This document shows positions 1-64,000 of a DNA stretch of 64,000 bases, piece by piece. Numbering within the stretch: position 1 is the first letter of the stretch; each line of letters opens with the position of its first letter. Origin of the DNA: Beijerinckia indica subsp. indica ATCC 9039 (GTDB lineage Bacteria; Pseudomonadota; Alphaproteobacteria; Rhizobiales; Beijerinckiaceae); assembly GCF_000019845.1 (NCBI RefSeq), contig NC_010581.1, positions 2,113,501 to 2,177,500 on the forward strand. The letters run 5' to 3'. Both the position numbers and the translations under genes were made by a program. The notes under the pieces are model-generated. The model was not told where the DNA came from, did no database searches, and worked only from the letters and a program-made list of their open reading frames with translations.

Positions 1-309
1 AGATCCAACGTAACGAATGCTCGAGAGGCGGAAGGGGTCGTGCTTTAACGCATATCCCCCATCCCTGAAATCTTCTCATCATATTCAAAGATAACGTTGT
101 TTAGGAAATCAGCAAGAATATCTTGCCATCCTGTTATGATGTCATTAATATCAATCATTATTATATTGATTCTATGTTTTAAAAGCTTGACCATATATCA
201 AGCCCTCTTCTCACTTTACAATGATGACCCTGACCGTAAGCTTCAGGGGAGCATTTTTCTAAAATTATATGCCCGTTTTTATTGATAGAAATTGCGTGAG
301 GGCAACATA
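1..309. other. AT-rich stretch, no gene recognised
   Basis: The stretch is clearly poorer in GC than most of the window. It contains a short open frame with a TTG start (97-285, 62 codons, one hydrophobic stretch) that has no convincing ribosome binding site or family resemblance, so I do not call it. It probably holds the promoter of the secreted protein that follows. Confidence 0.4.
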
Positions 310-1497
310 ATGGACGCTCGTTCACACCTATCAATTTTCGCACACCTATCAATTTTCGGAACAACGGTTTGTCTCATTGCGACAATATCCGTTCCTGTCA
401 GCGCTCAATCGGCGCCTCCGGCGATTGCCAATAATCCCGTCGCGGCATTGCCCGTAAATATCCCTCCGCCTGGCAGCATCAGTGCTGACCATCCGCTGGG
501 CGTGTCTATTGTGCCTCCGCCTCCGCCAGGCTTCGATCCCATGACAGCGTCAGTGCAAGCCAACACGCATTACGCGATTCCGCCTCGACCTGATATCGCT
601 ATTGCTCCGGCAGCCTTCAGCCGTTGGCAAAGGGCCGTGGCCGCTCCGCTGGCGGCAGGAAGCGCCAATGGCCCGACTCCGATACTGACGCCGACGAACG
701 TTTCGAATAGCCCAGTGCGATTACAAGGGCCGCTCATTCCCTTTGCGAACAGCATCGCCAACGGCCCAAACACAAACGGCGCTTTCAACGCTATTTACAC
801 AGGCACGTCTTACAATTGGAGCGGAAACGCAATTTATAATTCACTCAACCCTTTCAAGGTTGAGGCTATCATCGGCGAGTTTGTCGTGCCGACGGCGCGC
901 CAAGCCTACGGAACCTGCACGGGAGATTGGGTCTATTCGTCTCAATGGCCCGGCATTGACGGCTATGGTTCTGGTGACGTTCTGCAGGCCGGTGTTGAGG
1001 CCGACGCTTATTGCAATGGAGGCACCACAGCAAGCTTCTACTCTGCGTGGATCGAGTGGTATCCTTTTCCAGAGACAAGGGTCAGTGTTCCAGCTGTCCA
1101 TCCTGGTGATCTGGTTTTTATAGAACTCTGGAACACGAGCGCAACCAACGGCTACGCTTACATTTACAATTATTCCACTCGCGAGACCGCCACATATCAG
1201 CTCACACCACCATCCGGCGTCTCACTGCAAGGCAACAGCGTTGAATGGATTGTAGAACGCCCCGGTGTCGGCGACGGCCTCGCTACTCTGACGAATTATA
1301 TCAATGTCTCATGGCCGCATGGCATTGCATGGGACTATGCGGCGCGTTCACCAACTTATTATTGGCAAGGGGGCACCCCCGCCTCTGGATCCTTGGTCGT
1401 CCTCACAATGCTCGATAATGCGGGGCAAAGGATATCCTCGCCCATCATCGAGAACTTCAACTTTCTCTATTTTTACAATTACGGTTCCTCCAACTGA
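310..1497 (+). CDS. secreted glutamic peptidase (eqolisin, peptidase G1)-like protein
   Basis: Probable exported acid endopeptidase of the eqolisin (G1) type. The frame opens at a TTG at 292, but ATG 310 with GTGAGGG upstream and an immediate signal peptide (hydrophobic core ending in VSAQSA) is the better start. A proline/alanine-rich segment follows (about residues 35-130), then a C-terminal beta-rich domain from about residue 160. Family landmarks in that domain are WPGIDG, then LQAG containing Q226, SAWIEWYP, and VEWIVERP containing E312. In fungal eqolisins the catalytic pair is a glutamine in an LQTG-like motif and a glutamate in an EWIVE-like motif about 83 residues later; here the spacing is 86. 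The fold assignment is therefore well supported, and activity is inferred. Eqolisins are best known from fungi, with scattered bacterial members. The gene stands alone and its flank is AT-rich, which may hint at transfer. Confidence 0.72.
   Translation: MDARSHLSIFAHLSIFGTTVCLIATISVPVSAQSAPPAIANNPVAALPVNIPPPGSISADHPLGVSIVPPPPPGFDPMTASVQANTHYAIPPRPDIAIAPAAFSRWQRAVAAPLAAGSANGPTPILTPTNVSNSPVRLQGPLIPFANSIANGPNTNGAFNAIYTGTSYNWSGNAIYNSLNPFKVEAIIGEFVVPTARQAYGTCTGDWVYSSQWPGIDGYGSGDVLQAGVEADAYCNGGTTASFYSAWIEWYPFPETRVSVPAVHPGDLVFIELWNTSATNGYAYIYNYSTRETATYQLTPPSGVSLQGNSVEWIVERPGVGDGLATLTNYINVSWPHGIAWDYAARSPTYYWQGGTPASGSLVVLTMLDNAGQRISSPIIENFNFLYFYNYGSSN
323..358 (+). repeat. 18-bp tandem duplication inside the signal peptide
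   Basis: The 18-mer CACACCTATCAATTTTCG occurs twice head to tail (323-340 and 341-358). It duplicates six codons, giving the protein the repeated segment HLSIFA/HLSIFG just before the hydrophobic core of the signal peptide. The copies are identical at DNA level, which suggests a recent slippage event. Confidence 0.9.
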
Positions 1498-1968
1498 GGT
1501 GTTGGCCCCAACCCCATTGGGAGGATAAAGATTAACCGATCAAAGCTTTCACCCCACGGTTTTACAGGCTCTCCTTGGTCCTTATTGTGTAGCTAGCCTG
1601 CAGGGGTTGCTGCCAAGAATTGGCTCTGGCGCAATCTTGGTGCCTTCCAACCTGCCAACCTGTGCCTTGACGTTCGCTTTCCTGATGAAGCCGCTCTTTG
1701 TTGTCTTTTTGAGCCGGGCGTGAAAATCGCTCATGGGGAACCGGACAACGCTCAAAGAGGTTGTGAAGGCAAATACATTCCCATCGGCTCTCTTGAACGT
1801 GACCGAGGCCGCCTATGGCACGTCTGAATGGAGCTCGCGGCCAGCCGATATGTCCGGTGATGCAAGCTGATCCCATATCGTGCGAACCGGCATCGTGACG
1901 ATAGAGCATGATGGTCCAATGACGCGCGGACGCCAAGTCACGCATCAAGTCGCGCATGGGGAAAAGCG
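1498..1968. other. intergenic, nothing recognised
   Basis: An open frame of 131 codons exists on the minus strand (1562-1957). It is rich in Arg, His, Cys and Trp, has no ribosome binding site and resembles no family, so I regard it as noise. The last part must hold the promoter of the patatin gene. Confidence 0.4.
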
Positions 1969-3171
1969 ATGTCGGATCCTATCACGCATGCCTCAAGTAA
2001 ATGCGAAGCCGTCAAAAGCAAGCTCGGGCAGGTCGTCCTTGTCTTCCAGGGCGGAGGTGCTTTGGGCGCTTACCAGGTCGGCGTTTATGAAGCCTTGCAT
2101 GCCGCAGGGATCGAACCTGATTGGCTCATCGGCACCTCAATCGGTGCAGTCAATGCCTCAATCATAGCCGGCAACCAGCCACAGGATCGTCTCGATAAAC
2201 TTCAAACATTCTGGCGCCGGGTGGAATATGCGCCCCAAGTCGAAGCCATGTCTCAATGGCCTTTGATCGGCCCTTGGCTCGCCAATTGGAATACAGTGAC
2301 CACTGGAATTAATGGTTTTTTCACACCGAATCCAATGGCCTTCATGGGCATGTATGTGCCGCTTGCACCAGATGCCGCGGGCTATTATTCGATCGCACCT
2401 CTTCAAGAGACCCTCGAGGAATTGGTGGATTTTTCCTACCTTTCGGAGGGCAAGCCACGCCTTACCGTCGGGGCCGCCAAAGTGCGCACATGCGAGATGC
2501 GCTATTTCGACAGCAAGGATATGCCATTGACCGTGCACCACATCATGGCATCGGGTGCGCTGCCGCCCGCCTTTCCGCCGGTCCGGATCGATGGCGACCT
2601 CTATTGGGACGGCGGTCTCCTTTCGAACACACCTGTCGAGGCCATTTTTGACATGAGACCGCGCCGCAGCGCGCTGATTTTCGCCGTCGATGTCTGGAAT
2701 CCCGACGGGCCAGAACCGGAAAGCATTTGGCGCGTGATCAATAGACAAAAGGATATACAATATTCAAGCCGCGCCATGACACAGATCATTCGACAACGCC
2801 AGATCCATCGCCTGAGGCATATCATTGCCGAACTGTCGAAGCGCATTCCCGAGCCGGAACGCCAGAGCCCGGAAGTGCGCGAGATGGCGTCTTATGGCTG
2901 CCAGACCCGTATGCATGTCGTGCACCTGCTCGCGCCCTTGCTCGAAGGGGAAGGCCATACCAAGGACATTGATTTCAGCCAAGAAAACATCCGCAGACGC
3001 TGGGAAGCAGGCATCTCCGATGCGCGTCATGCCCTTGAAGTTGCTCCCTGGGAAGGAGATCTCGACCCGCTCGAAGGCCTCTATTTACATGAGTTCAAAC
3101 ATGGAACGAGGGGCGAAACGATCAGGAAATCCTGGCATACACCTCTGCCCACCGCCGCTGCCGCCGAATGA
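1969..3171 (+). CDS. patatin-like phospholipase (with DUF3734-type C-terminus)
   Basis: Acyl hydrolase using a Ser-Asp dyad on lipid or acyl-ester substrates. The patatin domain starts near residue 20: glycine-rich oxyanion loop FQGGGALGAYQ, nucleophile elbow GTSIGAVNA (the Ser of G-x-S-x-G), and the catalytic Asp in DGGLLSNTP near residue 220. The remaining 170 residues match the helical C-terminal region seen in long bacterial patatins of about 380-400 residues. No signal peptide is visible, so the protein is probably cytoplasmic or peripheral at the membrane. ATG 1969 is preceded by GGGGAAAAG. In related bacteria this family often neighbours polyhydroxybutyrate or 3-hydroxybutyrate genes, but none is seen here. 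Family assignment is firm; substrate is unknown. Confidence 0.9.
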   Translation: MSDPITHASSKCEAVKSKLGQVVLVFQGGGALGAYQVGVYEALHAAGIEPDWLIGTSIGAVNASIIAGNQPQDRLDKLQTFWRRVEYAPQVEAMSQWPLIGPWLANWNTVTTGINGFFTPNPMAFMGMYVPLAPDAAGYYSIAPLQETLEELVDFSYLSEGKPRLTVGAAKVRTCEMRYFDSKDMPLTVHHIMASGALPPAFPPVRIDGDLYWDGGLLSNTPVEAIFDMRPRRSALIFAVDVWNPDGPEPESIWRVINRQKDIQYSSRAMTQIIRQRQIHRLRHIIAELSKRIPEPERQSPEVREMASYGCQTRMHVVHLLAPLLEGEGHTKDIDFSQENIRRRWEAGISDARHALEVAPWEGDLDPLEGLYLHEFKHGTRGETIRKSWHTPLPTAAAAE

Positions 3172-3211
3172 ATGCGGAGTGTCATGACCCGTCCATATCG
3201 AGGACCTTTAC

Positions 3212-3418
3212 TCACCAATGCCCTGAATGATGGTGTCCGCGTCCATGACCACGGGTGACCTGATGGACATGATTGCCGCTCGGATGTCGCCCACGACAGG
3301 CCGCTGACGACATGCACTCCGCAGAAACGAACCCGTGTCGTTTTCTCCTCTGGTTGCCATGGTTATTCGCCTCGGCTCCCGTCGCGATCAGCAAAGCGCC
3401 GAGGAGAATCGTGAGCAT
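3212..3418 (-). CDS. small secreted His/Arg-rich protein, unknown
   Basis: A short frame with a clean signal peptide: hydrophobic core LTILLGALLIATG, cleavage likely after AEA. The mature part is about 50 residues, rich in Arg, Gly and His, with two Cys (SAECMSSAACRG) and a terminal GHGRGHHHSGHW stretch that could bind metal ions. ATG 3418 lies three bases after AGGAAAGAG; an ATG at 3433 is an alternative. It is convergent with the patatin gene. I recognise no family. The export signal and ribosome site make it plausible, but it is short. Confidence 0.5.
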   Translation of the reverse strand: MLTILLGALLIATGAEANNHGNQRRKRHGFVSAECMSSAACRGRHPSGNHVHQVTRGHGRGHHHSGHW

Positions 3419-3746
3419 GAACTCTTTCCTCATCAAAATCCCCAGTCTCGACATCTATGAATGATGAAGGGTTCCTACCATTCCCCGCCGAAACGGCCAA
3501 GCCTCCAGAGGCCGTGGCAAAGGGAGAAAAAGGACATAAAGTTATTTAAAATCATTTGTATAAATGATCATCCATCCTTTCCTCAGCCTTCTCCACACGC
3601 TTGTTCCGGCCAATTGCGCGATTCTTGCTTGCGTACTCCCATTGCCTGCCGTCTTCAGTTGAAGATGCTCTGGGCTGAACATGGGTAAGACCAACGGCCA
3701 GTAGGAAAGCCGTTGGAATATCTTGAATTTCGGACTTCACGGGAGA
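3419..3746. other. intergenic, divergent promoter region
   Basis: It separates the minus-strand secreted peptide from the plus-strand small gene at 3747. It contains an AT-rich patch around 3535-3570 (runs of AT with TTATTTAAAATCATTTG) suitable for promoters. No gene or clear operator was seen. Confidence 0.4.
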
Positions 3747-3992
3747 ATGATGATGGCAGCCACTGCCGAAGACAGCGCGCGTTATATGCTGACGATTTTT
3801 CAACGTCACAATAGCCGCAAGGGCGACACCTTGCTGGTCGGCAATTTCACCCTGCCCTTCTCGCAAGACGGCTGGACCCTTGCTGATTACGATGCCGGCA
3901 AAGCCTTTGCGATCGAGAAGGGTTGGGTCAAGCTCGGCAAGAGCGAGCAATTCTTCACGCTGACCGAGGAAGGTCTCGCCGCGGCGGCGTAA
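3747..3992 (+). CDS. small conserved hypothetical protein
   Basis: About 81 residues starting MMAATAEDSARYMLTIF, with GGGAG just upstream of the ATG pair at 3747/3750; the longer frame from 3723 lacks such a site. The product is small and soluble with a helix near the N-terminus and a pattern (VGNFTLPFSQDGWTLADYDAGKAFAIEKGWV... FFTLTEEGLAAA) that resembles a compact winged-helix: the 'F-x-LTEEG' end is typical of the beta-wing and last helix of small wHTH proteins. That is inference only. A strong hairpin terminator follows directly, so it is a single-gene unit. Confidence 0.65.
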   Translation: MMMAATAEDSARYMLTIFQRHNSRKGDTLLVGNFTLPFSQDGWTLADYDAGKAFAIEKGWVKLGKSEQFFTLTEEGLAAAA

Positions 3993-4002
3993 ATCTTTCC
4001 GC

Positions 4003-4033
4003 GATCCGGCGGCAAAACGCCCGCCGCCGGATC
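4003..4033 (+). terminator. Rho-independent terminator
   Basis: An 11-bp perfect stem (GATCCGGCGGC 4003-4013 with GCCGCCGGATC 4023-4033), nine-base loop, then GCTTTTTCC. It lies 10 bases after the stop of the small gene ending at 3992. Confidence 0.75.
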
Positions 4034-4173
4034 ACGCTTTTTCCGATGATTGTTCTGTGCCGTACTTGCCTATTTTCTAAGCGTTAGTTCGCTTAGCCAC
4101 GTTATTATGGACCCGCATAGCGCCCGCAGTCGCCACAACTATTCCTACGCTCTGCACTGCGCGGCCTGATCAC

Positions 4174-6015
4174 TCACGCGCTGATCGCTGGTCCGGTCAA
4201 ACCCATGCAATGGAGCATACCGCGCGCGATTTCCCGCTCGCCCATGATCACCGTATCAGCGCCCAGCTTTTCAAGATGATCGACCTCCGCATCGGAATGA
4301 GCACGGACGATGATCCGTAATGAGGGATTGGCCCGCCGCGCCTGAACCGTGACCTGCCCTGCCTCAAAGGCATTGGGGATGGCAATCAACAGATTGTGTG
4401 CCGTTCCGGGGTTGGCCAGCGCCAGAATGCTATCACTCGCCGCATTACCGGCTATGGTCTCCACATTCTGTTCCTCAAGCAAAGCGATGATCTGATCATT
4501 CTCCTCAATAACGAGGAAAGGAACGCCCGCGGTCTCAAGCGTCTTACCGATGAATGCGCCGACCCGCCCGAAGCCGATCAGGATCGTATGCTCCTTCAAA
4601 CGGGTCGGCTTGTAATCTGTTTCCTCTCCAACCTCCCGCGCGGCCTCAATGCGATCCTCGTTGGCCGCAATCATGCTGTCCCTCTTCACCTCCTCTCTTT
4701 CCTGCATTGAAGACACATCCGATTCCGCCATGACAGCGGTTTCAAGGCGTAGCGTTGCGTCTTGTGGAAGGGGATGCTGGATTTTCGCTTCCAAGCGAGG
4801 TTTTAGAAGATCGACAAGGGAAAAGACGGCTGAATTGAGAATGATCGACAAGATCGATCCGGCGAGGATCAAGGCCCGCCCCTCGACGGGGAGAAAATCG
4901 AGAGCAATACCGAGTTCAGCGAGAATGAAGGAAAATTCGCCAATCTGGGCGAGGCTCGCCGAGATGGTCAAAGCAGCGCCGATCGTCCCGCCGAGAATAC
5001 GAACGATAAAGAAGGCCGCGATCGATTTGCCGATCAGGATAATAAACACCGTAGCAAGCAGAGGCAGCGGGGCTTTGAGCACGATCGATGGGTCGAACAG
5101 CATGCCGACCGACACGAAAAACAAAACAGAAAAGGCGTCCCGCAAAGGCAGGCTTTCCTGAGCGGCACGGTGACTGAGTTCGCTTTCGGCCAAAACCATG
5201 CCGGCAAAAAAGGCGCTCAGAGACAGGGAAACACCAAACAGCGAGGTTGCGCCAAAAGCGACACCGAGTGCGATCGCCAGCACGCCAAGGCGGAACAATT
5301 CGCGTGAACCCGTATGGGCAATCCAGTGCAAGCACCAGGGAATGACACGCCGGCCGGCGATCAGCATGAGCGCGAGAAAGACAGAAATTTTAAGAACTAT
5401 TGCGACGATCAGGCCCGCGATCCCCAGATCGATGCCGAGCAGTTGATCGAAACCGGCTGCCAGCGGCTCTTTCGCGCCATCGCTGCCATGCAGAATATCG
5501 GCAATCGCCGGGATGAGAACCAAAGCGAGGACACTGATAAGATCCTCGACGATGAGCCATCCGACCGCGATCTTGCCGCGCTCGGTCGTGAGGAGGCGGC
5601 GATCCTGCAGCGCCTTGAGCAGCACGACCGTCGAGGCGACCGAAAGAGCGAGACCAAAGATCAGACTGCCGCCGAGCGGCCAGCCCATCCATTGTCCCAA
5701 GCCGACACCCAGTAAAGTGGCGCAGAGGATCTGAGCGATCGCACCTGGCACGGCGACAGCGCGAACGGAAGCAAGATCCTTCAGCGAGAAATGCAGGCCG
5801 ACACCGAACATCAGGAGGATGATGCCGATTTCTGCGAGTTCCTGCGCAAGCGTCTGATCCGCGACGAGGCCAGGCGTATGCGGGCCAACGATGATGCCGG
5901 CGACGAGATAGCCAACGAGCGGCGGCAGGCGAAACCGATTGGCCAAAACGCCCAGGAGAAAGGCCAGAACGAACGCCGTGACGATCGTGGAAATCAAGGG
6001 GTTTCCATGCGGCAT
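4174..6015 (-). CDS. monovalent cation:proton antiporter, CPA2 family (KefB/YbaL type)
   Basis: Inner-membrane potassium or sodium/proton antiporter with a cytoplasmic nucleotide-binding regulatory domain. Residues 1-400 form about twelve hydrophobic segments with CPA2 landmarks (LPPLVGYLVAGIIVGPHTPG near the N-terminus, LLMFGVGLHFSL, SAFFAGMVLAES). After a charged linker (about 420-470) comes an RCK/TrkA-N Rossmann domain starting HTILIGFGRVGAFIG with an acidic VIEEND at the end of strand two, as expected for NAD(H)-type binding. At 613 residues it is close to YbaL/KefB. It lies 107 bp downstream of, and on the same strand as, a universal stress protein, suggesting co-expression. Which ion it moves cannot be told from sequence. 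No ancillary KefF/KefG-like gene is present. Confidence 0.9.
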   Translation of the reverse strand: MPHGNPLISTIVTAFVLAFLLGVLANRFRLPPLVGYLVAGIIVGPHTPGLVADQTLAQELAEIGIILLMFGVGLHFSLKDLASVRAVAVPGAIAQILCATLLGVGLGQWMGWPLGGSLIFGLALSVASTVVLLKALQDRRLLTTERGKIAVGWLIVEDLISVLALVLIPAIADILHGSDGAKEPLAAGFDQLLGIDLGIAGLIVAIVLKISVFLALMLIAGRRVIPWCLHWIAHTGSRELFRLGVLAIALGVAFGATSLFGVSLSLSAFFAGMVLAESELSHRAAQESLPLRDAFSVLFFVSVGMLFDPSIVLKAPLPLLATVFIILIGKSIAAFFIVRILGGTIGAALTISASLAQIGEFSFILAELGIALDFLPVEGRALILAGSILSIILNSAVFSLVDLLKPRLEAKIQHPLPQDATLRLETAVMAESDVSSMQEREEVKRDSMIAANEDRIEAAREVGEETDYKPTRLKEHTILIGFGRVGAFIGKTLETAGVPFLVIEENDQIIALLEEQNVETIAGNAASDSILALANPGTAHNLLIAIPNAFEAGQVTVQARRANPSLRIIVRAHSDAEVDHLEKLGADTVIMGEREIARGMLHCMGLTGPAISA

Positions 6016-6122
6016 GGCGTTCCCGGAAAGTGGTTTGGATCATTGTGTCAGGACGACACAAGCGGTTTGTTTGATAGCACGGTTTAAGAGGGAGGAAAGC
6101 TCCAGGTCGTCTTTACTCTGGT

Positions 6123-6980
6123 TTATCCCATCGGCACGATCAGCAGATCGCATGGGATATCGTCCTCGAACGTCCTAGTCGTCGTGCCAAAGAGACGCTT
6201 GAGAAGATCGCTCGGACTTTGCGCGGCGACGACGAGATCAACCTCGTTTTTCGTGACATAATGGGCAAGCACGGGTGCAGGCGATCCCGCTTCGAAGACA
6301 ATGGGCAGGGAACTTGCCTCGCCCCCGCAACGGGCGACGAAATCGGCATAATCAAGAATGGCCGCCTCCCGATAATCCTTTTGCCAGTCTTCATGAGAAA
6401 CGAAAGTGGAGAACGGCGTGTCATAAGCATGAAACAGCGTCAGCGCCGCTTGAGGAAACCAAGCCGTAGCAAGATCCAGAGCATGCCGCGAGGCTTCAGA
6501 GAAATCGATCGCAATCAGAATTTTATGATAGTTCGATCGTGCGCGAAGCCTGCCAATCAATAAGGGCGTGGCGGACATCAGCAAAATGCGATCCGCTGTA
6601 TTATCGACGAGGAAATGTTCCAGTCCCACAAGGCTTGTGAAGCCCGTCACGATCAGGTCGCATTTCTGGGTCCGCGCGACCCGGGTAATCACCTCGGCGG
6701 CTTCGCCCTGTTCGACCAAGGTCAGGACATCCTCCGCCCCCGTCACAAAATAGGTCTTCACATGATCCTGCAAGCGTTGGTGCCAATTCGCCAGCAGGGC
6801 CGGCGAAGAGGAAGCCGTGGCGAGGTCGGGATCAAGCACATGCAGGACGATGATCGAGGCGTTCCAGTCCTGTGAAAGCGTCAGCGCGCGTTCGGTCGCC
6901 CGATCACAACGGCTCGTCATATCCGTTGCGAGAAGAATGCGCCGGGGCAACCCTCTGGCCTGTTGTTCGTGGCGATTCAC
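6123..6980 (-). CDS. tandem universal stress protein (two UspA domains)
   Basis: Two UspA-like alpha/beta domains, about residues 12-140 (PRRILLATDMTSRCD...) and 150-285 (HKILIAIDFSEASRHAL...). The second keeps the family pattern with a late G-x-S-like segment only partly conserved (VAAQSPSDLLKRLFG), so ATP binding is uncertain. The open frame reaches back to 7043, but a GTG at 6980 is preceded by a very strong GGAGGAGG and gives 285 residues, the usual length of two-domain Usp proteins; I choose it. It is followed by the KefB-like antiporter, a pairing that suggests a response to envelope or pH stress (inference). Confidence 0.88.
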   Translation of the reverse strand: MNRHEQQARGLPRRILLATDMTSRCDRATERALTLSQDWNASIIVLHVLDPDLATASSSPALLANWHQRLQDHVKTYFVTGAEDVLTLVEQGEAAEVITRVARTQKCDLIVTGFTSLVGLEHFLVDNTADRILLMSATPLLIGRLRARSNYHKILIAIDFSEASRHALDLATAWFPQAALTLFHAYDTPFSTFVSHEDWQKDYREAAILDYADFVARCGGEASSLPIVFEAGSPAPVLAHYVTKNEVDLVVAAQSPSDLLKRLFGTTTRTFEDDIPCDLLIVPMG

Positions 6981-7308
6981 GAAACCTCCTCCAAACCCAT
7001 CGAAGGAGCAACGTGCCATGCGCAGAAGAGGTTGCCTGATCATCGGCGCAGATCAGCTGGTTGTCTTCCCATGGTCACAACAGAGTTTGGCGGAACTTTA
7101 AGGTGCGGCTGATTCGTGGCGCATCGATTGCACCTCATCGGCGAAACGCGACCAGAATGACCTGTTTCGCCCATCATTGCCGACAACTGACAGGCAAAGC
7201 AGCATTGATTTTGCTTAAGAAGCACTATTAGGCGGCTTTGCGCTCACGGTTTTGGTCAAGCAAGACCGCCGGGGCACAGATCGGCCGCGCAACATCGAGG
7301 AGAACTCC

Positions 7309-8079
7309 ATGGCAGAGGGGGTATTTGTCGTCTTGTCGGACCCGGCTCCGAAGAAGGAGGCGGCCTTTCATGATTGGTATTGTGACTTCTTCAATGAAGT
7401 GAAGGCGATTCCGGGCGTGACCAAAGCCTATAATTTCATGTTCGGTCCGCACCAGATCGACGTGCGCCCCCTGCAGCAGTTTCTCGCCGTGTTCGAATTG
7501 TCCGACGTCGAAGCGGTTCGCAATGCAATGGCGGAAAAAATCGGCATCAAAACCAGCAAGGAATTCCTGCGCCTGCCCGATTGCATCGATCAAACGACGA
7601 TCATGCCGACCTTCTTCGAGTATAGCTCCGAGCTTCAGGCCGCCCCCGGCGCGCCGGACACTCCGATCGAGGAACAGAACATTCTGATTTCCCTCATCAG
7701 CGTGCCGCTCGACAAGCAGGCCTCTTTCACAGAGGCTTATGTCGGCGAAAGGCTTGGCGATATGCTGAGCATCCCGGCGCAAATTTCCGGACAATTGCTG
7801 CAACTCGCCAAGAGCCAGATCCAAAATCCGATCTATCCCTTCCTCGCGCTTTATCGAAACAATGATACCGACGCGATCCGTTCCGCCTGGCCGGCCCCCA
7901 ACACGAACTGGCGCTCCATTGCGGCGGCGCGCGCGAAGGATCCGTCCATCCGCGCGGATGGACGCCTTGCCGGCATGAAGACACGCGACTTCCTCTTCAT
8001 ACCCTATGTGAAGCCGGAACCCGCGCCGCCACCACCGCCCAAGCCCGCTGCCGCACCGGCCGCCAAACCGGCCTCCTGA
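7309..8079 (+). CDS. duplicated dimeric alpha/beta-barrel (EthD-like) protein, unknown
   Basis: About 256 residues. ATG 7309 follows GAGGAGA; the frame is open from 7252 but the upstream part looks untranslated. Two ferredoxin-like alpha+beta units seem to follow one another: residues about 3-100 (GVFVVLSDPAPKKEAAFHDWYCDFFNEVKAIPGVTKAYNF) and about 125-225 (NILISLISVPLDKQASFTEAYVGERLGDMLSIP). This is the look of EthD/antibiotic-monooxygenase-type dimeric barrels. The N-terminal half keeps the HDWY...IPGV arrangement common in EthD proteins; the second is more diverged. The last 25 residues are a Pro/Ala/Lys tail. No enzyme partner is adjacent, so function is unknown. Confidence 0.7.
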   Translation: MAEGVFVVLSDPAPKKEAAFHDWYCDFFNEVKAIPGVTKAYNFMFGPHQIDVRPLQQFLAVFELSDVEAVRNAMAEKIGIKTSKEFLRLPDCIDQTTIMPTFFEYSSELQAAPGAPDTPIEEQNILISLISVPLDKQASFTEAYVGERLGDMLSIPAQISGQLLQLAKSQIQNPIYPFLALYRNNDTDAIRSAWPAPNTNWRSIAAARAKDPSIRADGRLAGMKTRDFLFIPYVKPEPAPPPPPKPAAAPAAKPAS

Positions 8080-8525
8080 CAGAGGCTCTGAAAAGTCTGC
8101 TGGAGGGCTGGGTTTTAACCCCGGACAGAGGGGCTTTCAGCCCCTCCTTTCCCGCTCTTTTCAAAGAAGGTCGATCCCCTGAATGCGGCGCGGATGCGGA
8201 GCAAAATCCTCCTAAATTCAGAGCCAATATTCCGGCGTGAGCGGCACTTTTCTTGAATGTTTGAAAGGGTGGTTTGAATCCTCACGGTGGTGATGACTGA
8301 GCCAAAGCGAAGGGGGCTTTGAAACCCACCCTCTTTAGACAGGCAGTCCCCCTGGTTTTGAGCCCATCAAACCCGGAGAACTGTTTCATTGCCGGACAGG
8401 ACGGTGCTTCGCAATGAGCGCAAATCCGGCTATGACAACGCGGAAAACCGCTGGGAACAGATGCTGGACACGGACCATCGACACCCAGCAAAACGATCAA
8501 GCAAATTGGATGTTAGAGGCGGATC
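8080..8525. other. intergenic, terminator then nothing recognised
   Basis: Apart from the hairpin at 8128-8146 I see no gene. Open frames on both strands here lack ribosome sites and family resemblance. Confidence 0.4.
8128..8146 (+). terminator. hairpin, probable terminator
   Basis: GAGGGGCT (8128-8135) pairs perfectly with AGCCCCTC (8139-8146) around a TTC loop, followed by CTTTCCCGCTCTTTTC. The stem is strong and the T-run is interrupted. It lies about 50 bp after the barrel-protein stop. Confidence 0.55.
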
Positions 8526-8759
8526 ATGAGTGACAAAGACGCAGTAATGAAAGGCCTGCTGGAAAAGCTCGTCAGCAAGGCAAAAAACGCTCATCGCGAT
8601 ACCAAGATCACCACGATCGCCGGCGCCACGCAGATCATTTCTGGCCATAGCGTTCAGGATCAAGAAATCGATATTGGTGAGGTCTCGATCTCTTGGACCG
8701 ATGGCACGAGGACCTTCCTCATCCCCTATTCCTCGATCGATCATATTCTGATGGTGTGA
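8526..8759 (+). CDS. small conserved hypothetical protein
   Basis: 77 residues, ATG preceded by AGAGGCGG. An N-terminal amphipathic helix (KGLLEKLVSKAKNAHRD) is followed by a beta-rich part (TKITTIAGATQIISG...IDIGEVSISWTDGTRTFLIPYSSIDHILM). No cysteine, no signal, no membrane segment. I do not recognise the family. It sits 82 bp before another small soluble protein on the same strand, so the two may be co-transcribed. Confidence 0.65.
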   Translation: MSDKDAVMKGLLEKLVSKAKNAHRDTKITTIAGATQIISGHSVQDQEIDIGEVSISWTDGTRTFLIPYSSIDHILMV

Positions 8760-8841
8760 GTTTCCCTGATCGAGGGATTAAAAATCTAGAGCGTGACACT
8801 GAATTCCCGTTTAGAGTCATGCCCTGGGAGGAGTTTGATCG

Positions 8842-9111
8842 ATGACGGATAGTCAGGAACTCAATAATTTCGTCGAAGGCGGCGATGAATATGAATTGCG
8901 GACAAGCGACGACAAGACCGCTTATACGCTGCACTTCAAGACGGAAAATCAGATCGTCTTCCTGCAGGGAGAGGATCTCGAGGCCTTTTTGAAGGAATAT
9001 AATCTGATCAAGCTTCAATATCCGCAATATGGCGCCGATCAGAGATTGGCCCAAATCTGGGACCAGGGCGGTTATAGCTGGCTGGCCGCAGGGCAGCAGG
9101 AAGAAGAATAG
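8842..9111 (+). CDS. small acidic conserved hypothetical protein
   Basis: 89 residues, strongly acidic, starting after a good GGGAGGAG site. The pattern is an N-terminal acidic segment, two short strands (AYTLHFKTENQIVFLQGEDLEAFLKEYNLIK) and a Q/E-rich tail. No catalytic motif, signal or membrane segment. I do not recognise the family; it could be a small regulatory or adaptor protein paired with the gene ending at 8759. Confidence 0.65.
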   Translation: MTDSQELNNFVEGGDEYELRTSDDKTAYTLHFKTENQIVFLQGEDLEAFLKEYNLIKLQYPQYGADQRLAQIWDQGGYSWLAAGQQEEE

Positions 9112-9226
9112 GTAAAGTGCCCCGGACCTGTTCCGACGGCTCAATACTTTCGAATGTGGTTATCCACTTTTCGATTTGATGCGACAGCCGTTTATACAAG
9201 AGCCGATTGGAATCCTTCAATCGGCT

Positions 9227-10123
9227 CTAATCTTGTCTCTTCAAGTGATTTTCCAGATAGCTAAGCGCAATCTGCCGTTCCGCCGAACTGGCCGACGCCA
9301 TGGCTTGATCATAAAGATCGATAATCCACTTATCCTTGCGCTGATCCAGGGGCGCCTCCCGCGCAAGGGTCAGCCACATCAGGCCACGGGCGCGCTGATG
9401 TAGAATGCCTTCCTTCTCGGTAAAGAGGACCTGCCCGAGAAGAGCCTGCGCCTGATAATGATTTTTATCGGCGGCCAGAGACAACCAGCGGACCGCTTGG
9501 CGGCTGTCCTTGGCTGTGCCCGCGCCATCGAGATACATGCGCGCCAGATTATATTGGGCGTTGGGATCGCCGAAATTGATCGCCGCATAATGGAACATGG
9601 CCATCGCATGGGCGGGGTCGGCACTGATCTTGGTATTAGCGATACCGTTCAGATAATAGATACCGAGCGCGACGAAGGCATTGGAAACGAGCGGCATGAA
9701 GCGGCGGTTGGGATTATCGTCATCATAGGAGGCGACAATCTGCGAGAAATATTCATAAGCTTTGACGTCGTCGTGAGGAACACCGTCGCCGCTCGCATAC
9801 ATTTTTCCGAGCTTCCACTGCGCAAGCGATTCGCCACCCGCCGCAGCATATTTCAGTGCTTCGATCCAATGATCGCTGCCCGACCGTGACCCTTCAAGGC
9901 CCGCGCGCAAAGCAGCTTGCGGATTCTTGAAAATCTGCAGCGGTATCTTGCTGCCAGCACCGCTTTCGCCCGCCCCATCAAAGGCCATGGCTGAAGCATG
10001 AAACAAGAGAAACGCCAGGCCAGCCACGCCGAGGCTCAGCGCATGCGTCGACATTCGCGCAGGGAACCGTAGCCGGCACGGAGGAGCGGTACCTGGGTTT
10101 TGACCAAATAAGCGATTCGCCAT
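9227..10123 (-). CDS. ExoR-like periplasmic Sel1-repeat protein
   Basis: Exported protein with TPR-like Sel1 repeats, resembling ExoR, the periplasmic inhibitor of the ExoS/ChvI two-component system in rhizobia. From ATG 10123 (weak GAGGGC upstream) the product is 298 residues with a hydrophobic export segment (ALSLGVAGLAFLLFHASAMA, about 28-47). Sel1 units follow: SLAQWKLGKMYASGDGVPHDDVKAYEYFSQ, NAFVALGIYYLNGI, DPNAQYNLARMYLDGAGTAKDSRQAVRWLSLA. The YASGDGV-x5-AYEYFSQIV stretch is the part most like ExoR as I remember it. The open frame extends upstream to 10270, but that part looks non-coding. No exoS/chvI or exopolysaccharide genes are adjacent; galE lies 3 kb away. Confidence 0.7.
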   Translation of the reverse strand: MANRLFGQNPGTAPPCRLRFPARMSTHALSLGVAGLAFLLFHASAMAFDGAGESGAGSKIPLQIFKNPQAALRAGLEGSRSGSDHWIEALKYAAAGGESLAQWKLGKMYASGDGVPHDDVKAYEYFSQIVASYDDDNPNRRFMPLVSNAFVALGIYYLNGIANTKISADPAHAMAMFHYAAINFGDPNAQYNLARMYLDGAGTAKDSRQAVRWLSLAADKNHYQAQALLGQVLFTEKEGILHQRARGLMWLTLAREAPLDQRKDKWIIDLYDQAMASASSAERQIALSYLENHLKRQD

Positions 10124-10628
10124 ATCTTTGTCGCCCTCGGGAGCCCTATCCGTGAACGGATCGCAACCGATCAATATGGAAATCGGATCGTAAAGCTCCA
10201 GCCGAAAAGCCGCCACGTCTCTCGTGATATGCCGTCCCATATGGGGGGCCATCATCCGGATGCAAATCACAGATTGGTGTGTCGGCGCTGACCGGGAGCT
10301 TTCATCCTTCTCTCCCAGGCTATAACAACGCTAGATTAGCGGAGTGTTTAAGGCCGAAAAACGGTTTTATCGGTGCAAGCGCCGCTTCAAAACAAGTTCA
10401 CAGTTTATGTGTCTAAACAGTCACATCATTAAACCGCAAAATGGAATTTTAAGTTCGTTCTTTGCAACCAATCCGCTTCTTCCAAAAGTCCGGTTGATCC
10501 GCCCTTCGTTCCAGTTTGTCATGGACCGACTTGCCTGGACTTGTCTTCAGCGGAAGAGAGCAACGACCGTATCCACTTGAGAAAAACGCCAGGCTCACTC
10601 TTGAAGCAGCCCGAAAGGAAACGCCAAG
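10124..10628. other. intergenic, divergent promoter region
   Basis: It separates the ExoR-like gene (minus) from pyruvate kinase (plus). An AT-richer part lies around 10390-10460. I see no gene, hairpin terminator or clear operator. Confidence 0.4.
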
Positions 10629-12041
10629 ATGAAACGCCTTCGCCGTTGCAAGATCGTCGCGACACTCGGCCCCGCTTCCTCAGACAAGGCCACGATCGAG
10701 GCTCTGTTCAAAGCTGGCGCCGATGTCTTCCGTATCAATATGAGCCATACGTCTCACGACAACTTGCGCGAGTACGTTCGCGTCATTCGCGAAATCGAGG
10801 CAGATAGCGGCCGCCCGATCGCCATTCTCGCCGATCTGCAGGGACCCAAATTGCGGCTCGGTGAATTTGCGAGTGGTGGCGCAGATCTCGTCAAGGGAGC
10901 GACCTTCACCCTTGATCAGCAGGAGAGCCTTGGTGATGCGCAAAGGGTGCATCTCCCACATCCGGAAATTCTCAAGGCCCTCAAACCGGGCGACACTGTC
11001 CTGATCGATGACGGCAAGGTTCGGCTGCATGTTATCGAGGCCGATGCGAGCCACGCCGTTACTCTTGTCGATGTCGCGGGCCGTGTCTCGAACCGCAAGG
11101 GTGTGAGCCTTCCGGATACCGAGATCGCCGTTTCCGCCATGACCTCAAAGGATCACTCGGATCTCGCGGCGGCGCTCAATGCCGAGGTCGACTGGATCGC
11201 CTTGTCCTTCGTGCAACGGGGCGATGATGTCGCCGAGGTCAAAAAGATCGCCGGCGACCGAGCCTCGGTGATCGCCAAGATCGAAAAGCCGCAAGCTATA
11301 ACGAGGCTCGATGAAATCCTCGAACTGTCCGATGGATTGATGGTGGCGCGTGGCGATCTCGGGGTGGAAATGCCGCTCGAGAAAGTGCCTGGCTTGCAAA
11401 AACGCATCACCCGCGCCGCGCGCCGCCTGGGCAAACCCGTGATCGTCGCGACGCAAATGCTCGAATCGATGATCAATCTGCCCGTGCCAACGCGCGCCGA
11501 AGTCTCCGACGTCGCGACCGCTGTTTTCGATGGCGCTGATGCGGTCATGCTCTCCGCGGAAAGTGCTGCTGGGCAATATCCGGTCGAGGCGGTCACGACG
11601 ATGAACCGCATCGCGGAGGAAGTTGAAAAAGACGCCGTTTATGCGTCGATCCTCAGTGCTCAGCACGCTGTGCCGGAGAAGACGGCCGCCGACGCGATCG
11701 CCATCGCCGCCCGGGAAATCACCGAGACCCTGGACGCCACGGTTATCGTCGCCTGGACTTTCTCCGGGTCGACGGCGCTGCGCATCGCGCGTGAACGCTC
11801 TCCGGCTCCGCTCATCGCTTTGACGCCGAAACAGCAGACCGCCCGCCGGCTCGTGCTCGCCTGGGGTGTGCATGCCGTTGTGACCGAGGACGCCCATGAT
11901 ATCGACGATATGACCCAACGCGCGAGCCGCTTCGCGCTGCAGGAAGGCTTCGCCACGAAGAATGATCGGATCGTGATCATTGTCGGTGTCCCGTTCGGAA
12001 CGCCAGGCGCCACCAATCTCATCCGCCTCGCCCGCGTTTAA
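10629..12041 (+). CDS. pyk: pyruvate kinase
   Basis: Converts phosphoenolpyruvate and ADP to pyruvate and ATP. All standard blocks are present: RRCKIVATLGPAS at the N-terminus, FRINMSH, the lid-region start ILADLQGPKLRLG, the signature IAKIEKPQAI followed by DGLMVARGDLGVEMP, and KPVIVATQMLESM. The C-terminal regulatory domain (about 350-470) is complete and ends in GTPGATNLIRLARV. 470 residues is normal length. ATG 10629 follows GGAAACGCC. An esterase gene begins 11 bases downstream, so the two are likely one transcript. Confidence 0.97.
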   Translation: MKRLRRCKIVATLGPASSDKATIEALFKAGADVFRINMSHTSHDNLREYVRVIREIEADSGRPIAILADLQGPKLRLGEFASGGADLVKGATFTLDQQESLGDAQRVHLPHPEILKALKPGDTVLIDDGKVRLHVIEADASHAVTLVDVAGRVSNRKGVSLPDTEIAVSAMTSKDHSDLAAALNAEVDWIALSFVQRGDDVAEVKKIAGDRASVIAKIEKPQAITRLDEILELSDGLMVARGDLGVEMPLEKVPGLQKRITRAARRLGKPVIVATQMLESMINLPVPTRAEVSDVATAVFDGADAVMLSAESAAGQYPVEAVTTMNRIAEEVEKDAVYASILSAQHAVPEKTAADAIAIAAREITETLDATVIVAWTFSGSTALRIARERSPAPLIALTPKQQTARRLVLAWGVHAVVTEDAHDIDDMTQRASRFALQEGFATKNDRIVIIVGVPFGTPGATNLIRLARV

Positions 12042-12052
12042 AGGAACGGCCC

Positions 12053-13069
12053 ATGAAAAAAATCATGCTGGTATCGGTCACCGCGCTGAGCCTTGTGGCG
12101 AGCAGTCATAAGGCACCCGCCGAGCCGCAGGACACGAAAAAAGAGGTGTTCGCGATCCGCGAGGGTATGAACAATGGCAATGCTGGCATGGAACAAGGCC
12201 TCGCCAAACATATTCCCGACGGTGTCGCCTCCGTGCTCGACGAGGCATACACCCAAGGCGACGCCGATGCCCGCCTCGATGTCTTTTACCCCGCCTCACT
12301 CGCTCAGTCAGGCCAGGCTTTGCAGACGATCGTCTGGCTGCATGGGGGCGGTTGGGTCTCTGGCGACAAGGATTATGTCGCTCCTTATCTCCAGATTCTC
12401 GCCGCGCGTGGCTTCACCGTTGTCGGCCTCAATTATTCACTCGCGCCAGAGCATCATTATCCGGCACCGCTCCAACAGATCGATGCGGCCCTTGCTTATC
12501 TTCAAAAAAATGCGGCGCGCCTGCATATCGATCCCAACAGATTTTTCCTCGCGGGCGATTCAGCAGGTGCCCAGCTTGCCGGCCAGTTCGGCAATATCGT
12601 CACCGATCCGGTTTATGCGCGAGACCTCGGCATTAGTCCTTCCATTGCGCCCGCCCAATTGCGCGGTGTGATCCTGATGTGCGGCGTCTATGATCCGGAC
12701 AGTTTCGATTTGAAACAGGCACCCGAGGGTCATTTTGCGAAAATCCTCAATGCCTATTTCGGAACGGCCAATGCCGCGACCGATCCGCGACTGGCGCAAT
12801 TTTCAGTGGTGCGCCACGTCACACCAAACTTTCCCCCGATCTTCCTTTCCGTCGGCAATGGCGATCGCCTGGCTCCGCAATCTCAAAAACTAGCCCAAAT
12901 CGCCAAAGGACAAGGCGTGTCGGTCGACAGCCTGTTTTTTGACACCGATCACAAGCCAGCTTTGCCGCATGAATATCAGTTCAATCTCGACCAGGAGGAC
13001 GGCAAAACCGCTTTCGAACGTCTGGTTACTTTTCTGAACGCGTCAAGTCATGCTCAATTGAATCAATAA
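12053..13069 (+). CDS. exported alpha/beta hydrolase, esterase/lipase (HSL-like)
   Basis: Carboxylesterase of the hormone-sensitive-lipase type. A signal peptide is likely (MKKIMLVSVTALSLVASSHKAPAEP). Catalytic features: oxyanion motif HGGGWVSG near residue 99, nucleophile elbow GDSAGAQLAG, Asp in VGNGDRLAP, and a late His (TDHKPALPHEYQF). It starts 11 bp after pyk and probably shares its transcript, although no metabolic link is obvious. Substrate unknown. Confidence 0.85.
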   Translation: MKKIMLVSVTALSLVASSHKAPAEPQDTKKEVFAIREGMNNGNAGMEQGLAKHIPDGVASVLDEAYTQGDADARLDVFYPASLAQSGQALQTIVWLHGGGWVSGDKDYVAPYLQILAARGFTVVGLNYSLAPEHHYPAPLQQIDAALAYLQKNAARLHIDPNRFFLAGDSAGAQLAGQFGNIVTDPVYARDLGISPSIAPAQLRGVILMCGVYDPDSFDLKQAPEGHFAKILNAYFGTANAATDPRLAQFSVVRHVTPNFPPIFLSVGNGDRLAPQSQKLAQIAKGQGVSVDSLFFDTDHKPALPHEYQFNLDQEDGKTAFERLVTFLNASSHAQLNQ

Positions 13070-13204
13070 TAGAAATTTGTCTCATCCCCTCTCTCCACAG
13101 TGCCGAATTGTTGATTTCATAGGCAAAAGCCATAGACCAGAGCCATTGAAGGCCATAACGTTTCCGCATTCGGCTTTTGGAGAATCGGGCTGGCGAGGGC
13201 AAGG

Positions 13205-14197
13205 ATGAGCGTACTGGTCACGGGCGGTGCGGGTTACATCGGCGGCCATATGGTTTTGGGCCTCCTCGATGCCGGGCAGAAAGTCGTCGTTCTCGATAAT
13301 CTTTCGACCGGGTTCTCCTGGGCGGTGCCGCAAGGCGTCGATCTGATCATTGGCGATTTCGGCGATCAAGCTTTGGTCGACCGGGTTCTTGCCGACCATC
13401 ACATTGATGCCATCGCCCATTTCGGTGCGAAAATCGTCGTGCCAGAATCCGTGACCGATCCTCTAGGGTATTATCTCAACAATACGGCCAAGGCGCGCAA
13501 TCTGATTGAATGTGCCGCGAAAAGCGGCGTCAAACATTTCATCTTTTCATCCACCGCCGCTGTCTATGGCGAGCCAAAGGCTAATCCTGTTTTCGAGGAC
13601 GCCCCGCTTACGCCCATCAACCCCTACGGCCGTTCCAAGCTGATGGTCGAATGGATGCTCGAGGATGTCGCCAAGGCGCATGCCCTCACCTATGCGATCC
13701 TGCGCTATTTCAATGTGGCCGGCGCCGATCCGCAAGGCCGGCTCGGACAAGCCTCACCCGTCGCCACGCATCTCATCAAGATCGCGGTGCAGGCCGCGCT
13801 CGGTTTTCGCAAGGGGATGGATGTCTATGGCACGGATTACCCGACGCCGGACGGTTCCTGCGTACGCGATTATATTCAGGTCACCGATCTCGTCGATGCG
13901 CATTTGCTGGCACTCGATTATTTGCGCCAGGGTGGCGAGAGCCTGACCTGCAATTGCGGTTATGGGCGCGGTCTTTCGGTGCTGGACGTCATCCGCACGG
14001 TCAAGGCAGTGAGCGGCGTCGATTTCGAAGTGCGGATCGCCGGACGCCGCGCGGGTGATCCAGCCTCACTGATTGCTGGCGCCACGCACGTGCGCGATCT
14101 TTTGGGTTGGCAACCCAAACATGATCATGTCGAAGAAATGGTCAAACAGGCGCTCGATTGGGAACGCCGCCTGCACAATATTAAAGGGCAAGCCTAA
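13205..14197 (+). CDS. galE: UDP-glucose 4-epimerase
   Basis: Interconverts UDP-glucose and UDP-galactose for polysaccharide synthesis. Extended short-chain dehydrogenase: NAD-binding VTGGAGYIGGH at residues 5-15, DNLSTG after strand two, SSTAAVYGE with the catalytic Ser/Thr, and the YGRSK catalytic Tyr-Lys motif near residue 146. The substrate-side block GTDYPTPDGSCVRDYIQVTDLVDAH is typical for GalE. 330 residues is normal. GAGGGCAAGG precedes ATG 13205. Confidence 0.95.
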   Translation: MSVLVTGGAGYIGGHMVLGLLDAGQKVVVLDNLSTGFSWAVPQGVDLIIGDFGDQALVDRVLADHHIDAIAHFGAKIVVPESVTDPLGYYLNNTAKARNLIECAAKSGVKHFIFSSTAAVYGEPKANPVFEDAPLTPINPYGRSKLMVEWMLEDVAKAHALTYAILRYFNVAGADPQGRLGQASPVATHLIKIAVQAALGFRKGMDVYGTDYPTPDGSCVRDYIQVTDLVDAHLLALDYLRQGGESLTCNCGYGRGLSVLDVIRTVKAVSGVDFEVRIAGRRAGDPASLIAGATHVRDLLGWQPKHDHVEEMVKQALDWERRLHNIKGQA

Positions 14198-14239
14198 TCC
14201 TCCGGCAGAAGTCTAGCTCCGCATTTTCGGACTCCGATC

Positions 14240-15043
14240 GTGATCGATTTCTCCGCCTATTCGCTCGGCTCCATTTTCGCAGCGAGCCTGATCGTGCTCT
14301 TGATCGCCTGCGAACTTGGTCATCATTTTGGTTTGCGCAGTAAGGAGGAGGGTCAAATCTCCACCTTGGAAGCCTCGATGCTCGGCCTCCTGGCGCTCAT
14401 GATCAGCTTCACCTTTTCCATGAGCCTCACGCGTTTCGATGCGCGTCGAGAAGCCGTCTTGATGGAAGCCAATGCGATTGGAACAGCCGCCTTGCGCGCG
14501 CGCCTGCTGCCGGAATCACACGCCACGCAAAGTTTGAAGCTCCTGCGCGAATACGTCCAAATTCGTCTGGATATTACCGCACAGGAGAAATACACGCCCC
14601 CCGCGCAATTGGATGGCGCGATCGCCCGCTCCAACGCCATCCAAGCGGCTCTATGGGCGCAGGTCAAACCGGTCATAGCCAAGGATAATGCCATGGTGCC
14701 GACCGGTCTTTATATTCAGGGGTTGAATGAAATGTTCGATGCTCAGGAAAAGCGTCTGACTGCCCTGCGCAACCGCGTACCGAATATTGTCTTCCTGGGT
14801 CTCTATGGCATTGCCACCGTTGCCATCGGCTTTATGGGTTATGCCAGCAGCGCCACGGAAAAGCGCTGGAGAATACCCGCTTATATCATGATTTTCCTGG
14901 TTGCCGCTGTCATCCTGCTGATCGAGGATATCGATCGGCCTGGCGTCGGATTCGTTTCCGTAAGTCAGCAACCAATGCGGGATACGGCCGATGCTCTTGC
15001 AAGCTATTCGACCGAAATCGACGGCAGCGTACCTCAGCAATAA
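14240..15043 (+). CDS. DUF4239-type membrane protein
   Basis: 267 residues. Two N-terminal hydrophobic segments (about 10-27 and 45-65, the latter EASMLGLLALMISFTFSMSL), a long soluble helical part with charged residues (SRFDARREAVLMEANAIGTAALRARLLPE), and two C-terminal segments (about 190-210 and 215-235). The ISFTFSMSLTRFDARR...EANAIGT stretch is typical of DUF4239, which has a bestrophin-like arrangement; an ion-channel role is speculation. The start is a GTG at 14240 without a strong ribosome site. Confidence 0.78.
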   Translation: MIDFSAYSLGSIFAASLIVLLIACELGHHFGLRSKEEGQISTLEASMLGLLALMISFTFSMSLTRFDARREAVLMEANAIGTAALRARLLPESHATQSLKLLREYVQIRLDITAQEKYTPPAQLDGAIARSNAIQAALWAQVKPVIAKDNAMVPTGLYIQGLNEMFDAQEKRLTALRNRVPNIVFLGLYGIATVAIGFMGYASSATEKRWRIPAYIMIFLVAAVILLIEDIDRPGVGFVSVSQQPMRDTADALASYSTEIDGSVPQQ

Positions 15044-15058
15044 AAGCCGGGGGAGATT

Positions 15059-16180
15059 TCAGCGTGATCGGTTCGCCGGCCAGACAGCGCCTTCACCGAT
15101 CTGGCCGCGATGGCGCAGAAAATGATCGGCGAGCACGCAAGCGACCATGGCCTCGCCCACCGGCACGGCGCGTATGCCGACACACGGATCATGACGCCCC
15201 TTAGTGACGATCTCGCTTTCATGGCCTGAACGGTCGATCGTATGACGCGGTTGCAGGATCGAAGAGGTCGGTTTGACAGCAAAGCGCATGACGAGCGGCT
15301 GGCCCGTCGAAATACCCCCCAGAATGCCGCCCGCATGGTTCGAGAGAAAGACCGGCTCGCCGAGAGAACCGATCCGCATTTCATCGGCATTGGCTTCACC
15401 GCTCAGCGCGGCCGCGTCAAAACCCTCGCCGATTTCGACACCTTTCACCGCATTGATCGACATCAAGCCGGAAGCAAGATCAGCGTCGAGCTTGCCATAA
15501 AGCGGAGCGCCCCAGCCGGCCGGCACATTCTCCGCGACGATCTCAATGACCGCGCCAATCGAGGACCCGGCCTTGCGTATATCATCGAGATAAGTTTCAA
15601 AAAAAGCCGCCGCCTTTGCATCCGGGCAGAAGAAGGGATTGCGCGTCGTCTCGTCCCAATCCCACGCGTCGCGGTTGATCTTATGCGGCCCCATCTGCAC
15701 GAGGGCCCCTCTGATCGTCACATCCGCGACCACCTTGCGGGCGATGGCACCGGCTGCGACCCGCGTCGCGGTTTCGCGCGCCGAGGAACGGCCCCCGCCA
15801 CGATGATCACGCAAGCCATATTTTGCGTCATAGGCGAAATCGGCATGGCCTGGTCGATAGAGATTTTTGATCGCGTCATAATCCTTCGAGCGCTGATCCG
15901 TATTTTCGATCAGGAGCGCGATCGGTGTGCCCGTCGAAACCTGTTTGCCGCTCGCCTCGTCCGTGAAGACACCCGAGAGGATACGCACACGATCGGCTTC
16001 CTGGCGCTGTGTCGTGAAACGCGACGTGCCGGGACGGCGCAGATCGAGAAAGGTCTGGATGTCGGCTTCATCGATTGGGATCAAGGGAGGGCAACCATCC
16101 ACCACGCAGCCAATGGCCGGTCCATGGCTTTCCCCAAAGGTCGTCACGCGAAAGAGATGGCCGAATGTATTGTGAGACAT
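15059..16180 (-). CDS. aroC: chorismate synthase
   Basis: Last step of the shikimate pathway: 5-enolpyruvylshikimate-3-phosphate to chorismate, using reduced FMN. The three family signatures are visible: [20 protein letters not shown] near the N-terminus, [20 protein letters not shown] in the middle, and [19 protein letters not shown] near the C-terminus. I place the start at ATG 16180 ([20 protein letters not shown]), where family members begin; the frame extends to 16210. It is last in a minus-strand row dapA-smpB-aroC. Confidence 0.96.
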
Positions 16181-16231
16181 GAGAGATGATGCCGAAAACA
16201 GGGAAGACAAAGAAGATGAGGAAGGCCGATC

Positions 16232-16708
16232 TCAATGTTTGTCGCGCAGCAGCCGGCCCTTTTCCTTGTTCCAATCGCGTTTCTTTTCGGTCTCGCGCTT
16301 GTCGTGCAATTGTTTGCCGCGCGCCAAGGCGATTTCAATCTTCGCCCTGCCCCGATCATTGAAGTAAATTTTCAGCGGCACAATGGTCATGCCTTGACGC
16401 TCGACCCCTTGCGAAAGCTTGGCGATCTCGCGCCCATGCAACAGAAGTTTGCGCGGCCGTTTTGGCGCATGGTTGAAGCGATTGGCCTCGAGATATTCGG
16501 GGATGGTCGCGTTGACGAGAAACACCTCGCCCTCCCGATCCACAGAGGCATAGCTCTCGGCAATGGTCGCCTTGCCGGTGCGCAAGGATTTGACCTCGGT
16601 GCCGGTCAGCATGAGCCCCGCCTCGAAAGTCTCGCCAATTTCATAATTATAGCGCGCCTTGCGGTTTTCCGCGGCGATCTTGAACGCGCTTGGTTTCTTT
16701 GCGGCCAC
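16232..16708 (-). CDS. smpB: SsrA-binding protein SmpB
   Basis: Binds tmRNA and brings it to stalled ribosomes (trans-translation). Typical blocks are [36 protein letters not shown] at the N-terminus, LHGREIAKL, and the basic C-terminal tail [19 protein letters not shown] that acts in the decoding centre. 158 residues is normal. It lies 10 bp after dapA and is surely co-transcribed with it. The tmRNA gene itself was not found in this window. Confidence 0.96.
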
Positions 16709-16718
16709 TCAAGCACAC

Positions 16719-17606
16719 TTATTCTGTAATGAGACCGGCATGCACCATGGCAGCGCGGATCACGGCCTGGGCATTGACCGAGGCGGAGACGAGGGGCAGC
16801 CTGATCTCGTCCTCGATCTTGCCAAGCAGACTCAGCGCATATTTGGGGCCGGCGGGATTGGGTTCGACAAACAGTGCCGCATGCAAATGCGAAAGGGCAT
16901 CATGCACTTGCAAAGCCTTGGCGAAATCGCCATCGAGGCTGGCCTGTTGCATATCCGCACATTGGCGCGGGGCGACATTCGACGTCACGGAAATGCAGCC
17001 ATGACCACCCAGCGCATTGACCGCCAGCGCCGTCATGTCTTCACCTGACAATTGGATGAAATCCGGTCCCAGGGCCTGACGCTGCAAAGCCGTGCGCGCG
17101 AGATTGCCGGTCGCATCCTTGACGCCCGCGATATTCTTCAATTCGAACAGACGCTGCATCGTCTCAATCGACATGTCGACCACGGAGCGCGGGGGAATAT
17201 TATAGATGATGATCGGAATACCCACCGCATCATTCACCGCCTTGAAATGCCGGTAGAGTCCTTCCTGAGACGGCTTGTTGTAATAAGGCGTCACGATCAG
17301 CAAGCCATCCGCACCCGCTTTTTCCGCGAAACGCGCGAGTTCGATAGCCTCTTCCGTGTTGTTTGAACCGGCTCCGGCGATGACCGGCACGCGGCCCTTT
17401 GCCTCGCTGATACAGGCGGAAACAACCTGACGATGCTCCTCATGCGTCAGGGTCGGGCTTTCACCCGTCGTGCCGACCGGTACAAGGCCATGCGTGCCGC
17501 TCAAAATCTGCCAATCGACGAAAGCGCGAAAGGCCTGTTCGTCCACCTTACCGGCACGAAACGGGGTCACGAGCGCCGTGATCGAGCCCTTGAAAGCTGC
17601 CTTCAT
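16719..17606 (-). CDS. dapA: 4-hydroxy-tetrahydrodipicolinate synthase
   Basis: First committed step to lysine and diaminopimelate: condenses pyruvate with aspartate semialdehyde. TIM-barrel signatures: [10 protein letters not shown] at the start, [16 protein letters not shown], the Schiff-base region [18 protein letters not shown] followed by [12 protein letters not shown] with the active-site Lys. Two close ATGs (17612 and 17606) are possible; the second fits AAGGG better. First gene of the dapA-smpB-aroC row. Confidence 0.95.
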
Positions 17607-18014
17607 TCCCATGGCCCTTGTGCCTTCACGTGTGTCTTCGCCTGATGAGGAACCTTGACCAGATCTTGCTTAAAATCCGGTGCTTCGCCGTTCGGGCGAT
17701 TCGGCTGGACGCCCAATCTCCGACCAGAAGCTCTTCAATCTTCCTTATTGCCGCACCCTTGCCGCAATCGCCGTGCTGTTAAGAGCAAGTCGACGCTGCG
17801 GCGGGAGGCCAAGACATAAACATTTAGGTCCGTTCCGAAAAGACTTTCCTCACGGATCAGAGTGCAAAGCGATGCCCTTTCCAGGCGATCGAGGAAGAAC
17901 GGAATGAATTTGACGGTTTGTTAAGGAAAACACGGTCAAATTTTCGAGAATTCAACAGGCAAGCGCCGACCACGGAAGGCTTGCAACGGGTCTAGGCGCC
18001 AACAAGGGAACAGA
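17607..18014. other. intergenic, divergent promoter region
   Basis: Between dapA (minus) and the lytic transglycosylase (plus). The only structure I see is an inverted repeat upstream of the latter: AATTTGAC (17907-17914) and GTCAAATT (17935-17942), perfect 8-bp arms 20 bases apart, which could be an operator or overlap the promoter. Confidence 0.4.
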
Positions 18015-20186
18015 ATGGCCAGCAAGCGGGCTTCCAAATCACTGACGAAAGGGGCAATCGCCCTGACCATCGGCGCCATGGCGGCCCTCGGTTTCCACGA
18101 GATGAACCTCGATGGAATAAGGCTCAAGGACAAGACGCCTGACGCCATTCCCCTCGACGGCCGCATGGAAACAGCCACACGTCCGGAAAAACCGGATGCC
18201 GGTCTTGAGACTGGTCTTGCCCCTGCCCTTCCCGAACCGACCCAAGAAGCGACCACCAAACTCACCCTGGACACACTCGGCCTCGACACAACCGGTCTGA
18301 ACGAGGCTCTGGATCTTTATCGCAAGGGTGATCTCGCCGCGGCGGACAAAGCCACTGGCACACTCGTCAAGGACGATACAGTCCGCACCGCGATCGAATG
18401 GATCGTTCTCCAACGCTTCTCAAGCGGATTTACCCGCCTGCAAGCCTTCGCCAAGGCGCATCCACAATGGCCCGCGCAGGACTGGCTGCGCAAGCGTTCC
18501 GAAGAAGCCCTTTATAACGAGCGCAAGGTTTCGCCGGAAGGCCGTGCTTTTCTCGAGGAGACGACCCCCAAGACGCCGGCGGGCAAGATCGCTCTCGCAC
18601 GTCTCATGATCCTGGACGACAAGCCGCAAGTAGCGGCGAAGCTCGTGCGCCAGGTCTGGCGGGAAAGCGATTTCAGCACCGCCATGGAAGCCAAGCTCAA
18701 AAGCGAATTCGGTTCCTTGCTCGAAAAGGCCGATTATAAGTACCGCGCCGAACGCTTTCTTTATAAAGAGCAAGGGGCCGAGGCCATGCGCCTTGCCTCG
18801 CTCGCCGGCCCGGACATGGTTCCCCTGGTGCGTCTGCGCATCGCTTCGTTCGAGGGAATCGCCAACGACAAGCTCTTTGCGGCCGTCCCCGCCAGCCTGC
18901 AAAATGACCCGGCTTATCTTTTCGCTCGCATCCAAAAATTGCGGCGCAGCGAAAAAATTACCGAGGCCGCGACCCTCATGCTCGGCGCGCCGCATGATCC
19001 CGCTCGTCTCGTCAATGGCGATGAATGGTGGGTGGAACGTCGGCTGATCGCCCGCAAGCTGCTCGATCAGAATGATGCCGCCACGGCCTATAAAATCTGC
19101 GCCGAACATTCGGCTGTCTCGCGCGACCTGCGTATCGAAGCCGAATTTCACGCCGGTTGGATCGCCTTGCGATTCCTGCATGATCCGGAAAAGGCCATGA
19201 CGCATTTCGCGCAAGCCGCGCAATTTGCCGAGACGCCGATTTCCATCGCGCGCGCGGCCTATTGGCAAGGCCGCGCCGCCGAAGACGACATGAGGGCCGA
19301 GGTGGCGGTCACCGCCAATGGATATTATGGAAAAGCCGCGCGGCAATCGGCGACCTATTACGGTCAGCTCGCGCGCACCAAGCTGGGTCTGCCCCTCGTG
19401 ACAGAGGCACCCGCCCGCCATGCGCTTTTGCCGGCGGAACAGGATCCCTCGATCCGCATCATCGCCCTGCTGCAAGCCCTGGATCAAAAGGATCTGGCGC
19501 AATCCCTGTCCATCGCCGCCGCGCAGCATTTGGAAGGCGACGGCCAGATGGCCGCCCTGGCTGATGTCGTCGACACCCAGCATGACGCGCATCTCGCTTT
19601 GATGATTGGCAAGCTCGCAGGCTATCGCGGCTACGCCTTGCAGAATCTGGCCTTCCCGACCTATGGCATTCCGAGTTTCGAGCCCTTGCCGAATTCGGCG
19701 GCCCGCTCGCTGGTCTATGCGATCGCGCGTCAGGAAAGCGCCTTCGACACCAAGGCCGTTTCATCGGCTGGAGCGCGTGGCGTCATGCAGATGATCGTCT
19801 CGACAGCACGCCGCACTGCCGAGCGCGCCGGCATTCCCTTCAATGAGACGCGCCTGCTTTCCGATGCCGCTTTCAACGCGCAGCTCGCGGCCGCGCATCT
19901 CGGCGATCTCCTCGCGGAACAACGCGGCTCCTGGATCTTGACCTTCGCCGCCTATAATGCCGGCGGCAAGAAGGTCAAACAATGGATCGATGCTTATGGC
20001 GATCCACGCGATCCGGCAGTAGATCCAATCGATTGGGTCGAGCGCATTCCCTTCACGGAAACCCGCAATTACGTCCAGAGAGTCGTCGAAAATCTCGCCA
20101 TGTATCAGCTTCGCTTCGGCGAGGATCATCGGGCTTTCGGCGAAGCCTTGCTGCGGCTCTCGCCGCCCAACCCCGTCAGATTGTAA
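18015..20186 (+). CDS. slt: soluble lytic murein transglycosylase
   Basis: Cleaves peptidoglycan glycan strands, forming 1,6-anhydromuropeptides, in the periplasm. An N-terminal hydrophobic segment (GAIALTIGAMAALGFH, about 13-28) exports or anchors it. A long alpha-helical superhelix (about 80-540) precedes a C-terminal SLT domain (about 560-710) with the catalytic Glu in AIARQESAFDTKAVSSAGARGVMQM, then FNAQLAAAHLGDLL, AYNAGGKKVKQWI and ETRNYVQRVVENLAMYQ. 723 residues is somewhat longer than E. coli Slt70, mainly from the N-terminal linker. AAGGGAACAG precedes the ATG. Confidence 0.93.
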   Translation: MASKRASKSLTKGAIALTIGAMAALGFHEMNLDGIRLKDKTPDAIPLDGRMETATRPEKPDAGLETGLAPALPEPTQEATTKLTLDTLGLDTTGLNEALDLYRKGDLAAADKATGTLVKDDTVRTAIEWIVLQRFSSGFTRLQAFAKAHPQWPAQDWLRKRSEEALYNERKVSPEGRAFLEETTPKTPAGKIALARLMILDDKPQVAAKLVRQVWRESDFSTAMEAKLKSEFGSLLEKADYKYRAERFLYKEQGAEAMRLASLAGPDMVPLVRLRIASFEGIANDKLFAAVPASLQNDPAYLFARIQKLRRSEKITEAATLMLGAPHDPARLVNGDEWWVERRLIARKLLDQNDAATAYKICAEHSAVSRDLRIEAEFHAGWIALRFLHDPEKAMTHFAQAAQFAETPISIARAAYWQGRAAEDDMRAEVAVTANGYYGKAARQSATYYGQLARTKLGLPLVTEAPARHALLPAEQDPSIRIIALLQALDQKDLAQSLSIAAAQHLEGDGQMAALADVVDTQHDAHLALMIGKLAGYRGYALQNLAFPTYGIPSFEPLPNSAARSLVYAIARQESAFDTKAVSSAGARGVMQMIVSTARRTAERAGIPFNETRLLSDAAFNAQLAAAHLGDLLAEQRGSWILTFAAYNAGGKKVKQWIDAYGDPRDPAVDPIDWVERIPFTETRNYVQRVVENLAMYQLRFGEDHRAFGEALLRLSPPNPVRL

Positions 20187-20201
20187 TCGTCCTCATCACG
20201 A

Positions 20202-20257
20202 AAGATCCAGCGCATCGGAGCTTCACGTTGAAGGCCAACCGATAGGCTGGATCTTTG
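20202..20257 (+). terminator. long hairpin after slt, probable terminator
   Basis: AAAGATCCAGC (20202-20212) pairs perfectly with GCTGGATCTTT (20247-20257), and an inner ATCGG/CCGAT pair (20215-20219 with 20240-20244) extends the stem. It begins 16 bases after the slt stop and ends in CTTT, so it is a terminator without a long T-run or a processed 3' end. Confidence 0.6.
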
Positions 20258-20390
20258 AAACGTATAGATGGATCTCAACAGGAAACCTCCCGGTAATCTG
20301 GTATAAGTCCCTGTTTCGACCCTGCCCGTTTGGATTTAAAGTTCGAAGGGAATCAACCCTTCCAGCTTCCTTCCGGTGAAAGGGGCCGCC

Positions 20391-21290
20391 ATGACCGCTT
20401 CGACCATTGCCGAGCCACCCGCTTTTACACACCGCTATTATACGAGTGCGGACGGATTGCGCCTGCATGTGCGTGATTATGCACCGCAAGGCGCTGTTGG
20501 TGTGCCCGTTGTCTGCCTATCGGGATTGACCCGCAATTCGACGGATTTCGATCCATTGGCGCAGGCGCTTGCCGGCGGATTGCATGGAGCCCCGCGCCGT
20601 GTCCTGGCCTTCGACTATCGCGGCCGCGGCCTTTCCGCTCATGATCCCGATTGGCAAAAATATACGCTTGCCGTGGAACATGGGGATATTCTGCGTGGTC
20701 TCGCGGAATTCAGCATCGAACAAGCCACCTTCGTCGGAACGTCGCGTGGCGGTTTGCATATCATGCTCATGGGCGTTCTCAGCCCTGCCGTTTTACACGC
20801 GGCTGTTCTGAACGACATCGGTCCGGTGATCGAACCAAAAGGCATCGCCCGGATTTGCGGTTATCTTGGCAAGACCAGATCCCCCACCTCTCTCGAAGAA
20901 GCCGTCGCCGCCTTGAAGGCCACGGTGCGTGACGATTTCCCTGCTCTTTCCGAAGCCGAATGGGAGATCTTTGCCCGCCAGACTTTCATGGATGAGCAAG
21001 GCCATTTCGGGGTGCGTTACGATCCCGCACTGAGCAAGCAATTCGAAGCGCTCAATCCCAACCAACCTTTTCCACCCGCCTGGCCGCAATTCGAGGCTCT
21101 TGCGAAAATCCCTCTGCTCGTCGTTCGCGGCGACCGTTCCGATCTCCTGTCGGATGAAACGTTGCGGGAAATGGCCGCGCGTCATCCCAACTGCGAAACC
21201 TATACGATCGCAGGCCAGGGCCATGCGCCACCCCTGATCGAGGCGCCAGTCATCGCCCGCCTGTGTCAGTTCATCGCCAAGGCAGGATGA
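20391..21290 (+). CDS. alpha/beta hydrolase
   Basis: 299-residue soluble alpha/beta-hydrolase-fold enzyme. VVCLSGLTRNSTDFDPLA forms the oxyanion strand, GTSRGGLHIML the nucleophile elbow (Ser), GDRSDLLSDE the acid, and GQGHAPPL the catalytic His. The frame opens at GTG 20376, but ATG 20391 has AAAGGGGC at proper distance and starts MTASTIAEPPAFTHRYYTSADGLRLHVRDY, like family members. Substrate unknown. It stands alone. Confidence 0.85.
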   Translation: MTASTIAEPPAFTHRYYTSADGLRLHVRDYAPQGAVGVPVVCLSGLTRNSTDFDPLAQALAGGLHGAPRRVLAFDYRGRGLSAHDPDWQKYTLAVEHGDILRGLAEFSIEQATFVGTSRGGLHIMLMGVLSPAVLHAAVLNDIGPVIEPKGIARICGYLGKTRSPTSLEEAVAALKATVRDDFPALSEAEWEIFARQTFMDEQGHFGVRYDPALSKQFEALNPNQPFPPAWPQFEALAKIPLLVVRGDRSDLLSDETLREMAARHPNCETYTIAGQGHAPPLIEAPVIARLCQFIAKAG

Positions 21291-21590
21291 ATCGCGCACG
21301 ATCATAAGGGCTCGCAGCATTGCTCCGAACCCGAATGAACGAGCGATGCTTCAGGAGATAGTGTGTCTCAGACCAGGGTCGCGAATGGGGGCCCATCGCT
21401 CATTCTTTATGATTCTGGAATCGCCTGAAAGCACGGGGCGTACTAATTCGCCGCTTGACGTGACCAAGTGAGCGACGAGGTGCCTACCAGGCGGAACATG
21501 CCGGGCGGAACAATAAAAAAGGCCTTTTCCAATCGCGATTGGAAGAGGCCTTGATCCTATCAAGCGCTCTTTGAGCAAGCGTCTCGCTGA
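21291..21590. other. intergenic, holds the porin terminator
   Basis: Between two convergent genes. Besides the terminator at 21515-21550, nothing is recognised. Confidence 0.5.
21515..21550 (-). terminator. Rho-independent terminator of the porin gene
   Basis: On the minus strand a stem of about 14 bp (GGCCTCTTCCAATC with GATTGGAAAAGGCC, one G-U pair, loop GCG) is followed by TTTTTTATTG. It begins about 40 bases after the porin stop codon. A textbook terminator. Confidence 0.92.
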
Positions 21591-23141
21591 TCAGAAAGCA
21601 CGCTGCACGCGAATACGGGTTTCATATTCATTATTATTGCTCTTGAAGGCTGGCAGGCCCGCTGCTCTCAAGGTCGTATCCGAAGCCAAGCCAACCGGAC
21701 GCGTCTGATCCAGGTGGATATACATGAATTCGGCACCGATATCGAAGCCACGCAACGGCGTCCAGATCAAGTTGGTACCGACACGGCCTTCCTTAAGATT
21801 GGAGACACCAACGGCGCCACCGACACCTGCCACCGCATTGTCCGAATAATGAACTTCCGCATAAGATCCGAACACAGCGGAGCTCAAGGTCGGAATCCAA
21901 TAATGCTTGTAGGCGCCGACAAAGGCCCATCCCCATTGCTGCTCGCAGGAGCCGGCTCCGGTGAAGACGCAATCAGAATTGATCTGCGGATTCCATCCGA
22001 ACGAATAATCTTCGGATGTAATACCGGAGCCCATATAACGATTTTGGCCCACCGCACCATAAGCATAGGAAATATTATTGCCTGCAATATAGCTGAAGGC
22101 ACCTTTTTCATAGGCCGCTTGCAGCCATAATTTATCGCCCTTGGCAATCACATCAGCATTGAGCTGGACGCCGCCTTGCAGAGCAAATCCATAGGAATTG
22201 CTGGTGTTATTGGGGAAGGCATAGGTTGTCGGCGGGACCGAGAGCGCGGTAGCCGGAAAGAGCGTCGCGCGCACCTGATGCGCCGCCGCCGAAAACTGGA
22301 CAGCACCCCAAGGTTGATCGAGACGGACGTTGCCGACGATATCGGGGACACGCGTCCCGCCGGGCATGGCCTGTGAGCCGGCAACTGTGCTGCCAATCGC
22401 GGCGCGGCGAGAAGGCTGATCTTCTAAGGAGAGGGACGCCGACCATCCGTCACCGAATGTCGCCGTATAGGACAAAAGAGCAACCGTTGCATTGGAACCA
22501 CGCAAGTTCGCGAAGTTGTAGGCATCGGCATAGAAATCGAAGAGCGATTGGGCGCGACCCGCTGTCAAACCGGCGAATTGGATAAAGGCTTTGTTGACGA
22601 TGGTTGTCTCGCGCGGAGCGGTGGTTCCGGCTGTCCCGTTCCAGCTATTGCCGAGCTGCCCACCGCTACCGGTCGCAGCATTGTCGCTCGAGCCATAATA
22701 AGCATCGACGCGCAGAAAGGTCCGCACCGTACCCCATTCCGATTTCGTGCGCGCGTCCAGTTCGATGCGTCCCAAGGCGCCAAAACCATAAGCATCACGG
22801 GTACGGGCATTGGTATATTGTGCCGGGCTCGGGACAAAACCTCCCGCCGGGCGGGCGACGCCATTAGCGTAGAAAGCGCCACCGTTGATCGAATAGGACG
22901 CGTCGAAGCCGCGATATTCGGCGAGAACGAGGCCGCCAACTTTCAGACATGTCTCTGTGCCGGGCAGATAGAAAAAGCCCGCACCATAGGCATCGCAAAC
23001 GCGCACATATTCGACAGGCGCTGCTTTATTCCACGGAAGATCCGCGGCAGCGGCAGGCTCACTCAAACCAAGACCGGCGCCCAAAGCGCCCAAACCCATC
23101 AGTCCACGCACGAACCAGTGAGTCAACGTCAGCTTGGCCAT
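21591..23141 (-). CDS. outer-membrane porin, Rhizobiales type (PF02530-like)
   Basis: General diffusion porin of the outer membrane. I start it at ATG 23141, where a signal peptide begins (MAKLTLTHWFVRGLMGLGALGAGLGLSEPAAAAD); the frame runs to 23327 but that part is not protein-like. The mature N-terminus has the family hallmark VRVCDAYGAGFFYLPGTETCLKVGG with its two cysteines. Alternating aromatic and polar residues throughout indicate beta strands, and the protein ends in phenylalanine (RIRVQRAF), as outer-membrane barrels do. 516 residues is normal for the family. It is followed by a strong terminator, suggesting a monocistronic, probably abundant transcript. Confidence 0.93.
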   Translation of the reverse strand: MAKLTLTHWFVRGLMGLGALGAGLGLSEPAAAADLPWNKAAPVEYVRVCDAYGAGFFYLPGTETCLKVGGLVLAEYRGFDASYSINGGAFYANGVARPAGGFVPSPAQYTNARTRDAYGFGALGRIELDARTKSEWGTVRTFLRVDAYYGSSDNAATGSGGQLGNSWNGTAGTTAPRETTIVNKAFIQFAGLTAGRAQSLFDFYADAYNFANLRGSNATVALLSYTATFGDGWSASLSLEDQPSRRAAIGSTVAGSQAMPGGTRVPDIVGNVRLDQPWGAVQFSAAAHQVRATLFPATALSVPPTTYAFPNNTSNSYGFALQGGVQLNADVIAKGDKLWLQAAYEKGAFSYIAGNNISYAYGAVGQNRYMGSGITSEDYSFGWNPQINSDCVFTGAGSCEQQWGWAFVGAYKHYWIPTLSSAVFGSYAEVHYSDNAVAGVGGAVGVSNLKEGRVGTNLIWTPLRGFDIGAEFMYIHLDQTRPVGLASDTTLRAAGLPAFKSNNNEYETRIRVQRAF

Positions 23142-23614
23142 GCTTGTGCCGAGAAGATGTTCGTTCGAGCCCCCCCCGAGGACAGACCGCTCCCCATTGT
23201 TAAGATTAAGGCTGCGCGACACTTTTTCGCACCCCCTCATCCGCTTTTTTGGAGCAGCTATGATACCCCTCACTCTCAGCATGCTCATCCCCTCACGGCA
23301 GCGCTTCCAACCCACCCGCGTCGTCATGATGGTCCCACCCCCATCACGAAAAATCGCGAGACTCGAGCTTCACAACTTGATGAAGTTAATCTAACGCCCC
23401 TTTCTTTCAGGTCAAAAGACTCATTAGGGCTTGAGCTAAGTTCCAAGAATACTGTGACTTTCCCGCCACTTTTGAAAAACCCGGGAAAAACCCGCATGTT
23501 TTCGCCGAATTGGGGCTTTCCTTTTGTCCTTCAGGCTTGCGTTCGGCTCCCGCCTCGGGCATATCAAGGCCAACAGGCAAACAGCATCGCAATTGCGCCG
23601 TTTTGCGCCTGTGG
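23142..23614. other. intergenic, porin promoter region
   Basis: Upstream of the minus-strand porin and of tRNA-Ser. A 5' leader for the porin is likely. No gene was recognised. Confidence 0.4.
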
Positions 23615-23708
23615 GGAGACGTGGCCGAGAGGCTGAAGGCGGCGGTTTGCTAAACCGTTATAGGGTTGTAAAGCCCTATCGAGGGTTCGAATCCCTCCGT
23701 CTCCGCCA
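23615..23708 (+). tRNA. tRNA-Ser (GCU)
   Basis: Acceptor arms GGAGACG (23615-23621) and CGTCTCC (23698-23704) pair perfectly. The anticodon loop is TTGCTAA with anticodon GCT, and a long variable arm (TATAGGG...CCCTATC) is typical of class II serine tRNA. GGTTCGAATCC forms the T arm; discriminator G and CCA are encoded. Confidence 0.96.
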
Positions 23709-24197
23709 TTTTGATTGAAAACCTCCCGTAAAATCAATAGCTTAAGGAAATGCACCCTCCGCATGGGACATTTAAATTTGGACAGTGCCAGGTCCGAATC
23801 GTTCCCTTCCTTTTGCCGCAGCTCGGAAAAAGCGGGTTCCGAATCATCGGCCTGAATGCCATAACGCCCTCAATAGGAAGCCCTTTTAGCAATCTCTTCC
23901 TTATTCTCCGCTTAATTCTCTCAATAATGAAGCCGGGCTCGGCCAGCCGATCTAAAGTGGACTTGATCAACTGCCTCTCAATGTCTCATCACGAGCCAAA
24001 ATGCCCTCAGTCGTTCTCGCGTTTTCGCCTTAATTAGGGATCATGCACCTCAGGAAATGGGGCGGCGATCTTGCTTTATTGATCGGCGGGATTCAAGGAT
24101 GGGCTCGGTCTTGCCGATTTTCGTCCAGGGGGCGTTGCGTAAGTCATATGCCATTCCTTAATGGCAATAGAAGAATTCTCTGTCTCGAGGGCGCTCA
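23709..24197. other. intergenic after tRNA-Ser, nothing certain
   Basis: Open frames exist on both strands (23750-24037 plus; 23734-23970 minus, with several Cys near its C-terminus), but neither has a good ribosome site or a recognised family. The 3' side of a tRNA is a common integration site; I found no duplicated tRNA end or integrase here. Confidence 0.35.
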
Positions 24198-24875
24198 ATG
24201 TCATTTCGGCCTTCTGTCTTTTCACGCTCGAAATTTTTCTCCTCTCGTTACTTCCGTCTTTTCGAGACGCGCCGGCTTCCCCTGATGGGGCTTGTGGCAG
24301 GATTCGGCTTCAGCTTGGCCATGCAGGGCGTGGCCTTGGCTGCCCCCCTCGACCCAACCGGCCTCTGGTACACGACGGGAGAGGATTCGATCATCAAGAT
24401 CACTCCCTGCCTCGCCAATAATACGACCTTTTGCGGAACCCTGGTCTGGCTGAGAGAGCCGCTAGAAGACGGCAAACCCAAGGTTGATCATGAAAATCCT
24501 GACAAGGCCAAACGCACTCAGCCCATGATCGGGATCCAACTTCTGTCCGATCTGGCTGCCGAAAAGGACCTCTGGCGTGGCAAGGCCTATAATCCAGAGG
24601 ATGGCAGAACCTATAATATCACCTTTAAGGTCCTCCCTGCGAAGGGCCACGAGAAGGATAAGACTCCAGGGGACTCAGCTGAAATTGAAGGATGCATTCT
24701 GAGAATCCTCTGCAAGACAGACGGCTTTACCCGGGCCCATTCCATTCCTGGACAAGCCGATGCTACCACGTCGGCTCCCGCATCTCCGCATCCGGTGCCG
24801 TCGGCGACGGCCCCCAAACCGAGCGCTACCGCCCCAGCTACTGCACCTAAGCCCGCCAAGCCACCGGCTCATTGA
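24198..24875 (+). CDS. exported DUF2147 protein
   Basis: 225 residues with an N-terminal export signal (RLPLMGLVAGFGFSLAMQGVALAAP, about 28-52) and a DUF2147 domain starting LDPTGLWYTTGEDSIIKITPC and including FCGTLVWLREPLEDGKPKVDHENPD, GIQLLSDL, WRGKAYNPEDGRTYNITF and GCILRILCKTDGFTR. The domain is a periplasmic beta-barrel-like fold of unknown role. The tail (about 185-225) is Ala/Pro-rich low complexity. The exact start is uncertain: an internal ATG (MGLVAGFG) would give a shorter signal. It is followed 51 bp later by another exported protein. Confidence 0.82.
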   Translation: MSFRPSVFSRSKFFSSRYFRLFETRRLPLMGLVAGFGFSLAMQGVALAAPLDPTGLWYTTGEDSIIKITPCLANNTTFCGTLVWLREPLEDGKPKVDHENPDKAKRTQPMIGIQLLSDLAAEKDLWRGKAYNPEDGRTYNITFKVLPAKGHEKDKTPGDSAEIEGCILRILCKTDGFTRAHSIPGQADATTSAPASPHPVPSATAPKPSATAPATAPKPAKPPAH

Positions 24876-24926
24876 GGCACGAACTGACTGGAATGGTCTC
24901 TTCAAGACCATTCCGATGGTCATCTC

Positions 24927-25523
24927 ATGACTCTCCGCGTTCAGAATGTGAACGGAAACCCTAAGGCCGGAAAGTTGAGAAGGATGCGGATTGACGAATT
25001 GACCTGGCGCTTGAAATCTCGGTGCGCTCGTCGTTTCGCGATCATTCTGTTTATGGCGTCAATGCCCCTGTCGGTTGCGCGCGCCGAGCATGACATGACC
25101 AAAGGGAAACCGCCCCTGCCCCCCGTTCGCCCATCGGAGTTTCAGTCTCCGCTGAACGAGACGCCGATTCAATCGAATGCCGATACCGCTCCCAAAAATG
25201 CCGATACGGCCCCCAAGACAGCACCCAAGGCACCCGACAGTTCAACCGCAAAAATAGTGCCGTGGGACAGCAATCAAGGCCCTTCGCATGGTACTCAACC
25301 CGCGCTGCCCACAGCCTTGGCCCCGGAAGTTCCGCAAAAGACTGGTGCACCAGTGAATACGCCCACGCCCGCCAAGACGGCTAGCCTCCAACCCTTTAGC
25401 CTTCCACCCGCGTCACGGGCTCGCATGCATCAATGCGGGCTCGAATGGCAGCAGATGAAACTCTCCGGCGCGGCAACAAACAAAACCTGGCGTGTCTTCG
25501 CTCAGGCCTGCCTCAAGCAATAA
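24927..25523 (+). CDS. exported Pro/Ala-rich protein with conserved Cys C-terminus
   Basis: 198 residues. A hydrophobic export segment (RFAIILFMASMPLSVARAEHD, about 36-56) follows a basic N-terminus. The middle is low complexity, including the repeat NADTAPK-NADTAPK-TAPK. The last 35 residues (RMHQCGLEWQQMKLSGAATNKTWRVFAQACLK) look like a conserved small domain with two Cys that I have seen at the end of many Rhizobiales exported proteins; its role is unknown. It is downstream of the DUF2147 gene on the same strand and likely co-transcribed. Confidence 0.68.
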   Translation: MTLRVQNVNGNPKAGKLRRMRIDELTWRLKSRCARRFAIILFMASMPLSVARAEHDMTKGKPPLPPVRPSEFQSPLNETPIQSNADTAPKNADTAPKTAPKAPDSSTAKIVPWDSNQGPSHGTQPALPTALAPEVPQKTGAPVNTPTPAKTASLQPFSLPPASRARMHQCGLEWQQMKLSGAATNKTWRVFAQACLKQ

Positions 25524-25897
25524 GTTTTCTGATCTGTTCATCCAAGAGGTCGAACAAAACCCTTTGTCCCGGATGACGAAGACAAAGCGCATCGGCTTTA
25601 TCTCAAAAGTGAGGCTCACTCTTGAGGCCGATGCTCCAGAGATCATTGGCCCGAGACATCCAGGGTCCGGCTGAATTGAAACCAGCCCTCGCCATGTCCC
25701 ACCGCCCTGCATGGCCATGTCTCGCCCGACGATCGTCATCAAGGCGCACGCCGCAGGCTGGCGAGCATGACCGGATTGGATGCTCTTGCCATTATCAAGA
25801 CAATGAAGGACCCGAACCTTCGCGGATCCTCACAAATCTTTCCCTCTCAAACCTTCTGTCGGCGTAGACCAGCGCTCTCCATCCTTGCCCGCGCTGA
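25524..25897. other. intergenic, contains a strong hairpin
   Basis: Between two convergent genes. The hairpin at 25589-25634 is described separately; nothing else is recognised. Confidence 0.45.
25589..25634. repeat. 46-nt hairpin, possible REP-like element or terminator
   Basis: Outer arms GCATCGGC (25589-25596) and GCCGATGC (25627-25634) pair perfectly; inside them CTCAAAAGTGAG (25602-25613) pairs with CTCACTCTTGAG (25615-25626) with one mismatch. It lies between convergent genes. Its outer arm shares the GCATCGG core with hairpins near 20213 and 52350. Confidence 0.55.
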
Positions 25898-26404
25898 TCA
25901 ACCGTTGCCCGATGTAATCGGAGCCAGAATTTTCGGCTTGGCCGGCGCTCCCGCCTTCCTGGATACTTTCTTGATCACAGGGGCTTTCGTCGCGGGCTTG
26001 CTCACCGTCTTTGCCGCAACAGTCTTGGTCGCTGTCTTTTTGACGGCAGCTTTCTTCACCGCGGCTTTCTGCACGGTCGCTTTCGGGGCGGCTGTCTTTT
26101 TGGCGACGACCTTCTTGGCCGCTGTTTTCTTCACAGCCGCTTTTTTCTCGACGGTCTTTTTGACGGGGGCCTTCACGGCAACAGTCTTCTTCGCCGCAGT
26201 CTTCTTGGTTGCAGTGGCCTTCGCTGCAGTCGTCTTGACAGCGGTCTTCTTGGTCGCAGTCGCTTTGGTCGCGGTTTTGGGAGCCGTCTTCGTCACAGCG
26301 CTCTTCTTGACCGCAGCGGTTTTCTTCGTGGCGCTCGCTGGGGCCGCAGCTGATTTGGTCGCGGCTTTCTTCGCCGCTGGTGCTTTCGTGGTTGCCTTCA
26401 CCAT
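25898..26404 (-). CDS. histone H1-like Lys/Ala-rich DNA-binding protein
   Basis: About 168 residues made almost wholly of KKTA/KATA-type repeats (AAKKAATKSAAAPASATKKTAAVKKSAV...), like the C-terminal tail of eukaryotic H1 and bacterial H1-like proteins such as AlgP or HctB. It is expected to be disordered, very basic, and to bind DNA non-specifically. ATG 26404 (MVKATTKAP) follows GAGGGAATCC; the frame extends to 26461. The N-terminus lacks a folded HU-like domain. The last residues (SRKAGAPAKPKILAPITSGNG) are less repetitive. Repeat length probably varies between strains. Confidence 0.85.
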   Translation of the reverse strand: MVKATTKAPAAKKAATKSAAAPASATKKTAAVKKSAVTKTAPKTATKATATKKTAVKTTAAKATATKKTAAKKTVAVKAPVKKTVEKKAAVKKTAAKKVVAKKTAAPKATVQKAAVKKAAVKKTATKTVAAKTVSKPATKAPVIKKVSRKAGAPAKPKILAPITSGNG

Positions 26405-27040
26405 CTCTGGATTCCCTCTGTTCTTCCGCCAGTTGCTCTCGTGCCGACAAGAAGCGTTCATTAGCGTAGCGCGCTTCCCCGCACGTGCAAGTGGTCACCT
26501 CTTATCGAAACCACTATTCGCGCATGGTTTTACATGAAGAGATACACTAAAAATCAGAGGATGTGTGCGCGCTGGACAGACGTCACATGTATTCGGCAAC
26601 AGCCGCAAGCACGCAAAAGATTTGGCCGCGAAGACCTTTCGACGCCGAAAGAACAAGAGCACAAGAGCCTCAAAAGACCTTTAAGGCTTTTTGCCTATGA
26701 CTATAATCAATTGATATTATGAGATATATTCTTTATCGAGCCGATCCGTGAAAGCCTTGAGCTTGGACCTCTCCATCCTTGGAGTGGCTCTCGTCGAAAA
26801 GCTGGCCCCCACGCATGTCCGCCCAGAATACGAACGACCGCGAGATCATTCATGGGGCGATTGCGACGCATGCAACAATCGAAAAAAAATTTTCGCGCAA
26901 AGACAAAAAGGCCGTGCCAACGGCACGGCCAGCGCTCAAATTCGTGAACGGCTTCGACGAATCATCGTTGATTGATTCGCCATTCGGATGCAAAAGCCGA
27001 ATGCTTTTCAGCCGCCTCCGATCGTTCTCTCGTTCGATCG
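26405..27040. other. intergenic, AT-rich promoter region and gatB terminator
   Basis: Upstream of the histone-like gene (minus) and downstream of gatB (minus). AT-rich around 26690-26730. A terminator lies at 26905-26930. No gene was recognised. Confidence 0.45.
26905..26930 (-). terminator. Rho-independent terminator of gatCAB
   Basis: On the minus strand the perfect 9-bp stem GGCCGTGCC/GGCACGGCC with loop GTT is followed by TTTTTGTC. It lies about 110 bases after the gatB stop, with no gene between. Confidence 0.88.
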
Positions 27041-28528
27041 TTAGATCCCGAGTTTGGCTTTCAGTATTTCATTGACGGCTTGCGGGTTGGCTTTGCCGCC
27101 GGTCTGTTTCATCACCTGCCCCACGAACCAGCCGAGCATTGTGGGCTTGGCCTGCGCCTGCGCCACCTTGTCTGGATTGGCGGCGATGATCGCATCCACG
27201 GCTGCTTCAATAGCACCCGTATCCGTGACCTGTTTCAGGCCACGTGCCTCGACGATAGTGCGTGGATCACCCGCCTTGTCCTCATTGATCAGGATCGCCA
27301 GCACATCCTTCGCGATCTTGCCCGAGATCACTTCTTCGCTGATGAGATCGACCAATGTGGCGATCTGCGCTGGTGTAAGATGGGTTTGCGAAACCGGCAG
27401 CCCGACCGAATTGGCATAGGCCGCCACATCGCCCGTCACCCAATTGGCGACGAGCTTGGGATCGCGTTTCACGCCGTTATAATTGACGGTCGTCTCATAA
27501 TAATCGGCCGTCTCCTTGTCGGCGACGAGCACGCCCGCGTCATAGGCCGGCAGCCCGTAATCGTTCATGAAGCGAGCCTTCTTCGCATCCGGCAATTCCG
27601 GCAGCGCGGAGGCCAGCCCATCGACATAGGCCTGATCGAATTCGAGCGGCAACAGATCGGGATCAGGGAAGTAGCGATAGTCATGCGCTTCTTCCTTCGA
27701 ACGCATCGAGCGCGTCTCGCCCTTGCCCGGATCGAACAAGCGCGTCTCCTGATCGATCACGCCGCCATCCTCGAGGATACCGATCTGCCGGCGGGCTTCC
27801 GTCTCGATCGCCTGGCCGATGAAACGGATCGAATTGACGTTCTTGATCTCGCAGCGCGTGCCGAACGGCTCGCCCGGCCGGCGGACCGACACATTGACGT
27901 CGGCGCGCAGTGAGCCCTGCTCCATATTGCCGTCGCACGTGCCAAGATAGCGCAGGATGGTGCGCAGCTTGCTGACATAAGCGCGCGCCTCGTCGGCGGA
28001 TCGCATGTCGGGTTTGGACACGATCTCCATCAAGGCCACACCCGACCGGTTGAGATCGACGAAGGAATCCGTCGCTGATTGGTCGTGCAGTGATTTGCCG
28101 GCATCCTGTTCGAGATGCAGACGCTCGATCCCGACCTCGATCTGTTCGGTCGGCGACACATCGACAATCACGATGCCCTCGCCGACGATAGGGCTCTTGT
28201 ACTGGGAGATCTGATAGCCCTGCGGCAGATCGGGATAGAAATAGTTCTTCCGATCGAAGACAGAACGCAGATTGATCTGAGCCTTGAGGCCGAGACCCGT
28301 GCGCACGGCCTGCGCCACGCATTCCTCGTTGATGACCGGCAGCATGCCCGGCATGGCGGCATCGACGAGCGAAACATTGCTGTTCGGCTCGGCTCCGAAT
28401 TGCGTGGAGGCACCGGAAAAGAGTTTGGATCGCGATGTCACCTGGGCATGGACTTCAAGACCAATGATGATTTCCCAATCGCCGGTCGCGCCCTTGATGA
28501 GCTTGGAAGGTTTGACATGTGTGTTCAT
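27041..28528 (-). CDS. gatB: Asp/Glu-tRNA amidotransferase subunit B
   Basis: tRNA-binding and kinase subunit of the GatCAB amidotransferase that converts Glu-tRNA(Gln) and Asp-tRNA(Asn) to the amides. Family blocks: [20 protein letters not shown], the cradle motif [29 protein letters not shown], and the YqeY-like tail (about 410-495). 495 residues is normal. It is third in the order gatC-gatA-gatB. The presence of tRNA-Gln in this window fits the expected need for this pathway, although glnS was not seen. Confidence 0.97.
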
Positions 28529-28631
28529 GCAGGACCCCTTTGTTCGAGCCCACGCTCGTCTCTTGAAATCTTATACCTCATTCGCGGCAGCGACGCATAA
28601 CCCAATAGCTTTGCGTCGCCGTGCTCCTCCT

Positions 28632-30113
28632 TCAACCCCACCAGGAAGAGGGATAAGAGACACGTGGTGCCGCCGCCTCGATGACCCCCGAGAGCGCGAT
28701 CAAAGTCTCCTCGTCGAAAGGCCGGCCGATCAATTGCAGGCCGAGCGGCAAGCCTTCGGCGGAAACGCCGGCCGGCACCGCAATGCCCGGCAGGCCGGCC
28801 ATGTTCACCGTCACCGTAAAAATATCGTTGAGATACATTTCGATCGGGTCCTTGGCGCCTTTTTCACCGAGTCCGAAGGCGGCTGACGGCGTCGCCGGAG
28901 TGAGGATCGCATCGATCCCTTGTTCGAACACCTGTTCGAAATCGCGTTTGATCAGGGTGCGGATCTTCTGTGCCCGGACATAATAGGCATCATAATAGCC
29001 GGCCGAGAGCACATAGGTGCCGATCAAAATGCGGCGGCGCACTTCCTTGCCGAAACCCGCGGCACGCGTCTCCTCATACATGCCGGCAATGTCCTTGCCC
29101 GGCACCCGCAGGCCGAAACGCACACCATCGTACCGGGCCAGATTGGACGAGGCTTCAGCCGGCGCGACGATATAATAGGCTGGCAAGGCATGGCGCGTAT
29201 GCGGCAGCGAGATTTCGACTGGCTCGGCGCCCGCTTCCCGCATCCATTCGATACCCTGATCCCATAATTTGCCGATCTCGGCCGGCATGGCATCAAGCCG
29301 ATATTCCTTCGGAATGCCGATCCGCATGCCCTTGATCGAACGGCCAAGCGCCGCCTCATAATCAGGGACTGGCAGATTGACCGAAGTCGTATCCTTTGGA
29401 TCATAGCCAGCCATGGAGCGGAGCAAGATCGCCGCATCGCGCACGGTACGGGTAATCGGTCCCGCTTGATCGAGCGAGGAGGCGAAAGCCACGACGCCCC
29501 AGCGCGAGCAGCGGCCATAGGTCGGCTTGATGCCGACCGTGCCCGTAAAGGCCGCCGGCTGGCGGATTGACCCGCCAGTATCCGTCGCGGTCGCCCCGAG
29601 ACACAATCTTGCGGCGACCGCCGCCGCGGATCCGCCCGATGAACCACCCGGCGTCAGAGGGGCCGTGGAGCCTTCCCGCCGCCAGGGTGAAACGACGGGC
29701 CCGAAATAGGACGTCTCATTCGAAGAACCCATGGCGAATTCATCGAGATTGAGCTTGCCAAGCATCACGGCGCCGTCGCGCCAGAGATTGGCGGTAATGC
29801 TCGATTCATAGGCGGGCACGAAATTTTCCAGAATATGGCTCGCCGCCGTCGTCCGCACGCCTTCTGTGCAGAACAGGTCCTTGATGCCAAGCGGAATGCC
29901 TTCAAGGGGCCCGGCCTCGCCGCGCGCGATCTTTTCATCAGAGGCCCGCGCCATGGCTTGCGCACGTTCGGGGGTTTCAAGAAGAAAAGCGTTCAAGGCC
30001 CGCGCCTTTTCCACGGCCTCTATATGCGCCATGGCGAGTTCGGCCGCGGAAATCTTCTTCTGCCGTAAAGCGTCGCGCGCATCGGCCAGGCTCAAATCAG
30101 TCAATTCGGTCAC
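28632..30113 (-). CDS. gatA: Asp/Glu-tRNA amidotransferase subunit A
   Basis: Amidase-signature subunit that releases ammonia from glutamine for GatCAB. The Ser-cisSer-Lys triad region is visible: Lys in [14 protein letters not shown] near residue 78, and the Gly/Ser-rich block [38 protein letters not shown] near residues 155-190 containing both serines. 493 residues. The start is a GTG at 30113. It lies 55 bp after gatC and 103 bp before gatB. Confidence 0.97.
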
Positions 30114-30168
30114 GTTTCGCGTCCGTTCATTCGCAATCTAAAATTCAGCTCAAACCAGGAGGGCTGGT

Positions 30169-30456
30169 CTATTCCACAACTTTGGGGACGACGAAGAAAT
30201 GGTCTTCCGTGGCCGGCGCATTGGCGACGATTGCATCAGCTATGCCGCCATCGGTCACAATATCCTCGCGCTTGGTCATCGGCATGGGCATGACCGAAGT
30301 CATCGGCTCGACGCCCTCGACATCGACGCTCGCCAATTGCTCGACGAAGGCCAGAATGGCGTTGAGCTCTTCTTGTACATGCGGCACGTCGGCGTCATTG
30401 ACCTTGATCCGCGCCAGATGCGCGATTTTGCGGACGGTCACGGCATCGACGGACAT
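30169..30456 (-). CDS. gatC: Asp/Glu-tRNA amidotransferase subunit C
   Basis: Small helical subunit that wraps GatA and stabilises the complex. [12 protein letters not shown] at the N-terminus, [23 protein letters not shown] in the middle, and the ending [11 protein letters not shown] are typical. 95 residues is normal. AAGGAGAATTCT precedes the ATG. First gene of the gatCAB row. Confidence 0.96.
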
Positions 30457-30607
30457 AGAATTCTCCTTGGAAAAAGGGGATGAAACCGGCCGATGGACAC
30501 AATTGCCGCGCGGCCGAAAATAGCGGAAACCGGCGCGAACTTAGCCGGATTTGCCGCACTTTGCACCCATCAGGCGGCCTCTCTCCCACCGGCTTTTCGA
30601 GCTTGCC

Positions 30608-31237
30608 ATGTTTCCTTATCTTTTGCAGACATTTACCACTTTATTTGTCGTGGTCGATCCCCTCGCGATGGCGCCTTTGTTCATCGCCGTCACGGCTGGG
30701 CTGACGCCTGTGGAACGGCGGATCGTCGGGAGGCGCGCCTGCCTGAGCGCGCTTTTTATCCTCCTCGGCTTCGCCTTGCTAGGCGAAACGCTCCTCACGG
30801 TCACCGGAATTTCCTTGCAGGCTTTCCGCATCGCCGGCGGCATTCTGCTTTTTTGGATCGCCTTTGAAATGGTGTTTCACAAACGCAGCGACCGAAAATC
30901 CGCCGAGGTCGCCCGCACGGAACGGCCGGATGAGACGGAGATCCTGGGCCTTGCCGTCTTTCCCATCGCCATGCCGCTGATCGCCGGCCCGGGTGCCATA
31001 GCGGCGGTGATCGTCGCCACGACGCATGCACCGAACACAACCGCTTTTTTCGGTGTCATTGTGCTGATCATCGCGATCATGGCCATGACCTTCGTGGTTC
31101 TGCAAATCGCCGATAGAATCGACGCTTTCATGGGTCCAACCGGACGCGCAGTGATCAGTCGTCTTCTCGGCGTTCTGCTGTCCGCCCTGGCTGTGCAGAT
31201 CGCCATCGATGGCGTTCACGGTCTCATACCCCGATGA
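30608..31237 (+). CDS. MarC family (UPF0056) membrane protein
   Basis: Six hydrophobic segments over 209 residues. The start block FPYLLQTFTTLFVVVDPLAMAPLFIAVTAG and the second half FPIAMPLIAGPGAIAAVIV are family hallmarks (paired DP...P and P-x-GPGA loops of an internally duplicated fold). Transport activity has not been settled for the family; the name MarC does not imply antibiotic resistance. The frame is open from 30551, but ATG 30608 matches family N-termini. Confidence 0.9.
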   Translation: MFPYLLQTFTTLFVVVDPLAMAPLFIAVTAGLTPVERRIVGRRACLSALFILLGFALLGETLLTVTGISLQAFRIAGGILLFWIAFEMVFHKRSDRKSAEVARTERPDETEILGLAVFPIAMPLIAGPGAIAAVIVATTHAPNTTAFFGVIVLIIAIMAMTFVVLQIADRIDAFMGPTGRAVISRLLGVLLSALAVQIAIDGVHGLIPR

Positions 31238-31327
31238 TCGCATTTGCCTGATCGGCTGATCCCAGGTCTTTTCAAGCCCCCGCCCCGCACGCATATCATG
31301 GACACGGATCAATGATGGGAGGTCGTT

Positions 31328-31987
31328 GTGACGCCCACACCCAAAATGGCCTTCATGACTTTGCTCGCGGCCTTCATCATGCTCGGGCTCGCCATTCTGG
31401 GCTGGGGCGGAATTGCCGCCTTCTTCGCCAATCCGGCCCGCGTAACTTTGACGCTTGGGCTCTTCCTTCTGTCCGGCGTGGCCTTGTTCAGCGGCGGCAA
31501 TCTGAGCCCAGGGCAATATGAGGATCGGGCGAACCGCTGGGTTATTTGGGCTTTCCTCCTGATTGGACTTCTTTCGGCTTTTTTACCGGCCTATGCGGAT
31601 CGCAAGGCGTTTTGGCTTCTCGGCGGTGAGACCTTGCGCTGGATCGGTGTCTTCCTTTTCATCGGCGGCGGGGCGTTACGGTTGTGGCCGGTCTTTGTGC
31701 TCGGCCGCAGGTTCAGCGGCCTCGTTGCCATCCAGCCCGGACATGAACTCGTCACCACCGGCCCCTATCGATACATTCGTCATCCAAGTTATCTGGGGCT
31801 CCTTATCAGCGCTCTTGGTTGGGCGCTCGCCTTTCGCTCGGGCGTCGGCGTGCTCCTCGTGGCCTTGCTGATTCCACCGCTTCTCGCGCGCATTCACGCG
31901 GAGGAGAAATTATTGCACAGCTATTTCGGGCAGGATTACGCGTCCTATTGTGCGCGTACGTCGCGACTGATTCCCGGCGTTTACTAA
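31328..31987 (+). CDS. isoprenylcysteine carboxyl methyltransferase-like membrane protein
   Basis: Integral-membrane methyltransferase of the ICMT/PEMT type. Several hydrophobic segments come before the conserved C-terminal part: PGHELVTTGPYRYIRHPSYLGLLISALGWALAF, then EEKLLHSYFGQDYASYCARTSRLIPG. The GPYRYIRHPxY and E-E...Y-x-Y-x-x-R motifs form the AdoMet and substrate site in this fold. Bacterial members usually act on lipids or small molecules rather than prenylated proteins. The start is GTG 31328 after GGGAGG. Acceptor unknown. Confidence 0.85.
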   Translation: MTPTPKMAFMTLLAAFIMLGLAILGWGGIAAFFANPARVTLTLGLFLLSGVALFSGGNLSPGQYEDRANRWVIWAFLLIGLLSAFLPAYADRKAFWLLGGETLRWIGVFLFIGGGALRLWPVFVLGRRFSGLVAIQPGHELVTTGPYRYIRHPSYLGLLISALGWALAFRSGVGVLLVALLIPPLLARIHAEEKLLHSYFGQDYASYCARTSRLIPGVY

Positions 31988-32370
31988 ACGCGCTCGCGAC
32001 AATGGATCATTCAAACGCCTTACTTTAAAGCGTTTGATCACGCGCGCCCTGACCGTCGTCTTTTCCCTTCTGGCTCGCACGCCCGCTCGCGCAAACATCT
32101 TTCCAAAGATAATGCACGGTCCCTCACGCAGACTCACGATACTGCCATAAATAGAAAAATATATTTATATCAATAGCTTGATGGATAATTCCAAAAGCCC
32201 CGGCAAAACCCACGAGAGTCACCAAGACTCGGGACGACAACAAATCCTGAATCGTTTTCCATGCAATTCAATGAATTGCCACTGACTCTCTTTGCCGCTT
32301 TTTGTCCATGACTTGCGATGGCGCCTTGGCTGTTAAAGACTCTTAACCAACCCGGTCGCTCAATGAACCC
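31988..32370. other. intergenic, hairpin then promoter region
   Basis: An 8-bp inverted repeat (TCAAACGC 32011-32018, GCGTTTGA 32030-32037) lies shortly after the methyltransferase stop and may end its transcript. An AT-rich patch at about 32145-32175 may hold the promoter of the kinase operon. No gene was recognised. Confidence 0.4.
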
Positions 32371-34329
32371 ATGACGACCTTCTCTCTTTGCCTGACGCAA
32401 CAGCATGACCTTGCCCTGACGGCTCTCGCCGTCCTGTTTTGCTGTCTCATGGCCTTCGCCTCGATCAACCTTTTCAGGCTTGCGTCTGAAATGGAGCAAG
32501 CACAGACACCGGCCTGGCTGTTTGCGACGGCCTTGATCCTGACTTGCGGAGTCTGGACGACACATTTCGTAGCCTGCCTCGCTTACCAGCCAGGCCTGCC
32601 CATCTCCTATAATGCCGAGACCTTTCCTGTCTCGCTTCTGGCCAGCATGACAACGGCCTGGGTCGGTTTCACGCTGGCGCAACGGCGGCATTTCCGTCTC
32701 GGCGGCGCCATCATCGGCGTGTCGATCGCCATGATGCATTACATCAGCATGGCCTCTGTGAAATTTCAGGCCGAAAAAAGCTGGGATCTCCGATTTGTGG
32801 CTCTGTCGGTCCTTGTCGGCATGACAGCGGCCGGAGGCTCCATGGCCGTGTTCAAGGATGGGCGTAATCTGCGTCGCTGTCTCATGGCCTCCTTGCTCAT
32901 AGTTCTGGCGATCTGCGGCACGCATTTCCTCGGCATGGCGGCACTCACGCTCAAGGCCGTTCCGGGCATTCTCGTCGCCGATGGACAAGCCCAGTCTGCC
33001 CTGCTCGCCACGGCGCTCGCCGTCATGATGATCCTCATTGGCCTTGGTCTCCTCGGCTCGCTGACCGAACGTCGGTTGCGCACACAGGCTCTTGAGGAAA
33101 CCAGAAAACTGCGCCGCAGCCAGGACCATTTGGAGCGCGCGCAAAAGATCACCCAGACCGGCAGCGTCGAGCGGGATCTGCGAACCGGCGAGATCGAACT
33201 CTCCTCTGAAATCTACCGGATCTTCAGCCTCGACCCCAACCAGCCTTCTGCGGCGTCGCAGTCTCTCGCTCGCTTTTTTCATCCGGACGATCATCACGGA
33301 TGCCAATTTGCGATGCGGACGCCGCAATTATCCAGTGCTTTCACGGATGAGCATCTGCGTCTCGTCACGCCAGAGGGGGCGATCCGCTGGCTGCGCCATG
33401 AGGCTGAATTCATCTACGATGAAGCTGGAACACCCATTCGCTGGATCGCCACTTATACGGATGTCACGCGCATCCATGAAGCCGAGGACCGGCAGAGAAT
33501 TTTGCGGGAGGAATTGCGTGCCGCCAAGGAAATCGCCGAGGCCGCGACGCAAGCGGTGCTGAGCCTTAACGACAAACTCGAACATCGCGTCATGGAACGC
33601 ACCGCCGAACTTGTTCAGGCTCAAGAAGATCTCTTGAAGAAAGAGCGCCTGTCAACGATCGGCCAACTCACGGCCACCGTCGCGCATGAATTGCGCAATC
33701 CGCTGGGCGCCATCAAGAATACCGTCTTTACCCTCAAGGAACTCTCTGGCGCCAAAAATCTTAAACTCGACCGGCCGATCGCACGCATGGAACGCAGCGT
33801 CGACCGTTGCAACAGCATCATCACCCACCTGCTCGAATATTCGCGGGTCAGTGCCCTGAAATATGAGTGCCGTGATTTCGATCAATGGCTCGTGGATGTC
33901 CTCGATGAACTTGCCGTGCCACCGACCATCACGGTCGAACGGGTCCTTGCCGCCAGGGATCGGAATTGCGCTTTCGATCCAGAGAGATTGCGTCAGGTCA
34001 TCGTCAATCTGGTCGAAAACGCCATCCATGCTTTGAACGACGTAGGAGCGGAAAGACCTGAGAAGCGCCTCCGTCTCAGCACGCGGCAAAACGCTGGGAC
34101 GATCGAACTCACCATAGCCGACACGGGGCCCGGCATTGCCGCCGAAAACCTCACCCGTGTCTTCGATCCCCTCTTCAGCACGAAAAGCTTCGGCACTGGG
34201 CTCGGCCTCCCCGCCGTCAAGCAGATCGTCGAGCAACATGGCGGCACAATCACTTTGGCCAGCACTCTTGGCCAAGGGACTGAAGTAACCGTTGTTATCC
34301 CACATGAAAGACAGGAATTGGCCGCATGA
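32371..34329 (+). CDS. MHYT-PAS sensor histidine kinase
   Basis: Membrane sensor kinase. Residues 1-230 hold about seven membrane segments with three MHYT-type motifs: THFVACL (64-70), MMHYISMA (121-128) and THFLGMAAL (184-192), thought to bind a copper-like metal and sense a diatomic gas. A PAS fold follows (about 260-370), then a coiled coil, HisKA with H439 in VAHELRNPLGAIKN, and a HATPase with NLVENAIHAL, DTGPGI and GTGLGLP. 652 residues. It overlaps the next gene by four bases (ATGA), so three signalling genes are translationally coupled. The signal is unknown; gas or redox sensing is inference from MHYT. Confidence 0.92.
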   Translation: MTTFSLCLTQQHDLALTALAVLFCCLMAFASINLFRLASEMEQAQTPAWLFATALILTCGVWTTHFVACLAYQPGLPISYNAETFPVSLLASMTTAWVGFTLAQRRHFRLGGAIIGVSIAMMHYISMASVKFQAEKSWDLRFVALSVLVGMTAAGGSMAVFKDGRNLRRCLMASLLIVLAICGTHFLGMAALTLKAVPGILVADGQAQSALLATALAVMMILIGLGLLGSLTERRLRTQALEETRKLRRSQDHLERAQKITQTGSVERDLRTGEIELSSEIYRIFSLDPNQPSAASQSLARFFHPDDHHGCQFAMRTPQLSSAFTDEHLRLVTPEGAIRWLRHEAEFIYDEAGTPIRWIATYTDVTRIHEAEDRQRILREELRAAKEIAEAATQAVLSLNDKLEHRVMERTAELVQAQEDLLKKERLSTIGQLTATVAHELRNPLGAIKNTVFTLKELSGAKNLKLDRPIARMERSVDRCNSIITHLLEYSRVSALKYECRDFDQWLVDVLDELAVPPTITVERVLAARDRNCAFDPERLRQVIVNLVENAIHALNDVGAERPEKRLRLSTRQNAGTIELTIADTGPGIAAENLTRVFDPLFSTKSFGTGLGLPAVKQIVEQHGGTITLASTLGQGTEVTVVIPHERQELAA

Positions 34330-35078
34330 GAAAACATATTTTCATCGTTGACGACGATCTCGATCATGCCGAGAGCCTTGCCGAAATTCTCGAATTGCAG
34401 GGCCATGACGTCGAACTCGCGCAATCAGGCGAATCCGCTATCGCCCGTTTCGCCGAGAAAGATTTCGACCTCGTCTTCATGGATGTGAAACTGCCCGTCA
34501 TGAATGGCGTCGAGACTTTCTTCGCCTTTCGCCGCCTGCGGCCGCAAGCCCATGTCTTCATGATGACCGGCTATAGTGTCGAACAGCTCGTCGCCGAAGC
34601 AATCGACAATGGCGCGCTCGGCGTCCTCTATAAACCCTTCAGCGCGAATGATCTTCTCGATGCCGTGGCGCAAGTGGAGCCGCGCGGCCGTATTCTCGTT
34701 GCCGATGACAATGCCATCCTGATCGACCAGGTCGCGCCCATCCTGTCGGCGGCTGGCTATGCCGTCGAAATCGCGCATAACAGCCTCGACCAGCTCGATT
34801 GCGACCAACTCTCCGAGATCGATTGCATGATCGTCGATATGGACCGATCGCTCCTGCGTGGAATGGAACTCTGTGTCGATTTCAAGGACCGGCTCCCGAG
34901 CCTGCCGAAACTGCTCATCCTCGGGTCGGAAAACGACGAAAAAGCCGCGCAGTTTTCCTTGCTCACACAAGGCATTCTCATCAAGCCCTTCGATCCCCAA
35001 ACTCTGCTCCACACCCTTGATCATCTCCTGCATCCGCAAGAGGCAACACCAAACGCAGGTTCGAGGGCACTTGCATGA
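34326..35078 (+). CDS. double-receiver response regulator
   Basis: Two CheY-like receiver domains in tandem with no output domain. Receiver 1 (residues 3-115) has DDD at 9-11, phospho-acceptor D53 (VFMDVKLP), T81 and K103 (YKP). Receiver 2 (122-240) has DD 127-128, acceptor candidate D171 (IVDMD), and K in LIKPFD, but lacks the usual Thr/Ser-Gly (LGSEND instead), so its switching may be altered. It starts and stops within four-base ATGA overlaps with the kinases on either side. It probably passes phosphate between the upstream MHYT kinase and the downstream hybrid (inference). Confidence 0.88.
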
Positions 35079-36244
35079 GCAAAGATCGATCCCAAGGGAT
35101 CCTCGTCGTTGATGATGATCCAGATTTCGGAGAATCCCTTTTCGATATTCTTGATTATCGCGGCTATCGGGTCATCAATGTTCACGATGCGGAATCCGCT
35201 TTGGAAGCGCTACGGAACGAAAGACCCGCCGTCGCCATGGTCGATATTCGCCTTGGCGGAACATCCGGCGTCGATCTGCTGTCGCGTTTGAAGGCTGAAG
35301 CGCCCGGCCTGATCGGCATTATGATCACCGCCCATGTCGATACGCCCTCGGCGATCGAAGCCATGCGGCGGGGGGCTTATGACTATATCGACAAATCCTG
35401 CGCACCCGGCGAACTCGTCGCCATTCTCGAGCGTGCCTTCGAGACGCATCATTTGCGCATGGAAAAGTCCCGTATGATCGAAGCCCTTCGTCTCGCCAAA
35501 GAAGGAGCCGAGGCCGCCAATCAGGCGAAATCCAATTTTCTCGCCACGATCAGCCATGAATTGCGTACGCCACTCAATGCCATTATCGGCTTCTCAAATC
35601 TTATCCTCATGGAACTGATGGGACCGCTCTCCAACGAGCGCTATCGCGAATATTTACGTGATATCAATGCGAGCGGCGAACATCTCCTGTCGATCATCAA
35701 CGACATTCTCGATCTCACCAAGGCCGAGGCCGGCCAAACGGAATTGTTCGAATCCGTGATCCATCCCCGCGATGCCATCATACCGGTCGAGCGCCTCTTG
35801 ATGCCCAAGGCACGGGAAGCGGGCCTGACCCTGACCTCGAACATTACCGAACATCTGCCTCTGCTGCGCGCCGACGAACGCAAAGCCAAGCAGATCTTCC
35901 TTAATCTCCTGTCCAATGCGGTTAAATTCACACCACCCGGCGGTTCCATTGAAATCGACGCCCATCTCACTCACAAGGGCGATCTGGCGATTGCCGTGGC
36001 CGATACGGGCATCGGCATCGCGCCGGAACATATTGATCGTGTTTGCGAGCCTTTCGTGCAGATCGACAGTTCACTCAGCCGCCGTCACGATGGCACGGGG
36101 CTTGGCCTGCCGCTCGTCAAATCCTTCATGGAATTGCATGAGGGCAGCCTGCATCTCAGGAGCAAAAGCGGGATCGGCACTTGCGCCATCGTCACCTTTC
36201 CCGCGAAACGGCTGGTCCTTCCGCAGTCCCGCCTCTCGGCATGA
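35075..36244 (+). CDS. receiver-histidine kinase hybrid
   Basis: A receiver domain at the N-terminus (DDD 13-15, acceptor D57 in MVDIRLGG, T86, K107) followed by a coiled segment and a soluble histidine kinase: HisKA with H161 in [21 protein letters not shown], and HATPase with [20 protein letters not shown] and GTGLGLPLV. No membrane segment, so it is cytoplasmic and presumably controlled through its own receiver by the upstream genes. 389 residues. Last gene of the coupled triad. No DNA-binding output domain is encoded in the operon. Confidence 0.9.
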
Positions 36245-36272
36245 TCAGCGGACAACCAAGCGCCGTTCGATT

Positions 36273-38225
36273 TCAATCATTGGTCCGGAAGGCTTCGCCG
36301 CTTTCAAGCCCGCGCGTCGCCCCTTTCATCGATTCAAAAGGATTCTGTACCGTCGTGCCTTGTCGCTCTTTGGCTGCCCGCCGATAAGCCAGCAAGACAG
36401 GTTCGATCGGCGCATCTGGCGTTTGCACGCCAAGGTCGATGAGATCCCATGCCGCTTGAAGCAATGATCCAGCGCCTTCTGCGGCAAGTGCCTGGAAAGA
36501 TGCATCACTGGCATTCTTCTCCATGAGGGAAACAGCAGCCTGCCGCAAAGCAGCACGGATCTGTTCCTCGCCATAAAGCCCCTGGCGGAGCCAATTAGCA
36601 ATCTGCGCACTGATCAGGCGCAAGCTGGCGCGATCAGCGATGCGGACAAAATCCAGCCCATCCTCTTCATGCCGCTTCAAGCTGCTCTGGCCGTACTCAA
36701 TCAAGGCGACCAGCATGAGCAGGATCTGGCTGCAAAGAGTCTGGAGATCCGTCTCTGCCCCACTCTTCTTGTCCAAGACAACAGGCTCTGGCCACACGGG
36801 CGCTGAAGGCGCCTGTCCGCGATGAACGGCAAAGGCATGGAGCGCGACTGTGCTCGGCGAAGCCGCGAAAGCGCAGGCCGTGGATACAGGCGGCGCGAAA
36901 GAGAGCGCCGCCGAGGCGCTTTTCAAGCGAAGGGCTTCAGCAGCCGCATCGACAGGATCGGGAATGAAGGCAACGAAACGATTTTGCGCTGCGGCCTTGC
37001 ACGCGGCAAGAGCCCCATGAACCGCTCCCGTCTCCTCCATGAGGACGAGCTTGATCGCCTCTTTCGGCAATCTCAAAAAGCCTTCCAATCGGCTGGAAAT
37101 ATCGCAGGCGATTTGCACATCGCGGCTGCCGCGCAGCTTTGTCTTGACGGCATAGATCGCGCCCTTCGCGCTATTTGGCAGCCCGCGCCCACGCTTCAGA
37201 TCCTGGATCGCGATCAACGCCGTGACAGCCGCATCGATCAGGGTTTCCGGCACCGGCTCGCCATGTTTATCCAGGATCAGATCGCTGAGAACGGTTGGCG
37301 CCGCATGGCTTGCCATCAAGAGGCTATGCCCCGGCATGGACAAAGCCTCACTCTTAGGACCTGTAAAGGACGCATCCGTAGCCAGCAGACGTTCTGTCAC
37401 TTTGTTGTTTTTCTTGAACTGAGTCCGCAAACTTCCTTTCAAGACACCAAGCCAGTTGCGATAGGCCGCAACCTTCTCCTTGGCGTCGACACACAGAACG
37501 CTGTCTTCGAAATCGATCACGACAGCCAAGAGAGATTCAAGCTGGAGATCGGCGAGACCAGCCGGATGCTCACGTCCAATCGGATGACGACGATCGATCC
37601 GCAGAACGAGATACCCTTCTTCATGACGAAGCAGAAGCGCCGTAGGACGCTCCGCGCGTCCCTGAAAGCCACTATATTGCTCCGGATTTTTCAGTTCCGC
37701 GCGCTCGCCCGGCGCAAATTCGGCGAAGAATTTTCCCCCGGCCACGCCATAGAGCTTGACGTCGCCATGGCTTCCGTTTGCCAAAGGCACAATCTCATCG
37801 AGAAAGGCGCACACCGTTTCGATGACCTTGGCGCCGCGCACCTTATTGTAACTCGTCCCGCGTTCCGCACCATCGGCCTCGGAGATCAAGTGCGAGCTAT
37901 AAAGCGCGTCATAAAGGCTGCTCCAGCGCGCATTGGCGGCATTGAGGATATAACGGGGCTCTGATGCCGGCACGACGATTTGCGGACCCAGGAGCCGGGC
38001 CGCGATCGGATCAAGAGTCTCCGCAGAAGGAGCTTCAGTCGTGGCGGATGTTCCCTCCCCCTCCGCATCCGCCGCGCGCAAAAGCGGGGAAAACTCGTCG
38101 ATCAGCTTGGTCAGGCCAGTCCAGAATTGCAGCGCGCCAATGCCCGTGCCCGACAAGGCTTCATAAGTGACGAAATCATGCAGAGACTCATTAATGGTCA
38201 AGCTGCCGATCTTGATGGGTGGCAT
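36273..38225 (-). CDS. divergent malate synthase G paralog, probably altered activity
   Basis: 650 residues, colinear with the GlcB encoded at 50035-52218 over most of its length (shared blocks: [64 protein letters not shown]). An ungapped comparison by eye shows that the position of catalytic Arg337 of GlcB ([10 protein letters not shown]) is Ser306 (LLMASHAAP). The two Mg-ligand positions keep acids (E398, D426) and the late catalytic Asp is kept (D531), but the glyoxylate-binding GFLD is DPVD. About 65 residues between D426 and D531 are missing relative to GlcB, including the [21 protein letters not shown] region. Normal malate synthase activity is therefore doubtful. GAGGAAAAGC precedes the ATG. 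It is convergent with the signalling triad; an unknown gene precedes it on the same strand. Confidence 0.82.
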   Translation of the reverse strand: MPPIKIGSLTINESLHDFVTYEALSGTGIGALQFWTGLTKLIDEFSPLLRAADAEGEGTSATTEAPSAETLDPIAARLLGPQIVVPASEPRYILNAANARWSSLYDALYSSHLISEADGAERGTSYNKVRGAKVIETVCAFLDEIVPLANGSHGDVKLYGVAGGKFFAEFAPGERAELKNPEQYSGFQGRAERPTALLLRHEEGYLVLRIDRRHPIGREHPAGLADLQLESLLAVVIDFEDSVLCVDAKEKVAAYRNWLGVLKGSLRTQFKKNNKVTERLLATDASFTGPKSEALSMPGHSLLMASHAAPTVLSDLILDKHGEPVPETLIDAAVTALIAIQDLKRGRGLPNSAKGAIYAVKTKLRGSRDVQIACDISSRLEGFLRLPKEAIKLVLMEETGAVHGALAACKAAAQNRFVAFIPDPVDAAAEALRLKSASAALSFAPPVSTACAFAASPSTVALHAFAVHRGQAPSAPVWPEPVVLDKKSGAETDLQTLCSQILLMLVALIEYGQSSLKRHEEDGLDFVRIADRASLRLISAQIANWLRQGLYGEEQIRAALRQAAVSLMEKNASDASFQALAAEGAGSLLQAAWDLIDLGVQTPDAPIEPVLLAYRRAAKERQGTTVQNPFESMKGATRGLESGEAFRTND

Positions 38226-38402
38226 TCTATGCTTTTCCTCGCAGCCAAGAACTTCTCTTCATTGATCGCGGACAAAACGCGGAAGAGAGACTCCATAAAC
38301 TCTTAAGTCCGATGGTCCAGCCTGTCGCCGACCCCTTATCGCGTTTTGAGCAGCCTCGTGAAACGGCGTCAACCACCCTTGGTCCAGGGAGGCACGCTCG
38401 TC

Positions 38403-39296
38403 TCAAGCCATGGGCATGGCTGTAGGCGACAAACCGGCCAGAATTGTTTCTCCCGCGGCCCGGTAGGCTTCATGGTTCGTGTTCATGTCCACGACTGGAG
38501 AGACGCGATGATGGTTAGGTGGCCGCGTGCGCCCGTAAACCTCACCATCCTCACCCCTGAAACTGGCTATGATGTTCAACAGGCTCCGCCGCAAATACTT
38601 TTTGCCGGGCGTATAGAAAGTCCCGCTCATTGCCACGGTCTGCGTGACGTCGGGCGCCGCGTGCAATGTATTTTCGCTGAAGCGAATGAGACCGCCGCTC
38701 GGAGCCGAGACACGGCCATGGCGCCGGAAGCGATCGTCAAAATCCTGAGCGGAGGCCGCGAGTTGAGCCGGCCTGATACGCCTTCCCATGACCGAAGGAT
38801 CAAAAAATTCAGTCCCTCGGACGGAAGAATTGCCTCCCTCGCCTGGATCGATGGCGGTCACGACATAGATCACCATCTTGCCTTCGGTTGCATGCATATG
38901 GATTTGATCGAACAATAAATGTTCCTGGCGCTCATAATCCATGCGGAAGAATTGCAAGCTGACCTGGCAAAGATCCGCGATGCGGCCTCCCGCGTGATGA
39001 TAGAAATCCTCCATGATCAGCGCGGTTGTCGGCAGGAGAAAAGCGAGATTGGCAGGCAGGCAGATCGTGCTCGTACCCTGGGCCTTGATTTCGAAAGCGC
39101 CAACATTGAAATCCTCGCCCTTCGCGAAAACTGAAAGGTCCGGCACCATGCCGACGACAGCCGGCAGATCACGATTGGTATCGAGAAAATCCCGTGGATC
39201 ACGCGCTTGCGGTGCGAGGCCTTCAGCGGCTCTTGCCTCGGGCGATGGCGTGATGATCAAACCCTCCCGGGAAAGATCGGCATATTCTATCTTCAT
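38403..39296 (-). CDS. unrecognised 297-residue soluble protein
   Basis: Coding character is good, but I do not recognise the family. No signal peptide or membrane segment. The middle holds histidines and acids in a beta-rich setting: YERQEHLLFDQIHMHATEGKMVIYVVTAIDPGEGGNSSV, and SGGLIRFSENTLHAAPDVTQTVAMSGTFYTPGKKYLRRSLLNIIASF. An HxH/HxE-like pair followed about 90 residues later by a single His with nearby Arg is reminiscent of double-stranded beta-helix (cupin or 2-oxoglutarate/Fe oxygenase) enzymes, but this is only a pattern guess. It lies 177 bp upstream of the malate synthase paralog on the same strand, so the two may form a unit. It is divergent from the regulator cassette at 39519. 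Confidence 0.7.
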   Translation of the reverse strand: MKIEYADLSREGLIITPSPEARAAEGLAPQARDPRDFLDTNRDLPAVVGMVPDLSVFAKGEDFNVGAFEIKAQGTSTICLPANLAFLLPTTALIMEDFYHHAGGRIADLCQVSLQFFRMDYERQEHLLFDQIHMHATEGKMVIYVVTAIDPGEGGNSSVRGTEFFDPSVMGRRIRPAQLAASAQDFDDRFRRHGRVSAPSGGLIRFSENTLHAAPDVTQTVAMSGTFYTPGKKYLRRSLLNIIASFRGEDGEVYGRTRPPNHHRVSPVVDMNTNHEAYRAAGETILAGLSPTAMPMA

Positions 39297-39469
39297 GGGT
39301 CAACATCCCAAGCCCCCATTCCAAGGCATTTCCCGAAGGCAATTCCTTCACGCATCATCGCGATGCGAATCTTATGGGCTGGCGGGGAGCGCATAAGGGG
39401 AGCGGAATGGACGTTTGCCAAAAAGCAAGGATTGGACCTGTCAGCGTGGGCCGAGCCACTTGACGGCCT

Positions 39470-39507
39470 ATGTTTCATATGTCAGTTAAATATGACATAT
39501 GAAACAT
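39470..39507 (+). promoter_or_regulatory. 38-bp operator with perfect 15-bp arms
   Basis: ATGTTTCATATGTCA (39470-39484) and its exact reverse complement TGACATATGAAACAT (39493-39507) flank an 8-base AT-rich spacer. Each arm itself contains the palindrome CATATG. It ends 11 bases before the proposed GTG start of the ArsR-like regulator, so it is probably an autoregulatory operator for the cassette. It could also act on the divergent gene starting at 39296. Confidence 0.85.
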
Positions 39508-39518
39508 GGGGGGTGTTC

Positions 39519-39875
39519 GTGGCGACCGGAGACCAGCTCTTGATGGCCCTTTCCGCGCTCGCCAATTCGCATCGCTTGCGTATCCTTGCCTGTCTCACCA
39601 CAAAGGGGCGCACTTACATCAGCCAGCTCGCGCGCGATGTCGGCATCAGCCGGCCGCTTTTGCATCTGCATTTGCAAAAACTTGAAGATGCCGGCCTTGT
39701 CACCGGCAAGCTCGAGCTTTCAAGCGATGGCAAGGCGCTCAATTTTTTCGAAGTCACGGATTTCAACATCACCTTAAACCCATCGAGCATAGCCGACGCG
39801 GTCAAGTCCCTGACGACATCGCCCCCGAAAGCCGATGCGGACACATTGTCTCAAAAGGGAAACCAGCATGACTGA
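39519..39875 (+). CDS. ArsR-like winged-helix transcriptional regulator
   Basis: 118 residues. Winged-helix fold: ALANSHRLRILACLTTKGRTYISQLARDVGISRPLLHLHLQKLEDAGLVTGKLELSSDGKALNFFEVTDF, with the recognition helix around SRPLLHLHLQKLEDAG and a beta wing after it. No cysteine pair or other metal site of ArsR/SmtB type is seen, so the signal is unknown. I choose GTG 39519 (after GGGGGG); an ATG at 39492 would lie inside the operator. The gene overlaps the next by eight bases. It probably controls the three membrane-protein genes that follow and itself. Confidence 0.83.
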   Translation: MATGDQLLMALSALANSHRLRILACLTTKGRTYISQLARDVGISRPLLHLHLQKLEDAGLVTGKLELSSDGKALNFFEVTDFNITLNPSSIADAVKSLTTSPPKADADTLSQKGNQHD

Positions 39876-40095
39876 ACATGCACAGATCTTTTTCTGGGTG
39901 ACGCTCCTCGCCCTCATTACCGTCTGGTCCATTTTCGGCATGAAATATTTCTCTGCCGCCCGTCAGGCCCGGCTTCGTTTCGCGGCGGATTCCGATTACC
40001 GGAAATTGGCGGAAAAGATCGCCGATGCGCAAACATCGAGCGTCAACGCTCTCGCCGCATTACAGACTGACTTCGCCGAATTGAAAACCGGCTGA
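39868..40095 (+). CDS. small single-span membrane protein
   Basis: 75 residues: one hydrophobic segment (IFFWVTLLALITVWSIFGMKYF, about 6-27), then a charged helix likely to form a coiled coil (ARQARLRFAADSDYRKLAEKIADAQTSSVNALAALQTDFAELK). ATG 39868 overlaps the end of the regulator gene, with AAAAGGGAAACC as ribosome site. No family name comes to mind, but the position between an ArsR-like regulator and a DUF3817 protein suggests a dedicated membrane partner. Confidence 0.75.
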   Translation: MTEHAQIFFWVTLLALITVWSIFGMKYFSAARQARLRFAADSDYRKLAEKIADAQTSSVNALAALQTDFAELKTG

Positions 40096-40129
40096 CTAAA
40101 ATCGAAACCGTCTTGAAGGAAGTCGAATA

Positions 40130-40468
40130 ATGGCCGCTCCCCTCGATAAAAAGGCTGAAGAGCGAAGGGATTTACAGCTCATGCAATGGGCTTCGCTTCT
40201 CGAAGGCACAACCCTCGTCCTTCTCGTTTTCATCGCTGTGCCGCTCAAGCACCTAGGCGGCTGTCCGATCGCGACCTCCATCATGGGCCCGATCCACGGC
40301 CTGGCCTTTCTCTTCTATGTCTGGATGATGTTTCGGCTCACCGCTTCTGCGGATTGGTCGAAGGGCGAGATGGCCCGCCTGCTCATTGCAGCCCTTATTC
40401 CCTTCGGCGCTTTCGCGAACGAGCGTATCCTGCGCAAAAAAGCCGCCGAAATCGACGCGACAGCCTGA
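40130..40468 (+). CDS. DUF3817 membrane protein
   Basis: 112 residues with three hydrophobic segments and the family pattern ASLLEGTTLVLLVFIAVPLKHLGG...GPIHGLAFLFYVWMMF...ALIPFGAFANERIL. The E-G-x-T, GPIHG and P-F-G-x-F motifs are typical of DUF3817, whose biochemical role is unknown. It is third in the regulator cassette, 34 bp after the small membrane protein and 7 bp before the CopD-like gene. Confidence 0.88.
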   Translation: MAAPLDKKAEERRDLQLMQWASLLEGTTLVLLVFIAVPLKHLGGCPIATSIMGPIHGLAFLFYVWMMFRLTASADWSKGEMARLLIAALIPFGAFANERILRKKAAEIDATA

Positions 40469-40475
40469 GCTCTTC

Positions 40476-40907
40476 ATGGACTATTATCTTTGGTTCAAGG
40501 CGCTGCATATTGCGGCCGTGGTGACATGGATCGGCGGCATGCTGGTCATGGGCATGGCTCTTTCGCATCTCCTCGCCTCACCTCAGCCATCCAAGCCGGA
40601 AAATGTCCGCCTTGTCGAAGCAATCCGGCTATGGGATGGGCGCGTCACCACCCCCGCCATGCTGCTTGCCTGGGCGCTCGGCATCACCATGGCGGTGACG
40701 GCCCGCTGGTTTCCGGCTCCCTGGCTCATGGTGAAACTGGTTTTCGTCCTGGCTCTTTCAGCTCTGCATGGCCTCGAAGCCGGCGCCTTGCGCAAATGGG
40801 AGCGCGACCCAGAGGGATCACCCCCCGCATTTCTGCGTCATGCGCCACGTCTGATCGTGGCGGTGGTGATCGCGATAGCGATCCTGGCCGTCGTCAAACC
40901 GTTCTAA
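40476..40907 (+). CDS. CopD/HemJ-like four-helix membrane protein
   Basis: 143 residues with four hydrophobic segments. It starts YYLWFKALHIAAVVTWIGGMLVMGM, a pattern (ALH-x-x-x-V-x-W-x-GGM) shared by CopD, DUF2269 and HemJ-type proteins, where the His can bind haem or metal. A further His occurs in SALHGLEAG. Protoporphyrinogen oxidase (HemJ) is less likely, as HemJ continues with a longer conserved C-terminal part. ATG 40476 is 7 bp after the DUF3817 stop; last gene of the cassette. Confidence 0.75.
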   Translation: MDYYLWFKALHIAAVVTWIGGMLVMGMALSHLLASPQPSKPENVRLVEAIRLWDGRVTTPAMLLAWALGITMAVTARWFPAPWLMVKLVFVLALSALHGLEAGALRKWERDPEGSPPAFLRHAPRLIVAVVIAIAILAVVKPF

Positions 40908-40909
40908 AT

Positions 40910-41491
40910 TTATACGGGCGCTCCCGCTTTGGCGGCTTCCGATACCTCGATCAGCTGGCCGGTTTTGACATCATAGATAAAGCCATGAATCGGAATTCGG
41001 CCAGGGACGAGTGGATGCGAACGAATACGCTCCACATCCTCCACCACACTCGCGGCCAGATCCTTGAAACTCAGCCATTTGACATAATGGCCATGAACAC
41101 TGCCGGGGCCTGCCCCGTGATCATGCCAACCCTGGTCGTCGATCGTCGCCGTCTCTAAACTCTGCTCCAGCAAATCGCCAATAATATCATCGTCGAAAAG
41201 CTGCATGCCGCAATCGGTGTGGTGGATCACAAACCATTCGCGCGTGCCAAGCAATTTATAACTGATGACCAGCGATCTGATCGCATCATCACTGGCGCGC
41301 CCACCGGCATTGCGGATGACATGGGCATCCCCCTCGGCGAGACCAGCATATTTCGCGGGATCAAGACGCGCGTCCATACAGGTCAAAATGGCAAAGCGAC
41401 GGGCCGGCGGCAGTGCGAGCGTGCCCTTCTCGCCAAAGGAATCCACATAGGTTTGATTGGCGGCAAGGATCTCGCCACGGATCTCGGACAT
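40910..41491 (-). CDS. beta-carbonic anhydrase
   Basis: Zinc enzyme for CO2/bicarbonate interconversion. The zinc ligands are visible: Cys in [16 protein letters not shown] with the Asp-Arg dyad, then HHTDCGM with His and Cys. [23 protein letters not shown] is typical. It resembles the short, single-domain beta class (about 165-195 residues) without the N-terminal arm of plant-type enzymes. Two starts are possible (41500 or 41491); [15 protein letters not shown] fits the ribosome site GGAG better. It is convergent with the membrane cassette and ends two bases from it. Confidence 0.9.
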
Positions 41492-41664
41492 TCGCTCCAT
41501 CTCCCCCTTTGCTCGGGCTCATTCCGCGGCTTTCTCACCGCGAAGGGCGATCCTGCCGACTGGCGTCAGAGCCATCATAGGCCAGACTCTCTGTTAATCA
41601 ATAAAAACCATGGTTTTTATTGATCATAAGGCTACGATGCAGCACAGCCTCTGATTGAAAGGCG

Positions 41665-42381
41665 TCAGCCCTTCGCTTGTGCTAGTCTGTCCAGAAGTTC
41701 CGTCAGCAGCAGGCGCTCGCCGGGTGTTAACGCATCAGCCTCGTCGAGATGAGTGCGAAGTCCGACCGCAAGTGATGTCAGGTCATCGTGCGACTGCACT
41801 GGTCGTTCCGTAACCAACGAAGCGAGGACGGCTTCCAGGGCAAGGGTCGAAAGCTGCGGATCACGCTGTCCTTCAGGCGTGGAGAGAAGGGTCGCCACGG
41901 TGCCGACCCCAGCAGCATGAATCAGCGCAACAGCCCGTTCCACCGGCATTTTCAGACGGCCGGAGCGAGCGATCCGCTCGACCCGTTTCTTCAGGACAGC
42001 GATGCCGGCAAGCACGGCCGGCGATGGAGGGCCTGCCGCGCCAATTTCGTTTATGATCGCGAAGACCGCCGGATTGCCGAGTCCGAACGCGACATAGGAA
42101 TCCCACGCATCGCGCAAATCTTGGACCGGATCGGGATGCGGCTCCGCCGCGACCTTCTGCGCGATAAAGGCTGTCAGCCCATGTTCCGCCACGGCATCGA
42201 GCAATCCGCGCTTCTCGCCAAATAAGCGGTACAATGTCGGCGCCTGTACTCCCGCCGCTGCTGCCACGGCCCGTGTCGTCAGCGCCGCGACACCGCCGCT
42301 GGCGATGAGCCTGGACGCGGCTTCGAGAATCTTAGAGCGCGCGTCCGGCTCCTCTGTCTCGCTGTTAGGTCGAGCTGCCAT
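41665..42381 (-). CDS. TetR family transcriptional regulator
   Basis: 238 residues. N-terminal helix-turn-helix: RSKILEAASRLIASGGVAALTTRAVAAAAGVQAPTLYRLFGEKRGLLDAVAEHG (about 15-68), a typical TetR DNA-binding domain, followed by a helical ligand domain. Start at ATG 42381 (MAARPNSE), though the frame opens at 42435. Divergent from an NmrA-type oxidoreductase with a small palindrome between them, the usual layout of a repressor and its target. Ligand unknown. Confidence 0.9.
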   Translation of the reverse strand: MAARPNSETEEPDARSKILEAASRLIASGGVAALTTRAVAAAAGVQAPTLYRLFGEKRGLLDAVAEHGLTAFIAQKVAAEPHPDPVQDLRDAWDSYVAFGLGNPAVFAIINEIGAAGPPSPAVLAGIAVLKKRVERIARSGRLKMPVERAVALIHAAGVGTVATLLSTPEGQRDPQLSTLALEAVLASLVTERPVQSHDDLTSLAVGLRTHLDEADALTPGERLLLTELLDRLAQAKG

Positions 42382-42436
42382 GATGATGTGTAGCATTGAC
42401 CCGCCACCGCCGATAGCGCTGATTGCATCAGTCAAT

Positions 42437-42450
42437 TATCAATGATATCA
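42437..42450. promoter_or_regulatory. candidate TetR operator
   Basis: TATCA-A-TGATA (42437-42447) overlaps the perfect palindrome TGATATCA (42443-42450), in the short gap between the divergent TetR and oxidoreductase genes. The position is right for a shared operator. The size is modest, so chance is possible. Confidence 0.4.
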
Positions 42451-42484
42451 CTTTGTCATTTCCACCGATAATGGGAAGGCAAGG

Positions 42485-43342
42485 ATGATCGTCGTTACCG
42501 GGGCAAACGGGCAACTCGGGAAAGCAATCATAGAGGGTCTGCTGCGTCGCCTTCCGGCCGACCAAATCATTGCGAGCGTGCGCGACCCCGCAAAAGCGTC
42601 CGCGCTCAGTGCGCAGAGCATCGAGGTTCGCGCAGGAGACTTCGCTGATGCGGCAAGCATAAAGAGCGCGTTTGCGGGTGCCGACCAAGTCTTGATCGTT
42701 TCTGCCGACAAGCTCGGCGAGGAGGCGCGGCGACTGCATCACACCGCGATCGAGGCTGCCCGAGAAACTGGCGTAGGCCGCATCCTTTACACCAGCCACA
42801 TGGGTGCGCGGGCCGGTTCGCCCTTCGCGCCAGGCGATCAGCATGCGGGGACCGAAGCGGACCTTGCGGCGAGTGGTCTGGCCTACACGTCCTTGCGCCA
42901 CGGCTTTTATGCCGAGAGCTGCCTGCATATGGTGGGGGAAGCCCTGAGAGCTGGCGAATTGCGCGTGCCCGAAGATGGCCCGGTCAGCTGGACCGCGCGG
43001 GACGATCTGGCGGAAGCAGATGCGGCCATCCTCGTCGATGAGGGGAAATGGGACGGCATCACGCCGCCGCTGACGGCCTCGCAGGCGGTGACAATGGCTG
43101 AGCTCGCAACACTCGCATCCGAGGTGGCCGGACGCGAGGTGCGGCACATCACCGTTTCCGATGAGGAATGGACAGAAGCGAAGATCGCGGCAGGCATGCC
43201 CGCCCTTTATGCCGAAATGCTGTTGGATGTGTTCGTCGCAGCCCGCCGCGGTGATTTTGCCGCTACCGATCCGGCATTGGAGACGCTTATTGGCCGCGCA
43301 CCCCGAACGATGCGCGAGATACTCGGCGCGTTCGGGCTGTGA
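42485..43342 (+). CDS. NmrA-like NAD(P)-binding oxidoreductase (QorB type)
   Basis: 285 residues, atypical short-chain dehydrogenase. MIVVTGANGQLGKAIIEGL is the dinucleotide-binding start, SVRDPAKASAL follows strand two, and GRILYTSHMGARAGSPFAPGDQHAGTEADLAASGLAYTSLRHGFYAES is typical of QorB-like NAD(P)H:quinone reductases. No Tyr-x3-Lys active site. ATG follows GGAAGGCAAGG. Divergent from a TetR gene that probably represses it; induction by a quinone or aldehyde would be typical (inference). Confidence 0.85.
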   Translation: MIVVTGANGQLGKAIIEGLLRRLPADQIIASVRDPAKASALSAQSIEVRAGDFADAASIKSAFAGADQVLIVSADKLGEEARRLHHTAIEAARETGVGRILYTSHMGARAGSPFAPGDQHAGTEADLAASGLAYTSLRHGFYAESCLHMVGEALRAGELRVPEDGPVSWTARDDLAEADAAILVDEGKWDGITPPLTASQAVTMAELATLASEVAGREVRHITVSDEEWTEAKIAAGMPALYAEMLLDVFVAARRGDFAATDPALETLIGRAPRTMREILGAFGL

Positions 43343-43420
43343 AAGCTGGCTTGCCGCCGAGCGACATGGTTTCGCAACAAGCGGACCGGGTGCTTTCCAC
43401 CAGTCTCGGCTATTTCCGAT

Positions 43421-46264
43421 TCAGGTGGATTCGCCAAGGTCCGGCTCGCCGCAATGCGTCAAGATGACTTTGCGCACCTGCTGCTCAAGCTGCAGCACCG
43501 ACGAGAAATCCGTCCCCGTTGGTTGTATAGCTTCTTCTATGCTCAAGCTGAGCGGTGCCCGTCGCGGGAACCATTGCCCGGGCCGCAGCATGACGCGCGT
43601 TCCCTGCAAGATCCCCGGCACGATGGGAAGATCGGCTTCGCTAGCGATCTTGAAGGCGCCGAGATGAAAAGCTGCAAGCCCGGCCCTTCTTGTGAAGGTT
43701 CCTTCCGGAAACATGACGAGCATGCGGCTCTGCCGCGCGGCAGCGATGATCATCTCGATGTCTTTGATGTCCCCCATCATTTCTATGCGCTCGACGAAGA
43801 AAGTGCCGAGTCGGCGCAAAAACGGAATGATGAGCATTCCCCCGAGAAATCGCTTCTTCGCGACAAAGGTCGGAATGCCGGGGAGGAATGCCGCAAGGAT
43901 GATGACATCCAGATAGCTCGAATGATTGAAGGCGAGCAGAGCCTTGCCGGGCGGAATATGGTCGAGGCCAGAGACCGCGACCTGAATGCCCAGCACTGCG
44001 AGCGCAATGCGGCCGATCGCCCTCGTAACGGCCCAGCGCCATTCGAGCCGTGGCAGGAGCATGACGGCAATCCACGCCAAGCCATAGCCAAGACAGATGA
44101 CACTCCACCACCAGAGTGCATAAAGCGTCGCACTCCCGCGCGCCATCACGCGGATGAATTGCGGTCCAAGGCCCGCCAGCCGTAGGCGCAAAACCTGCAA
44201 CCATAAGGAACCCTGCGCCACACCAATCTGATGGCGTTGATACAGTTCTCGTGTAGCGCTTCGACGGATCTTGCCACTTGATGTCTTGGGCACAGTCCGC
44301 GGCGGCGCGAGGACGACTTCGTCTGGCGGCGTGCCGCATATGGCGCTTGTGAGCTCATGGGCGCGCGTCTCTATTTCATGGCGCGCGGCGGGATCCGTCT
44401 CACGCGTTTCGGCCACGATCACCAGGCGCTCGGTTCCCGATACTCGATCGGTCATGCCAAAGACCGCGACACTGCCCCTGCGGATACCAGGGATTGTGGC
44501 AATGGCGTCCTCGATCTCCTGCGGATAGATATGCCGCCCCGCGCGAATGATGATGTCCTTGATCCGGCCGGTAATATAGACATCGCCTTCAGCCATATAG
44601 GCGCGGTCGCCGCTATCGAGCCAGCCGTCGTGGATGAGATCTCTCGTCTTGGCCTCGTTACAAAAATAACCGGAGGTCGCTGACGGGCCTCGAAACTCGA
44701 GCCGGCCCTCCTGCCTGTCTCCGATCTCATGCCCGGCCGGATCGACGATCCGGATTTCATGTCCCGGCAGCGGTCGGCCGCAGGCGACCAACTCCAGCGG
44801 ATTTTGGTCGTTCGCCTTGGCGGGTTCGGCGACACCCCGGCTCATCAGGGCATTACGGTCGATCCGATCGATCAATGGGCCTCGACCAAGGGTTGAAAAG
44901 GCCAGGCCGACGGCGTTTTCGGCAAGCCCATAAACCGGCATCATCACTTCAGGCCGGAAGCCAAAGGCCGCAAACTTCTCGGTGAAGCGGCGCAATGTAT
45001 AGGGGGATACAGGCTCCGCCCCATTCGCAACCGCACGCAACGAGCTGAGATCAAGGCCGGTGAGATGGGCCGTGTCGATCTTGGCCGTACAGAGTTCGAA
45101 GCCGAAATTCGGCGCGGCGCTCAAAGTGGCGCGAAAGCGATGAATGGCCCAGAGCCAGCTTTCCGGACGCACGAGAAAGCTCAGCGGCGACATCACATAA
45201 AGCGGGGCCCCGAAATAGAGGCAGCCGAACCAGGCACCGATCAAGCCCAGATCATGGTAGAGAGGTAGCCAACTCACGAAAACATCGGCCGAATTGGCCT
45301 CGAGCGCCGCCCCCATGGCTTTGACATTGGCCAACAGATTGGCATGGCTCAAGATCACCCCTTTGGGATCGCCCGTGCTTCCGGATGTATATTGGATCAA
45401 GGCGGTCGATACTGGAGTGCTCGCAGGGGGCAAGCGCATGTCACCAGCTTCCGCCATCAGTTCGGCGACGCTCGCGACAGATTCAAGTTCGCTCAATTGT
45501 GCCCGCAGCAATGCCGCCACGCTCAGCCCTTCCGGCATGGTGATCAGCATACGCGACCCGGCATTGTTCAATATACCGGCTTGGCGGCGCAGATGGTCTT
45601 CAATCTGCGATGGCCGCATGGGCGGATAGATCGGAACTGGCACGGCGCCGACATAAAGAATCGCAAAGAAGGCGCAGAAGAACTCGATGGAGGTCGGCAG
45701 CATCAGCGCGACTCGATCCCCTGGCCCGATGTCACGGGCGATGAGACCCCTGGCGATCTGGCGCGCCTGCGCCGCGAGCCGGCCATAGCTCAACTGATCC
45801 AGGATTGTGCTGTCATCCTGCAGCAAAGTAATGTGCAGACGGTCTGGATGGCGCGCGACATGCCAGTCGAGGACTTCCGTCAAGGTCTGCGCTTCTGTCG
45901 CGGCAAGCACCAAAGGCAGCGCCGGGATCGGGTGAAGATCGGCAGGTTTGCCTCCCTCTCCTGCAAGCGCCTCGTTAAGGGCCCGAAGCAGATCGGCCAT
46001 GGTTTCGGCCGCTCCGACGCGTGCCACCGGCAGTCTGACGTGAAAGGCTCGTTCGACCCTCAGGATCAGTTCCGTGCGCGCAAGGCTGTCGATGCCTAAA
46101 TCGTCTTCAAGCCGGCTCGCCAAAGTCAACGCGAGTCTGCGCGCCCGCTGCGGATGAAGCTCCTGCACAAAGCTGCGCACAAGGACCACGAGATCTTGCG
46201 TGAGATTGCGTGGATCGTCCTTGGCGGGTGATGCGGTCTGCGGCGACTCTCTGCGAGGCTCCAT
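43421..46264 (-). CDS. ACP - fatty acyl-AMP ligase - PlsC acyltransferase fusion
   Basis: 947 residues in three modules. An acyl-carrier domain (about 20-100) has the 4'-phosphopantetheine serine S60 in DDLGIDSLARTEL. An adenylation domain (about 120-690) has the AMP motif TSGSTGDPKG at 293-302 and the stretches WLPLYHDLGLIGAW, MSPLSFLVRPESWLWAIHRFRATLSAAPNFGFELC and TGRIKDIIIRAGRHIYPQEIE; the first of these resembles fatty acyl-AMP ligases rather than CoA ligases. After two hydrophobic segments (about 715-750) a PlsC domain has NHSSYLD (780-786) and FPEGTFTR (852-859), the NHx4D and FPEG motifs. A likely path is fatty acid to acyl-AMP, to acyl-ACP in cis, to a lysolipid or glycerophosphate at the membrane. 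ATG 46264 preferred over TTG 46276. Confidence 0.88.
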   Translation of the reverse strand: MEPRRESPQTASPAKDDPRNLTQDLVVLVRSFVQELHPQRARRLALTLASRLEDDLGIDSLARTELILRVERAFHVRLPVARVGAAETMADLLRALNEALAGEGGKPADLHPIPALPLVLAATEAQTLTEVLDWHVARHPDRLHITLLQDDSTILDQLSYGRLAAQARQIARGLIARDIGPGDRVALMLPTSIEFFCAFFAILYVGAVPVPIYPPMRPSQIEDHLRRQAGILNNAGSRMLITMPEGLSVAALLRAQLSELESVASVAELMAEAGDMRLPPASTPVSTALIQYTSGSTGDPKGVILSHANLLANVKAMGAALEANSADVFVSWLPLYHDLGLIGAWFGCLYFGAPLYVMSPLSFLVRPESWLWAIHRFRATLSAAPNFGFELCTAKIDTAHLTGLDLSSLRAVANGAEPVSPYTLRRFTEKFAAFGFRPEVMMPVYGLAENAVGLAFSTLGRGPLIDRIDRNALMSRGVAEPAKANDQNPLELVACGRPLPGHEIRIVDPAGHEIGDRQEGRLEFRGPSATSGYFCNEAKTRDLIHDGWLDSGDRAYMAEGDVYITGRIKDIIIRAGRHIYPQEIEDAIATIPGIRRGSVAVFGMTDRVSGTERLVIVAETRETDPAARHEIETRAHELTSAICGTPPDEVVLAPPRTVPKTSSGKIRRSATRELYQRHQIGVAQGSLWLQVLRLRLAGLGPQFIRVMARGSATLYALWWWSVICLGYGLAWIAVMLLPRLEWRWAVTRAIGRIALAVLGIQVAVSGLDHIPPGKALLAFNHSSYLDVIILAAFLPGIPTFVAKKRFLGGMLIIPFLRRLGTFFVERIEMMGDIKDIEMIIAAARQSRMLVMFPEGTFTRRAGLAAFHLGAFKIASEADLPIVPGILQGTRVMLRPGQWFPRRAPLSLSIEEAIQPTGTDFSSVLQLEQQVRKVILTHCGEPDLGEST

Positions 46265-46451
46265 GACAAAAGCCAATGGATTCTGGTGGCGCGATAATCT
46301 TGTGGTTCAGTCCGGACCAACCGGCAAACCGCTCTTCCCGCACAATGCTCAGGGATGAGCCTCTGCCGAGCTCTGATCTGATGAGCATGTTGGGAAACGC
46401 CGAAAGACGCCCGGAGGCGTTCAAAAAAGCAGAATTTTAAGCAAAATGAAT

Positions 46452-46525
46452 TGGCTGGGGGACCTGGATTCGAACCAAGATTAACGGAGTCAGAGTCCGC
46501 TGTTCTACCATTGAACTATCCCCCA
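46452..46525 (-). tRNA. tRNA-Gln (CUG)
   Basis: On the minus strand the acceptor TGGGGGA pairs with TCCCCCA. The D loop is AGTTCAATGGTAGAAC, the anticodon stem-loop GCGGA-CTCTGAC-TCCGT has anticodon CTG, and the T arm is GGTTCGAATCC. Discriminator G and encoded CCA. 74 nt. Confidence 0.95.
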
Positions 46526-46629
46526 CCGGACCCCATCAAGCGGCGCATAAGGCGCTTCATCTCGACGGCGGTGGATCGTGGCGTTATTAAGTTTTCCGTC
46601 CCTTCCTGTCAACGGGTTGAAGCCCAGGT

Positions 46630-47127
46630 TCAAGGTAAATCCTTGTCCGCGGTTTCATGGACCCAGGCCAAGCGGTCGAGCGCGCCTTGCAGGATGAAAG
46701 CCGCGGCGAGCTTGTCAACGACGGCGGCCCGCTTGGCGCGCGAGGCGTCCTGCGCGATGAGATCACGCGTGACCGCGGCTGTCGAAAGCCTTTCATCCCA
46801 ATAGCAAAAGGGCCGGCTCGTCAGCCCCGAAAGGCTGCGCACGAAAGCCTCCGTCGCCTGGACCCTCGGCCCCGCTGAACCATCCATGTTGAGTGGCAAG
46901 CCGATCACAAAAGCGGCGACATCGAATTGGTCAGCCAAGGCGAGGAGACGCTCCGCATCCTTGGTGAATTTGGTCCGGCGAATCGTCTCGAGCGGAGTCG
47001 CGATCCGACGCTCCACATCAGACAGAGAAAGACCGATGGTTTTGGTCCCGAGATCAATGCCGATCAGACGTTGACGCGGACCAAGCAAGGGTTTCAGTTC
47101 GACCAGGGGCAGAACCTTTGTCGCCAT
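46630..47127 (-). CDS. ruvX: putative pre-16S rRNA nuclease (YqgF/RuvX)
   Basis: 165 residues, RNase H-like fold. [17 protein letters not shown] at residues 22-38 carries the first catalytic Asp, [16 protein letters not shown] the second block, and [15 protein letters not shown] the third with its acids, as in YqgF. The family processes the 5' end of 16S rRNA in E. coli; older annotation calls it a Holliday-junction resolvase. GGGAGG precedes the ATG. It stands alone here. Confidence 0.93.
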
Positions 47128-47240
47128 AGGATTTTGGCCTCCCGCAGGTTATGCTCCAGCGAATAACAAATGCATCTTACCTTGGCGTATGGACGCTCAA
47201 ACCGGCCCGTGCAAAGAAAATATTTCCCTCCCGTAGAACC

Positions 47241-48590
47241 ATGCCTGATCCTTCCCACGCGACATTTGTCTCCGATTCTTTGAATCCAGAGCCCCTTGGC
47301 CCTTTGCGTCGTCGGTTTTTGAAGCTGGTCGACGTGCGGCCGGGCGAACGCGCCGCTCTGTTTTATGCCTTCGCTTATTTCTTCTGCCTTTTATGCGCCT
47401 ATTACCTATTGCGGCCCTTGCGTGATGCACTTGGCCTCATTTCAGGCTCGGGTAGTTTGCAATGGCTCTTCACCGCGACCTTTCTCGTCATGCTCGCCTT
47501 GGTGCCGGTCTTTGGCGCTTTGGTCTCCAAGCTTCCACGGCGGCGCTTCGTGGCCATTGTCACGCATTTTTTCTCGCTCAATCTTCTCCTGTTTACCTGG
47601 CTCATCGCGGCGAATATCCATCCCCTGACAGTCGGGCGGGTTTTCTTCGTCTGGGTCAGCGTCTTCAATCTTTTCGCGGTCAGTATTTTCTGGAGCGTCC
47701 TCGCTGATCGTTTCAATGCTGATCAGGGAACACGCCTGTTCGGTTTTATCGCGGCCGGCGGCACGCTCGGCGCTTTTGCCGGGCCGGCGCTCGCCGATGG
47801 ACTCATCGCCTTTTTCGGTCTTTCCGCTCCGGCTTTCGTCGCGGCTCTTTTGCTTGAAATCGGCTTTCTCTGTTTCCTCGGCCTCATGAGCCCGGCAAAC
47901 CAGCTAGGCACGGCCGCCCAACAAGGCATACAATCTCCTGCGGCGCCCGATCTAACAATCGGTGGAGGCATGTTTGCAGGCATCACACTCATTGCCGGAT
48001 CACCCTATCTGATCGGCATCACCCTGCTCATGCTCTTTACCACCATGACCTCGACCCTGCTCTATTTCGAGCAAGGCCGGATCATCGTGGGGGCTTTCAC
48101 GGATACAGCCGCCCGGGCGCGTTTCTTTGCCCGGATCGATCTCAGCGTCTCAGGCCTTACGCTCTTTCTGCAAGTCCTTGTCACAGGTCCCCTGCTACGC
48201 CGTTTCGGGATCTTTCCCGGCCTCGCGATCCTGCCAGTTTCCATCATTCTAGGATTTGCCGGGACGGCTCTTAGGCCAGAAGCCATGGTCATCGCCTTGG
48301 CGCAAGGCATGCGGCGCGCATTCGATTATGCCCTGGCCCGTCCCGCGCGCGAGGTGCTTTTCACAGTCGTGAGTCGCGAGGCAAAATATAAGGCGCAGAA
48401 TGTCATCGAGACACTCGTCTACCGCACCGGCGATGTCGCCGCCGGCTGGCTCTATGCGCTGCTCGCCAGTCTCGGCGTGACGACTTTTGGGCTGACCCTG
48501 CTTCTCTTGCCAGTCGCTTTCCTGTGGCTGTGGCTCGGCTCGAAATTGACCCGCGATCAACAACGCGCCGCGCTAGTGGATAAAATCTGA
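47241..48590 (+). CDS. membrane transporter of the nucleotide (NTP/NDP) exchanger-like MFS group
   Basis: 449 residues with about twelve hydrophobic segments. The N-terminal part RPGERAALFYAFAYFFCLLCAYYLLRPLRDALGL and LQWLFTATFLVMLALVPVFGALVSKLPRRR resembles the Npt1/TlcC-like branch of transporters found also in free-living bacteria; substrates of these non-parasite members are not established. A later basic block (RRAFDYALARPAREVLFTVVSREAKYKAQNVIETLVYRTGD) is typical of this group. The frame opens at 47151, but ATG 47241 (MPDPSHATF) gives a more usual N-terminus. The stop codon lies inside a long inverted repeat. Confidence 0.7.
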   Translation: MPDPSHATFVSDSLNPEPLGPLRRRFLKLVDVRPGERAALFYAFAYFFCLLCAYYLLRPLRDALGLISGSGSLQWLFTATFLVMLALVPVFGALVSKLPRRRFVAIVTHFFSLNLLLFTWLIAANIHPLTVGRVFFVWVSVFNLFAVSIFWSVLADRFNADQGTRLFGFIAAGGTLGAFAGPALADGLIAFFGLSAPAFVAALLLEIGFLCFLGLMSPANQLGTAAQQGIQSPAAPDLTIGGGMFAGITLIAGSPYLIGITLLMLFTTMTSTLLYFEQGRIIVGAFTDTAARARFFARIDLSVSGLTLFLQVLVTGPLLRRFGIFPGLAILPVSIILGFAGTALRPEAMVIALAQGMRRAFDYALARPAREVLFTVVSREAKYKAQNVIETLVYRTGDVAAGWLYALLASLGVTTFGLTLLLLPVAFLWLWLGSKLTRDQQRAALVDKI

Positions 48591-48621
48591 CGCTTGAGAC
48601 TCAAACGTCAGATTTTATCCA
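48577..48621. terminator. 45-nt near-perfect palindrome across a stop codon
   Basis: TGGATAAAATCTGACG (48577-48592) and CGTCAGATTTTATCCA (48606-48621) are exact reverse complements; between them TTGAG-A-CTCAA is also palindromic. The TGA of the transporter gene lies in the left arm. It stands between convergent genes and lacks a T-run, so it may stop transcription from both sides or protect 3' ends. Confidence 0.75.
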
Positions 48622-48692
48622 CCAGAACAATAACGTGTGGGCATGCCCGGCTTGAACCCAATCATAAAACAACCCTCGTTGTGAGGCGGGGT

Positions 48693-49487
48693 TTAGGCCA
48701 GAAAAGCCTCGACCAGTTCCGTCATCTCGCCAAGGCGTTCGACCCAGGCGTTATGGGCTCCTCCCGGCAGAAGTTCGAAGCGCGCGCCGGGGATGGCCGC
48801 CGCCAATTGCCGCGCGTCATCGACCGACAGCAAACGTTCCTGTGGGCCGGTGACCACCAGCGTCTCGGCGCGGATGCGGGCGGGCAGCCCCTCATCGGCA
48901 TGGCCGTGGCAGGCCGCGACCTGTCGGCAAAAATCTTCCGTGCTTTGCGGCGAAGCATCGCTCAGAATGATCTTGATCAGGGCTGTGATGCTTTCCTCCC
49001 TGTCGAAGAACCGGTCTTCCCAAACGAACAGAAATTTATCGCGCAGGATCAGCGCTGGATCGACTTTGGCCCTGGTCATCGCACACCAATGCGCGATGAC
49101 CGCCGAGGACCGCGCGGAGAGACTGATCGCAGTCGAGACCAGGATCAATTTATCGACGCGGTCGGGATGAGCAACAGCGAGATGCTGGGCGACGAAGCCC
49201 CCCATGGAAAAACCAAGCACATGCGCCCGGCCGTTTGGCGAGACCTCGGCGATCAAGGCGGCGATATCGCCAGCCATATCCCGCGTCGTAAAGGGACCGG
49301 CGGATTCGGTCAGGCCGATCCCGCGATTATCGACCATCACCACCTGAAAGCGATTTTTGAGGGACGCTGCCAAGGGCCGCCAGACGGTTCCCTTGAGGCC
49401 AAGGCCGTTGATGAGAACCAAGGTCGTCTCACCTTGCCCCATAATATCGTAGTGGAGCACGGTGCCGTCGGACAAAGAAAGCTGCAT
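48693..49487 (-). CDS. alpha/beta hydrolase (PcaD-like)
   Basis: 264-residue soluble alpha/beta-hydrolase. VLINGLGLKGTVWRPLA is the oxyanion region, NRGIGLTESAGPFTTRDMAGDIAALI a typical lid-proximal stretch, GFSMGGFVAQHLA the nucleophile elbow, and GGAHNAWVE carries the catalytic His. The overall look is like 3-oxoadipate enol-lactone hydrolases, but no beta-ketoadipate genes are near, so that assignment is weak. It stands alone. Confidence 0.82.
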   Translation of the reverse strand: MQLSLSDGTVLHYDIMGQGETTLVLINGLGLKGTVWRPLAASLKNRFQVVMVDNRGIGLTESAGPFTTRDMAGDIAALIAEVSPNGRAHVLGFSMGGFVAQHLAVAHPDRVDKLILVSTAISLSARSSAVIAHWCAMTRAKVDPALILRDKFLFVWEDRFFDREESITALIKIILSDASPQSTEDFCRQVAACHGHADEGLPARIRAETLVVTGPQERLLSVDDARQLAAAIPGARFELLPGGAHNAWVERLGEMTELVEAFLA

Positions 49488-50034
49488 GGGAAGGAGAGCG
49501 CCTTGATTTGACTGGAAACCGGAGAGTTTCGCGATCGATGTGAGATCGCCACCACCATTGCGGGAAGCGCTGCGCTATTTTTTGTGGGAAAGAAACACTC
49601 GTCAAGAGAGGGTCAGAAATGCTTTTCCCAGAGCAAAGGTCATGCGGCAGATCCGAAGGCCACGAGCATGGCAGATATGACATGCACTTGCATACGGGAG
49701 TGCCTTTTGGAAAAGCAATCCAAAATGGGGAAAAACAGGCTCCAGCGCTCAGAAAAGCTTCCGCTTTTCCAGCAAACGCTTTAACGAAAAAATAAAAATA
49801 CCTTATTATTCAATATAATAATGTATTTAATTGAATAATGAAAATATTTTCCAGAAAAATTGACGCCCGGCTTGAGATCCTCCATCTATAGAGAACAGAT
49901 CTTACCGGTGCCTAATTTCATCTCAGGTAGGATCAGATGCTGGAAGCCCGTGAATTTCTGCCCCTCTAATGGGGTGGGACAGTTCCGGGCAAGCCTCCCG
50001 CCTTACGGGTTTGAGCCAAATTTCGGAGAGCCAC
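49488..50034. other. long intergenic region upstream of glcB, structured and AT-rich
   Basis: No gene seen. It contains two small hairpins (GAAAAGC/GCTTTTC and TTTTGGA/TCCAAAA around 49700-49775) and an AT-rich block at 49790-49860 with the inverted repeats listed separately. It probably carries the control region of glcB. Confidence 0.5.
49805..49851. promoter_or_regulatory. AT-rich inverted repeats upstream of glcB
   Basis: ATTATTCAAT (49805-49814) and ATTGAATAAT (49830-49839) form perfect 10-bp arms 15 bases apart, followed immediately by the palindrome GAAAATATTTTC (49840-49851). They lie about 185-230 bases before the glcB start in an AT-rich block. They could be an operator or a bending-protein site; AT-rich sequence makes chance palindromes more likely. 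Confidence 0.45.
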
Positions 50035-52218
50035 ATGGGTTATCTTTCGATCAACGGCCTTTCGGTCGATTCGGAACTTCACGATTTTATCGTCAAGGAA
50101 GCTATTCCCGGCTCTGGCGTCAGCGCCGAACAATTTTGGACTGGCCTTGCCGATCTCGTCGCCGCGAAAAGCGCGACGAACCGCGCCTTGCTCGCCAAGC
50201 GCGATGAATTGCAGGCCAAGATCGATGCTTATTATCGCTCCGGCGGCTCAAAGGATCCGGCTGCGACGGAAGCCTTCCTGCGCGAGATCGGCTATCTTCT
50301 GCCCGAGCCCGCGCCCCAGGCGATCGAGACGCAAAATGTCGACGATGAAATCGCCACGATCGCCGGGCCACAGCTCGTCGTGCCGGGCTCCAATGCCCGC
50401 TATGCGCTGAATGCCGCCAATGCCCGTTGGGGCAGCCTCTATGACGCGCTCTATGGCACGGATGCGATTCCGGAAACCAATGGCGCGGAGCGCGGCAAGG
50501 GTTTCAACCCCACGCGTGGCGCGCTCGTCGTCGCCAAGGCCAAGACCATTCTCGACCAGTCCGTGCCGCTTGACGGCGCGTCCTATGCGGATGTCACGGC
50601 CTATCAGATCGAGGGGAGCACCCTGAAGGCCACGACGAAGGATGGCAAGAGCATCGGCCTGAAGACGCCCGAGCAATTCGCTGGTTTCACCGGCACCAAG
50701 GAAGCGCCAGCCACCATCCTTTTGCGTCATAACCATCTCCATTTCGAGCTCGTCGTCAATGCCAACCATCCGGTCGGCAAGACGGATCCGGCCGGCCTCG
50801 CCGATGTCATCATCGAGTCCGCCGTGTCGACCATCATCGACATGGAAGACAGTGTTGCCGTGGTCGATGCCGCCGATAAAGTGGCGCTTTATCGCAATAT
50901 TCTCGGCCTGATGCAGGGCACGCTTTCGGACACATTCGTCAAGAATGGCGCTTCGCTGACCCGCACCCTGCATGACGATCGGATCTACCAGACTGGCGAT
51001 GGCGGCACCTTGCGCCTGCATGGGCGCAGCCTGCTGCTCATCCGCAATGTCGGCCATCATATGTTCACCGACGCGGTCCTTGATGCGTCGGGTGCCGAAA
51101 TCCCGGAAAATATGCTCGACGGCATGGTGACAGCGCTTGTCGCGCGCCATGATCTTTATGGCACCCATGAACACCATAACAGCCGCAAGGGTTCGGTCTA
51201 TATCGTCAAGCCCAAAATGCATGGGCCACAGGAAGTGGCTTTTGCCAATTCCGTGTTCGAACATATCGAACTGGCGATCGGTCTGCCCGCGAATACGCTG
51301 AAGATCGGCATCATGGACGAGGAACGGCGCACGACCGTCAATCTGATGGCGGGGATCCAAGCGGCCTCCAAGCGTATTGTCTTCATCAATACGGGCTTCC
51401 TCGATCGCACCGGCGACGAAATCCATACGGCGATGGAAGCCGGCCCCATGGTGCGCAAGAACAGCATCAAGAACGAAGCCTGGCTGAAAGCCTATGAAGA
51501 CAATAATGTGGATGTCGGCCTGGCGAGTGGCCTGCCCGGCCATGCTCAGATCGGCAAGGGCATGTGGGCCGCTCCCGATGCCATGGCCGATATGCTGACT
51601 CAGAAGATCGGTCATCCGCGCGCCGGCGCCAATACGGCCTGGGTGCCCTCGCCCACCGCCGCGACCTTGCATGCGCTTCACTATCATGAAGTGGATGTCT
51701 TCGAGCGGCAGAAGGAACTGGCTGGACGGCCGCGTGCCAAACTGCATGATCTTCTAACCGTGCCGGTCGCCAAAACGACCTATTCTGCGCAGGAGATTCA
51801 GGAAGAGCTCGACAATAACGCCCAGGGTCTGCTCGGCTATGTCGTGCGCTGGATCGACCAGGGCGTCGGCTGTTCGAAAGTGCCGGACATTCACAATGTC
51901 GCCTTGATGGAAGATCGCGCGACCTTGCGGATTTCCAGCCAGCATATTGCCAACTGGCTATATCACAAGATCGTCACCGAGAGCCAAGTCCTGGAAACCC
52001 TGAAGCGCATGGCGGTCGTCGTCGATCAGCAGAATGCCGGCGATTCCGCCTACCGGCCGATGGCACCCGCCTTCGACGGCATCGCTTTCAAAGCGGCCTG
52101 CGATCTCGTCTTTAAGGGACGTGAACAGCCAAACGGCTATACGGAATTCCTGCTGCATTCACGCCGTCGCGAGGTCAAGGCCGAACAGGCCCAAAGTGGC
52201 CAAGCCTCTGCGGCTTAA
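50035..52218 (+). CDS. glcB: malate synthase G
   Basis: Condenses glyoxylate with acetyl-CoA to malate. 727 residues from ATG 50035 (after GGAGAG), close to the usual 720-725; the frame extends to 49969. Catalytic residues match the E. coli enzyme: R337 ([10 protein letters not shown]), Mg ligands E429 (GIMDEERR) and D457 (NTGFLDRTG), D627 ([11 protein letters not shown]) and the redox-sensitive C613. The substrate loop [25 protein letters not shown] is intact. glcDEF follow 356 bp later on the same strand, which together oxidise glycolate and feed the glyoxylate to this enzyme. A degenerate paralog lies at 36273-38225. Confidence 0.97.
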
Positions 52219-52574
52219 GATGGGTTTTGAGCGGGGGCTTGAGTGCGGCTTGAGCCCCGCCGAAACCTGATCTTTCTTCTGCCGTTCAAGGCGTGACGGA
52301 GGTTCCGGCTGGCCCGGGCTTTCGCCACGCTTTTTCTTGATCGACGAACGCATCGGACGTTTCATGAATCATATCCGATGCTCTAAATTATTGAAAATAC
52401 ATTAGATTAATCCAACGGTGCGCGAACGATTGGTTGATGCTCCCATGAGCTTTGACGATCAGCACCCGTGTTGGCTTTTGTAAAAGCCTATGATCTATGG
52501 TAGCGGCAAAATCGAAGCGGCCCATTCATGCCGTTTCCAGAAGGAAAACATCCGCCGCTCGGGAGACGCGACCT
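52219..52574. other. intergenic between glcB and glcD
   Basis: It contains a GC-rich hairpin after the glcB stop (GGGGCT with AGCCCC around 52232-52258), the GCATCGGA hairpin at 52350-52381 and an AT-richer part at 52385-52420. A separate promoter for glcDEF is likely. No gene was recognised. Confidence 0.45.
52350..52381. repeat. GCATCGGA/TCCGATGC hairpin, possible REP-like element
   Basis: Perfect 8-bp arms GCATCGGA (52350-52357) and TCCGATGC (52374-52381) enclose a 16-base loop that itself contains TTCATGAAT. It resembles the hairpins at 20213 and 25589 in its GCATCGG core. Confidence 0.5.
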
Positions 52575-54065
52575 ATGACCTTGCAAATGCCACATCCCGA
52601 GGCGGCCATCCTGACACATCGCGGGGAAATCGTCGCGCGGCTTGAACAGATTGTTCCAGGCGGTGTCATTCATACCGAACGGGAAATGCGCGTCTATGAA
52701 TGCGACGCCCTGACCCTCTACAGGCAATTGCCGCTCGTCGTCGTCTTGCCCGAGACGGTGGAACAGGTGTCGCAGATTCTGCGGCTGGCGCAGGACATGA
52801 ACATCAAGGTCGTGCCGCGCGGCAGCGGGACATCCCTTTCCGGCGGCTCGCTACCGCTCGCCGATGCGATCCTGCTCGGCATGAGCAAGTTCAATCGCAT
52901 TCTCGAAACCGATTTCGAAAATCGCTGCGCTCGTGTGCAACCCGGCGTGACCAATAGCGCGATCAGCCGGGCCGTCGAGGACCATGGCTTCTATTATGCG
53001 CCGGACCCGTCCTCACAGATCGCCTGTTCGATCGGCGGTAATGTCGCTGAAAACTCCGGCGGCGTGCATTGCCTGAAATATGGCTTGACCACCAATAATA
53101 TTCTCGGCCTCGAAGTCGTGCTGATGGGCGGCGAGGTGTTGCGGCTCGGCGGCAAGCATCTCGATTCCGATCTCTATGATCTCATCGGCGTGCTGACCGG
53201 TTCGGAAGGTTTGCTCGGCGTCATCACCGAGGTCACCGTGCGCATCCTGCAAAAGCCGGAGACGGCGCGCGGCGTTCTGCTCGGCTTTCCGACGGTCCAG
53301 GCGGGCGGAGATTGCGTCGCCGAAATCATCGCCCGCGGCATCATCCCGGGTGGCCTCGAAATGATGGACAAAGCCTCGATCGACGCGGCCGAGGCCTTTC
53401 AGCCCTGCGGCTATCCCCGCGATGCCGGCAGCCTCGTGATCGTCGAACTCGACGGGACGCAGGCCGAGGTCGATGTGCTGATTGAAAGGGTCGCGGCCAT
53501 TGCCCTGGAACAGGGGGCGACCTCGATCAAGGTCTCTCAAAATGAGGCGGAGCGGCTGCGTTTCTGGTCAGGCCGGAAAAATGCGTTTCCGGCGGTCGGC
53601 GCCATCGGCCCCGATTATCTGTGCATGGATGGCACGATCCCACGCTTTCAGCTCTCGAATGTTTTGGCGCGGATGGATCAACTCGCCGCCCAATATGGAT
53701 TGCGCGTCGCCAATGTTTTTCATGCTGGCGATGGCAATCTGCATCCCTTGATCCTCTATGATTCATCAAAGCCCGGCGACAGCGAAAAGGCCGAGGCTTT
53801 CGGCGCCGATATTCTTTGCCTTTGCGTCGAGGTCGGCGGTGTGTTGACCGGCGAACACGGGGTCGGCGTCGAAAAACGCGATTTAATGGATCGCATGTTC
53901 AATGAGATCGACCTGCAGCAGCAGGAGCGTTTGAAATGCGCTTTCGATCCGGCCCACCGGCTCAATCCGGGTAAAGTCTTTCCCACTCTGCACCGCTGCG
54001 CGGAACTCAGCCGCATGCATGTGCACAATGGTCAATTGCCCTTCCCCGATCTGCCACGGTTTTGA
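52575..54065 (+). CDS. glcD: glycolate oxidase subunit GlcD (FAD subunit)
   Basis: FAD-binding catalytic subunit of the membrane-linked glycolate oxidase. 496 residues from ATG 52575 (GGGAGACG upstream). FAD-binding type-4 domain: PLVVVLPETVEQVSQILRLAQDMNIKVVPRGSGTSLSGGSLPL, QPGVTNSAISRAVEDHGFYYAPDPSSQIACSIGGNVAENSGGVHCLKYGLT, then VGVLTGSEGLLGVITEVTVR-like GSEGLLG. The C-terminal cap ends in VFHAGDGNLHP and GEHGVGVEKRDLM. First of glcD-glcE-glcF. Confidence 0.96.
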   Translation: MTLQMPHPEAAILTHRGEIVARLEQIVPGGVIHTEREMRVYECDALTLYRQLPLVVVLPETVEQVSQILRLAQDMNIKVVPRGSGTSLSGGSLPLADAILLGMSKFNRILETDFENRCARVQPGVTNSAISRAVEDHGFYYAPDPSSQIACSIGGNVAENSGGVHCLKYGLTTNNILGLEVVLMGGEVLRLGGKHLDSDLYDLIGVLTGSEGLLGVITEVTVRILQKPETARGVLLGFPTVQAGGDCVAEIIARGIIPGGLEMMDKASIDAAEAFQPCGYPRDAGSLVIVELDGTQAEVDVLIERVAAIALEQGATSIKVSQNEAERLRFWSGRKNAFPAVGAIGPDYLCMDGTIPRFQLSNVLARMDQLAAQYGLRVANVFHAGDGNLHPLILYDSSKPGDSEKAEAFGADILCLCVEVGGVLTGEHGVGVEKRDLMDRMFNEIDLQQQERLKCAFDPAHRLNPGKVFPTLHRCAELSRMHVHNGQLPFPDLPRF

Positions 54066-54169
54066 ACGATCGGGAAATCGGCCCGCCAAGCCGAAAGTCA
54101 TAAACCTGCATCATCCGCGACCATGATACTGTCACAAGGTCGCGGATCGGCAGGGTGAGGTCGGCGCCG

Positions 54170-55483
54170 ATGAAACCCGCAATGCCTCCTGCCACGAATG
54201 AAGCCGAAACAATGGATATTTTACTGCCCCGTGACGAGAAAGACGTGGTTGCCGTGGTCGAGGCCGCCGTCGCCAATCGCGTCCCGCTCGAAATCATGGG
54301 TCTCGGATCGAAGCGTGGCTTCGGCGCTCCTGTCACTGCCGAGCGCCATATTTCCTTGAGCGGGCTTTCCGGCATCACGCTTTATGAACCGTCCGAACTG
54401 GTCCTGCGTGCCCATGCCGGCACGCCGATGCGGGAGATCCGCGCTTTGCTCGACCAGAATGGGCAGGAACTCGCCTTCGAGCCTATGGATTATGGAGATC
54501 TCTACGGCGCTCCCAAGGATGACAAGGCCAAGGGGGGCACTATTGGCGGGACGATCGCGGTCAATGCCAGCGGTCCACGCCGTATTCGTGCTGGCGCGGC
54601 GCGCGATCATCTGCTCGGTTTCAAAGCCGTCAGCGGCCGTGCAGAAAGTTTCAAATCGGGTGGCCGGGTCATGAAGAATGTGACGGGCTATGATCTTTCC
54701 AAACTGCTGGCCGGTTCGCACGGGACCTTGGCGATCATGACGGAAGTCACGGTCAAGGTACTGCCCCGGCCAGAGAACGAAGAGAGCGTCATCGCCACCA
54801 ACCTCACCGAAGATCAAGCCCTGGCGTTGCTGCGGGAAGCGTCCGGCCTTCCCTATGAAGTTTCGAGCTTCGCCTGTTTGCCCGAGGGCAGTGTGCTTGG
54901 CCTGCCGCGTGGTCCGATCGCGGTCTTGCGTCTCGAGGGTCCGGACCTATCGATCCAGAAGCGCAAGGAAGAATTGATCACCACCTTCCGCAAGAACACC
55001 CGTTTTGCGAAGGGTCAATATGACATTCTGAAAGCGGCGGTCTCCCGGGAATTCTGGGCTGCGATCCGCGATGCACTGCCCATCACAACCTGCGGCGGGC
55101 AAGTATGGCGTCTCTCGACCGCGCCGAGTGAGGCTGCGCCGCTGGTGACCGCGATTCACGCGGCGGGGGTTCCGATCCTGCGCTGGTTCTATGATTGGGC
55201 GGGTGGCCTGATCTGGCTTTGCGTCGAGGCGACGCCTCATGCGCATGCGCCGTCGATCCGGGCCGCTGTCGATCGGTTCGGCGGCCATGCGACCCTGATC
55301 CGTGCTGAAGACGAGGTCCGCGCCGCCATTCCCGTCTTCCATCCCCAGCCCCCGGCGCTGGCCGCTCTTTCGCGGCGGGTCAAGCACGGGTTCGACCCCT
55401 TGAGCCTGTTGAACCGCCACCGCTTCGGCACGCATTTCGATCCGTCCGTGGACGAGCCCACTTCACTTCAGGGCGCGGAATAA
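54170..55483 (+). CDS. glcE: glycolate oxidase subunit GlcE
   Basis: Second FAD-domain subunit of glycolate oxidase. 437 residues. RDEKDVVAVVEAAVANRVPLEIMGLGSKRGFG and GTIGGTIAVNASGPRRIRAGAARDHLLGFKAVSGRAESFKSGGRVMKNVTGYDLSKLLAGSHGTLAIMTEVTVKVLPRPE are typical GlcE blocks. ATG 54170 is preferred over GTG 54155, which overlaps the ribosome site. It follows glcD by 104 bp and precedes glcF by 4 bp. Confidence 0.94.
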   Translation: MKPAMPPATNEAETMDILLPRDEKDVVAVVEAAVANRVPLEIMGLGSKRGFGAPVTAERHISLSGLSGITLYEPSELVLRAHAGTPMREIRALLDQNGQELAFEPMDYGDLYGAPKDDKAKGGTIGGTIAVNASGPRRIRAGAARDHLLGFKAVSGRAESFKSGGRVMKNVTGYDLSKLLAGSHGTLAIMTEVTVKVLPRPENEESVIATNLTEDQALALLREASGLPYEVSSFACLPEGSVLGLPRGPIAVLRLEGPDLSIQKRKEELITTFRKNTRFAKGQYDILKAAVSREFWAAIRDALPITTCGGQVWRLSTAPSEAAPLVTAIHAAGVPILRWFYDWAGGLIWLCVEATPHAHAPSIRAAVDRFGGHATLIRAEDEVRAAIPVFHPQPPALAALSRRVKHGFDPLSLLNRHRFGTHFDPSVDEPTSLQGAE

Positions 55484-55487
55484 AGCC

Positions 55488-56825
55488 ATGCAAACCAATT
55501 TCTCTTCCGCCTTGCTCGAAAATCCGAAAATCGCGACCTCGGAGAAGATTCTGCGGACCTGCGTGCATTGCGGATTCTGTACCGCCACCTGTCCGACTTT
55601 CGTAACCTTGGCCGAAGAAAACGACAGCCCACGCGGGCGTATTTATCTCATCAAGGAAATGCTCGAACACGGCCGGCAGGCCGATGCCGAGACGGTCAAG
55701 CACATCGACCGATGCCTGTCCTGCCTCTCCTGCATGACGACCTGCCCCTCGGGCGTCCATTACATGCATCTTGTCGATCATGCGCGCGCCCATATCGAGG
55801 AAACCTATCGGCGTCCTTTCCTCGACCGTAGCCTGCGCGCAATATTGGCCTTTGTGTTGCCGCGTCCGACCTTGTTCCGGTTCGCCCTTTTTGCGGCGAG
55901 GCCAATGCGGCTCGTTGCGGGCTTTTTTCCTGGCCGGCTCGGCGCCATGTTCGCCCTGGCCCCCTTCAATCTTCCCTCGCCAAGCCCAGTCGACCGGCCT
56001 CAGGTTTTTGCACCACTAGGTCAGAAAAAACTGCGTGTCGGCTTGCTGAATGGCTGCGCCCAAAGAGTTCTCGATCCGAAAATCAACGAAGCGACTGTTC
56101 GTCTTCTGACGCGTCTCGGTGTCGAGGTCACGGTCGTGGAAGGTGTTGGTTGCTGCGGCGCACTCACCCATCACATGGGCAAGGAGGACAGCGCCCTCGC
56201 CTTCGCCAAGGCCAATATCAAAGCTTTCATGCGTGAAAAGCACAAGCATGGCCTCGACCGGATCGTGATCAATACATCCGGCTGTGGCACGACCGTCAAG
56301 GATTACGGCTTCATGTTCCGGGATGATCTGGAACTTGCCGATGAGGCGGCGACCGTAGCCGCGATGGCGCGCGATGTGACGGAACTGGTCGAGGAAGTGG
56401 GTTTCACGCCAGCCCGCGAAATGCCACCTCTGCGCGTCGCTTATCACTCGGCCTGCTCGATGCAGCATGGTCAGAAAATCACGCGGCTTCCGTTCGACCT
56501 TCTGAAACAGGCCGGTTTCGCCACTCTCTCAATTCCTGAATCGCATCTTTGCTGCGGTTCGGCGGGCACCTATAATCTTCTTCAGCCGGAACTCGCGACG
56601 CGTCTCAAAACCCGCAAGATCGAGAATATCAAGACGACGCAACCCGACGTCATCGCCGCCGGTAATATCGGCTGCATGGTCCAGATCGGCAGCGGCATTG
56701 ATGTCCCCGTGGTGCATACAGTCGAATTGCTCGATTGGGCGACCGGCGGTCCCGTACCCGAGGCGCTCGCCTCTTTGCCCATCGCATTTCAGACAAAGGC
56801 ACAAGAGCCTGAAAGTCCGGTTTAG
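55488..56825 (+). CDS. glcF: glycolate oxidase iron-sulfur subunit GlcF
   Basis: Electron-transfer subunit of glycolate oxidase. Two 4Fe-4S motifs: CVHCGFCTATCP and CLSCLSCMTTCPSG. They are followed by two cysteine-rich CCG domains: GVGCCGALTHHMG and the later SACSMQHGQ...SHLCCGSAGTYNLLQPE. 445 residues is slightly longer than E. coli GlcF. It starts 4 bp after glcE and passes electrons to quinone at the membrane. Confidence 0.96.
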   Translation: MQTNFSSALLENPKIATSEKILRTCVHCGFCTATCPTFVTLAEENDSPRGRIYLIKEMLEHGRQADAETVKHIDRCLSCLSCMTTCPSGVHYMHLVDHARAHIEETYRRPFLDRSLRAILAFVLPRPTLFRFALFAARPMRLVAGFFPGRLGAMFALAPFNLPSPSPVDRPQVFAPLGQKKLRVGLLNGCAQRVLDPKINEATVRLLTRLGVEVTVVEGVGCCGALTHHMGKEDSALAFAKANIKAFMREKHKHGLDRIVINTSGCGTTVKDYGFMFRDDLELADEAATVAAMARDVTELVEEVGFTPAREMPPLRVAYHSACSMQHGQKITRLPFDLLKQAGFATLSIPESHLCCGSAGTYNLLQPELATRLKTRKIENIKTTQPDVIAAGNIGCMVQIGSGIDVPVVHTVELLDWATGGPVPEALASLPIAFQTKAQEPESPV

Positions 56826-56862
56826 AGCATCGCTTTGTCAATCAACGGCCTGAACGATGCTC
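56825..56862 (+). terminator. hairpin after glcF
   Basis: GAGCATCG (56825-56832) pairs perfectly with CGATGCTC (56855-56862) across a 22-base loop, followed by AAAATACG. It starts at the last base of the glcF stop. No T-run on the plus strand, so termination is uncertain; it may belong to the same kind of hairpin as that at 52350. Confidence 0.45.
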
Positions 56863-56872
56863 AAAATACGCA

Positions 56873-57829
56873 TCAGCTTGCCGCAAAGAGATGATCGACC
56901 AATGTCACCACGCTTGCGCGTTGTTGTTTGTAGGCGGCGCGCTCCGATTTGGAAGCCAGGTCCAAAGGCATTCTGAATCCGAAACCATCGGATATGCCTT
57001 GGCGTTCGATCCAGAAGCCATCATAATCGGCGCGTAGTCGTTTTCGCTGATAGCGCGCGTCGGCATTGATGATATGCGTTCGATTAGAGACCGCATGCAA
57101 GCTGGTCACGCCGCAAGCCGCGGCAAAAGCCGATAGAGCGATGAATACGACCATTTTGGGCCGCAAACCAGACAGGTCCCGCGTCGCGGAAACGATGCGT
57201 TCCTTCCTGTCCTTCCAATCCGCTCCGACGATAGTCGATGGCCCTTGCAGGCCTCCGATCAAGGCGACAGGCTCAAGGGCCTCACCATTTTGAGGTGTGA
57301 GCAGGAAGGTTAGCCGAGCGAGAACGAAACCATCCTCCACGTCTTCGAACACGAGAGAATATTCGCCTTCTTTGCCGCAATGCCGCGCCGGATCGAGCTT
57401 AAGCCGATAAATTTTACCACTTTTGCCACGGAGATAGCCGAGTTCGACACCGGCATCCGCCCAAAGCGACAAAAGCAACCGCCTCGGCATTGTCCTTGCC
57501 GCAAAAAGATAATGGCCACGCAGCATCGCGACATGCTCTCGGACGCTCAGACCGTGGACAGCATAAGTGCCGAGCGGCTTCAGCACGAGTTCTAGCGGTG
57601 CCGGCGGAAGATCCTCTGCTCGCGCAAATGTTTTGAGGAAGGCGAGCCATTCGCGTGTCCAATGCGGATACCGCATTGCCTGGGCCAGGCATTTCGCCAT
57701 GGTCAGCAGAGAGCCCGCTCTCAAAGTATATTCGCGCCTCGGATCAAGCCCATGACGAAAAAGCTCAAGGAGAACCTGGCCTGGAAAAAGCGATGAGGCC
57801 TTGTCTTCCGACATCGGAACGATAGTCAT
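56873..57829 (-). CDS. VirK/YbjX family (DUF535) protein
   Basis: About 318 residues. The C-terminal two thirds carry the DUF535 pattern: YSLVFEDVEDGFVLARLTFLLT, VALIGGLQGPSTIVGADWKDR, and the strongly conserved end GVTSLHAVSNRTHIINADARYQRKRLRADYDGFWIERQG. Members such as VirK and YbjX affect virulence or envelope stress in enterobacteria; the biochemical role is unknown. The Asn-Arg-x-His and the Y-x-R-x-x-L-A-D-Y-D block are the likely functional site. Start among several ATGs is uncertain (57829 or 57814). Confidence 0.85.
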   Translation of the reverse strand: MTIVPMSEDKASSLFPGQVLLELFRHGLDPRREYTLRAGSLLTMAKCLAQAMRYPHWTREWLAFLKTFARAEDLPPAPLELVLKPLGTYAVHGLSVREHVAMLRGHYLFAARTMPRRLLLSLWADAGVELGYLRGKSGKIYRLKLDPARHCGKEGEYSLVFEDVEDGFVLARLTFLLTPQNGEALEPVALIGGLQGPSTIVGADWKDRKERIVSATRDLSGLRPKMVVFIALSAFAAACGVTSLHAVSNRTHIINADARYQRKRLRADYDGFWIERQGISDGFGFRMPLDLASKSERAAYKQQRASVVTLVDHLFAAS

Positions 57830-57871
57830 TCTTCTTATCTCATTGACGTTCGACGATGCCGCGGAGCCCAA

Positions 57872-58180
57872 GCGTCTTTCGCCACGGACCGGCCTCGAGC
57901 CTTGGTAAAGTGTGAGAAAACGTTAGGCTCATGCTGAATGTCTAAGGACCCGGGACTGAAAGGGTTTCAAGCTCTCACGATGAAAGCACCCTTCATCACA
58001 TTGACGTGATTCCCTACACCACCTTTAGTTCTCTCGCAATCGTTCCGAGCGTTGTTTGTGTAAGAACGCCAAATAGATTCAATCTTCTTGGTAATTGCGC
58101 GGTGTCATCACAGTGTTAAAAAAATCCCCGCCTTTTGGCGGGGATTTTTTATTTAATCAATGCTTCCCAGAAAGGAAAAA
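57872..58180. other. intergenic, holds a bidirectional terminator
   Basis: Promoter region of the DUF535 gene on one side and terminator of the molbindin gene on the other. No gene was recognised. Confidence 0.5.
58118..58150 (-). terminator. bidirectional Rho-independent terminator
   Basis: AAAAAATCCCCGCC and GGCGGGGATTTTTT form a stem with TTTT loop and A- and T-runs on the two sides, so it works in either direction. On the minus strand it ends the molbindin transcript 30 bases after its stop. Confidence 0.92.
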
Positions 58181-58390
58181 TTAGTCGACCGCGATCATCA
58201 CATCGGAAGACTTGATGAGGGCATGCGCCTTCTTGCCGGGAGCAAGTCCGAGCTCATCAACGGATTCGTTGGTGATGGACGCCGTAATAATGACGCCACC
58301 AGCGATTTCCAGATGGACATGCGCCGTTGTCGAACCCTTGTGCACATCCTTGATCGTACCAGCAATAAAATTACGTCCTGAAATCTTCAT
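58181..58390 (-). CDS. molbindin-like molybdate-binding protein (single TOBE/Mop domain)
   Basis: 69 residues, the whole protein being one Mop/TOBE domain: MKISGRNFIAGTIKDVHKGSTTAHVHLEIAGGVIITASITNESVDELGLAPGKKAHALIKSSDVMIAVD contains the family's SARN-like start (SGRN), the VHKGSTTAHV strand, the ITNESVDELGL loop and the KSSDVM end. Such proteins form hexamers that bind molybdate or tungstate in the cytoplasm and buffer Mo for cofactor or nitrogenase synthesis. AAGGAGAC precedes the ATG. No modABC or modE is near, so it is an orphan with its own terminator and an AT-rich upstream region. Confidence 0.92.
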   Translation of the reverse strand: MKISGRNFIAGTIKDVHKGSTTAHVHLEIAGGVIITASITNESVDELGLAPGKKAHALIKSSDVMIAVD

Positions 58391-58755
58391 CAGAAGTCTC
58401 CTTGATAATCTACTGTCTCAAAGTCGATGATCCGCCGTCTCAAACTTCGACGAATCGGCGCTGGTTCGCCAAAGTAACTAAATCAGATATAGGATAGCTC
58501 CCATCAATAATAAAGCCGTATAATTCACTTTATTTTTAGTCATCTACCCTTCGTCAATAAAGATTATACTTTAATTTATACTATTAATATATATTAACAG
58601 TGCAATAAACCATACTCTCTTAGGGTGATCGAGACCAATTCCATCTACAACAAAGCTCTGGTTTGCGTCCTCAACAATTCCCGCGCGCCTCAAGCGTTCC
58701 CAAGTTCCACCTGATTTTAGCAAAGGGAACGAACGGGATCATCCTGACGGCCGTC
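58391..58755. other. very AT-rich intergenic region
   Basis: Upstream of the molbindin gene (minus). The stretch 58480-58620 is among the most AT-rich of the window (for example TTAATTTATACTATTAATATATATTAAC). It probably holds the molbindin promoter. I looked for a ModE-type box and did not find a convincing one. Confidence 0.5.
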
Positions 58756-59040
58756 ATGGCACGTCAACTCTTTTCGGAAGAACTCTATCCGGTGAATAAG
58801 CGCAATCTCGCAATCGCGGCCCGTTCCTGGCGAGAACGGATTGCTCTGTCGAGGATATTCCTGGCGCCGTGCTGGTGGGCGGCTTACTTTTCTTTTGCGG
58901 GTCTTGATCTCACCGTGTCGGCAAAACCGCACGCATACAAAGGCACTGATCTCTTGATCATTTTTATGATGGCGGTCATCGGTGTCGTACCGATGACCTT
59001 TTGGCATCAAATAGTCTCAGCTCGTCAAGACGCCGCCTGA
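58756..59040 (+). CDS. small two-span membrane protein, uncertain
   Basis: 94 residues from an ATG at 58756 ([25 protein letters not shown]). Two hydrophobic segments: about 36-52 ([16 protein letters not shown]) and 66-84 ([19 protein letters not shown]). The region upstream is non-coding in character. The last 16 bases overlap the end of ispH, which runs the other way. I recognise no family and the ribosome site is weak, so this is tentative. Confidence 0.4.
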
Positions 59041-59984
59041 CGCAATTCACGCGGGAGCGGGAAGAAGACACCTTCATCGGCGGTCGAGACAGTCTCGACC
59101 TCGAGCTCGAAACGCTCGGCGAAGGCGGCCATGATTTCCTCGACGAGCACTTCCGGGGCCGAGGCGCCAGCCGTAATGCCAAGCGAGGAAATATTCGAGA
59201 ACAAATCCCATTCCACATCGTCGGCACGCAGCACCAGACGAGCGAGCTTGCAGCCCGAGCGTTCGGCGACTTCCCGCAGCCTTTGTGAATTGGAGGAATT
59301 GGAGGAGCCGACGACAAGCAGCGCATCGACGATTGGCGCGATGCGCTTCACCGCCTCCTGCCGATTGGTCGTCGCATAGCAAATGTCCTCACGGTGCGGC
59401 CCGATAATCTCGGGGAAACGCTTGGTCAGTGCTTCGACCATATTTCTTGTGTCATCGACCGAAAGCGTGGTCTGCGTGACATAGGCGAGGTTTTTCTCGT
59501 CCTTGACCTGCAAAGTTTCGATCTCACCCGGCGTCTGCACCAGCAGGATCGAGCCTTCCGGCAATTGGCCCAATGTGCCAACGACTTCAGGGTGACCGGC
59601 ATGGCCGACGAGCAGCACCTGGCGGCCATTATTGTGGTGGAGTTCCGCCTCACGATGCACTTTTGTCACCAGCGGGCAGGTCGCATCAATCGCGAAAATA
59701 TTGCGGCTCTGTGCTTCCGCGGGGATGGATTTCGGCACGCCATGAGCCGAGAAGATCACGGGCTTATCCGTATCTGGAACCTCGTCCAGCTCCTCGACGA
59801 AGATTGCTCCCTTTGCCTTCAATCCCTCGACCACGAATTTATTGTGGACGATCTCATGGCGTACATAGACCGGCGCTCCGTACAGGCGCAAAGCCTGTTC
59901 GACCGCATCAATGGCCCGCACGACGCCGGCACAAAATCCGCGCGGTGCGCAAAGAAGAATATGCAGTTTCGGCTTATCGGTCAT
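59025..59984 (-). CDS. ispH: 4-hydroxy-3-methylbut-2-enyl diphosphate reductase
   Basis: Last step of the non-mevalonate isoprenoid pathway: HMBPP to IPP and DMAPP, with a 4Fe-4S cluster. The three cluster cysteines are visible: [24 protein letters not shown] and the late [11 protein letters not shown] (in [11 protein letters not shown]). [12 protein letters not shown] is the diphosphate-binding block. 319 residues from ATG 59984 is normal; the frame extends to 60041. Also called LytB. Confidence 0.96.
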
Positions 59985-60316
59985 GGAGAGCCTTGCCCAG
60001 GCAGGATTTTCGAACGCATTCACGCAACGAACGCCATTCATGAAGCAGCTTCGGACATCCTGAAAATCTCGAAGCCCCGTTCACACCCGATCGGGATGGT
60101 GAAAATCAGTTTCATGCACTCAAGTCCATGCCTTGTCCGTCCCTTGGCTGTCAAGCCTCCGCGCGCAAGCGAAATCCCTTCCGGCTTCACTCTTTTTATC
60201 GGAATCGGATGTAACGCTCTCATTTTTGAAAATGCATCAAATTCATCAAAAGAGAAGCGTCTCCTTTTGGTTTGATGCCCGGTTCGGCACCTGCCGCAAA
60301 CGACCCTGTCCAGAGC

Positions 60317-60346
60317 TTGACAAAGGCCGATAATGATACGTTATAA
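60317..60346 (+). promoter_or_regulatory. candidate sigma-70 promoter of the ferredoxin gene
   Basis: TTGACA at 60317-60322 and TTATAA at 60341-60346, 18 bases apart. It would start a transcript near 60353 with a leader of about 185 bases. The -35 box is consensus; the -10 box matches moderately. Confidence 0.5.
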
Positions 60347-60450
60347 CATATATAAGAAGGGCATTCTTTCGCGGGTGCCCTCCTTTATCCACGGTACATG
60401 GCGTTCTTCCGATCGCCTCGGCCTGCGGCCGCTGGATCTCAGAAATAAAT

Positions 60451-60483
60451 CAGACCCGAAAGAGCTTTCCTCTTTTGGGTCTG
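60451..60483 (+). promoter_or_regulatory. 14-bp leader hairpin upstream of ferredoxin
   Basis: CAGACCCGAAAGAG (60451-60464) pairs over its full length with CTCTTTTGGGTCTG (60470-60483), with one G-U pair and a five-base loop. It lies in the leader, 55 bases before the ferredoxin ATG, and is not followed by a T-run. A smaller hairpin (AGGGCA 60358-60363 with TGCCCT 60376-60381) comes first. Attenuation, stability or protein binding are possible roles. Confidence 0.55.
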
Positions 60484-60538
60484 GTGCTTGAGAGCCCGGC
60501 GCAAGGGACCATAAATCGAACGTTTAAAGGAATTTTTC

Positions 60539-60841
60539 ATGCCCACGGTCACGATCAAGCCCTCCGGCAAGACGCAAGTCGCCGCCGAAGGCTCCATCCT
60601 CATCGACGCCATTATCGCCGCCGGCGAGCCGATTGAGGTGAAATGCAATCGAGACGCAAAATGCGAATCCTGCCATGTGTTCATTCTCGAAGGGAAGAAA
60701 AGCCTGGCAAAAATGGGCCGCCCTGAAAGCGAAAAACTCGATTCCATGGTTGGTGTCGCGTCCAAATCGCGTCTCGCCTGCCAATGTGTTCTCGGCACAG
60801 AGAACGTGACGGTCGAATTGCTCGGCGCCCTGTCCGGTTGA
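60539..60841 (+). CDS. 2Fe-2S ferredoxin
   Basis: 100 residues, small electron carrier. Cluster ligands: C45, C51 and C54 in the C-x5-C-x2-C pattern (KCNRDAKCESCH), and a fourth in RLACQCVLG. This is the adrenodoxin/Isc-like rather than plant-type spacing, although the protein is short. AAAGGAATTT precedes ATG 60539. The next gene on the strand, 112 bp away, is a flavin monooxygenase-like protein; an electron-transfer link between the two is inference. Confidence 0.9.
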   Translation: MPTVTIKPSGKTQVAAEGSILIDAIIAAGEPIEVKCNRDAKCESCHVFILEGKKSLAKMGRPESEKLDSMVGVASKSRLACQCVLGTENVTVELLGALSG

Positions 60842-60953
60842 ATGGCCTGTTGAGATCAAGGAACAAACCAGGCTCCATCCATGAGCATGGTTTCTGAGAT
60901 GCTCTGTCCCAGATCCATGGGGCACAGCCCTCTCTTCAGATGGAGCCTGGCGT

Positions 60954-62093
60954 ATGACGAGACCTGCCCCTTCCTTTCCCCCAAAGAAGGTCAATGTCGC
61001 CATTATTGGCGCGGGACCGGCGGGTATCGGCATGGGGCGAGTCTTGCGCGATCTCGCCATCCCTGGAGTCACGATTCTCGAACGCAATCGGATCGGCGCC
61101 TCCTTTCATCTATGGCCGACGACAACCCGTTTCATTACTCCGTCCTTTCCAAGCAATGCCTTCGGTCTGACGGATCTCAACGCCATCAGTTTTGATAGTT
61201 CGCCGGCCTATGCGTTGAAGCGCGAACATTTGAGCGGGGCGGAATATGTGTCCTACCTCGAAGAGGCCGTGGACGTGTTCGGTCTCGACGTCGCGAGCCC
61301 CATCAATATTACGGGCCTCGATCCTGAAGGAACCGATATTGTCCTGCATACCAATGTCGGTGATATAACAGCGCATTTCGTGATCTGGGCGGCCGGTCAA
61401 TTTCAATATCCCAACCTCTCCGCCGTACCCGGATCGGAACATGGCATCCATTCCAGCCAGATCAGGCTGTGGTCGGATTATCCGGGCGATGAGGTCGTCA
61501 TCGTCGGGGGTTACGAAAGCGGCATGGATGCCGCGATCGGTTTCGCCAATGCCGGGAAAAAAGTGACACTTCTCAACCGATCAGCGGTTTGGGAAAGCGA
61601 CGATACCAATCCGGGCGTCACCCTTTCTCCTTTGACCAGCCAACGCCTGAACGCCGCTTTGCAACAGAAACAGCCGATCGAATTGATTGGTGACGCGCAT
61701 GTGGTGCGGATCGAGCGTCTTGGCGAAATCGTAAAGGTCCACGCGGCGGATGGACGATTTTGGACGACGCGCACTTTTCCCGTGCTGGCGACCGGGTTTA
61801 CCGGCAGCGCCAGCCTGATCGACCATTGGTTCGAACGCGACGACCAGGGTCATCATGTTCTGACCGATCAGGATGAATCGACCATTCTCTCCGGCCTTTT
61901 CCGTGTTGGACCGGAGGTCAGACATAAAGGTTCGCCGCTCGCCTTCATCTATGAGTTCCGGCAGCGTTTCGCTGTTGTCGGCGAGGCCATCGCCAAGCGG
62001 CTCGGGATCGATACGACACCTCTTAACGCCTATCGCGCGCGTAATATGTTCAGAGATGATCCAGCCTGTAAGAACCACGAAGGTTCTCGTTGA
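60954..62093 (+). CDS. FAD-dependent oxidoreductase, flavin monooxygenase/CzcO-like
   Basis: 379 residues with two Rossmann motifs: NVAIIGAGPAGIGMGRVL (FAD, about 14-31) and DEVVIVGGYESGMDAAIGFANAGKKVTLLNR (NAD(P), about 180-210). VIWAAGQFQYPNL is the typical linker and VLATGF the late FAD contact. The overall layout matches CzcO/YpdA-type flavoproteins. In the second motif the pattern is GGYESG rather than GxGxxG. The role is unknown; ferredoxin reduction or a hydroxylation are possibilities given its neighbour. The start is an ATG with GGAGCCTGGCG upstream. Confidence 0.82.
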   Translation: MTRPAPSFPPKKVNVAIIGAGPAGIGMGRVLRDLAIPGVTILERNRIGASFHLWPTTTRFITPSFPSNAFGLTDLNAISFDSSPAYALKREHLSGAEYVSYLEEAVDVFGLDVASPINITGLDPEGTDIVLHTNVGDITAHFVIWAAGQFQYPNLSAVPGSEHGIHSSQIRLWSDYPGDEVVIVGGYESGMDAAIGFANAGKKVTLLNRSAVWESDDTNPGVTLSPLTSQRLNAALQQKQPIELIGDAHVVRIERLGEIVKVHAADGRFWTTRTFPVLATGFTGSASLIDHWFERDDQGHHVLTDQDESTILSGLFRVGPEVRHKGSPLAFIYEFRQRFAVVGEAIAKRLGIDTTPLNAYRARNMFRDDPACKNHEGSR

Positions 62094-62481
62094 TTTCTTT
62101 TTAACTGCTTGGCGATTAAGGCAGCGTCAATTCGTTTACATTGTTTTTGAAGGGTTTTACCCTCTGCGAGTCTGCAAATAACCCTAAAATAATCTTAATA
62201 TTTCCATGATTGGGAAGGACACTGCCCTACGTTGGTCAATTAATCCACCTACAAATACTTGCTCACACAATAACCGCTATCGAGAGCAAGAATTCAGGGA
62301 AAGAGCGGACATTTGCTAGGTTCTACCATGCTTATGATCGCACCGAATTATCGCGTCGGCGCTTTTCCTGACCGAAGACATCCTCATTCGGGGGAGGATG
62401 ACATCTTGATCTCGAAAGCGGCTTTGTTTCGGGCCTTGTTCAAATCGTCCCGATTTTGGTGTCACCTAACGGAGGGGTAGC
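62094..62481. other. intergenic, nothing recognised
   Basis: AT-rich in its first half (62100-62290). No gene, strong hairpin or operator was recognised. Confidence 0.4.
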
Positions 62482-62928
62482 GTGCCCATTAGTCAATGTC
62501 CGACATGCGGTCAGCCTCAAATGGACCAGGTCATTTACCTTGGTTTACCCGGCCATCACTGCCGCACAGAAGGGTGCAATACGCTTGTCGGCCCCGCTTC
62601 TCTCGCTCCCGCCATTTCCTACACCAACGCGAAGGGCGAAAGGGATTTTCACTTCACGCGCTATCAAGGCTCCTATCTCAAGGGACTCTGGCTCTGGATC
62701 GCCGAAACCTTGCACGGACAATTAGCGAGGTCGGACATGGAGCCCGCATGGTCGGGGGCCGCGCAGACAGCCCTTGTCAGGCGATCGAACTGGGCCGATC
62801 AACGGGTTTCATCGAGTGGAAAGACCAGCCGATATTCTGCTTCGCGCGTCCATGCGCCCCAACGCGAAACCCATCATTTTTATAAAGAGGGGCCCGTCAG
62901 GAAAACCCACGCCCGTCCCCTCGTCTAA
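62482..62928 (+). CDS. zinc-ribbon protein, unknown
   Basis: 148 residues starting at a GTG after a good GGAGGGTAGC site. The first 35 residues hold two Cys pairs, CPTCG and CRTEGC, suited to a zinc ribbon. The middle (DFHFTRYQGSYLKGLWLWIAETLHGQ) is aromatic-rich, and the rest is basic and low in hydrophobic residues, so the fold probably ends by residue 80. The C-terminal half may be a frameshifted or poorly conserved tail: another frame is also open over this stretch. No family recognised. Confidence 0.55.
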   Translation: MPISQCPTCGQPQMDQVIYLGLPGHHCRTEGCNTLVGPASLAPAISYTNAKGERDFHFTRYQGSYLKGLWLWIAETLHGQLARSDMEPAWSGAAQTALVRRSNWADQRVSSSGKTSRYSASRVHAPQRETHHFYKEGPVRKTHARPLV

Positions 62929-62960
62929 AGGGAACGCCCTTTTTCGGCCCAATCGGATAT

Positions 62961-63461
62961 TTATCGCCGTTCCAGGAAAAAAGCCCGTAAAAGGGCTGCG
63001 GCCTCGCTTTCCCGCAAGCCGCCATATATTTCCGTCACGTGATGGCAGGTCGGCTGCGCGAAAATCCGCGCACCATGTTCGACCCCTCCCCCTTTCGGAT
63101 CGGATGCCGAAAAATAGAGCCTGCGCAAGCGGGCATGGGCAATGGCTGCCGCACACATGGCACAAGGCTCAAGCGTCACGTAGAGATCGCAACCAATGAG
63201 CCGTTCGGAACCGAGCACGGCGCAAGCCTGGCGAATAGCCAGCATTTCCGCATGGGCGGTCGGATCCTTATCGGCAAGAACCTGATTGCCCGCCCGCGCC
63301 AATATGATCCCCTCACGCATGATCACCGCGCCGACCGGTACCTCCCCACGCGCCGCCGCCTTGTGGGCCTCCTCGAAAGCCAAGGAGAACGGATCGGGAC
63401 GCGGCGTCGGCTTCACCTCGTCAAAGACCGGTGAGTCCGGCGTGTTCTTCGGTTTCTTCAA
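62961..63461 (-). CDS. tadA: tRNA adenosine(34) deaminase / cytidine-deaminase family
   Basis: Converts A34 to inosine in tRNA-Arg(ACG). Zinc motifs: HAEMLAI (His plus catalytic Glu) and [19 protein letters not shown] (the Cys pair); VPVGAVIM and PTAHAEM contexts are typical of TadA. The C-terminal FFLERR fits. The start is unclear: GTG 63467 lies directly on the ribosome site, TTG 63461 has GGAAAGGG at a good distance, and GTG 63416 would avoid overlap with the ABC gene. Any of the upstream starts overlaps the end of that gene by about 40 bases. Confidence 0.9.
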
Positions 63462-64000
63462 AATCACCCTTTCCGAGCTTCAAAGCGGTTGTGGCTTCAT
63501 CCTTTTCCTGCCTCTTGCCACGCTCTCCAAGAGAAATTTCGACCGCCTGCCCTTCTTCGGCGGCAGCACGGCGCAAAATCTCCTCCGCCAACTCGACATC
63601 ATGCTGACGGCTCCACATAGAGGCATAGATGCCCTGCTGCGCAACAAGTTCGGCATGCGTGCCGCGCTCGACGATCTCGCCTTTGTCGAGGACGAGAATT
63701 TCATCCGCCCCGACAATGGTCGAAAGCCTGTGCGCGATGACCAAAGTGGTGCGGCCGCGCGCCACCTGATCAAGCGCCCCCTGAATCGCCCGTTCGGTAA
63801 AGGAATCGAGCGCCGAGGTCGCCTCGTCGAGGACCAGGATCGGCGGTGCCTTCAAAATCGTGCGGGCAATGGCGACGCGCTGTTTCTCGCCCCCCGATAA
63901 TTTCAGGCCGCGCTCGCCGACGGCGGCCTGATAACCCCCAGGTGCGGATTCGATGAAACCATCGATCTGAGCCAGATGCGCCGCCTCCCGCACCTCGGCA
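63421..64000 (-). CDS. ABC exporter ATP-binding part (ATM1-type), truncated by window edge
   Basis: C-terminal 190 or so residues of an ABC transporter that continues beyond the right edge. [40 protein letters not shown] contains the signature, Walker B and D-loop; [21 protein letters not shown] the H-loop. The Gln-loop side ([22 protein letters not shown]) resembles the mitochondrial Atm1/HMT1 group, which exports glutathione-linked sulfur or metal compounds. A charged tail of about 60 residues follows the fold. No start is visible in the window. Confidence 0.88.

Follow-up and report, generated by a model that had tools for sequence, protein, structure and literature searches.

Malate synthase G (GlcB; TIGR01345, PRK02999; PDB 5oas, 1n8w, 1d8c) is the closest described system to the gene analysed here. 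According to excerpts of a study of the E. coli enzyme (PMC3832036), Arg338 stabilizes the enolate and the oxyanion, the Arg338 to Lys mutant shows 6.6% activity, and the Asp631 to Asn mutant shows none. Excerpted text on the P. aeruginosa enzyme is similar (PMC2708195). The excerpts of PMC3832036 also describe the CitE-like superfamily (malyl-CoA lyase, malyl-CoA thioesterase and haloarchaeal malate synthase), in which a related barrel chemistry is used, with Mg, Glu/Asp ligands and a lid Asp. The Arg is conserved across this superfamily and the malate synthases, and the CitE-like enzymes do not have the large MSG insertion (same excerpts). In the open-licence literature, no paper was found on a malate synthase pseudoenzyme or on such a Beijerinckia indica paralog.

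The window, which is the whole stretch of 64,000 nucleotides analysed, comes from the genome of Beijerinckia indica ATCC 9039, of 4,418,616 bases in three contigs, and the contig with the window has 4,170,153 bases. Two malate synthase G homologues are encoded about 12 kb apart on opposite strands (positions are those of the window).

36273..38225, minus strand: MSG2, the malate synthase G paralog of 650 aa (ORF call, family profiles, PDB matches)
50035..52218, plus strand: canonical GlcB of 727 aa, used for comparison, with glcD-, glcE- and glcF-like genes after it up to 56825

In the mechanical ORF list, GlcB begins at 49969 (749 aa); here the start at 50035 is used. The MSG2 frame starts with ATG and has 650 codons with no internal stop. 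The NCBIfam profile PRK02999 matches it with 438.9 bits (E 3.9e-131), and phmmer matches it to 11 PDB malate synthase G sequences (best E 7.6e-104). These matches and the intact frame bear out the earlier note, which had described a second, colinear malate synthase G homologue of 650 aa; its minus strand and its C-terminal tail are additions of the present analysis. The homology covers almost the full length, and the N-terminal segment, the insertion domain, most of the barrel and the C-terminal domain are recognizable. In Pfam, MSG_insertion gives 88.6 bits and MS_TIM-barrel gives 29 (cut-off 26.4), and neither MS_N nor MS_C was reported at E 0.001. No CitE-like family was found in the profile scans at the same threshold. 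MSG2 lies under both curated cut-offs of the family (438.9 versus 565 for PRK02999, and 401.7 versus 989.15 for TIGR01345), whereas GlcB lies over both.

The positions compared between MSG2 and GlcB are as follows.

37503..37514, minus strand: DFED, residues 238–241, conserved acidic motif (alignment)
37308..37310, minus strand: codon of Ser306 (AGC), at the position of the GlcB catalytic Arg337 (phmmer, alignment, equal length)
37032..37034, minus strand: codon of Glu398, first Mg-ligand position (alignment)
36948..36959, minus strand: DPVD, residues 423–426, in place of GFLD, with Asp426 at the second Mg-ligand position (phmmer, equal length)
36861..36947, minus strand: residues 427–455, a short stretch where GlcB has 52 extra residues including the GMW motif (alignment)
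36633..36635, minus strand: codon of Asp531, catalytic base position, GlcB Asp627 (alignment)
36276..36344, minus strand: C-terminal tail, residues 628–650 (NPFESMKGATRGLESGEAFRTND), present in the tailed clade and absent from GlcB (alignment, tail pattern, profile)

From GPQ to the second Mg-ligand Asp (GFLD in GlcB, DPVD in MSG2), there are 346 residues in each protein, and the offset in the alignment is constant at 31 (Gly111/Gly80, Arg337/Ser306, Glu429/Glu398 and Arg447/Arg416). The equal lengths and the single offset indicate that an ungapped comparison is sound. Ser306 faces the catalytic Arg of the P. aeruginosa and M. tuberculosis enzymes in phmmer, in agreement with the position claimed earlier for the Ser. 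The replacement of GFLD by DPVD was also confirmed, and acidic residues were found, as claimed, at the two Mg-ligand positions and the late Asp position (Glu398, Asp426 and Asp531). Asp426 faces the GFLD Asp in the P. aeruginosa rows of phmmer; MAFFT on larger sets gaps GFLD/DPVD, and the assignment of Asp426 as metal ligand rests on the equal length and on phmmer.

Relative to GlcB, MSG2 is shorter by 31 residues close to the N-terminus, by 52 in the interval from the Mg Asp to the SP motif, and by 13 ahead of the base, and it is longer by 19 residues at the C-terminus. The loss of about 65 residues claimed earlier is accounted for by the 52 and the 13; the N-terminal loss and the C-terminal addition come on top of it. 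Of 206 near-invariant canonical columns, MSG2 keeps 99 and the protein of the second Beijerinckia genome (G001) keeps 91, with 84 kept in both. Against this background, the six of seven catalytic positions kept in MSG2 are only mildly more than expected. The earlier statement that the metal site survives is thus correct for the letters and weak as evidence, because 99 of the 206 columns persist anyway. Both Beijerinckia proteins have left the canonical residue in 70 columns, and the new residue is common to them in 39, while identity elsewhere is 60%; these common replacements neither prove nor exclude a new pocket. As several features that define malate synthase G (the profile cut-offs, the Pfam architecture, the catalytic Arg, and the glyoxylate loop with the GMW segment) were looked for in MSG2 and not found, we regard it on its sequence as a malate synthase G homologue that should not be classed as malate synthase G.

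The extent to which canonical enzymes vary at these positions was read from 247 canonical rows, which are 167 proteins (GlcB included) and 80 loci from the best listed matches; they were chosen at 690–790 aa, and this choice could hide deletion variants. Among the matches listed, none of the 247 rows is changed at any of the seven catalytic positions, all 247 have Thr630, Trp536, Lys392 and GMW, and the glyoxylate loop reads GFLD in 245 and GFMD in 2. GFLD and GMW are present in 166/166 non-tailed proteins of 715–770 aa, also among the matches listed. A motif count at the Arg position gave 171 R, 2 S and 1 G for the 174 proteins read among the matches listed. P0162, which this motif missed, is within the 247 rows, and its Arg is unchanged.

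The tail of MSG2 has about 23 residues and is predicted to be disordered in two models. According to a text pattern (L-E-x-G-E-A and a final Asp), it is present in 8 of 175 proteins, P0002–P0009, where the 175 are GlcB and 174 proteins from the homologue searches (among the matches listed). A tail profile matched only the query in its own genome, and seven genomes at E ≤1e-6 among 397 sampled genomes of the family (G000, G001, G009, G073, G139, G149 and G254). The remaining matches in the family (E 0.009 to 0.1) were regarded as chance. When 397 genomes of the order were searched (the family included; E up to 0.01), the profile gave the own genome, three weak matches and no convincing further carrier. 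The best order-wide match (G455, E 1.9e-4) was also attributed to chance; it lies in a frame of 568 aa that by eye is an FAD-type oxidoreductase. A protein search with the tail only had 14 candidates and returned the query alone, and even P0003, which is 62% identical, was missed. A genome-wide scan from the clade alignment has no bearing on the distribution of the tail, as both of its peptide patterns match generic malate synthases at no fewer than 80 loci.

A second MSG was found in six of the seven tailed genomes, complete in five and, in G254, split into pieces where contigs end; in G073, the assembly of which is 78% complete, none was found. On contigs C8, C9, C15 and C21 of G254, two malate synthase G copies are each interrupted by the end of a contig, which looks like a break of the assembly within similar copies, and one piece has a variant of the tail. 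In all 15 pairs that include P0002 or the G001 protein (Beijerinckia), similarity is higher in the tail than in the core, as in a pair with the protein of Methylovirgula sp. HY1 (0.61 and 0.40). Over nine chosen rows the tail is more alike in 22/36 pairs, and in 7/21 pairs without a Beijerinckia protein. These comparisons indicate that the tail was held during the drift of the Beijerinckia core and is unexceptional elsewhere.

Trees were built without the tail; the first was midpoint-rooted, and in the second the chosen outgroup did not form one side of a branch. In the second tree, a single clade (SH-aLRT 99) unites the 12 tailed rows with P0010, which has no tail, and the midpoint-rooted tree agrees. 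An AU test rejects a clade made up of the 12 tailed rows without P0010 (p 0.0145). P0010 is a full-length, tailless protein within the tailed clade, and marks either a loss of the tail or two gains. On these trees, one gain and one loss would be the simplest history, and two gains are possible. The GlcB of the window is placed elsewhere in the tree, which indicates that MSG2 is no recent copy of GlcB. The Beijerinckia rows have a stem of 1.48–1.69 changes per column and a composition flagged as odd; the branch between the two GlcB proteins is 0.2 or less. A subclade of nine rows (SH-aLRT 100) contains P0002, P0003, the G001 protein, P0004, P0005, P0006, P0008, and the proteins of G009 and G073. 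Methylovirgula sp. HY1 is the one named relative with a tailed protein (P0008, identical to the G139 protein), and both Beijerinckia and Methylovirgula are assigned to the Beijerinckiaceae.

The tailed proteins range from intact to heavily altered. In P0007 and the G149 protein, the seven catalytic positions, GFLD, Thr630, Trp536 and GMW are all intact, and the G149 protein has Leu at Lys392. In P0009, the Arg is changed to Gly and the other checked positions are intact. Thr630 and GFLD are lost in 9/9 rows of the MSG2 subclade. P0002, P0003 and the G001 protein have in addition the Arg to Ser change and no GMW segment; the gap that MAFFT places at the second Mg position in these three Ser rows was not counted as a loss. 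The base Asp is Asn in P0005, and the Mg Asp is Glu in G009 and G073 (the latter read in one alignment). P0004, P0006 and P0008 have no GMW segment and keep the seven catalytic positions. Lesions are present in each of the four lineages of the subclade. HY1 P0008 shares the tail, the clade and the missing GMW stretch with MSG2 and differs from it in keeping the Arg; the G149 protein shares the tail and the clade and differs in keeping all seven catalytic positions.

The MSG2 gene is present with an intact frame in both Beijerinckia genomes examined (the window's own and G001). The two proteins are 63% identical, both have Ser at the Arg position, and MASHAAP around Ser306 is identical. The same Arg to Ser change, for which the earlier note had suggested a search of orthologs, is thus found in the G001 protein and also in P0003 (643/658 residues identical to the G001 protein). 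Between the two Beijerinckia genes, the change is 0.52 at third codon positions and 0.28 and 0.21 at the others. A Nei–Gojobori script was applied to the two genomes; dS is near saturation, so that the ratios are rough. For MSG2, dN is 0.291, dS is 1.34 and dN/dS is about 0.22; for GlcB the values are 0.093, 0.93 and 0.10. In the same order, they are 0.350, 1.27 and 0.28 for the MHYT kinase, 0.258, 0.95 and 0.27 for the response regulator, 0.120, 1.13 and 0.11 for the receiver-kinase, 0.229, 1.09 and 0.21 for marC, and 0.051, 0.88 and 0.06 for the amidase. MSG2 evolves faster than GlcB, yet it is constrained. Blocks that are well conserved are residues 1–51 (88%, 80%), 77–126 (84%, 80%), 252–276 (80%), 327–351 (92%) and the tail (82%). 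The intact frames, the excess of third-position change and the dN/dS agree with the earlier judgement that the gene is not in random decay.

MSG2 is convergent with a two-component cluster, conserved in both Beijerinckia genomes, which is given here as context.

32371..34329, plus strand: MHYT-PAS histidine kinase
34326..35078, plus strand: response regulator receiver protein
35075..36244, plus strand: receiver and histidine kinase protein, the convergent neighbour of MSG2, syntenic in G001

Within this cluster (32371–36244), the kinase and the regulator diverge as fast as MSG2 (0.28, 0.27), and divergence is slower in the receiver-kinase (0.11). The comparison found nothing that matches the window on the upstream side of the G001 stretch. 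A promoter scan gave no promoter-like site and three terminator-like sites (3.4 expected), and Rfam over 35900–52500 gave one tRNA and nothing else. At 43424–46276 on the minus strand, one long chain has phosphopantetheine-site, AMP-binding and acyltransferase matches. Outside Beijerinckia, the tailed gene of HY1 (P0008, L145:9488-11617) has an mraW-type gene on one side and glcF/glcE/glcD homologues on the other, and a 2-hydroxyacid dehydrogenase gene lies beyond these. The tailed gene of G009 adjoins DUF2252 and glycosyltransferase genes, and G073 has matching genes. No neighbour gene common to the genera examined was found (the G254 fragment L149 appears in one comparison only), and the location in HY1 is the sole pointer to glycolate/glyoxylate metabolism. 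The public name of P0008, which is tailed and without the GMW segment, is malate synthase G; it passes the PRK02999 cut-off (861.1 versus 565) and fails that of TIGR01345 (781.2 versus 989.15). Two sequences labelled Acinetobacter phage (CAKLQH020000011.1 and CAKLQF020000009.1) contain a complete glcB, possibly host sequence, with no bearing on MSG2.

MSG2 is selected for and probably catalytically dead. On balance, we slightly favour the reading that it is a pseudoenzyme of the tailed clade kept for a non-catalytic role, with docking of a partner by the tail as the likeliest mechanism. The Arg to Ser change, the absence of any catalytic change in the 247 canonical rows, the lesions in four lineages, and the Arg and base mutants of the E. 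coli enzyme argue for a pseudoenzyme. Also counted for this reading are the dN/dS, the alikeness of the tail in Beijerinckia pairs, its predicted disorder, and the glc neighbours in HY1. Counted against it are the letters kept at the base, the Mg positions and the acidic motif, the 7/21 pairs, the tailless P0010 and the AU result, the want of a common neighbour, and the very long branch and odd composition of the Beijerinckia rows. The earlier note had offered another reaction or a non-catalytic role as an either/or; the varied losses among relatives and the missing GMW stretch tilt the balance to the latter. Its example, regulation of GlcB, found no direct support: some 12 kb separate the two genes, which are on opposite strands, and GlcB has nearer relatives than MSG2.

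A new enzyme, which would retain the Mg/acid site and have an Arg-free pocket remodelled for another reaction, such as acyl-CoA or malyl-CoA hydrolysis or retro-aldol cleavage, seems unlikely to us. The retention of Glu398, Asp426, Asp531 and DFED by both Beijerinckia proteins, the identical MASHAAP, and common replacements near the site such as Trp536 to Phe, Cys613 to Ser, His396 to Arg and Met625 to Ile would fit it, but the 39/70 common replacements are not above the 60% identity elsewhere, the GMW stretch is gone from MSG2, and sister lineages have lost other parts, including the base (P0005) and the Mg Asp (G009, G073). As different parts are lost in each lineage, loss of catalysis fits better than one common new reaction. 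It is quite improbable that MSG2 is a redundant, functionless MSG drifting slowly under weak constraint and unbroken so far. The long Beijerinckia stem, the rate above that of GlcB and the presence of a canonical GlcB gene are what such drift would give; against this, the frames are intact in both genomes, dN/dS is well below 1 and on a par with the neighbouring kinase and regulator, and the tail was retained through the divergence of the core. We give equally little credit to a protein that is still a malate synthase with an Arg supplied from elsewhere, e.g. Arg365, since the Arg to Lys change alone removes >90% of the E. coli activity (excerpts of PMC3832036), changes or losses affect the glyoxylate loop, Trp536 and GMW, and a gene for canonical GlcB lies 12 kb from that of MSG2.

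If MSG2 is a pseudoenzyme with a docking tail, its ancestor would have been a full-length MSG of the Beijerinckiaceae that gained the short disordered C-terminal tail, most simply once. Malate synthesis would then have been lost in the MSG2 subclade, as every member seen is changed in the glyoxylate loop and at the third residue past the base, and separate lineages would additionally have lost the Arg, the base, the Mg ligand or the GMW segment. Selection would have kept the MSG fold and the tail. The tail would dock a partner protein, and the fold, which may have retained the ability to bind a metal or a small acid, would serve as a scaffold, an adaptor or a ligand sensor, plausibly within glycolate/glyoxylate metabolism. 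A tentative and more doubtful extension is that the whole tailed subclade consists of malate-synthase-fold adaptors or sensors, in which the altered pocket may read the glyoxylate, metal or CoA state and a C-terminal short linear motif may recruit a partner.

The tail peptide could itself serve as bait. At least one of the proteins that lack the GMW segment (HY1) is publicly labelled malate synthase G. The catalytic residues of the canonical enzyme are unchanged in 247 rows among the matches listed, and here a lineage has varied catalytic losses with the gene and a new tail still constrained. The tailed proteins would offer a natural series of intact through dismantled forms in which to study how an enzyme turns into a non-enzyme.
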